Below are positions 1 through 34,912 of a stretch of DNA of 34,912 nucleotides, in pieces. A program made the translations under genes and the position numbers. The stretch spans positions 1 through 34,912 of the forward strand of contig OMVX01000040.1 of assembly GCA_900314605.1 (NCBI GenBank), in the 5' to 3' direction. A model generated the notes under the pieces. The model searched no databases. It was given only the letters and a program-made list of their open reading frames with translations, and was not told where the DNA came from. The stretch is from an uncultured Methanobrevibacter sp. Lineage in GTDB: Archaea; Methanobacteriota; Methanobacteria; Methanobacteriales; Methanobacteriaceae. Position 1 is the stretch's first letter. Each line of letters starts with the position of its first letter.

Positions 1-177
1 AAAATAAATAAATAAAGGATATCAAATAAAAAAAAAAAGATAATATCTAAAATAAAAAAAAATAGAGTTCAAATATAAAAATAAATAAAAAATACTAAAA
101 TAAATTAAATAAATCAAAAACTATTTTTAAATAAATCAAATAAAGTAAGCAAAATTCTTTTTAAACCCATAAAGAAA

Positions 178-924
178 TTAAATTATATGTTTTTGAAAGT
201 TTCCAAGTAATAATTTATTTCCATCTAATTTATTTAAGTAAATTTCAATGTTATTATCAGTAACATTAATAGTATTATAGGAATTAACTTCTTTTCCCCT
301 TAATTTATATGAAGATAATGAACCTGCATTAACAAATAAGGTTCTATCCATTTGATATAAATGTGGAACATGTTTATGCCCACCAATAACAATACCTACT
401 TCATGAGTTATTAATGAATGAAGGATATCTCCTGCATCATTTAAAATATTTCTTTCCCTACCAGTTCCAGGGATTGGAATAATATGATGATGCATTGCAA
501 CAATAGAGAATTTATTCTCTCTCATACATATATTTAATTCATTTTCCATCCATGCTTGCTGTAATCTACCAATATTACCTTGACTTAAATCAGGAGTTGT
601 AGAATCTAAACCTAATAATACTAAATTTTCATCTTCTTTCGTTAATTTCCAACTACAATCTCCAATAAGTTCCTCAAATGTTTGATATCCAATATTTCTT
701 GCATCATGATTTCCAGGTATAGCAAAAAGGCTTGGATTAAACATTTTCAAATATTCTTTAACTTCTAAATATTCAGAATAATAACCATGATTTGTTAAAT
801 CTCCAGTTAATATAATCATGTCTGGATTAAGTGCATTTATTTCATCAACAGCTTTTAAAAACATACTTTCATTAAAATCTGCATGACTATAATGTAAATC
901 AGATATATGTGCAATAAGTACCAT
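178..924 (-). CDS. Calcineurin-like metallophosphoesterase (Icc/CpdA-type)
   Basis: The 248-residue protein carries the ordered metal-binding motifs of the class III phosphodiesterase/metallophosphoesterase fold: D9-x-H11 in ISDLHYS, G41-D42 in TGDLTNHG, GNHD at 71-74, a histidine cluster at 145-147, and GGHKH at 181-185. Such enzymes bind two metal ions and hydrolyse phosphodiesters or phosphomonoesters. The overall look is closest to the CpdA/Icc group, but the substrate cannot be told from sequence and cyclic nucleotides are only one option. There is no signal peptide or membrane segment, so it is cytosolic. The ATG follows a GAGGGAT ribosome site at good spacing. It lies downstream of the NAC gene on the same strand with an 80-bp gap and may be co-transcribed. 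The first 177 bases of the window are AT-rich and hold no gene that I can see. Confidence 0.85.
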   Translation of the reverse strand: MVLIAHISDLHYSHADFNESMFLKAVDEINALNPDMIILTGDLTNHGYYSEYLEVKEYLKMFNPSLFAIPGNHDARNIGYQTFEELIGDCSWKLTKEDENLVLLGLDSTTPDLSQGNIGRLQQAWMENELNICMRENKFSIVAMHHHIIPIPGTGRERNILNDAGDILHSLITHEVGIVIGGHKHVPHLYQMDRTLFVNAGSLSSYKLRGKEVNSYNTINVTDNNIEIYLNKLDGNKLLLGNFQKHII

Positions 925-1004
925 AATATCCCTCTATAACTCTAATTTAAATTATAATATGTAATAACTTATGGAAAAATTATTATTAAATTTTTAAAAA
1001 TAAC

Positions 1005-1355
1005 TTATTGATTTAATTTCATAATAGCTTCAGCTAAATCCCCATTAGCTTCTTTAAGAGCATCCTCTGCAACTTCTTTTGAAACTCCTACTTGATTAGC
1101 TACAAGCTCTATGTCCTCATCATTAATTTCTAGAACTATTTCTTTTTCTTCTTCGCGAACATTACCTGTAATTTGATAAGTGTCACTACCCATTACATTC
1201 ATAATATTAACTTCAGCGGGAGAAATAATAATGTCTTTATCTCTACATCTTATAATAACTTCTTCAACACCTTCAACATCATCCATTTTCATTCCCATTT
1301 TTTTCATTTGTCTTTCCATTTGTTTCATTTTTTTAGGGTTCATACCAGGTATCAT
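1005..1355 (-). CDS. nac: Archaeal nascent polypeptide-associated complex protein (NAC)
   Basis: The 116-residue protein has the classic archaeal NAC layout. A short basic, Met-rich N-terminus (MIPGMNPKKMKQMERQMKKM) contributes to ribosome contact. A NAC beta-barrel domain follows at about residues 30-75, and a C-terminal UBA domain at about 78-116 contains VGVSKEVAEDALKEANGDL. Archaeal NAC is a homodimer that binds ribosomes near the exit tunnel and shields nascent chains. Length is normal for the family. The start is set by a GAGG ribosome site upstream of the ATG. The gene is downstream of tgtA and upstream of the metallophosphoesterase, all on the minus strand. Short open frames on the other strand here are only shadows. 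Confidence 0.93.
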   Translation of the reverse strand: MIPGMNPKKMKQMERQMKKMGMKMDDVEGVEEVIIRCRDKDIIISPAEVNIMNVMGSDTYQITGNVREEEKEIVLEINDEDIELVANQVGVSKEVAEDALKEANGDLAEAIMKLNQ

Positions 1356-1481
1356 ATTTTTTCCTCAAAAATTTTTATTAATATATCATATTTTATTTAT
1401 ATTCATCTATTAAATATTTTTTTTCATAATTTTAGAATGTTAAAATAAAAGTTTTTAGAATTATTATTAAATATAATAATA

Positions 1482-3461
1482 TTATTTTTTAAATCCTTTT
1501 CTGGTTTTAATAGCTTGTCCATTATTAAAACTTTCAATTTCACAAGAATTTAATAAAGCTTTACCTATTGCAAGAAGATCATCATTTTCATTTACAATTA
1601 AAACTTCATCTCCTGGACGTATATTTTCATCCATCTCTACTACAAACTGACAAAACACACTTTTACCATCACGAGTAAAAGGTTCTGAATCTTGATTTAC
1701 AACTACTCTATTATGAGGATAAGTAGTAGCTTGGTGTAATTTTTTTCCACCTTCTTTAGTTAGAACTAAAAATGCATCTGATGCTCTCATATTTGCAACT
1801 AAATTTCCATCAACTGAAATATGTCTAATTTTTCCAGTTTTTTTAGATTTTTCAATTTTTACTTTTCCATCAAATAAGGCATCACCAGAACCTATACCAA
1901 ACTGATAATCAGCAATTGTTTTAATTTTACGTATATCATCTTTAATATATCTAATTTCATCTGATTGAGGATGGATTCTTTCTAAATCAAAGTCATAATG
2001 ATTAACAATACTTTGATGAATAAGTATTTGATTATAGTATTCTGCAAATTCTTCTATACAGTCTTCAATAAATTCTACTGAATCTGCATCTTTTATTTTA
2101 GGTGCATCATTTTGACTTAAAGGATATACCTCATCAATATCTAAAGGTATAAGACCAAATGGTAAATCTAAGACCATCATATCTGAATCTTCTAAATCAA
2201 GTTCCAACTCTTCACCATATACATAAAATCTTCCAAGTTTACCTGAAATGTTTTTAGAATAAGGTTTACGGGTTGGAGGAGCTAAGATTAAAGTAGATTT
2301 CTTATCCATTTCTCTAAGTTTTTTAATGTGACGTCTAATTTCTGCTCTTTGTAAAGATTCAGGACCAGTATAGAAAAATGCAGAATTTTTAGTACTAGGA
2401 TTATAATACTCTAAATCATCACTATATTCTCCAAGTTTTCTAAGACCATCTAAAAGTGCTGGATGTGCTCTACAACGTTCTTCTACAAGTTCCATTAAAT
2501 CTCCATCATTAATTGCCTGGCGAATAGTTCTTATTTCTCCTAGTGAAACTGCAAGATTATGTTGAGCTATAAGTTTTACACGTTCTTTTTTATCCATTGC
2601 TCTTAAATCATCTGGTGTGTACTTTGAACATACTTCACATGAACATGGCATTTCAGTTAGATTTTCAAGTTTATAAGTCCCTCTAGTTGAAAGTAATCTA
2701 TCATCCTCTGCATATAGTACATATGCAGCAGAATCAAATAAATCACAACCCATAGCTACACAAAGTGCAAAAATCATTGGATGGCCTGCACCCATTAAAT
2801 GTCGTGGAACATTATCTGGTAAGTTTGTTATAGAGTGCATTACAACATCAACTAAATCAGAATATTTATACATTTCCATTAAAGGTACAATAGCACCAAT
2901 AGGATATAAATCTGCATCAAGTTGTCTTAATTCTTTTGCACATTTTTCTCTTAAGTCAGTGAATGTTGAACCCTGTACAACAGAATTTAAAAGCATTTCA
3001 ATATTATGATCTTTTTTATATTGAACTGCTTCTTTAGATCTTTCAAGTGTAATTTCTAAATCTTCTTCTGCTTTTTGACGAGTAACATATGGAGCTGTTG
3101 GAATATCTAATGATGTTCCAATATCCGTTCCAATAGCTTCCTGAAAATCTATAACTTCAGTATTACTAATATCAATATCACCATATACAGAAAGTTGAAA
3201 TGATCCTGAATCTGTCATTAAAGGTCCGTCGAAATTAATTAATTTGTGTACACCATCAGCTAATGCTTTTTCTTTTAATTCTTTATCTTTATATATAATA
3301 TAAGAATTTGTAATAACAATAGTTGCACCATGTTTAGCTACATCAATGGTTTGTCTTCCAGGGTGAATTACTGGCATTAAAGCAGGAGTAGTTACATTTC
3401 CATGTTTAGTTTTAAGTACACCTACTCTTGCCCTATTATCTTTAGCTTTAATCTCAAACAT
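1482..3461 (-). CDS. tgtA: tRNA-guanine(15) transglycosylase (archaeosine pathway)
   Basis: This 659-residue enzyme exchanges guanine-15 in the tRNA D-loop for preQ0, the first tRNA-level step toward archaeosine. The N-terminal catalytic TIM barrel shows TDSGSFQL with the probable nucleophile D84 and a second conserved Asp at D243 (LFDSAAY). A zinc site has ligands C273, C275, C278 and H301. The long C-terminal half, with a PUA domain at roughly 570-650 (VANMRASDAFLVLTKEG, RPGDEVLIVNEND), distinguishes archaeal TgtA from the shorter bacterial queuosine enzyme. Length fits the family. A GGAG site precedes the ATG. It looks complete and intact. The 245-bp gap upstream is AT-rich, with no recognisable feature other than probable promoter sequence. 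Confidence 0.96.
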   Translation of the reverse strand: MFEIKAKDNRARVGVLKTKHGNVTTPALMPVIHPGRQTIDVAKHGATIVITNSYIIYKDKELKEKALADGVHKLINFDGPLMTDSGSFQLSVYGDIDISNTEVIDFQEAIGTDIGTSLDIPTAPYVTRQKAEEDLEITLERSKEAVQYKKDHNIEMLLNSVVQGSTFTDLREKCAKELRQLDADLYPIGAIVPLMEMYKYSDLVDVVMHSITNLPDNVPRHLMGAGHPMIFALCVAMGCDLFDSAAYVLYAEDDRLLSTRGTYKLENLTEMPCSCEVCSKYTPDDLRAMDKKERVKLIAQHNLAVSLGEIRTIRQAINDGDLMELVEERCRAHPALLDGLRKLGEYSDDLEYYNPSTKNSAFFYTGPESLQRAEIRRHIKKLREMDKKSTLILAPPTRKPYSKNISGKLGRFYVYGEELELDLEDSDMMVLDLPFGLIPLDIDEVYPLSQNDAPKIKDADSVEFIEDCIEEFAEYYNQILIHQSIVNHYDFDLERIHPQSDEIRYIKDDIRKIKTIADYQFGIGSGDALFDGKVKIEKSKKTGKIRHISVDGNLVANMRASDAFLVLTKEGGKKLHQATTYPHNRVVVNQDSEPFTRDGKSVFCQFVVEMDENIRPGDEVLIVNENDDLLAIGKALLNSCEIESFNNGQAIKTRKGFKK

Positions 3462-3708
3462 TAAATTACTCCATAAAAAATGATTATAATATAAATTAAA
3501 AGTATAATTTTAATTTAAAAAAATATTCTATAAAAATAGTCTGTACTAATATATTATCTAATACAATATAAAAATTTTTACAATTAAATATGGAAATTTT
3601 AAAAAATAAAATTAGATATGATAATGACAAAAAATAAAAAAATTTTATTAAAGAATTAAATTTATAAAATAATAGTTAAATATTATCTATTCTAGTAATA
3701 GAAAAAAA

Positions 3709-5628
3709 TTATAAACTTACAAACATATTATTTGAAACTGCAAAATCTATTAAATCCTTATATGTTTGATTTTCACTTAAAGTATTAGCATTTCCAATTA
3801 TAACTAGCTTTCTCTTAGCACGTGTTAATGCAACATTTAATCTTCTTAAATCCTTTAAAAAACCTATATTACCATTATCATTACTTCGAACAGTAGAAAT
3901 AATTATTATTTCCTTCTCACGACCTTGAAAACCATCAACGGTTTTTACTTCAACATCACATTTATCTCCAATTAATCTTACCTGGTCTAAATATGGACTA
4001 ATAATACCAATATCCTGTTTACTAATACCATTATCTAAGTAATGATTTAATAATTTCAAACAAATTTCAGCTTCTGTAGGATTAATAATGGATTTAGAAT
4101 CTTTAAGATGCTTTTCCTCATTATTTTTAAGAAGTGAAGTATCCATAAAAGAGAAAACATCTTCCTCTTCAACAGAGGATATATCAGATAAATTAATATT
4201 TTGAATTTTAGAGTATGTTTTAAGAGAATTATTATAAAAAGTTTTATTTGGAAAATCCATTAATTTAGAATTCATACGATATTGAACATCTAATAATTGG
4301 GATTTAAAAGGATATTTCTCTATAAGTATTTCAAATAATGTTTCTTCTAATTTTAAAGCCTTTGGACTTAAAATTGTAGGTGGTAACTGTTTATGGTCTC
4401 CTGCTAGAATAAATTTAGGGGCTTTTGCAAGAGGTATTAGAATACTTGGGATTGTTGTCTGTGATGCTTCATCAACAACAACCAAATCAAACTTAGTATC
4501 CTGGATACTGTCTAAAGCAGCAGATGAATTAGTTGATAAAATTATATCACTACTGTCAATTATATCTTTAATTATTTCATCTTCAATTTCATCAAGTTTA
4601 TTATATAATTTATTAATTTTATCATTATATTCTAACCATTTAGCCATAGACTTTATTTTTTCACTATTTATTCCACGTGTTGATTTGCCTTTAGATGCAT
4701 AATATCTTATTTCATCATCTTTTAGGCCACGTCTAAATTGGGGTCTAGGTTTAGTATGTGTCTGTCTAATCTGGACAAGCTCCTCAATCTTTTTTATTAC
4801 TGGTTCTTTTTTACTATAATCCGGATGATTTTCTACCTGATAAGCTAATGTATGTTTAATATTATCTTTTGATACTCTTTGAGGATGTCCTAAACGGGTA
4901 AGTTTAATATTATCTATTTTAATTAATCTTTCCAATATATTATCAACACTTCCATTACTGTCAGAACATGCTAATACTTTATGATTTTGACGAATCTCCT
5001 GAAGAATAAATTCTATAAGTGTTCTTGTTTTACCGGTTCCAAATGGACCATGTATAAGATAAAAATCAGCGGTAGATAATGATTTAACAACAGCTTCCTT
5101 TTGTGAACTGTTAAGAGAAGAATCAATATATTCTAAATAAATATCCTCACATTTAAATTTAGGTTCCTTAATATTCAATAAATATTTTAGTGCATTTACA
5201 CCAAATATACTTAAATTTTTTAAATTATCCTCCATTCTAAGATAAGTCGTGTCATTAACATATAAGTCTAGACGAACCTTTTTCTTTAAAGCCCATTTAG
5301 GAACCTTATTTGTAAAAGCAACTTTAATATATTTTTTACCCTTTTCTACAACTGTTCCTGTTAAATCACTTTTTAAAGGATTTTTTGTACTAATTAATAC
5401 AATATCTCCAACATTAATTTCTGTTATAATATCATAACTACGGCCATACTGAACAATATTTAATCCTAATTCTTTTTTAATAAATTTCCCCTTAAGTTTA
5501 TTAATTGCACGACCCTTTTCTTCTCTTTTATAAGAAGACATAGTCTTTATTTCATTAATCATTAATGAAATTTCCTCTTCTCTTTCAAAATTGATTAACT
5601 TAATTAAATCATTTATATATTCTTTCAT
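3709..5628 (-). CDS. SF1 DNA/RNA helicase, UPF1/IGHMBP2-like
   Basis: The protein (639 residues from the chosen start) has the full set of superfamily 1B helicase motifs: Walker A GPFGTGKT at about 194-201, Walker B VVVDEAS near 384-389, motif III LAGDHKQLPPT, QYRM, TVDGFQGREKEIIIIS and ALTRAKRKLVI. An N-terminal beta-barrel-like region (about 60-130) and an inserted charged segment (about 270-340) between motifs Ia and II match the UPF1/SMUBP-2-like archaeal helicases. The frame is open for 77 codons farther upstream, but that stretch lies inside the tfs gene in another frame. The ATG at 5628 has an AGGAA site and sits 28 bp after the tfs stop, so I take it as the start. It is probably co-transcribed with tfs and works on nucleic acid in the cytosol; the exact substrate is unknown. 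Confidence 0.92.
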   Translation of the reverse strand: MKEYINDLIKLINFEREEEISLMINEIKTMSSYKREEKGRAINKLKGKFIKKELGLNIVQYGRSYDIITEINVGDIVLISTKNPLKSDLTGTVVEKGKKYIKVAFTNKVPKWALKKKVRLDLYVNDTTYLRMEDNLKNLSIFGVNALKYLLNIKEPKFKCEDIYLEYIDSSLNSSQKEAVVKSLSTADFYLIHGPFGTGKTRTLIEFILQEIRQNHKVLACSDSNGSVDNILERLIKIDNIKLTRLGHPQRVSKDNIKHTLAYQVENHPDYSKKEPVIKKIEELVQIRQTHTKPRPQFRRGLKDDEIRYYASKGKSTRGINSEKIKSMAKWLEYNDKINKLYNKLDEIEDEIIKDIIDSSDIILSTNSSAALDSIQDTKFDLVVVDEASQTTIPSILIPLAKAPKFILAGDHKQLPPTILSPKALKLEETLFEILIEKYPFKSQLLDVQYRMNSKLMDFPNKTFYNNSLKTYSKIQNINLSDISSVEEEDVFSFMDTSLLKNNEEKHLKDSKSIINPTEAEICLKLLNHYLDNGISKQDIGIISPYLDQVRLIGDKCDVEVKTVDGFQGREKEIIIISTVRSNDNGNIGFLKDLRRLNVALTRAKRKLVIIGNANTLSENQTYKDLIDFAVSNNMFVSL

Positions 5629-5656
5629 AGTATTCCTAAAAAAAAAGTAATTTATA

Positions 5657-5974
5657 TTAATTTGATTGTCTCCATGTGTTTCCACAATTTGCACATCTAA
5701 TAAAATATGTAGGAGCTTCATCAGCAGATCTGGTTTGTAGTGTCCACCAGTATCCAACAGTCCCTCCACATTTATAACATGTAATCTTAGTAGTTGGAAG
5801 AACAACATCCTCTTTACTTGTAACAATAACCTTCTGTTGCTCATTACGTTCTGCTTCAAATTTATATTCTGCTTCTCTATCCTCTTTACTTAAATCTTCA
5901 ACATATCCGCATTTACATTTAATTTCTTCACCAGAAGGAAGTAACATTGAACCACATTTAGGACAAAATTTCAT
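5657..5974 (-). CDS. tfs: Transcription factor S (TFIIS-like cleavage factor)
   Basis: The 105-residue protein has two zinc ribbons. The N-terminal one has CPKCG at 4-8 and CKCG at 20-23. The C-terminal one has CYKCG and C-A-N-C, with the diagnostic RSADEAPT loop between them. The acidic DE pair enters the RNA polymerase channel and triggers cleavage of backtracked RNA, as for archaeal TFS and eukaryotic TFIIS. Length is normal. The start follows an AGGT-like site. It is the first gene of a probable tfs-helicase pair and follows the 79-residue gene at 6081-6320 on the same strand. Confidence 0.95.
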   Translation of the reverse strand: MKFCPKCGSMLLPSGEEIKCKCGYVEDLSKEDREAEYKFEAERNEQQKVIVTSKEDVVLPTTKITCYKCGGTVGYWWTLQTRSADEAPTYFIRCANCGNTWRQSN

Positions 5975-6080
5975 AGTTTAACCTGAAAAATTTAAATAAA
6001 TAAAAATAATTTTAAAAATATATTTAAGAAGATTTTAATATTTAAACCTTTTATTTTAATCATTAAAAATTTGAATAGAG

Positions 6081-6320
6081 TTAAAACTTATTTTCTTTCA
6101 GTTGACTGTTAGCAGATTTTAAAAGCATATCCTGCCAACTATCAAACTGAGTATTCTTCTTAACAAACTTATCCCATCTTTTATTGTCAAATAATTCTGA
6201 TGTATCAACATCATTTAATGGAGATTTAGCTTTCATCTGATCAAAAGAAGAAAATTTAGTATATTTCTTCATAAATTCATCATCAAAAAATCCTATTATA
6301 CATACATCATCCTTTCCCAT
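6081..6320 (-). CDS. Hypothetical 79-residue protein with an internal repeat
   Basis: I do not recognise the family. The protein is soluble and charged and contains two copies of a 19-residue unit at residues 16-34 and 52-70. Both follow the pattern F-[MV]-K-K-x-T-x-F-x-S-[FW]-x-x-M-x-x-K-S, each preceded by D-x. This suggests two copies of a small helical module. A GAGGG ribosome site supports the ATG. It lies 46 bp downstream of the MnmC-like gene and upstream of tfs on the same strand, so it may belong to an operon with them. It looks like a real conserved small gene, not a shadow. Confidence 0.75.
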   Translation of the reverse strand: MGKDDVCIIGFFDDEFMKKYTKFSSFDQMKAKSPLNDVDTSELFDNKRWDKFVKKNTQFDSWQDMLLKSANSQLKENKF

Positions 6321-6366
6321 AATATACCCTCTATTTTATTTTATAAATACCTGTAGTATAATCACT

Positions 6367-7584
6367 TTAAAATCTACCTTCTATAACATCATTTAATCTT
6401 TTATTCATCTCTAAAATTCTATCTCTTGAATTATGCTCATAAGTTGATTTTTCACTATAATCATTTTGAGCATCTATAATATAATAAGCTTCTTCTGATT
6501 TTACACCACTAATATTAACCTTAGCCAAATTACGCTCTACCCTTCTTTTTAATGGTTCATCATCCATATCTTCACCTAAAAAAATAGGGGTTTTAACAGC
6601 AGATGAAATTAAACTGTGATGACGTTTTAAAGTCCTTTCCTCATTACGTTTATCAACAATCTCCTTACTTGAAGAGTTTAAAGTAATGTCTCTAAATGGA
6701 ACACCTACATCAGATAAAGCAACACGCCTTTCATCATTAATATTTAATGATTTTAAAAGAACATCTGGATTTAAGCTAGCAATGGTTCCACCTTGAAACC
6801 TTCCAAAAACAGGTCCCTCCCCAATATGAAAACCTGCCTCCAGAAAACCACCTCTTACAGGTGCTGATGAAGTATAGGTAGTTACTATACCATCATCACG
6901 AATAAGTCTATTAAATTCCCTAAATAAATCACAGCTAAAAAGTTCAGGAGCCATAGTCTGTGAGAATGGATCTAAAAATATTGCATCATAAGTATTATCT
7001 GGAAGACTTTGAACAGTTAATCTTGCATCCTCAATAAAAACATTAATATTAATATTTTCAGGTATAGATGTTTTTTCCAAATTTAATGATGCAAAACCAG
7101 ATAAGATTAACTGAGACTCAATAGCCTTTTTTACAATATCATGTTCTGCAATAGGAGAAGGTACAATCATACCTGCAGCTAATGTTTCAGGAGATATTTC
7201 AACCATATCAATTTTAAGATTTGTAGTGTTATCAGTATGTTTTAAAAAATCAAATATAGCAGCTGAACTATTATATCCAAGACCAGCACAAATATCCAAA
7301 ATTGCAATATCCTCATTATAATCCAGTTTTAATGGAGCAATAAACTTTTTAAAACTTTCAGATATAGCACCAGATTGAGTGTGTAAAGTTTCAACCTTAT
7401 TATTAATTAATCTTGATTTAATAGAATATGATCCATCATCAGTTTTAACAAAATAGTCCTTAGTCTGTAAAAAGAGTTCCTCCCTATATTTAGAATCACC
7501 AGTTCTAACTTCAGATTTAAAAGCCTCTTTTATAATCTCAAAAACATCATCATCAATTACTACAGCATCATCTTGGTATGTCAT
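6367..7584 (-). CDS. MnmC-like SAM-dependent methyltransferase
   Basis: The 405-residue protein has a Rossmann methyltransferase core with a SAM-binding motif I, ILDICAGLGYNSSAA, at about 99-113. It then has DAIFLDPFSQTMAPELFS followed by LIRDDGIVTTYTSSAPVRGGFLEAGF and a GRFQGGT-like segment. This order matches the methyltransferase domain of MnmC (DUF752/Methyltransf_30), which methylates the aminomethyl group of the wobble uridine in bacteria. The fused oxidase domain of bacterial MnmC is absent and a C-terminal extension of about 130 residues is present. The role in an archaeon is therefore inferred: probably methylation of a tRNA or other small substrate. There is no clear ribosome site, so the transcript may be nearly leaderless. 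It is divergent from the gene at 7770. Confidence 0.8.
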   Translation of the reverse strand: MTYQDDAVVIDDDVFEIIKEAFKSEVRTGDSKYREELFLQTKDYFVKTDDGSYSIKSRLINNKVETLHTQSGAISESFKKFIAPLKLDYNEDIAILDICAGLGYNSSAAIFDFLKHTDNTTNLKIDMVEISPETLAAGMIVPSPIAEHDIVKKAIESQLILSGFASLNLEKTSIPENININVFIEDARLTVQSLPDNTYDAIFLDPFSQTMAPELFSCDLFREFNRLIRDDGIVTTYTSSAPVRGGFLEAGFHIGEGPVFGRFQGGTIASLNPDVLLKSLNINDERRVALSDVGVPFRDITLNSSSKEIVDKRNEERTLKRHHSLISSAVKTPIFLGEDMDDEPLKRRVERNLAKVNISGVKSEEAYYIIDAQNDYSEKSTYEHNSRDRILEMNKRLNDVIEGRF

Positions 7585-7769
7585 AATATCAAACAGATTT
7601 GAATATTAACTAGTAAAAAAATAATAAAAATATATTAATATATTAGAAATTCATTTATATAAAAATTAAGCATAACCTCTACCTAATAGAATAATTTAAA
7701 ATTTAAACAAAATCATCTTAAACTAAAACAAGACTGTAATATTCAATGAAAAAATAATTATGGGATAAT

Positions 7770-8096
7770 ATGAAAAGTAGAATTCTAATTAGAAAAAGAC
7801 TTGAAGAATCTAGAAAAAGACTTGAAAATCTTCAAGTTGAAAGTGAAAAAGACAAATATTATAAATTAAGTTATGAAATTACAAATAAAACCCTTGAAGA
7901 AATTTTAAATGAGAATATAACTGAATATGAACTGAATCAGAAACTGGATAAATTAAAAGAAAAAAATATCTCACTACAAAAGGAAGAAAAAATCATTGAG
8001 CTTTTAAAAAACAATATAACCATGAGGGTTTTTAATTGGGTCTTAAATGATAAAAACAATGTAGAAATAGAGTGGGTGCCATTAAAATATAAATAA
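7770..8096 (+). CDS. Hypothetical coiled-coil protein (108 aa)
   Basis: I do not recognise the family. The first 80 residues are rich in Lys, Glu and Leu with heptad-like spacing and predict a helical coiled coil. The end (VFNWVLNDKNNVEIEWVPLKYK) looks like a short beta segment. There is no signal peptide or membrane segment. A GGGAT stretch lies just upstream of the ATG. It is divergent from the MnmC-like gene, with 185 bp between them for two promoters, and stands alone before the structured non-coding stretch. It is probably a genuine lineage-specific gene; the function is unknown. Confidence 0.6.
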   Translation: MKSRILIRKRLEESRKRLENLQVESEKDKYYKLSYEITNKTLEEILNENITEYELNQKLDKLKEKNISLQKEEKIIELLKNNITMRVFNWVLNDKNNVEIEWVPLKYK

Positions 8097-8281
8097 AAGT
8101 GTTAAATTTAAAATAAAATAGTAACAAGTCATATTTTCCAAATAACACAGAAAATAATTATAGAGATTTAATAAAAGAATAATAAATAGAAAATAAGAGA
8201 TAAAACATTAAAAAACTAAACTTAGAATTTACAATAAATTATAAAATCACTATCCGATGTACAAATAAAATTTTTTATTAA

Positions 8282-8440
8282 ACCCATTAATAACTACAGC
8301 ACCCCCAAGTAGTTATTTTGGGTCTTAGATTAATGAACAATTCATCAACTTAACTAACCTAAACAAATCACCCTACCCCCTTTAAAGGGTGACTTGTATT
8401 AACTTAGTTGTATTACTATTCACCATTAAACAAGTTTTTT
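8282..8440. ncRNA. Candidate structured RNA with two C/G-rich-loop hairpins
   Basis: This gene-free stretch is clearly richer in GC than its surroundings and folds into two ordered hairpins. Hairpin 1: ACCCA 8282-8286 pairs with TGGGT 8319-8323, and ATAACTAC 8290-8297 pairs with GTAGTTAT 8309-8316, with an 11-nt loop containing CACCCCC. Hairpin 2: AACTAA 8352-8357 with TTAGTT 8404-8409, CAA 8364-8366 with TTG 8394-8396, and TCACCCT 8368-8374 with AGGGTGA 8386-8392, with an 11-nt loop starting ACCCCC. A small ATGAA/TTCAT hairpin lies between them. A T6 run at 8435-8440 could end a plus-strand RNA. The promoter-like block at 8506-8552 would instead drive a minus-strand RNA with GGGGG loops. No open frame covers the stretch, and I recognise no known riboswitch. 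The flanks, 8097-8281 and 8441-8505, are plain AT-rich sequence, apart from a hairpin pairing AAAACAC with GTGTTTT near 8458-8488. Confidence 0.45.
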
Positions 8441-8505
8441 AAAGTATATTAAATTGCAAAACACTAAAAAAAAAACTTAATGTGTTTTAGGCATATACTA
8501 TAATA

Positions 8506-8552
8506 TGACATAATTAGTATATAAATGTTTTGCTAAAATATGTCAATATTAA
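8506..8552 (-). promoter_or_regulatory. Repeated promoter-like block, copy 1
   Basis: A 47-bp block running TGACATAATT ... TATATAAA ... ATGTCA ... ATATTAA. It is closely matched by the block at 8988-9035. Read on the minus strand it contains TTTATATA (8525-8518), an archaeal TATA box, which would place a start near 8495 and transcribe toward the structured hairpins. TGACAT and ATGTCA form an inverted pair flanking the box and could be an operator. Confidence 0.4.
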
Positions 8553-8640
8553 TAAAAAAAATATTGAAAAGATTATTATAAATAAATAATATAAGAAAAT
8601 AAAATTAAAAAATAATAAATATTAGGAAAATATTAAAATA

Positions 8641-8898
8641 TTAATCATTACTTTTTACTCCATATCTTCCTTCTAATAATTCTATATCACAACCAACCTC
8701 ATCAGCGATTCTAAGTGCACTTTCAAGATCAACTATACCCCATAAAAAACCAGCATCTAAAACTCTTTTTTTAAGATTAAGTAAATCCTTATCATAAATT
8801 TCCTTTTTGACCAATTTATTATGAACCCTATAAGACCATCTTACAGGTTTATCCTCAACATAATCAATCTTATACACCCTATATAAACCAGTACTCAT
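8641..8898 (-). CDS. Hypothetical small basic protein (85 aa)
   Basis: The reading frame opens five codons earlier (ATG at 8913), but those codons are the ribosome site itself: TTGGGGTG lies directly before the ATG at 8898, so I choose that start (MSTGLYRVYK). The protein is soluble and has alternating strand and helix character. Conserved-looking aromatic residues include VRWSYRVHNK and LDAGFLWGIVDLESA. I do not recognise the family; it may be one of the DUFs confined to Methanobacteriaceae. Its promoter is probably the 8988-9035 block, which gives a leader of about 75 nt. The same block is repeated in front of the structured stretch downstream. Confidence 0.65.
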   Translation of the reverse strand: MSTGLYRVYKIDYVEDKPVRWSYRVHNKLVKKEIYDKDLLNLKKRVLDAGFLWGIVDLESALRIADEVGCDIELLEGRYGVKSND

Positions 8899-8987
8899 AA
8901 TACACCCCAACATATGTAAATTAATCTTATCAAAAATAAGAGATATTTAATCTAATTAATATTAAATCAAATAACATAATAAATATT

Positions 8988-9035
8988 TGACATAATAATA
9001 TATAAATATTTCCAATAAAATAATGACAATATTAA
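8988..9035 (-). promoter_or_regulatory. Repeated promoter-like block, copy 2, upstream of the 8641 gene
   Basis: This matches the 8506-8552 block over about 47 positions. TTTATATA on the minus strand at 9006-8999 is a good archaeal TATA box, and TGACAT and a TGACAATATTAA tail flank it. A start near 8975 would give the 8641-8898 gene a leader of about 75 nt. The remainder of the 8899-9244 gap is AT-rich with nothing else recognisable. Confidence 0.45.
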
Positions 9036-9244
9036 CTACACATCTAATCCATTACAAATTAAGATTATCCTAAAAATAGATCAAATCAGCAAAAAAAATA
9101 TTAAAAAATTAATGATAAAAAAAGTTATAGAATAAAAATAAGTTTATAATTTCTATAATTTTAAAATAAGTAACAATAATAAATAAAAATAAAAATAGAA
9201 AGTAAATAAATAAAAAATAGGATTTAAAAGAAAATCAATCCACT

Positions 9245-9607
9245 TTATGTTTTTTTTGCATGTGGAATAAAACCAATTAAACTAAGTATAGAAGCAATAA
9301 AAAAGACAATTAACATAGTGAAATTAATTTTATAATAATAAAACACACCTATTAATATAATCCCAATACTCAGTACAATAGACAATAAAGCATCTGAACG
9401 ATTATACTGTGCCTCTGATCTGGAAGAAAAATAAACATAAACTAAAGCAATAAAAAAAACAGCAGTAAAAAACCTATAATCAGTAATATTTTTAAAAAAC
9501 AAGTATTCTAAAACTATAGAAATAAGAAGTATCATTGAAGATAAATAAATTAACATCTTTTGATAAATACTGTAACCTGGTTTAGTTCTAAATAATTCAT
9601 TAGCCAT
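9245..9607 (-). CDS. Small four-helix membrane protein (120 aa), paralogue of 34303-34701
   Basis: Four hydrophobic segments at about residues 18-38, 43-60, 72-89 and 92-112 predict an integral membrane protein with a short cytosolic N-terminus. It aligns with the protein at 34303-34701. Both have GYS..QK.LIY.SS at the start of helix 1, a charged stretch with SR.E or SDE after helix 2, and end in F-x-PHA followed by a short basic tail. The family and role are unknown. A GAGGT ribosome site supports the ATG. It lies at the edge of the accessory region, with its paralogue beyond the opposite edge. Confidence 0.7.
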   Translation of the reverse strand: MANELFRTKPGYSIYQKMLIYLSSMILLISIVLEYLFFKNITDYRFFTAVFFIALVYVYFSSRSEAQYNRSDALLSIVLSIGIILIGVFYYYKINFTMLIVFFIASILSLIGFIPHAKKT

Positions 9608-9680
9608 ATTTTAACCTCTAAACTTAAAAAAATAAAAATAATAATCTAATATTAATTCTATAAATAATATTATAAATCAT

Positions 9681-10190
9681 TTATTCTCTACTTTTATTAG
9701 AATAATAATCTTTAACTGATTTTGAATAATCATTTAATAATTGATAACGTTCTACATTAGAAAATTCTAATTTAAATAAATCAAATTCAGCAATATAAGC
9801 AGTATACTCTTCTATAAATTCATTAATACCCTCTTTATTTAATTTAGTAAATGATACAACATTGAATTTTTCAATCAAATTAAGTTTATAATCAACTAAT
9901 CTTAACTTACTTTCAAGAAGTTCATCTACTAAAAGGAGTATAAATTTGTAAATAGACTCTTGCCTAAAAATCTTATAAATATAGTTTGCAAACTCCTTAA
10001 AATCATTATATTCATCAACAATAATATATTCTGTTTCAAGAAAACTTAAAACATAGTTAATGTTTAATTCGATTAACTCAAAGCTTCCACTATCCCAGAA
10101 AATAAAAGGACCCTTAGATGAAGCTATTAATTGATTATTAATATTAATTAAATTACAAATAGACTCCCTATACTGATTAGCATAATTCAT
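9681..10190 (-). CDS. Hypothetical soluble protein (169 aa)
   Basis: I do not recognise the family. The protein is acidic, mostly helical, rich in Leu, Ile and Asn, and has no membrane segment. Motifs such as GPFIFWDSGSFELIELNINY and FNVVSFTKLNKEGINEFIEEYTAY are distinctive but not diagnostic. A GTGAT ribosome site precedes the ATG. It is upstream of the 9245-9607 membrane protein (73-bp gap, same strand) and the two may be co-transcribed. Its start lies 130 bp from repeat copy A, the left edge of the accessory region. Confidence 0.6.
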   Translation of the reverse strand: MNYANQYRESICNLININNQLIASSKGPFIFWDSGSFELIELNINYVLSFLETEYIIVDEYNDFKEFANYIYKIFRQESIYKFILLLVDELLESKLRLVDYKLNLIEKFNVVSFTKLNKEGINEFIEEYTAYIAEFDLFKLEFSNVERYQLLNDYSKSVKDYYSNKSRE

Positions 10191-10320
10191 ATTATCACAA
10201 TAAAAAAAGAATATGATGTTTTAAAAACTATGTTTAATAAATTTAAATATATTTTAAAAAATAAGATATATAAAAATTCCTACTTAATGTTAAAAATACT
10301 TATTTTACAAACAAATAAAC

Positions 10321-10357
10321 GTTTAATTTAATTCTTTAAACATCTATTTTACGAAAC
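10321..10357 (+). repeat. Dispersed 37-bp repeat, copy A
   Basis: It begins GTTTAATTTAATTCTTTAAA and ends ATTTTACGAAAC, identical over 37 bp to copies B and C. The first 21 bases contain the inverted pair GTTTAA/TTAAAC. The MATE pseudogene begins about 10 bp further on, in mid-gene, so this copy marks its 5' breakpoint. Confidence 0.85.
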
Positions 10358-10367
10358 AAAAAGAGCA

Positions 10368-11262
10368 ACACGGGCAGTGCTTTTAAGTTCAATTTAAATG
10401 TAATATTGGATCCCCTATTTATTTATACCTTTAATTTAGGAATGAAAGGTGCTGCACTATCAACAGTCTTATCTGTTTTAATTTCTTGTATAATAATGGC
10501 TTATTGGCTATGGATTAAAAAGGATAACTATCTTGAATTAACATATAAAAATTTAAAATTAGATTTTAATATTATAAAAGAAATTATTGCTCTTTCAATC
10601 CCTGCTACATAGAAACAACAGTAGTTGCAATATTAGCTTTTTACAAATTTATTTATTATACAAGTGTTTAATCATATATCAGTAGCAGTATTTACATCCT
10701 CAATGAAAATAGTTCAATTTACAACTATACCATTAAATGCTAATCAACAGCACTTTTAACAGTTGCAGGTGTTGCTTATGGTGCTAATAATTTTAATAAC
10801 TTAAAAACTGCACATTCTTATTCATTAGAATAGGTTTTCTATTAGCCATAATATCAGCTAGTATAATGATTATATTCTCATCACCTATTGCAACAATCTT
10901 TTGTTATTCCAGTAAAAGTATAGGATTAACACCTCAAATGCATCAACAATATGTATATTAAGTTTATATGTTATAGCAATTTCTCATGGGTTAATGTCAT
11001 CTTCACTATTTAAAGCAATTGGCAAAGGACCATATTGTTTAATACTCACTATTATAAGAGCACTTTTACTAGAGATAGTGTGCGCATATTTATTCTGTTT
11101 TATATTTGGATGGGGTTTAATTGGAATATATGCAGGTTTAAACTTCAGAGGTTTTTTAGATTCAGCAGTTTGATATATATGGACTAAAGTATTATTATTA
11201 ACAAATTAGAACATAAACATTTTAAAGAATATATTCATGAAAAGAGGACCCACAAGTAATTT
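10368..11262 (+). pseudogene. MATE efflux transporter, C-terminal half only, decayed
   Basis: Translation resumes directly after repeat A in the middle of a MATE protein: K-R-A-T, then ILDPLFIYTFNLGMKGAA. This aligns with the middle of the intact-frame MATE at 12388 (KRATIAIAVTAILNIILDPI). The match continues through several frames: LWIKKDNYLELTYKNLK, then FTSSMKIVQF, QLQVLLMV, then GLMSSSLFKAIGKGPY and FGWGLIGIYAGLNF. At least four frameshifts or stops interrupt it, and the first half of the protein is missing. It was a proton- or sodium-coupled drug/cation exporter with 12 helices. The longest open piece (10406-10612) is not a gene in its own right. The 3' part of this relic contains segments that the 12388 copy lacks. 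Confidence 0.8.
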
Positions 11263-11316
11263 TTACAAAATTTAATTCAAATTTAAATATTTAAGCAATT
11301 ATAGAAAAAATTTAAC

Positions 11317-12102
11317 TTAAATATTAAAAAATTCTTTAGTGTTTTTAGTAACTTGGTCTGCAAGTAGCTCACAATCAATATCCATTTCATAAGCTATTCT
11401 ATTTAAAATATGAGGCAAATATGTTGGTTCATTTCTATGTTTTTTAGGTTTAGGTTTTAAATCCCTAGGTATAAGAAATGGACCATCAGTTTCAATCATT
11501 AATCTCTCGGGAGGAATATTTTTTACAGCTTCTCTTAATTCATCACCACGACGTTCATCACATATCCAACCTGTAACACCTATATAACATCCTAGTGAAA
11601 GATAATCTTCAACTTCATATTTATCTCCTGTAAAACAATGAACTACAGATTTTTTCGCCACATCTGGAAATTGTCTAAGTATTTTCGAAAAATCAGAGTA
11701 TGATTCTCTATCATGTAGAAATACAGGCATTTGAAGTTTATCTGCTAATTCTTATTGATTTTTAAACCATTTTCTTTGAATATTTTGGGGTGAAAAGTTT
11801 CTATTATAATCAAGGCCACATTCACCAATTGCAACTACAGATTCGTTTTTTGCTAAATCTTCTAATATATTTAATGTATTTTCATCACAATTTTTAGCAT
11901 CATGAGGATGAACACCTGCTGTTGAATATAAAACACCAGGATATTTAGATGCAAACTCAGATGCTTCAATACTTGATTTAATACTAGATACTGTGATAAT
12001 TGCTTTTTCAACACCCCCTTTAACCCCATTTTTTATAATATCTTGCCTATCTTTATTATAGGATTTGTGCATTAAATTTAATCCAATGTCTATAAGTTTC
12101 AT
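11317..12102 (-). pseudogene. tatD: TatD-family metal-dependent hydrolase, broken by one stop codon
   Basis: The two halves are in the same frame and together give 261 residues, the usual length of TatD (260 in E. coli). Family motifs are present: DIGLNLMHKSYNKDR, STAGVHPHD, AIGECGLDYNRNFS, PVFLHDRES, VHCFTG, IGVTGWICDERRG, IETDGPFLIPRDL and RRNEP-like HRNEPTYLPHIL. A single TAA at 11752-11754 follows WFKNQ. TatD of E. coli has Leu at this position (FVAQL), and TTA to TAA is one base change. TatD proteins are two-metal nucleases with 3'-5' exonuclease activity. All other catalytic motifs remain, so the break looks recent. A GTGAG site precedes the ATG. It is divergent from the MATE gene at 12388. 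Confidence 0.85.
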
Positions 12103-12387
12103 AATCTCACATTACCATTACTGCAAATATTTAATTTTTAAATCTAATATATACGAGTAATAAAATTAATATAATTTTAAATATTGTTCAATTTATATAA
12201 ATAAGTATTAAATGTTTATTTGCGTATAAATATTTAATAAAATATTATAATGCTTATAAAAATTATTTTACCTTATTATAATTATTATTAAGATTTATAT
12301 AATATAATTTAATTAAATAAATATATAATTGATTTGAAAATTTATTGTTATTATAAAAATTAATGAAATTTAATTGGGTTAAGTTAA

Positions 12388-13488
12388 ATGAGTGATAATA
12401 AAATTAATAAAAGAAATATTGAAATGATTACAGGAGATCCTAAAAAGGCTATTATAAAATTAAGTATCCCTATGATGCTTTCTATGTTTTTAATTATGTT
12501 GTATAATATAGCAGACAGTGTATGGGTAGTTGGATTAGGTCCAGATGCACTTGCAGCTTTAGGATTTATAACTCCTCTATTTGTGGTACTTGTAGGCCTT
12601 GGAAATGGTATAGGTGCTGGAGCAAACTCATTAATTGCAAGATTCATCGGAGCTAATAATCATAAAAAAGCAAACAATGCAGGATTTCATGCTATACTAT
12701 TATGTATAGTTATTTCAATTGTATCTACTCTATTAATAATAGGATTTATGAAACCTATTTTAATAATGATGGGTGTAGGCCATACAATCAAATATGCAAT
12801 GGATTATAGTCATATCATATTTTCATTCTTAATAATATTTGTTTATGCAGGTGTTGCATCAGCAATATTTAGATCTGAAGGAGATATGAAAAGAGCAACA
12901 ATTGCAATTGCTGTTACAGCTATTTTAAATATTATACTAGACCCCATATTTATTTATTTTTTACATTTTGGAATTAGTGGAGTTGCTTGGGCAACTGTAA
13001 TATCTGCTAGTATTTCATCAATTATAATGACATATTGGATATGGGGAAAAAAAGACCTTTATCTTGACTTATCACCTAAAAACTTCTCATATTCTAGTAA
13101 ATTAATAATAGAAAATTTACAGGTAGCAATTCCATCTACAGTTGAATGTCTTATATTTTCAGCATTAATTATAATTATTAATTATTTACTTTTTTTTGTT
13201 TCAGATACAAATGGAGTTGCAGTATATACTGCATCTATGAGGATAGTGCAAATTGCTATTATACCATTAACGGGTATAGGAACTGCAGTTTTAACAACTG
13301 CAGGTGTTGCATATGGTGCACGTAATCCTGAAAACCTAAAAACCGCCCATACTTTTTCCATAAAATTAAGTTTTCTTTTTGCAATAATAATTGGGGCAAT
13401 AATGATAATATTATCTAAACCGATATCTTCCATATTTAGTTATACTGATGCAAGTTCTCATTTGGCACCACAAATTTCACTTATTTAA
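12388..13488 (+). CDS. MATE family efflux transporter, C-terminally truncated
   Basis: The 366-residue membrane protein starts with MITGDPKKAIIKLSIPMMLSMF-type sequence and has PDALAALGFITPLFVVLVGLGNGIGAGANSLIARFIG, both typical of MATE exporters that use H+ or Na+ gradients to expel cationic compounds. About ten helices are present. Normal MATE proteins have about 450 residues and twelve helices. The frame ends at APQISLI shortly after helix 10, and the related relic at 10368-11262 shows the missing ending (GLMSSSLFKAIGKG and onward). The next MATE gene begins 60 bp later, so a deletion may have removed this tail. It may be non-functional. A GGGTT stretch precedes the ATG. The 12103-12387 gap is the divergent promoter region. 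Confidence 0.8.
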   Translation: MSDNKINKRNIEMITGDPKKAIIKLSIPMMLSMFLIMLYNIADSVWVVGLGPDALAALGFITPLFVVLVGLGNGIGAGANSLIARFIGANNHKKANNAGFHAILLCIVISIVSTLLIIGFMKPILIMMGVGHTIKYAMDYSHIIFSFLIIFVYAGVASAIFRSEGDMKRATIAIAVTAILNIILDPIFIYFLHFGISGVAWATVISASISSIIMTYWIWGKKDLYLDLSPKNFSYSSKLIIENLQVAIPSTVECLIFSALIIIINYLLFFVSDTNGVAVYTASMRIVQIAIIPLTGIGTAVLTTAGVAYGARNPENLKTAHTFSIKLSFLFAIIIGAIMIILSKPISSIFSYTDASSHLAPQISLI

Positions 13489-13548
13489 TTATATTATTCA
13501 CATTATTTTATATCCTAAAAATAGGATTAAAGTATATTGGTGTGGAAA

Positions 13549-15270
13549 ATGATTTATGAAAGAGATTATGAATTTTTAAAAAATAAATTTAATGAAATTT
13601 TGGTTCCTACCATATTAATGGCAATGTCTGATAAGGTTTGTCAACTGGTAGATATATTTATTATAAGTTTTGTACTTACATCATCTGCTTTAAGTATTTT
13701 TGGACTTGTACTCCCATTGAATTATTATAATGGATTATTTTATGTAATTTTTGGTATTGGAGGTAACCTAATGGCTGTAAGGGCTAAAAGTAAATTCAAA
13801 GATGAGGAATCCAATTTATATTTCACTGTAGCCATATTGTCTGCAATTTTCATATCTTCACTCTTTGTATTCTTCATTTTTACATTCTCTGGTCCTGTAT
13901 TGAATAATTTTTTGACAGCCGATTTAATTCAACCTACTCAAACCTTTCTTTATTCAGTATGTTTGTCTTATCCATGTATTTGTTATATACAGGTTTTATC
14001 TAACTTTGCAAGGGCAGACGGATTTCCAAAATTGACTTTTTATACTTTTCTTATTGCCAATATATTGAACCTTCTACTGGATATAGTATTTCTAATATTT
14101 TTAAATATGGGTTTAGTAGGAGCAGGATTAAGTACTACAATAGGTTTTTTTATAGGGGCATTATTCATGACCGTCATACTTAGAAGAAACAATTTCTCAT
14201 ATAATTTAGTAAGTGTAAATAAGTTAAATCTTAAAAAAGTCCTTACATTGATTAAAAATATTGTATTAAATACTCCCGAAATTATTGGAAAAACGTTTGT
14301 TTCTACACAGATTTTAATAATAAACGGATTATTATTAACATACGATGGTCCAGTAGGTCTTATTGCCTATACGATTTATGATAACAGTGAAACTATAGTA
14401 TATATGTTTTTATCAGGTATTTCAAAGACGATAACCCCAATAATTGCCTTGTTTTATAAAGAAGATGATTTTGATGCAGTGGACTTTGTTGCAAAACATG
14501 GGTTGAAACTTTTACTGATTTTGGTCATACCATTCGGTATTGTCTTCATGACTATGCCAGAAATTATATTGACACTTTTCAGTGTTAAAGATCCCCTACA
14601 GGCGGAATATATTTCATTCATAATTAAAATTACTTCAATAGGTTTAATGGGACGTTGTATAATATTATTTACATCATATTATGCTCAGGCGGTTCAATTC
14701 AATAAAATTGCAGGGACTTTAAGATTTTTACAGGAATTTATCATCCCTATAGGAGGTTCCCTATTATTCTTAATGTTTATTGGATCATTCGGAATTTGGT
14801 TAGCAATCCTTCTATCTGAAATATTACCACTTCTTATCTATGTAATTTATGTAAAATATAAACAGAAAAAGGATAAAAAAATTAAAGGATATTTCCTTCT
14901 TGAAGAGGATGATGGAGTACACTTAACCCTTAAAAAAGATGAAATTAATGAAACTGTCCCTAAAATTTTTAATAATCTAAATCAATATAATTCTACACAT
15001 ATAGATAAAATTAAAAGTTCAATAATTTCTTTAAGTCAGAACATATTTGATGTACAGAAAAACATTGATGAGATTGACGTTTTTGCAAGATTTCATGAGG
15101 ATAAAATTTCACTCATCCTTACAGATGATGGAGCGATATATAATCCAATAGAAAATAATGATACTAATATTCAAAAAGACTATATGAAACAAATAAATGA
15201 GTTAAATGGAAATACAACTTATAATAAAGTTTTAGGATTTAATAGAACTGGATTAGAATTTGCTTTATAA
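13549..15270 (+). CDS. MATE-like transporter with C-terminal HATPase-like domain
   Basis: The protein has 573 residues from the ATG at 13549, which has GGTG about 6 nt upstream; the frame opens at a TTG at 13537, which I reject. Residues 1-440 form a 12-helix MATE/MOP-type transporter (LVPTILMAMSDKVCQLVDIFIISF; LPLNYYNGLFYVIFGIGGNLMAVR). After the last helix comes a cytosolic tail of about 130 residues. The tail shows a helix with N (SIISLSQNIFDVQKN), a strand-turn DKISLILTDDGAIYNPIE and an ending YNKVLGFNRTGLEF. This order resembles the N and G1 boxes and C-terminal strand of RsbW/SpoIIAB-type HATPase_c domains, but the second glycine-rich box is not obvious. The function is inferred: an exporter with a sensory or ATP-binding-like tail. 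It follows the truncated MATE gene closely on the same strand. Confidence 0.75.
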   Translation: MIYERDYEFLKNKFNEILVPTILMAMSDKVCQLVDIFIISFVLTSSALSIFGLVLPLNYYNGLFYVIFGIGGNLMAVRAKSKFKDEESNLYFTVAILSAIFISSLFVFFIFTFSGPVLNNFLTADLIQPTQTFLYSVCLSYPCICYIQVLSNFARADGFPKLTFYTFLIANILNLLLDIVFLIFLNMGLVGAGLSTTIGFFIGALFMTVILRRNNFSYNLVSVNKLNLKKVLTLIKNIVLNTPEIIGKTFVSTQILIINGLLLTYDGPVGLIAYTIYDNSETIVYMFLSGISKTITPIIALFYKEDDFDAVDFVAKHGLKLLLILVIPFGIVFMTMPEIILTLFSVKDPLQAEYISFIIKITSIGLMGRCIILFTSYYAQAVQFNKIAGTLRFLQEFIIPIGGSLLFLMFIGSFGIWLAILLSEILPLLIYVIYVKYKQKKDKKIKGYFLLEEDDGVHLTLKKDEINETVPKIFNNLNQYNSTHIDKIKSSIISLSQNIFDVQKNIDEIDVFARFHEDKISLILTDDGAIYNPIENNDTNIQKDYMKQINELNGNTTYNKVLGFNRTGLEFAL

Positions 15271-15354
15271 ACATTGAAATTATAAATCATTCTATAATAT
15301 GATATACTCAAGCTAAAATGTTATTAAATACAGTAAAGATTAAATAAATTTAAT

Positions 15355-15532
15355 ATTTTTAAGTCAATATTCATCAGTTAAGTCTAATTGAAGATGTATG
15401 GAGAATAATTAAAACAATATTAATGGTATATAGTGAGTATTAATTGAATTGTTTGAAACTAAATATTATGAAAAAATTGTCTCAAAAACATTTTATGAAA
15501 ATTATTTAGACCAATTTGGTATCAATTTTTAG
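15355..15532 (+). pseudogene. Transposase remnant, IS630-like C-terminal end
   Basis: Two neighbouring frames together read SLIEDVWRIIKTI (a degraded form of the N-x-IE-x-VW motif around the last catalytic Glu of IS630/DDE transposases), then IELFETKYYEKIVSKTFYENYLDQFG and a TAG stop at 15530-15532. Frameshifts and stops separate the parts and nothing upstream of the catalytic Glu region survives. No terminal repeats were identified. The remainder of 15271-15637 is AT-rich with no gene. Confidence 0.65.
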
Positions 15533-15637
15533 AGAAAAACTATATTATAAAAATAAATGTTGAAATTGGAATCTATGCATGATTAGAAGATCTGAAAACA
15601 TTATCGATTTTATGCTTAACAATTTCATGATTGTATC

Positions 15638-16502
15638 TCAACTTGGACCTAAATATTTCCTTGGGTCAAATACTGATGGTTCACTGTTAAAAATTCTTCT
15701 TATTTCTCCAGTCATAGCTAAACGTAAGTCTGTATCAACATTGATTTTTGTTACTCCTTCTTGTCCAGCTTTTCTTAAAATATCATCAGGAACACCCTTT
15801 GCTCCAAGAATATCTCCACCATTATTGTTACACATTTCGACAAGTTTAGGAATAACTGATGATGCACCATGAAGAACAATAGGAGTATCAGGTAATTTTT
15901 CTTTAACATTTTTTAAAATATCAAATCTTAATTTTGCATCTCCTTTAAATTTATATGCACCATGACTGGTTCCAATTGCAATCGCCAATGAATCACATCC
16001 TGTTTTTTGAACAAATTCATAAGCCTGTGTAGGATCTGTATATTTTGCATTGTCCTCTGTTACATTAACTTCATCTTCTACTCCTGCCAAAGTTCCAAGT
16101 TCAGCCTCTACAACAACACTTTTAGAATGAGCATAATCGACTACTTTTTTGGTTATTTCAACATTCTTTTCAAATGGGTATTTAGAAGCATCAATCATTA
16201 CTGATGTAAAACCTGAATCAACACAGTTTTTACAAGTTTCGAAATCTAAACCATGGTCTAAATGTAATGCTATTGGAATGTCTGTAGTTTCAACAGCAGC
16301 TTCAACCATCTTGATTAAATAATCTATTTTAGCATAATTAATAGCACTAGGAGATGCTTGTAAGATAACAGGTGATTGTCGTTCATTTGCAGCATCCGTA
16401 ATTCCTTGTACAAATTCCATATTATTGATATTGAAAGCCCCTATTGCATATTTATTTTTCATAGCTTTTTTCAAACATTTTTTCTGTAGTTACTAATGGC
16501 AT
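15638..16502 (-). pseudogene. fba: Class II fructose-bisphosphate aldolase with one frameshift near the start
   Basis: The gene reads MPLVTTEKMFEKA, then KNKYAIGAFNINN, once one extra base is removed from the six-A run (minus strand; 16466-16471). That gives 287 residues, a normal class II aldolase length. The enzyme cleaves fructose-1,6-bisphosphate to DHAP and glyceraldehyde-3-phosphate with a zinc ion. Visible motifs are HLDHG (catalytic Asp about 82, metal His 83), VEAELGTLAG, GTSHGAYKF, LHGASSV and KINVDTDLR. The ATG at 16502 has a strong GAGTGATT site. The uncorrected frame could only start at an internal TTG without such a site. Bacterial-type class II aldolase is unusual in methanogens, so transfer is likely. 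The break could be a real mutation, a slippage switch or a sequencing error. Confidence 0.8.
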
Positions 16503-16772
16503 AATAATCACTCTTTAAAATTTATTGTATACATTTAATATATTTGGAGAGGGTCTGAATTTATTCAAATAAAATTCAAGATAATTATTTATTTTTATTA
16601 TTTATCATATCCATATTGGATAGTTTGTAAAAATACAATTCAAATTAATTTTTTTAATAAAAAAAAAATTTATTAAAATCGATGAATCTAAATAATATGT
16701 GTTATATATATTTATTTGAAAATAAAAATCAAACACTGATTAAATTTAGATATTAAAAACCCAATTTATTTT

Positions 16773-16809
16773 GTTTAATTTAATTCTTTAAACATCTATT
16801 TTACGAAAC
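16773..16809 (+). repeat. Dispersed 37-bp repeat, copy B
   Basis: It is identical over 37 bp to copies A and C. It lies between the aldolase start and the end of the gene at 17004, inside a 500-bp gene-free stretch (16503-17003) that is otherwise plain AT-rich sequence. Confidence 0.85.
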
Positions 16810-17003
16810 GCAAAACAATTATAAATATTAGATTTAATAAACCTTATCAGAAATTAACACACATTTTTTTTATTATACCTGATTTATAATTTTATTTTCT
16901 ATTAAATTGATTATTATTAATTTATATTTAATAGTTAATATATTGTTCAATATTTTTTTTTACTGACTATATTATTTCCAGTTAGATTGTTTAATAGTGT
17001 TAT

Positions 17004-18377
17004 CTAATTATCCAATTCATCAATTTTTTCTTTAAGGTAGTCTAACTCCTGATATATTGGCCTTAAATCACCATCATATCGATTAAGAAGAGAATTAATT
17101 AAATTGATACGTTCATATAATTCATTTAGAGAATATTCTTTATATAAATGATCATTAAGTGATGAAAATGCATGTCCCATATTAAATATATCATCACATC
17201 CTTTTACTCCCCAAAAAGCATATTCACCTGGATTTAAATGGAAAAGTAGCGAAATTTTATCATCTGCAGAGAATCCTGTAACTTTTTCACTTACTGACCT
17301 AACAATACTATAAGCTACATAAGTATGTGCATTTATTCCTCCATTAAACATTTCACTAATTCTACAACCTTTTAATATCAAAGCGTCAGAATCTAAAATT
17401 GCAGATGCATGTTCTTTAGAAAGTTTTCTAAGATTAGCAGCAGCCATCTTAGGACCTTTTTTTGAAACTTTAAATCTATTTTCTTGTTTAAAATTATTTA
17501 ATACTGGTGATATACTCCTATTAATATCTTCAAATGATGCATCATTACCAAAGCATCCATTTTTTGGAATCAGAGTTATATTAATATCATAATCGGTCAG
17601 TAATTTTTCAATAACTAAAAGATCAAAATAGGACTCAATAATATCATCAGTCATCCATACGAGATTAAAATCATTTTTAGATTTAATTGAATCAAGTAAT
17701 TGATTAAAATCAAAAATTGGAAAATTTCTAGAATTATATTCATTAATAAGCCTATCGAAATATATTTCTGAAGCTTCTTTTAAATCATAATCCATCAAAT
17801 CTCCCATTGGAATACCATCATTTTCATGATCTGATGCTGCAGCTGTTGCTCCTTTCAAATCAAGGCCAGACAAACCACTTATTATAGAAATTTTAAGAAT
17901 TTCTTCAATTGAAAAATCCATAGATATAATCTTATTAATAACCAAAGGCATAATCTTATGTGCGAAATCATTAAATTTTTTTGCTGTTGAAAAGTTCTCA
18001 CCTAATTCACCTGTTAATGTAAATACAGATATTCTCCTAAGAACATCAACAACTTCCTGATTAAATATCTTATTTTCATCACCACAGACTTCCAGTAATA
18101 TTTTAAAGTTTTTAATACCATAATCTACAGCATCATCAATTAAATCTTCATCAATCCAACTACTTTCAAATTGCTCCTTAAGCATATTTCCAATCCACTC
18201 ATCAAAAGATAAATTAGTGAAAAATAGGGTTTTATTACCATTTAACTTTTCAAGAGCAGTGAAAGATTCGGGATTAAAAGACTTATCAAATAAGACAAAA
18301 CAAGAATCTGTATGATATTGGCATAGAAAATCATCTAAGTGTTCAGAAGCAAAATCTTTTGTAAGAATTTTCAACAT
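17004..18377 (-). CDS. ARMT1/DUF89-like protein (457 aa)
   Basis: The C-terminal half carries a block reminiscent of DUF89/ARMT1-type damage-control phosphatases: KVSKKGPKMAAANLRKLS, then SDALILKGCRISEMFNGGIN, then VRSVSEKVTGFS and PGEYAFWGVKG, with an earlier GCFGNDASFEDI. In that family, metal-binding Asp and Asn residues hydrolyse phosphate from damaged or side-product metabolites. The N-terminal half is helical and acidic and not recognised. There is no membrane segment. A GGTGA ribosome site gives the start. It is a single gene bounded by repeat copies B and C. The family call rests on motif order only; a role in sugar or nucleotide clean-up is inference. Confidence 0.5.
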   Translation of the reverse strand: MLKILTKDFASEHLDDFLCQYHTDSCFVLFDKSFNPESFTALEKLNGNKTLFFTNLSFDEWIGNMLKEQFESSWIDEDLIDDAVDYGIKNFKILLEVCGDENKIFNQEVVDVLRRISVFTLTGELGENFSTAKKFNDFAHKIMPLVINKIISMDFSIEEILKISIISGLSGLDLKGATAAASDHENDGIPMGDLMDYDLKEASEIYFDRLINEYNSRNFPIFDFNQLLDSIKSKNDFNLVWMTDDIIESYFDLLVIEKLLTDYDINITLIPKNGCFGNDASFEDINRSISPVLNNFKQENRFKVSKKGPKMAAANLRKLSKEHASAILDSDALILKGCRISEMFNGGINAHTYVAYSIVRSVSEKVTGFSADDKISLLFHLNPGEYAFWGVKGCDDIFNMGHAFSSLNDHLYKEYSLNELYERINLINSLLNRYDGDLRPIYQELDYLKEKIDELDN

Positions 18378-18447
18378 ATATTTTCACCTTTAATTATAAT
18401 AATTAAAAAAAAAAACTATTTTATAAAAGAAACTAATTATAAAGTAT

Positions 18448-18561
18448 TTAAAGAGTGTCCAGCAAATTAGTGTTTATTTACATAATATATTCTTATTATG
18501 ATAACAAAGAATTGTTTGATTTTTATAAAAAATAAATTTTATAATTTTGACAAACACCCTA
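18448..18561. mobile_element. Possible MITE-like relic with weak inverted ends
   Basis: The left end reads GAGTGTCCAGCAAATTA. The right end, read inward, is GGGTGTTTGTCAAAATTA. They match at about 10 of 14 leading positions. No coding sequence lies inside and no clear target duplication was found. Length (114 bp) and position next to two clear MITEs support a relic. Confidence 0.3.
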
Positions 18562-18615
18562 AAATACACTTATTTATATATTCTTAACAATATTAATAAA
18601 TATTACCAATTATAC

Positions 18616-18808
18616 GGCACTTTCAAAAACTTGTGTGATAACTTTTATTTCCATTTTTTTACCTTAGAAAAATTAAGGTTTAAAAAGTTCAAACATAAAT
18701 ATAGAGCTTTTATTAATTTTTAAATTGAAAATAAATCATAAATCGATGGATAATTTTTGGGTTGTGTAACTTGTAAAAATTAAAATCACATAAGTTTTTG
18801 AAAGTGCC
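18616..18808. mobile_element. MITE-like element 1 with perfect 8-bp target duplication
   Basis: The left terminal repeat begins GGCACTTTCAAAAACTTGTG. The right end is its inverse with one mismatch over about 24 bp. It is flanked on both sides by AATTATAC (18608-18615 and 18809-18816), a perfect 8-bp target duplication. The 193-bp interior has no gene. GGCAC ends and an 8-bp duplication resemble the IS6 family, so a full IS elsewhere may mobilise it; this is inferred. Confidence 0.85.
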
Positions 18809-18819
18809 AATTATACTTA

Positions 18820-19064
18820 GGCACTTTCAAAAACTTGTGTGATAAAGTTTATTTCCATTTTTTTTTACCTTAGAAAAATTAAGGTTTAATAAGTTCAAAC
18901 ATACACATAGAGCTTTTGTTTTAATATTACAAAAATAATATATAAGTTAAACTTAATATATTTAATTATAAATTTTTAAATTAAAAATAAATAATTATTT
19001 GACGATAAATTTTTGTGATGTATAATTTGTAAAAATTCAAATCACACAATTTTTTGAAAGTGCC
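18820..19064. mobile_element. MITE-like element 2, diverged sister copy
   Basis: It has the same GGCACTTTCAAAAACTTGTG left end and inverse right end, and the first 80 bp match element 1 closely. The 245-bp interior differs and is longer. Flanks TATACTTA (18812-18819) and TATGTTTA (19065-19072) agree at 6 of 8, as for an older target duplication. It starts 11 bp after element 1 and its right flank runs into repeat copy C. Confidence 0.8.
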
Positions 19065-19067
19065 TAT

Positions 19068-19104
19068 GTTTAATTTAATTCTTTAAACATCTATTTTACG
19101 AAAC
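19068..19104 (+). repeat. Dispersed 37-bp repeat, copy C
   Basis: It is identical to copies A and B. It directly abuts MITE-like element 2 (3 bp away), whose right target flank overlaps the first bases of the repeat. Confidence 0.85.
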
Positions 19105-19281
19105 TTAATGATTTTTTTATTTCTAAATTTAGTTATATTCTAATATATTTTACAAAAAAATCTTAAGGATTGATAAAGTCGTTTTTTATCCAAAAATTTA
19201 AATAATAATAATAATACTAATATAAAACAAAATTGATAATACACTCCACTTAGGATTAAAGCATTATAGGAAAGAGAATAA

Positions 19282-19745
19282 ATGGCTAAGAAAATTAATT
19301 TCAGTTTATTTTTAATGAGTTTTTCATTGTCAACATTTTTAAGTATTGTTGGAGTAATTCCTTTAATTTCAAAATATTTTAGTGTTCCAATTACTATGGG
19401 TGGCCTTTTTGCCTGTTTATTTGCTTTAATATTAAGTGTTACATGTTTGTTTTTACCATCTATTTTTTCTAAATATGAAAGAAAGAAATTTTTCATAATC
19501 TGTTTACCAGTTTTTCATATTAAGCAGTTTCTTACAGAGTTTCATCAATAATTTATATCTTGCTTTAATCATTAGATTATTACCGGCATTCTTCTATTCC
19601 TCAGCAATCAGTATTACTTTAACAATAATGGGAGAATTAGATCCGAAAAATGTGGATAAAGTTGTTTTAGGTGTGTCTGCAGGAAGTATATTAGGATTGT
19701 CAATATCCACCCAAATCGGAGTGACATTCGGATATCATAATTTTC
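19282..19745 (+). pseudogene. MFS transporter, N-terminal part, frameshifted and truncated
   Basis: The start is intact: AGGAAAG precedes ATG, then MAKKINFSLFLMSFSLSTFLSIVGVIPLI. Helices 1-2 match MFS efflux proteins. The frame breaks near 19497 and continues in another frame with VYQFFILSSFLQSF, ALIIRLLPAFFYSSAISITLTIMGEL and VLGVSAGSILGLSISTQIGV. About 155 residues (five helices) remain of a normal 380-400. It ends where it collides head-on with the radical SAM relic around 19730-19745. The minus-strand frame at 19140-19496 is a shadow. Confidence 0.75.
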
Positions 19746-20119
19746 ATATTTTTTCCTGTATTCTTTAAAGGTATTATTGTAAGCATTTACATATATGTAA
19801 TTTAAACCATTGGTAAATAATTCTTCAATTTTTTTATGAGTTAATAATTTTCCATTTGTATATGATAATAAGACAGTGTCGGGATTATTTTTATGAAGTA
19901 TATTAACTATCTGATTAAGTTCCGGATTTAATAAAGGTTCTCCTCTAAGAGCAAATTAATTACACGTAATTTATTATCAAATGCTTTAGAAATTGATTCT
20001 GCTGTTTCTATTGTCATATAATCATATTGTTTTTTTTCAAGGACAATTTGATAACAAAAGTCACATTTATTATTACAGCCAAATGTCGGTTCTATATGTG
20101 CATTTATTGGATAAAACAT
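19730..20119 (-). pseudogene. Radical SAM protein, N-terminal part, frameshifted and truncated
   Basis: A strong AGGAGGG site precedes the ATG. The protein starts MFYPINAHIEPTFGCNNKCDFC, with the C-x3-C-x2-C cluster that binds the 4Fe-4S centre of radical SAM enzymes. After a frameshift near 19950 the other frame reads ALRGEPLLNPELNQIVN, the GEP motif that binds SAM, and then ALSYTNGK-type sequence. About 130 residues remain, and the barrel's second half and any SPASM domain are missing. The original substrate is unknown. Confidence 0.75.
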
Positions 20120-20416
20120 TTAATTTCCCTCCTTTTCTTTTTAATCAATTTTTCATTAAAACTATAAAAAAAATTATATAAAATTTTGATTACAATAATA
20201 AATGTTTTTGCATCAAAATAAACCATATTTAAAAAAAAAAAAAAAATTGCTAAATTTTTATTAATTTTATAAAATAAGTATTTAAAAATCAAATTAAAAT
20301 AAAATAAATAAAAATAATTAAAAAAAAAGCCAAATATAAGTTACCAAACCCTTGACTCCTAATATTTTAGATATGTAATGGAAGATAATTTATAAAAAAT
20401 AAATTAATATAACTAC

Positions 20417-21886
20417 TTACATTTTCTTGCTCTTAATATTAATTTTTTCATTAATATTCATGAAAATATAACTTAAAATTAAAATAGCTACTGTAATTAT
20501 GACATAAATAAGTAATTCGAAATTATTTGCAGTTAAAAGTAAATTATATACTCCATTACCCCACATGACAAATAAAAATATTGGTAATATATATTTAAGT
20601 ATAAACATCCAAGTTTTTCCAACTTTAACTTTGTCATTATCATTCAATATAGGGATAACTCCTTCAATATCATAGAACCATCCGAATATTATACATTGAA
20701 TTGCGATTAAAAAAAGAATGCAAAATTCTGTAATAAACTTATCAACAATACTTACTAGATAACTGCTTATTCCTGTTGTGAATAATAATGAGATTATGCA
20801 ACCAACTATTGATAATATGGTAACTGTTTTTTTACGTGACCAGTTTAGTTTATGGATTGTTGAATTTATCATTGGTTCAAATCCTGCAATAGCAGAAGTT
20901 ATTCCAGCAAAGAAAATAGATATAAATAATAATGGTGCAAGTATATGGCCGATAGGACCCATAATATTAAAAATCTTAGGAAAAACAATGAATACCAGTC
21001 CTGTACCTTCACTAACCAATTTGGCTATAGGTGTTCCAGAGGTATAGGACATATATCCGAGAATGGAAAATATTCCAAATGAGGTACATACTTCAAAGGC
21101 ACAGTTTGCAAAGACTACAATCAAAACATTATCAGTTAATTTAGAGCCTTCAGGTAAATAGCTAGCAAATGTTAATGAAATTGACTCTCCCATACTTAAT
21201 GAGAAAATAATTTGTGAGAATGCTGCAAGCCAAATATTTACATTTAAAAGCATCTGCCAATCAGGATTCAGTAATGCATTTACCCCTATGCTAGCACCAG
21301 ATAGTGTTAATGCAAAAACAATGATAAAAACCATTATACCGAAAAGTACTGGGATTATAATCTTTGAAGCTTTACCTATACCCTCATTTAAGTCTTTATG
21401 TGAAATGTACCAGACAATAATCCATACTATTAACACAGAAATAACTGTTGGAATAATAAAATTTGATATATGGGATAAATTTGAGCTTCCCCCTACATTT
21501 TCTATAAAATAAAGTGCAGAATCACTTCCCCAAGCAAAGTTAAAACTGGATCCTAGATATACTAGATCCCAACTTACTATAACCAAATAATAGATTAATA
21601 CAAAATAAATAATTAAAAGTAATGCCCATGATATGTACTCTAATTTAGGATTAATTCCTTTTAGAATATTGGAAAAGGAATCTTTATGTCTAAATCCTAT
21701 TCCATATTCTAATACAAGAAATGGAATTCCCATAATTAGAATTGCAATAAGGTATGGTATAAAAAAAGTTCCTCCACCATTGGAATATACTAGATAACTA
21801 TATCGCCAAATATTACCTAATCCAACTGCAGCTCCAATCATTGATAAAAGAAATGTAATTCTAGAATTCCATTGATTATTAGTCAT
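20417..21886 (-). CDS. Sodium-dependent transporter, NSS/SNF family
   Basis: The 489-residue, 11-12-helix protein begins with the NSS signature: WNSRITFLLSMIGAAVGLGNIWRY followed by NGGGTFFIPYL. These unwound helix-1 residues bind sodium and substrate in LeuT-fold symporters. Other family features are GIPFLVLEYGIG, FFSLSMGES-like FSLSMGESISLTFASYL in helix 6-7, and FAGITSAIAGFEP in helix 8. It probably imports an amino acid or similar small solute with Na+. A GGTG site precedes the ATG. It appears intact. The 20120-20416 gap is AT-rich with long A runs and no gene. Confidence 0.92.
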   Translation of the reverse strand: MTNNQWNSRITFLLSMIGAAVGLGNIWRYSYLVYSNGGGTFFIPYLIAILIMGIPFLVLEYGIGFRHKDSFSNILKGINPKLEYISWALLLIIYFVLIYYLVIVSWDLVYLGSSFNFAWGSDSALYFIENVGGSSNLSHISNFIIPTVISVLIVWIIVWYISHKDLNEGIGKASKIIIPVLFGIMVFIIVFALTLSGASIGVNALLNPDWQMLLNVNIWLAAFSQIIFSLSMGESISLTFASYLPEGSKLTDNVLIVVFANCAFEVCTSFGIFSILGYMSYTSGTPIAKLVSEGTGLVFIVFPKIFNIMGPIGHILAPLLFISIFFAGITSAIAGFEPMINSTIHKLNWSRKKTVTILSIVGCIISLLFTTGISSYLVSIVDKFITEFCILFLIAIQCIIFGWFYDIEGVIPILNDNDKVKVGKTWMFILKYILPIFLFVMWGNGVYNLLLTANNFELLIYVIITVAILILSYIFMNINEKINIKSKKM

Positions 21887-21966
21887 TAATACACACCAAT
21901 TAAATATTTCATTATATAATTAATATAAATATATATCAATTCTTTTATCTCAATTAATTTTTACAT

Positions 21967-23053
21967 ATGATGTTAATTTATTTTATCTTTCAACAAATAT
22001 TTCCCCGAATCCACTTATTGTTCACATATCCTGAAATTCTCTTTTTAATAGCTGCAGGAGTAATGGCCCCTGGAGTTAGTTTTTACAAAGTTAATATTGC
22101 ATCCTTTATTAATTTATTTTATAAAGAAGAATCTAGTCTTTTGGACTCTACATTTTCCATATTCTATTTATTTATAAATTTAGGATTAGTCATATCTCCA
22201 TTACTTATAAATTATGTGGTAGGAATTCATCATACAAAATTATATCAGTATGGATTTTTAATTGGGGCTATAACAATATTTATAGCGCTGTTATTCTTTT
22301 ATCTAGCAAAAAATAAATATTTTGTTTCAACAAAAGGAGAACCATTAGATAATAAACCAATATTTAAAAATCCAGAAAGCTCTGAATATAAAAATGATAA
22401 TACAAGTAAAATAAGTTTTAATTCTCTAATAGTTATAATAGCAATATTGTTTTCTGCTTTCATATTCCAAATTTTTTATCAGCAAAGTTTTAGTTCACAA
22501 ATACTTTTTGCAGAAAATCATGTACACAATGTTATTCCATTTATTAATCAGGAAGTTACTCCTTCCTTTTATTTAACTTTAAATCCTTTATTTATTATTC
22601 TTTTAAGTCCACTTTATATTAAATTATTTAATTCACGTTCCCGAAAAAATAAAGAAATTTATTCTGTTACAAAAATAGGTATTGGTTTGTTACTTTTAGG
22701 TATTTCCTATTAAGTCCTATTTTTAACAACAAATACCTTCGGCAATATGAAATTAAATATGATGTGGATTGTATTATGTAATATTGGTATGGTAAATGCT
22801 GAATTACTCATAATGCCTGTAACTTTAAGTGCTATTACTAAATTGCTCCTAGAAAATTCACATCCTCTTTAATTGGAGTATACTATGTACCTTTAGTATT
22901 GGTTCAATATTTGCTAGTTTATTTGCATCTGCATTTCCAGACAAAAACCCTACCAAATTACTTAATATGATTCCTATTGGAAATCTTCCAACATTTTTCT
23001 TGATTCTTTCAGTATTTGGATTTATTGTAGGTATAATATGGTTGCTCTTTTGA
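21967..23053 (+). pseudogene. POT/PTR oligopeptide transporter, N-terminally truncated and decayed
   Basis: The first readable part, IAAGVMAPGVSFYKVNIASFINLFY, then STFSIFYLFINLGLVISPLL, matches POT proton-peptide symporters from about helix 3 onward. The first helices with the ExxER signature are gone. The open frame stops at 22713, but homology continues in other frames (NTFGNMKLN, WIVLCNIGMVNAELL, SSLIGVYYVPLVL) to about 23053 with several frameshifts. A normal POT has about 480 residues. It is divergent from the NSS gene, 80 bp away. Confidence 0.75.
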
Positions 23054-23099
23054 AAAAAAAATAATTAAATTATCAAATGGAGTATTATAGAAAAATATT

Positions 23100-23700
23100 A
23101 TTTTCTCTAATAATTCATTGATTTTATCTTTTTTTAATATCATTATTGTATTCCATGATATTTGTAATGATAAAGTTATTCTGATGGAATAATTTTCGTT
23201 TAATCATTCTGGATATTAGACAATAAGATTAAAAACATTGGAAGTTTATCTTTATCAATAGATTAATTGACAATAGAATAAAAGCTATCACTATCAATCT
23301 TGAAATCCGGAATATTTCTGATTAGTTTTTCTATATCAGGTGTAATACTATTACCTACTCAGAAAATCTCAAAAAAGAATTTCCACTGGTAAAATAAGCA
23401 TGAAACATTTGTCACTAACATATTTGTTATAAGAATAATAATAATACCTTACACGAGGATTACTAATTTCTAAATCTACATATACTCAGTTCACTATCCC
23501 AAAAACCAATTTTTTGAGGCATAATATCATCAATACAAAATATAGCGAAAGAGTTGTTTACGGGATATCAATTGGTTTTGTTCTCTCCCCCAAAATACTC
23601 TTTAGTTTATTAAAGTCAACACCATTTACAGTAACTGCAGGTCAAGACCTTTAAATGAAAAGACAAACTGTCAAAATAGAAATAATATTCATATTTTTAA
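23100..23700 (-). pseudogene. Unrecognised decayed gene
   Basis: Joining minus-strand frames gives protein-like segments: VNGVDFNKLKSILGERTKPI, FAIFCIDDIMPQKIGFWDSE, LEISNPRVRYYYYSYNKYVS, DKCFMLILPV, ITPDIEKLIRNIPDFKIDSD and LLIDKDKLPMFLILLSNIQN. Codon use is consistent with coding and at least six stops or frameshifts break it. I do not recognise the family; it was probably a soluble protein of about 190 residues. The tail to 23812 holds nothing else that I can see. Confidence 0.5.
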
Positions 23701-23812
23701 GATTCAATCATCCTAACTATTATTAACTATATTATACATGATTAAATAAATTCATTTTTGCCGGGGGATTGAAATCAATATGTTTAATTATAATCAAATA
23801 TAAGTGAAATCA

Positions 23813-25048
23813 TTATAACTCATCACCACATAAAAAATCAATGATGTTTATATGTTTAACACCACTTTTAGAAAAATCATGGCTTTCTGTTGTAATTAAT
23901 ATTGTTTCATATTTATCCTGAATTTTTAATAATGGGCTTATTTCACGGTTTAATGTTTTTTCATTTGTTAACCTGTAAGAAACTTGGATATATTTGTATT
24001 TACCTGATTTTTTACATACGAAATCTACTTCGCTCTTGTCTTTATTTCTTCCAACATTAACCTCATATCCTCTTCTTAAAAGTTCAATAAACACAATATT
24101 TTCTAAAATTTTGGTTACTTTTAAAATATTTTCTTCAATTAATCCATGATGAAATCCATGGTCTGTTAAATAATATTTTCCAAGAATTTTCATTTCTTTT
24201 TTACCTTTTAATTCAAAACATTTACATTTATTGATTAAAAATGACTGTTTCAAATATTCATTATACCTTAACAATGTATCTTCAGATGTGTATATATTAT
24301 TACTTTTTAAGTAGTTCTTTATACTTTTAGATGAAAAAATCTCTCCAGTACTACTAATCATATATCGTGTGAAACGTTGCAATAAATCTACATTGCTAAT
24401 TTTAAAACGTGAAACAATATCCTCAAATAATATTGAATTATAAATATCTTTAAGAGCAACTTTTTTAAACTCATCACTACCTAATGAAAATATACCTGGC
24501 ATCCCACCAAAGTTAAAATACTCATCATATAATCGATTAATCGAATCATTAGTTAATTCAATACCATCAACTTCATTTTTATATTGTAAAAATTCCTTAA
24601 ATGAAAATGGATATACATTTATTGTAAGGTATCTTCCTGTAAGTAGTGTTGATAACTCTCCAGATAGTAATTTTGAATTAGATCCAGTAATGTATATGTC
24701 TGAATCTATAGAAACCCTATAACTGTTAATAGATTTTTCCCAGCCCTTAACTTCCTGAATCTCATCAAAAAACAGATAAACCTTTCCTTCAACATCCTTA
24801 ATTTTATCATAAACAATTTCATCCAATTCTTTTGAATGACCAATATTATTATATTCTCTTGATTCAAATGAGATGAAAATAATATTATCGTCATTAACTC
24901 CCCATGATTTAAGTTCATCAATAATATTATACATTAAATTTGTTTTACCTGACCTTCTAATCCCCGTATACACTTTAACAAAATCAGAGCCAACGTAATC
25001 CTTTAAATCCTTAATATAATCATAACGTTTAATTAATTTATTTACCAT
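23813..25048 (-). CDS. AAA ATPase with DUF4143 C-terminal domain
   Basis: The 411-residue protein has an N-terminal AAA_14-type ATPase: Walker A GIRRSGKTNLM at about 29-39, Walker B VYLFFDEIQEVKGWE at about 90-104, and sensor-like ITGSNSKLLSGELSTLLTGR. The C-terminal DUF4143 part has LRRGYEVNVGRNKDKSEVDFVCKKSGKYKYIQVSY, where the D-x-V and Q-V pattern resembles a PD-(D/E)XK nuclease-like core. Such proteins are common in mobile and accessory DNA of anaerobes and archaea, and their function is unknown. The ATG follows AGGTTGAT. It seems intact although its neighbours are relics. Confidence 0.88.
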   Translation of the reverse strand: MVNKLIKRYDYIKDLKDYVGSDFVKVYTGIRRSGKTNLMYNIIDELKSWGVNDDNIIFISFESREYNNIGHSKELDEIVYDKIKDVEGKVYLFFDEIQEVKGWEKSINSYRVSIDSDIYITGSNSKLLSGELSTLLTGRYLTINVYPFSFKEFLQYKNEVDGIELTNDSINRLYDEYFNFGGMPGIFSLGSDEFKKVALKDIYNSILFEDIVSRFKISNVDLLQRFTRYMISSTGEIFSSKSIKNYLKSNNIYTSEDTLLRYNEYLKQSFLINKCKCFELKGKKEMKILGKYYLTDHGFHHGLIEENILKVTKILENIVFIELLRRGYEVNVGRNKDKSEVDFVCKKSGKYKYIQVSYRLTNEKTLNREISPLLKIQDKYETILITTESHDFSKSGVKHINIIDFLCGDEL

Positions 25049-25525
25049 TATCCATCAACCTATATTATTTATAAAAAAAAATTCTTATGTGGATTGAAAA
25101 ATTATTGAAAAATATAAAATATTCTTTTCTAGAATAAAAAATTTACGAAATTTGAAAAAAATTCAAAAACACATGGAAAAATTTCTTAAATATATTATTA
25201 AATTAATAAAATATAAAACTTTCCACATAATTTAGCATAAAAAAAAATGTAAAATAAACAGTATTCAAAAAATAAGCATAAATAAATATTAAAAAAAATA
25301 ATAAAAGTAAAATAAATATTATTAAAAAATTTACAGAATTAAAAAAAGTAAATAATAAAATAATAAGATTAAGAGTATATAATAACTTTGAGTTTGATTT
25401 AAGAGTAGACTATAAAGCTTCTTTGATTAAATCATATCATCATATAATTTTAAATAAATTTTCAAATTATCCATTTTATAAACAATAGAATAAACAGTGT
25501 ATTCAAACATTATTAACGTTAGTAA
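25049..25525. other. Gene-free AT-rich stretch
   Basis: I see no convincing gene or RNA. A plus-strand frame around 25330-25488 stays open for about 50 codons (reading FEFDLRVDYKASLIKSYHHI) but has no start or ribosome site. It could be a relic or chance. Confidence 0.4.
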
Positions 25526-25557
25526 GTTTCGTAAAACAATTATTTAAAGAATTAAAT
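25526..25557 (-). repeat. Dispersed repeat, copy D (diverged)
   Basis: Read on the minus strand it matches copies A-C, with ATAATTGTTTTACGAAAC in the second half. It overlaps the stop codon of the DUF998-like gene, so that gene's last codons and the repeat share sequence. Confidence 0.7.
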
Positions 25558-26139
25558 GGAACGTAAATAAACACCTGTAATAAAACTCCAGAGAATTAAT
25601 GTATAAATAGATAATCTTTCGAAGATAGGCCTATAAATATAATCTGTATTGAAAAATAGAAGTAAATAACCAATTAATCCAATTATTCCCAAAACTAAAG
25701 TGATTTTCTGATAGGATTTAAATCTATCCATAGATTTTGAAATAATTAGTAACAGTATATTACCTCCTAAAATAGTCATATTTGCACCTAAAATATGATA
25801 ATAAGATGTAAATGAACTTTTAGCATGTATTAAACCAACAATTATAAAACCAATACCGCATATCAATGTGAAAATATAATATGTAATTTTGTGTTTAATG
25901 ATATAATCCTTGAATTTATAGAAGCTAGAAAAAAGTATAATTAAACCAAGTAGAATAAACGCTGAATTCATCAAGAAAAAATATGGGGAGTCTGAATTAG
26001 GAATTCCCAAAGTTGAAATGGTGTATTCGAGATAAGTGTTGACTAATGTGTCATTAAATGTAAATGCACAAAGAGTCTCAGCAATTATATACCATAAACT
26101 TCCTATAATCAACATTATACCTGCGGTTTTAGATTTCAT
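25552..26139 (-). CDS. DUF998-like membrane protein (195 aa)
   Basis: Six hydrophobic segments with the DUF998 pattern: YTISTLGIPNSDSPYFFLMNSAFILLGL after helix 1, VGLIHAKSS in the middle, and a final ERLSIYTLILWSFITGVYL. DUF998 proteins are six-helix membrane proteins of unknown function, often found in clostridia and archaea. The frame begins at a GTG at 26148 without a ribosome site; the ATG at 26139 has GTGA upstream and is preferred. The stop lies inside repeat copy D, while copy E lies 54 bp before the start in the same orientation. The gene is thus bracketed by two direct repeats, like a one-gene cassette. Confidence 0.7.
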   Translation of the reverse strand: MKSKTAGIMLIIGSLWYIIAETLCAFTFNDTLVNTYLEYTISTLGIPNSDSPYFFLMNSAFILLGLIILFSSFYKFKDYIIKHKITYYIFTLICGIGFIIVGLIHAKSSFTSYYHILGANMTILGGNILLLIISKSMDRFKSYQKITLVLGIIGLIGYLLLFFNTDYIYRPIFERLSIYTLILWSFITGVYLRSI

Positions 26140-26192
26140 ATTGTTCACTTATAAACTATTTTAATAATAAAATATAAGATTCTGAATTTATT

Positions 26193-26228
26193 GTTTCGTA
26201 AAAAAGTGTTTAAAGAATTAAATTAAAC
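26193..26228 (-). repeat. Dispersed repeat, copy E
   Basis: Read on the minus strand it starts GTTTAATTTAATTCTTTAAA, then CACTTTTTTACGAAAC. It keeps the terminal GTTT and AAAC. It follows the terminator of the 45-residue gene directly and precedes the DUF998-like gene. Confidence 0.8.
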
Positions 26229-26262
26229 AAAAAAGGTAGCACTAATATTTATTAGTGAGCTA
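26229..26262 (-). terminator. Hairpin-T6 terminator after the 45-aa gene
   Basis: CACTAAT 26240-26246 pairs with ATTAGTG 26251-26257 around a 4-nt loop, with a TAG/CTA extension. On the minus strand it is followed by T6 (26234-26229), which runs straight into repeat copy E. Confidence 0.65.
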
Positions 26263-26289
26263 ACAAGACCTCATCAAAAAATTAAAATT

Positions 26290-26427
26290 TTATGCACGTT
26301 CAACTGCTTCGCAAAATTCTTCAAAAGTAATTTTTCCTGAAAACAATAATTGTTCAAGCCGATCACTTTCAGTATGATCAAACCAATTTTCACAATCATC
26401 ATCTTCATAATCCTTTTTATTATTCAT
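26290..26427 (-). CDS. Small acidic protein (45 aa)
   Basis: The protein reads MNNKKDYEDDDCENWFDHTE, then SDRLEQLLFSGKITFEEFCE and AVERA. It has no membrane segment, is strongly acidic, and probably has two short helices. A GGAGA site lies 11 nt before the ATG and a hairpin-T6 terminator follows 30 bp after the stop, so this is likely a real gene. The family is unknown. Size and position would suit an antitoxin, an anti-defence protein or a small regulator, but nothing shows which. Repeats E and F bracket this segment. Confidence 0.6.
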   Translation of the reverse strand: MNNKKDYEDDDCENWFDHTESDRLEQLLFSGKITFEEFCEAVERA

Positions 26428-26475
26428 ACTTAGAAATTCTCCTAAATCTTATGTATTAATTTAGTATTTTATTAT

Positions 26476-26638
26476 TTATAAAATTATCCAAAGAACCTCA
26501 GCACCAAAATTTTCTGTTCTTTTAACTATTTTTTTCATCATATTCCCATAATCTTTTATTGCCTTATTAAATTAAATTAAAACTTTCAAAAGCATTATCT
26601 TTAAATTCAGTGACAAAAATATCTTCATAATATGTACT
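26476..26638 (-). pseudogene. C-terminal fragment of an unknown gene, broken by TTTAA expansion
   Basis: The minus strand reads YEDIFVTEFKDNAFESFN, then, after removing a 10-bp TTTAATTTAA insertion, KAIKDYGNMMKKIVKRTENF and GAEVLWIIL before TAA. The join restores one clean frame (AGT TTT AAT AAG GCA). The fragment begins at repeat copy F, so its 5' part is missing. I do not recognise the family. Confidence 0.5.
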
Positions 26639-26668
26639 GTTTAATAAAATAAGTGTTTAAAGAATATG
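26639..26668 (-). repeat. Dispersed repeat, copy F (degraded)
   Basis: On the minus strand: ATTCTTTAAACACTTATTTT, then ATTAAAC. The outer GTTTAATTTA part is lost and ACGAAAC has become ATTAAAC. It lies at the 5' breakpoint of the fragment at 26476-26638. Confidence 0.6.
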
Positions 26669-26715
26669 AAAAATAAAGCATTTTCATTATACACTCTAAC
26701 GATTTAGAAAAAAGA

Positions 26716-26807
26716 GGGGTTTGCAAGGATTTGAACCTTGAACTTAGGATTACTCCTATCAAATTATTTCTGAAGTCATAAATGATACCTGATTACACAA
26801 CAAACCC
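26716..26807 (-). tRNA. tRNA-like gene, type II (long variable arm), aberrant anticodon arm
   Basis: The acceptor stem GGGTTTG/CAAACCC is perfect (26807-26801 with 26723-26717). The T arm CAAGG-TTCAAAT-CCTTG is perfect and the variable arm TAGGA-GTAA-TCCTA is perfect. The D arm keeps A14, GG and A21 with a three-pair stem, as in Ser and Leu tRNAs. T-rich sequence follows. The anticodon arm is odd: TTAT/ATAA pairs with a G-A mismatch, leaving an 8-nt loop ACTTCAGA. CTTCAGA as a 7-nt loop would give anticodon UCA but no good stem; the CAG reading (Leu) gives a 3-of-5 stem. It may be a degenerate Leu/Ser tRNA or an unusual suppressor-like tRNA. It lies between repeats F and G. Confidence 0.55.
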
Positions 26808-27031
26808 ATTTAAAATTAAGAGAGTACTAAACCAGTTTAAAAGTTTAATTCACCGTTTTTTATTCCATTTGTGATAAAATTATGGAAGTTTGTCTATTGA
26901 ATATTTCTCAACTTTGTATATCTAATAAAAAGTAATGAACGATTTAAGCAAGGATAAAAAAAATTTTTTTTTGTTAGATATACATTATATAAAGATGGAA
27001 AATTAGAAAAAGAAAAAGATAAAAAAAAATA

Positions 27032-28117
27032 TTAAACAAGATAAGATAAATAATCAGCTAATAATTTATTAGAATATTTTTCATAAATTGCATCCATTTT
27101 CTTAAAATTAGGTAATTGAATACTGGAATCATCTCTAATAAGGGTTCCTTTATGTTTAGGTCTTACTTTAACCTTTTTTTCAGAGGGTAATTTCACTTTA
27201 TACAATAAAGAAAGGAAGTCTATGAGCTCCTTTTTATTTTTCATGTTTTGATATTCGGCGAATGAATTTTTATCGATTATATATTCAAATTTCTCATGTC
27301 AATCAAGCCATTCTATTAAAACACTATTATATGCTTTAATAGAATCATCATAATACTCACATTTTTGTTTAATTAATGCATCCATTTCTTGGATAGTGGT
27401 TAATAGTTTTTTGGATTTTAAAAATTCATCTCTTTTATCTTGAACACCATAATCAGCAAAAGAAAATGGAACATGATCTTCAAGTGTTATCAACTCTTCA
27501 ATATGGTCTTCTATAAATTGATGATTTAATTCAAAGCGTTTCATTTTTTCCACTTCCTCCCATATGAATAAGTCCCAATGTCCGGTAGCTTTACAATAAT
27601 CTCGGACTATACGATCTTCGGCTTCTTCCCAGGTTTCATTTTTACCAATCCAACGTTCACCTCTACCAAAAATATACCAATTACCCGATTCTACTTGATG
27701 TTTTTGATACATACGCTCCCAAATATCCTTATATTTATCATCAAATCTAATTGTAAAAAATAACCATTGTGGAGATAAAACACTAGTATCATTAATTATT
27801 TCATTGCATGTTTCTCTAAATATTCTGTGTTAATATATTCCGCTCTTTTCATTTGTAACCAACTACTCTTAATTTTATAGGTATTAAATCTTCTCCATTA
27901 GCACCTTTAACAGGTTTTCTTCCAAATTTAACTAATTCTACTTTAGATTTTTTAAGTAAAAATTCCATCTCATTTGCATAAGGAGTACATCATGAGCAAT
28001 CTTTTAGCTCATTGTTTAGTTTTAGATTTTAATAATTTCCTCATATTGGTATCAAATAAATTCTTTTAATAATAGTTATAATAACTTAATGAGTTGACTT
28101 TTTCATATGCTTTTGCC
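27032..28117 (-). pseudogene. Large unrecognised gene, 5' truncated and broken
   Basis: Starting directly after repeat G, frames join to AYEKVNSLSYYNYY, CS-stop-CTPYANEMEFLLKKS, KVELVKFGRKPVKGANGEDL, SSWLQMKRAEYINTEYLEKH, NEIINDTSVLSPQWLFFTIR, FDDKYKDIWERMYQKHQVES and GNWYIFGRGERWIGKNETWE. It then reads on to WLD-stop-HEKFEYIIDK and ends LADYLSYLV. The TGA at 27299-27301 is in frame between pieces otherwise seen as 137 and 70 residues (27299-27712 and 27032-27244), so they are one gene. Other breaks are a TGA in CS-stop-C and two frameshifts near 27800-27850. I do not recognise this protein of over 330 residues. It is soluble and Trp-rich; a plasmid or viral origin is possible but unproven. 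Confidence 0.6.
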
Positions 28118-28153
28118 TTTCGTAAAATAAGTGTTTAATAAATTGAATTAAAC
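28118..28153 (-). repeat. Dispersed repeat, copy G
   Basis: On the minus strand it starts GTTTAATTCAATTTATTAAA and ends CACTTATTTTACGAAA. It sits between the cut-off end of the ABC exporter relic (stop at 28175) and the 5'-truncated gene at 27032-28117, so it marks a double breakpoint. Confidence 0.75.
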
Positions 28154-28174
28154 AACAAAAATTTTTAAATTCAA

Positions 28175-29164
28175 TTATTCTTCTTTTTGATAATCAATAA
28201 TCGCAAAAATCCTTTTGATACTTGAAAATGATGTTTCAATAGAAGCCATAGAGGAACTTAATTTTTTAATAGGTTTTGTTAATATTCCCCATACATAATA
28301 ATCGCCAAAAGGGTTCCTAGCTGTATTTCATGACCTACTAAAAGATAAATCCCTGCAATATAAACAGTAATATTACTTATATTTGTTAAAAAGGTTGTAA
28401 TATGTACCATAACCTTAGCAATATTTCTGGATTTGACATAATAACCATTTACAGTTTGATTTATTTTTTCAAAGCCTTTTACATGAGATGAATCACGATT
28501 TGCCAGGCCTCTTTCAAAATAACCCATCATTCGCCCCATATGATTTTGATGACCATTAAATTGGTTTTAGATTTAACATGACATACATATAAACAAATTG
28601 CATAAATCGGCAATATAGCTAGATAAACTAAAGCCAGTCTAAAGTCTGTCATTAAAATCAAAACTAATACAAAAATTATCAAGAGAATTTGTGCATAGAT
28701 TTCAGAAAAGCGAAAAGTGATAAACTCCCTGATAATCATTAAATCGTTGCTTAGTCTAGATAGAATATGGCCTTTTGAATTTTCTTGAATAAATCCTGAA
28801 CCAACAACATCAATCTTATCAAAAAGTTAATTCTTAAATTATATGCTACTTTTTCACCAACAATCCCCATGATTCTTTTTGGAGGTAATTTAAACAGAAA
28901 ACCTACCGAATATAAAACAATTAGCAAGGCAATATTAGTATATATAGCAATATCGTTGGATGAATTTACATTTGAAACCAGTAAAATCAAGAGTCTTTCC
29001 TGCAACTTTAGGAGCATAAACATACACAATGTATATTATATACTATTCTATTCATGTATGAAAGTCAAAAATAATATAACATTTCACTTAAACTGAAGTG
29101 GAATAACAAGAGGCCATATATGTAATGTTTTTAAATATAAAACTAAATGTTTTGAGGCTTTCAT
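28175..29164 (-). pseudogene. ABC exporter, transmembrane half only, decayed
   Basis: The pieces align in order with the transmembrane domain of homodimeric ABC exporters: MKASKHLVLYLKTLHIWPL, TNIALLIVLYSVGFLFKLPP, RIMGIVGEKVAYNLR, IDVVGSGFIQENSKGHILSR, LSNDLMIIREFITFRFSEIY, GYFERGLANRDSSHVKGFEK, YVKSRNIAKVMVHITTFLTN and TKPIKKLSSSMASIETSF ending RIFAIIDYQKEE. There it meets a stop just where the nucleotide-binding domain should begin. The whole ATPase half is missing and repeat copy G lies 22 bp beyond. At least four frameshifts or stops occur within. Drug or lipid export was the likely original role. Confidence 0.8.
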
Positions 29165-29266
29165 AATTTTAAGTGTCAAATTGGCTTTCAATGGTTATTT
29201 ATTGGACATGAATTCCTATCTGATTAATCATAAAATATTTATTCAAATATTATCAAAGTCAATATT

Positions 29267-29722
29267 ATGACATATAAATTAGATAAAATTACAATTAGAT
29301 TAAAGAATACTCCTGAAGGGATGGCTAAAATTAATGAAATTTTCACAGATATTGTATCTGGAAAAATTCCTCTACTTTATAATTCTGATAAGGAATTTAT
29401 TGAGGGTCTTGCTCCAGTATCACAATATTCAAATTATGAAAGTGATGAAACCGGAGAATATGATTTAAGTATAATGGCAGTTGAAAAAAATTTCTTTGAA
29501 ATACTGGAAAAGGAAGTTCAAGATGGTAAATTTATTAAATATGATGTTGCAGGAGACGATGTTTTAAATTGTGCTCAAGAAGCATGGCAACAAGTATGGG
29601 ATGATTCTAAAAACAATACCATTAAAAGGAGTTTTAATATTGATTATGAAAGCACTGTGCCAAAGGAACTTACATCTGATGGAAAAGCACACTGTTACCT
29701 ATATATTGGAATAGATTCTTAA
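29267..29722 (+). CDS. GyrI-like / AraC effector-binding-domain protein
   Basis: The 151-residue soluble protein starts MTYKLDKITIRLKNTPEGM, with PVSQYSNYESDETGEYDLSI in the middle and RSFNIDYESTVPKELTSDGK, then AHCYLYIGI at the end. This pattern resembles the stand-alone GyrI-like small-molecule-binding domains related to AraC effector domains (central E-Y and final Y-x-x-I strands). I infer ligand binding or sequestration. No ribosome site is seen; an A/T-rich box about 35 bp upstream suggests a short or absent leader. It is convergent with the GT39-like gene. Confidence 0.6.
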   Translation: MTYKLDKITIRLKNTPEGMAKINEIFTDIVSGKIPLLYNSDKEFIEGLAPVSQYSNYESDETGEYDLSIMAVEKNFFEILEKEVQDGKFIKYDVAGDDVLNCAQEAWQQVWDDSKNNTIKRSFNIDYESTVPKELTSDGKAHCYLYIGIDS

Positions 29723-29761
29723 AAAAATTATTGTTTAATATTATAAAACCCCCTTTTAAAT

Positions 29762-31463
29762 CTAAGTATAGATTTCATCATTTCTTTGATAAACTGTTAC
29801 GTTTCCAAATTCTTTTATTGGTGAGTAATAAGTTAAATTAACTGGATTTATGCCTATAAAATAATCTGCATCATTATCTAAAAGTTTTTCATCAAGATGT
29901 CTCTCCTGCTTAATACCTTTTACATGTTTAATCTCTTTTTTTAAATAAAAGGTATAAGCCGGACCTCTATCAGACATGATAATTCCATCTTTATCTTTTA
30001 TCCAATTTGCAGCATTCTTTTCATCAATGACATTTTTATCATCTTTTAAACTGTCAATATATTGGATGGATGAAATCAACATTAATAAAATTATAAATAG
30101 TGGAATCAACTGTTTTAGATTAATATTTCTAATTTTAATATCTTTCATTTTTATAATTAATGTTTCAATAGATAATGTTATTAAAAATACAAAACCTGGT
30201 ACCAGTGATATAAAATATCTTTTGAGTTTTATTAAATGTGCAGAAAAAAACACAAAATAAGATAAAAAAAACCCTATCATAATAATATTAAGCAGTAAAT
30301 AAGGATATCTTGTTGAATTTATATCATCAACATTATCATATTTTAAAAAGATTTTTGTATAGGAGTATGCACATAAATAAAGACCTATAAATAAAATTAT
30401 CTCAGAAATTATAAATGAAATTAAGCTAGCAGTGAAAAATGATATTAAAATCAAAATAATTGATACAGCAAAAATCAAATACATTATTTTTGAAGAAACA
30501 TCCCATTTATACATTTGTATTCTTGAATTTTTAATTTTAGAAAATGAATCTTTAAAATTCTTTACAACAAAATAAATAGTTACAATTAATCCAATTATAA
30601 ATATTGCTAATATAATTTTTCCATACTGATAGGTAATGATATGTGGAATAATTTTAAAATAAAAAAATAAATCATTTCCCATTAAATTACTCTCACTAGT
30701 AGCGAATTTAAGAGATGCCCTTGATGATATTTCTTGTGCTTGATTTATAAATCCTAGAGGAATTTTATTTATGACAAAATAGGCTAAAAAAGGGATTTAT
30801 AACTCCAGCTATAGCTCCTTTAACAAGACCTTTAGAGTATTTTTTAATATTATAAAAAAATCTAGTCTTAGCCATAAAATATAACAACATTAATGGGAAA
30901 ATAACTCCTGCAGGATATTTTGTAAAGAAACTTATTACTGCTAATGGAATTGCAATATAAAAATAGTTCTGATTTTTTTCCATTGCTAAAATAAAGAAAT
31001 ATATTGCCCAAATCATTAATGCAGTAAAAGGAATATCTAACATTCCATTTCCCACCCATTTCAGATTTATAAGGAATGCACCATATACTATTGAACCAAA
31101 AATAGAATAGTAATTGTTAAATCTTAATTTTAAAATATAATACATTCCAATTATTCCAAAAATGTGAAAAATTCCAGCGGTGAATAAAATACTATATTCT
31201 GATACAAAACCTATTCTAAACAAAAGGGATGTTAAAAAGGGTATGAACGGAGGAAAATAGTTTACAAACTTATATCCTCCAATTTGTATACCTGCTAATC
31301 TTAATGATTCAATTAAATAACAATATACATCTTTATAATGAGTTCCTATTCCTCTTTGATGTATGATATTTTCATAAACAATTGTAATTGTTATTATGAG
31401 TGAAAATAATAGAACAACTATTAATGATATTCTATCAGCCATTTTTTTATTTATATTCAACAA
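29762..31463 (-). pseudogene. GT39-like membrane glycosyltransferase, one frameshift
   Basis: Two adjacent frames form one protein of about 566 residues if one base is removed from the A6 run (plus strand, near 30785-30790). VINPFLAYFV, then INKIPLGFINQAQEISSRAS, then joins GNDLFFYFKIIPHIITYQYG. The N-terminal half has multiple helices with GIGTHYKDVYCYLIESLRLA after helix 1, where PMT/ArnT-like (GT39/GT-C) enzymes carry a catalytic Asp. The C-terminal part has helices and a periplasmic-like tail (WIKDKDGIIMSDRGPAYTFY). It probably moved a sugar from a polyprenyl phosphate to a glycan or protein outside the membrane. The start seems to be TTG at 31463 behind GAGGGATAA; the ATG at 31442 is too far away. 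The break may be real, slippage or an error. Confidence 0.75.
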
Positions 31464-32179
31464 TTTTATCCCTCTTTTATTAAATTTATTAGTTTATATC
31501 TATAAATTTTATTAATATTTTATTTTAGACCAGTATATCTTATATTTTTATTTAATAAGAATATTTTATTATGGTTTTAGGTCTAGCCAAAAAAATATAA
31601 TTTATTTTAAAAAAAAAAAAATCCAAATAATAATTAGATATTAAATTAGAAAATTTTTTTAGAAAATGAGGGCGGGACAGGAATATATTTGAACAAAAAT
31701 CATTAGTTTTCAATAGAAATACATCTTAAAATTAAAAAATATTTAATATTAAACTAAATATAATGAAATTGTTTAATTAGATTTTACTAAATCCTATTCA
31801 TGATCCATCTTCAAAATATTAATATCATATAATATTATTTTTTTACTTTAATATAAATATAATTCTTTTAAAAACTGGCATAAAATTTTTAATTTAGATT
31901 ATTTATGTTCCAATGATTGAATTTTAAATTAAACTTGTTAAAAATAAATTGTGTTTTTATTCTTCTTTTTATATGATTTAAAAATATTTTTGGAAGAGGT
32001 TTTATATTTTAATTGATTCAAGATGATATTTAAGTTTTCAATATGTATTAATATTTTGTTTAATCAAAATGATAAAATTCCTTAAAATATTATATATAAG
32101 GTTTTTTAGGAAATTTTTTGACCATATTATTTTAAAAAAAAAAAGCCTATATTTTCTTATAAATTATAATCATTTATAA
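31464..32179. other. Gene-free stretch of about 700 bp
   Basis: AT-rich with long A tracts. The only GC-rich patch is GAGGGCGGGACAGG near 31668-31681, which I cannot assign. A short inverted pair ATTTTG/CAAAAT occurs near 32052-32069. No gene is supported. Confidence 0.4.
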
Positions 32180-32225
32180 GTTTAATTTAATTTAATTTAA
32201 TTTTTAAACACTGATTTTACAAAAC
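32180..32225 (+). repeat. Dispersed repeat, copy H, with extra TTTAA units
   Basis: It starts GTTTAATTTAATTTAATTTA and ends CTGATTTTACAAAAC. Compared with copy A it has additional TTTAA units and ACAAAAC in place of ACGAAAC. The next bases, AAAAAGAACAC, resemble the AAAAAGAGCAACAC after copy A. It lies 21 bp from the end of the FUSC gene. Confidence 0.65.
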
Positions 32226-32245
32226 AAAAAGAACACAGATTGTAA

Positions 32246-34033
32246 TTAAACTAAATTTAATTTTTTTACAAGAATTGACTCTTCATTATATAATTCTATC
32301 AGATGATTTAAGCAGATAATAATTATCTGATCTTTTATAGCTAAACTTTCATCTACATCACTAGACCTCTCATCAATAAGATTTACAATATTATCTTTTA
32401 AGCTCTCTCGTGGAGGATGAATATCTAAATAATTTAAAATAAGATTAGAAATATCACTAATTGTAATTTGAATATTAAACAGTTTTTCATTCTCATCAGA
32501 TGATTCAATGTTTTCCTGTAAAATATTACTTAAAACAAGGATAGTTGTTTTATTAAAATATGACTCTTTAGCTAATACCTTTTCATTAATAAGTCTAATA
32601 CTTTCTGTATTTAAATCAAAATAAGATTTTAAATTATTTTTTGACTCCTTCTCAACAGAATATGGTAAGAATAAAAAGTTAAATACAGATACAATAACTA
32701 CACCTAATACAACCCAAAGAATTTTTAATAACATAGCAGCAGGTAGTGAAATATAAATTAATGCAGACATTATAGAAATTATAGTTGATACACAAGATAC
32801 TACCAGTCTATTTTTTAAATTAAAAACTATAATTAATATACAAATAATAGAAATAACCGTTATTAATGTAGAAGTATCTATTGGCATATATTTAACGAAT
32901 ATTAAAACAAATACAAATAATAATGAACCTAAAAGCGTTCCTTTTATACGTGTTTTTGCAGTATAACTAATATCATCAATATATGGAACCATTAATGAAA
33001 TACTTACAAAAATTAACCATTTTGTATAAGGGAAATTATATACTAAAGTAAAAAGCTCTAAAACAAAAAGGATAATAGCCATTTTAAGTGCAAAAATAAA
33101 TTTAGCTGACTTAAAAGAAAAATTTCTTTTAAAACCACCTATAATTAAACTCCAAATAATTTTCCTATCTGGAAAAATAGTATCGGTATTTAAATCCTTA
33201 ACGATCTCATGGGATAATATTTCCAGATTTAAAAGTACAATAGACATTTCTTTAGTTTTAAAATTTATCCCATCAAATATTTCAAATGGATTAGCTTTTT
33301 CAATATTATATAAAGTTTTTTTAATATATTTTAACTCCTCTGATGTGAAATCATATATTGAGATTAATACTCCAATATACTGAAGAGCTTTAACAATATT
33401 TAAAACACCCTGTTGAGCATAATTTGGAAAATACTTATAATCAAAGTTATTATAAATACCTGAATAAAAACCCTTAATAGAATTAAAATCATCTATAGAG
33501 ACAGGTTTACCTTCTAATTTTAAATCAATTCCATTATATAATTCATTAAACAAATGATCAATATTCTTTATAGATAATTTATATACCTTCTTATGATTAA
33601 TAATGAGGTTTAAACTTATAATAAAAATTACACCAATAATCAGGGATAAAATAGTCACTGGTAAATCCTCTAATCTTATATGAGCTGAAACCAGCATAAA
33701 ATAGCTTAGTAAATAAGGAATATAAACACTAACACCAAAAAGATTATAGGAAGAGAAGGTTGTTAAAAAGACAACAATGAATGTTAAAATACATCCTGCA
33801 ATTGTTAAAGGATTATTTAAATAAGCAGCAAATGCAAAAATTATAAATAAAAATAATATTTTAAAAAATGATTTTTTTGGTCTGAAAGATAAATCATAAG
33901 ATAAATTCAATAATCCTCCAAGTATAATAGGTATACATAGCCCCCTGACAGGTTCTGCAAAAACAAAGAAATAAATTACAAGAGCTAAAACCATTATAAA
34001 TATAATAATTTTATTTTTAACTGTATTATTCAA
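32246..34033 (-). CDS. FUSC-family membrane protein (595 aa)
   Basis: Two blocks of hydrophobic helices (about residues 8-145 and 310-450) are separated by a cytosolic helical region, with a C-terminal helical domain. The second block begins with FALKMAIILFVLELF and contains FPYTKWLIFVSISLMVPYID, then SYTAKTRIKGTLLGSLLF. This is the FUSC/ArAE signature of the YccS and aromatic-acid exporter group. An export role for organic acids is possible but unproven for archaeal members. The start is TTG at 34033 behind AGTAGGTG with good spacing. It is intact. Repeat copy H lies just past its stop. Confidence 0.82.
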   Translation of the reverse strand: MNNTVKNKIIIFIMVLALVIYFFVFAEPVRGLCIPIILGGLLNLSYDLSFRPKKSFFKILFLFIIFAFAAYLNNPLTIAGCILTFIVVFLTTFSSYNLFGVSVYIPYLLSYFMLVSAHIRLEDLPVTILSLIIGVIFIISLNLIINHKKVYKLSIKNIDHLFNELYNGIDLKLEGKPVSIDDFNSIKGFYSGIYNNFDYKYFPNYAQQGVLNIVKALQYIGVLISIYDFTSEELKYIKKTLYNIEKANPFEIFDGINFKTKEMSIVLLNLEILSHEIVKDLNTDTIFPDRKIIWSLIIGGFKRNFSFKSAKFIFALKMAIILFVLELFTLVYNFPYTKWLIFVSISLMVPYIDDISYTAKTRIKGTLLGSLLFVFVLIFVKYMPIDTSTLITVISIICILIIVFNLKNRLVVSCVSTIISIMSALIYISLPAAMLLKILWVVLGVVIVSVFNFLFLPYSVEKESKNNLKSYFDLNTESIRLINEKVLAKESYFNKTTILVLSNILQENIESSDENEKLFNIQITISDISNLILNYLDIHPPRESLKDNIVNLIDERSSDVDESLAIKDQIIIICLNHLIELYNEESILVKKLNLV

Positions 34034-34302
34034 TATTACACCTACTATACATGATTATAAAAACATAACCCTTTTTACAAAATTTTATACCACACAATAA
34101 GAACAATATTAAAATATTAATAATATATAGCTCAACTGATTAATTAAATATTTCCTCAATGTAATATATTTAATTTAAAAAAATAGATAAATATTGGATA
34201 AAAAAAAGAATCTATCTAAATAAAGATAAAAAAAGATTAATAAACATATAAAAAACGATAAGAGAGAATATATTAGAGAATATATTTAATTAAAGAAAAA
34301 AA

Positions 34303-34701
34303 TTATCCTTTAGATAAAGCATGGGGCAGGAAAACAATTATATTAATAATTGATGCAAATGTAACTAAGAATAAATCAATTAAATTAGCAATTATACCAT
34401 ATGAAAATAAAACAACAATAAACAGTACAATAACCATAAACAATGCAAAAATAGCTTCTACCCTACTAGACTTATTATTTAATTTAATTGGAAAATTCTC
34501 ATCACTTTTACTAACAATATATAAAAAGAATATTAAAAATATTCCTAATGCAATTGCAAAATGAAAATTATCTGTTTTTACATCAATCCAAAACTTAAGA
34601 AACATACAAATAAATAAAAGAGCACTTGAAATATAAATCAGATACTTTTGAACTCTACTATAACCTTCATCACTTTTTTTTAATTCATCTATAAAAGTCA
34701 T
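34303..34701 (-). CDS. Small four-helix membrane protein (132 aa), paralogue of 9245-9607
   Basis: Four hydrophobic segments. The frame opens 13 codons earlier (34740), but the ATG at 34701 gives the same N-terminal length as the paralogue at 9245-9607, so I prefer it; neither start has a strong ribosome site. Shared features are GYS..QKYLIYISS before helix 1, SKSDE after helix 2, and a terminal F-L-PHA tail. The family is not recognised. It lies outside the repeat-bearing accessory region on the opposite side from its paralogue, upstream of the FUSC gene on the same strand. The 34034-34302 gap holds nothing recognisable. Confidence 0.65.
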   Translation of the reverse strand: MTFIDELKKSDEGYSRVQKYLIYISSALLFICMFLKFWIDVKTDNFHFAIALGIFLIFFLYIVSKSDENFPIKLNNKSSRVEAIFALFMVIVLFIVVLFSYGIIANLIDLFLVTFASIINIIVFLPHALSKG

Positions 34702-34796
34702 AATAATAATTTCATTAAAGGAATATATAATTTTTATCAAATATAATTTAATAATTATAATTAGAAAAATAGAAAATTAAAAAATTATAAATGAAT

Positions 34797-34903
34797 GGTG
34801 TCTGCCATAAGTCTAAAAATTATTTCAAAAATCAACATTAAATCATTTATTTTAAAAATAAAGTACAAAAATTTAAAATATTTAATTTTTACGAACACGC
34901 TAA
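34797..34903. other. Possible MITE-like relic at window end
   Basis: The left side reads GGTGTCTGCCATAA. The right side, read inward, is GCGTGTTCGTAAAA. The agreement is only partial, no target duplication was found and no coding is present. It loosely recalls the candidate at 18448-18561. Confidence 0.2.
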
Positions 34904-34912
34904 AATAAAAAA

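Follow-up and report, generated by a model that had tools for sequence, protein, structure and literature searches.

The four direct repeats D, E, F and G at positions 25526–28153 of the window, by which we mean the whole 34,912-nucleotide stretch of uncultured Methanobrevibacter DNA analysed here, are most probably (probability about 0.88) an old fragment, lacking a leader, of a gene array that a stand-alone Cas1-Cas2 integrase assembled. The structure and origin of this system are well supported, and its function we infer. Our literature search, in which a report in a subscription journal or a preprint could be missed, did not find an earlier report of such a system.

Repeats and inserts in the window

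The window carries a 37-nt repeat with the consensus GTTTCGTAAAATAAGTGTTTAAAGAATTAAATTAAAC in two sets, three copies on the minus strand and copies D to G on the plus strand. When the 28-nt core of the repeat was searched at three or fewer mismatches, the window gave six matches and dinucleotide-shuffled windows gave none, and the common orientation of D to G reported in the preliminary description was upheld. Repeat D (25526–25562) is 37 nt long with 5 mismatches to the consensus, repeat E (26193–26228) is 36 nt long with one base deleted, repeat F (26639–26675) is degenerate, with 9 mismatches that fall mostly in its last 10 nt and a well-kept first 27 nt, and repeat G (28117–28153) has 4 mismatches.

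The inserts between these repeats hold minus-strand genes, and their contents agreed with what had been described. The D–E insert (25563–26192) contains an intact gene for a DUF998 membrane protein (25552–26148; Pfam PF06197), the stop codon of which (25552–25554) falls within repeat D. In the E–F insert (26229–26638), a 45-amino-acid gene (26290–26427) is followed by the inverted repeat CACTAATA...TATTAGTG, located between the 3′ end of the ORF and repeat E, where a terminator had been proposed. The F–G insert (26676–28116) combines a tRNA-Leu(CAG)-like gene (26716–26807, minus strand) with a gene running from 27032 to ~27862 that is broken by one frameshift and one stop. Among 32 tRNA matches in the genome listing this call had the lowest score (39.7 bits), and the gene is perhaps viral or decaying.

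Relatives of the E–F and F–G genes lie in array inserts of other genera. The 45-amino-acid protein shares 36% identity over 44 amino acids with a G084 gene (array insert 3), and the broken gene shares 47% identity over 87 amino acids with a G093 gene (array insert 1); part of the F–G insert is also 87% identical to DNA within an insert on contig C16. The DUF998 insert has a homolog on contig C89 (79% at the DNA level) that lacks repeats at its ends, and the similarity between the two stops at both repeat edges. Neither a leader nor cas sequence was seen beyond repeat G or beside D–G, and because of this and of its drifted repeats the D–G run reads as an old, decayed relic of an array. Upstream of repeat D, an ATPase-like protein encoded at 23813–25048 (minus strand) has a match to PDC-S01, a candidate defence family of PADLOC (1.8e-142).

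The minus-strand set forms a second array, which the preliminary description did not mention, with a first repeat at 10321–10357, a copy at 16773–16809 that is the same ATAGATG variant found in another strain, and a further copy at 19068–19104; a probable degenerate copy lies at 32189–32225 on the same strand (9 mismatches ungapped, one indel). The left flank of the first repeat is shared with the other strain: positions 9679–10319 are 97% identical to its contig IMGVR_UViG_2799112903_000004, and the match stops at the window repeat at 10321. Past the shared flank, that contig continues with a leader, a repeat, a TPR gene, a second repeat and prophage DNA, and the window strain has other genes. 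The comparison of strains for gain or loss of units, which the preliminary description had proposed, thus favours mobility. Tandem-like copies of a MITE-like element of 200–260 nt with inverted ends GGCACTTTCAAAAACTT are located at 18616–19075, and related copies were present on many island contigs and in a provirus.

The window's own draft genome (G000) gave 71 matches to a related pattern, about 70 copies, and a reversed control gave none. Among GTDB species genomes, from which the records of the window genome itself were possibly left out, the exact repeat pattern was found in one other species only, an uncultured Methanobrevibacter from reindeer; it was also found in one IMG/VR provirus contig. 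On contig C11 of G000, at least 15 near-identical repeats in the same direction extend across 10 kb and are followed by a leader and then a cas1 remnant, with inserts of 32 nt to ~1.9 kb. Other contigs of this genome, among them C16, C35, C12, C13 and C9, carry shorter series of repeats, in many cases with a variant of their own. The insert ORFs face either direction and the repeats are therefore not gene-linked regulatory sites; phage intergenic regulatory repeats were ruled out, as repeat orientation on C11 is independent of gene orientation. An Rfam search of C11 positions 1–20000 matched no family. The repeats are real and are not integron sites.

A Cas1-Cas2 module and leader beside the arrays

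A distinct group of Cas1 proteins, encoded as cas2-cas1, was found in about 35 of 139 Methanobacteriaceae genomes, where the gene-array repeats are 37 nt long and of the form GTTT...AAAC. Across 23 loci with at least two repeat copies, which include the complete single-contig genomes G023, G079, G081 and G084, the first repeat starts 111–117, 155 or 197–200 nt after the cas1 stop. Both Cas1 and Cas2 exceeded the Pfam cut-offs (Pfam/NCBIfam), and the catalytic E, H and D/E columns were invariant among the aligned Cas1s. Ten proteins encoded beside cas2-cas1 at seven loci included no Cas effector. The leader, which precedes the first repeat, is conserved, with a TTAAATA-like element ~30 nt upstream and a leader-repeat junction that is most often AGT or AGG. 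In several loci the repeats near the leader are identical and the distal copies degenerate, and the ten identical repeats of G079 are exactly 37 nt long, with sharp edges and no similarity outside them. Two draft contigs stop precisely at the first repeat, the outcome expected if repeated DNA breaks assembly.

An intact Cas1-Cas2 of this group was not found in G000. In this draft genome a broken Cas1 adjoins the last C11 repeat, and a cas2 fragment on C16 is truncated at a repeat. In G002 the cas1 of the cas2-cas1 pair is damaged, and the pair lies ~198 nt from a repeat. G001 has an intact cas2-cas1 with arrays on both sides (L094 4862–8665 and 10675 onward), which differ in repeat variant and share the same repeat orientation; the simple form of the model proposed below does not explain the second array on the other side of cas2-cas1. 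The preliminary description had suggested looking for an integrase gene next to the outermost copy. The enzyme that goes with the arrays is Cas1-Cas2 and not an integron integrase, and it is encoded on other contigs and in relatives. A similar protein is encoded near cas2-cas1 in several genomes (L160 5165–6247, L163 7452–8531, L169 5011–6093 and L167 12189–13271); the copy in L160 gave a match to the phage integrase family, and the protein may be a chromosomal Xer protein.

These genomes also contain ordinary CRISPR loci. In G000, contig C44 (L087) bears one with its own cas1 and 60 copies of a different 37-nt repeat at a period of ~73 nt. In the Cas1 tree, the ordinary CRISPR Cas1s of these genomes formed one clade (99/100) apart from all gene-array Cas1s, and wherever a regular array was found at loci of this clade its repeat period was ~71–75 nt. 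The different repeat on C44 and the separate Cas1 clade ruled out the window-type repeat as the canonical CRISPR of its genome.

Size, ends and cargo of the inserts

The inserts are gene-sized (median 752 nt, range 32–4299 nt; n = 139 inserts), and only three are shorter than 40 nt. G023 and G079 share ~96% identity over a stretch that begins 4 kb upstream and runs across cas2, cas1 and the leader; this similarity ends no more than one or two bases from where the first repeat ends, and the arrays differ beyond it. In five further species pairs similarity stops at the same place. The preliminary description had named an identical order in all relatives, with repeats diverging at the neutral rate, as evidence against cassettes; in all six pairs the array contents differ past the first repeat. 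This stop after the first repeat and the more degenerate distal repeats are comparative signs that insertion may take place at the leader end.

Insert ends are arbitrary with respect to the source, since one source stretch recurs in separate arrays with ends that are exact to the base yet differ, and in both orientations. Insert 3 of G023 and insert 2 of G079, for example, derive from the same source (98.7% identity over 834 nt), and other such cases involve G142, C16 and C12, C11 compared with the IMG/VR provirus, and the DUF998 insert of the window compared with C89. The ends weakly favour NNAA...TTNN, with a symmetric AA at +3/+4 and TT at -4/-3 (21 and 20 against 9.0 and 6.4 expected in one data set; 21 and 17 against 8.7 and 6.2 in another), counts that none of 2000 random draws exceeded. 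At one locus (L055 1089–2423, minus strand), a provirus protease/capsid-like ORF apparently ends at an array repeat as if cut.

Many inserts are viral. The commonest families were phrog_19593 (10 inserts) and the ends of MuF minor-head genes (7 inserts), followed by phrog_14507-related genes (6 inserts) and ADP-ribosyltransferase-like ends (4 inserts), and the same viral small-gene families recur across inserts of different genera. Inserts often retain the 3′ end of a viral MuF minor-head/toxin gene with an intact small gene behind it, in the position where a toxin-immunity gene would usually lie, and a phrog_19593 gene lies directly behind MuF in three viral contigs, which were found with a cargo alignment. 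Single-protein scans of viral contigs with cargo genes and Cas1 as queries gave no match, nor did one cargo protein compared by tblastn with phage records or a solved-structure search with one ADP-ribosyltransferase-like fragment. In the inserts with a piece of a toxin gene (n = 15), the repeat truncates the 5′ side in 12 and the 3′ side in none, a bias that stems partly from an ADP-ribosyltransferase profile built on 3′ pieces and that stands at 6:0 with the full-length MuF profile alone; an intact ORF lies downstream of the piece in 14 of the 15. The ADP-ribosyltransferase match itself came from one fragment (phrog_3895, 5e-8) and was weak in the other fragments.

Jamet et al. argued that small ORFs directly behind the MuF polymorphic toxin genes of temperate phages encode immunity proteins (PMC5576092), and the inserts share with these pairs a MuF 3′ piece followed directly by a small ORF. 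Here, in contrast, a host array stores the pairs in cut form, the viruses are archaeal, and the immunity role is putative. The cargo also includes genes for an SDR dehydrogenase, a MATE transporter, DUF998 and aldo/keto reductase-like proteins. Many inserts carry host-like genes or genes of unknown kind, and antiviral selection therefore does not explain all of the cargo. Acquired islands of orphan immunity genes, directed against secretion-system toxins, store immunity genes without their toxins. The gene arrays would embody the same idea, built by Cas1-Cas2 and not by other recombination.

Proposed mechanism, alternatives and meaning

Cas1-Cas2 is known as the writer of short spacers. In the mechanism we propose, the gene-array Cas1-Cas2 would take up a piece of double-stranded DNA, in many cases viral and between a few hundred and a few thousand bp long, and place it, in either orientation, where the leader meets the first 37-nt repeat. 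The repeat would be duplicated as in CRISPR spacer acquisition, with no short-spacer ruler and no guide-RNA effector, and the newest inserts would adjoin the leader as older ones drift outward and decay. Both the activity of the enzyme and this direction of array growth are what we infer from sequence comparison. The likeness to the CRISPR-Cas adaptation module extends to Cas1 and Cas2 homologs that keep the catalytic residues, a leader at one end, direct 37-nt repeats that are almost identical, differences that start on the leader-proximal side, and viral inserts. The arrays differ from CRISPR-Cas in having gene-sized, variable inserts with ORFs instead of uniform spacers of ~25–45 nt and a separate Cas1 clade, with no effector genes found beside the module in the neighbours covered.

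An ordinary CRISPR array whose spacers were later replaced or enlarged by insertions and deletions between repeats would account for the Cas1, Cas2, leader and 37-nt repeats, and recombination at repeats probably does occur too, as the truncated cas2 at the C16 repeat suggests. We nevertheless consider this origin improbable, given the scarcity of inserts shorter than 40 nt (3 of 139), the ten identical G079 repeats that all enclose 414–2623 nt, the lack of a cas effector among the tested neighbours and the separate true CRISPR of the same genomes. Dispersal of a short MITE-like repeat, inserted singly between or into genes, would fit ~70 copies over many contigs; it is very unlikely, as repeat-free homologs match one insert up to its edge and not across the repeat, and as the repeats begin at a fixed distance from cas1. 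The casposons, Cas1-solo transposons, offer another comparison, as there too Cas1-family enzymes are tied to integrating DNA that exceeds a spacer in length (PMC6977970, PMC4046053). A casposon unit has terminal inverted repeats around Cas1 and a family B polymerase, whereas here Cas2 is present, the inserts lack visible terminal inverted repeats and share the weak NNAA...TTNN end preference, and an array would grow rather than an element move itself.

Integrons and superintegrons are likewise gene-capture arrays with sites in one direction, and the preliminary description had compared D–G with them. This comparison held for gene-plus-site units in one direction; it broke down for units that carry their own site, as source DNA is cut variably and enters in both orientations. 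A tyrosine recombinase that excises and inserts circular units, each with its own site, is what this reading supposes, and the genome does contain tyrosine recombinase genes, one of them on C92 between two repeats. By eye, however, the C92 ORF (L016 2229–3269, minus strand) consists of a RelA/SpoT-like N-terminal part and a truncated phage-integrase domain. No recombinase occupies a constant place by the arrays, no integron integrase lies at one end, cassette boundaries are not fixed, as the cuts in one source fall at various points, and it is Cas1-Cas2 that lies at a fixed distance from the first repeat in 23 loci. We regard integron-like exchange as extremely improbable. The earlier remark that the site is not attC and would, if real, belong to a different system was borne out, as inspection of the 37-nt consensus found no GTTRRRY cores and the repeats are linked to Cas1-Cas2.

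What a gene array built by Cas1-Cas2 would do for its host is a separate matter. The best reading is an adaptation module that captures genes, which may serve as a protein-coded antiviral memory. As the likeliest function, to which we give roughly even odds on the sequence evidence, inserts would be expressed and would confer protein-based protection, notably through viral immunity genes from behind MuF minor-head toxin genes. It is also possible that the system is real and its cargo is random foreign DNA, serving gene hoarding or innovation, with no antiviral role. The dehydrogenase, transporter, DUF998 and reductase-like inserts speak for such cargo, yet the recurrence of viral small-gene families in different genera, and toxin-gene pieces truncated on the 5′ side that retain the next ORF, speak against it, and on balance we find random cargo rather doubtful. 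The larger proposal, that the arrays represent a second type of adaptive immunity on Cas1-Cas2, with whole viral genes, above all immunity genes against virion-carried MuF toxins, stored as a heritable, leader-ordered, protein-coding memory without guide RNA, we put forward tentatively, at slightly under an even chance.

A natural Cas1-Cas2 relative that apparently writes kilobase protein-coding inserts would link CRISPR adaptation with integron-like gene capture, and would offer an enzyme that inserts large DNA at a defined site. It makes testable whether adaptive immunity can be stored as genes rather than guides. It would also account for one way in which the main methanogens of humans and the rumen gain genes, among them probably the type strain of Methanobrevibacter smithii (G023, which we take to be M. 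smithii ATCC 35061).
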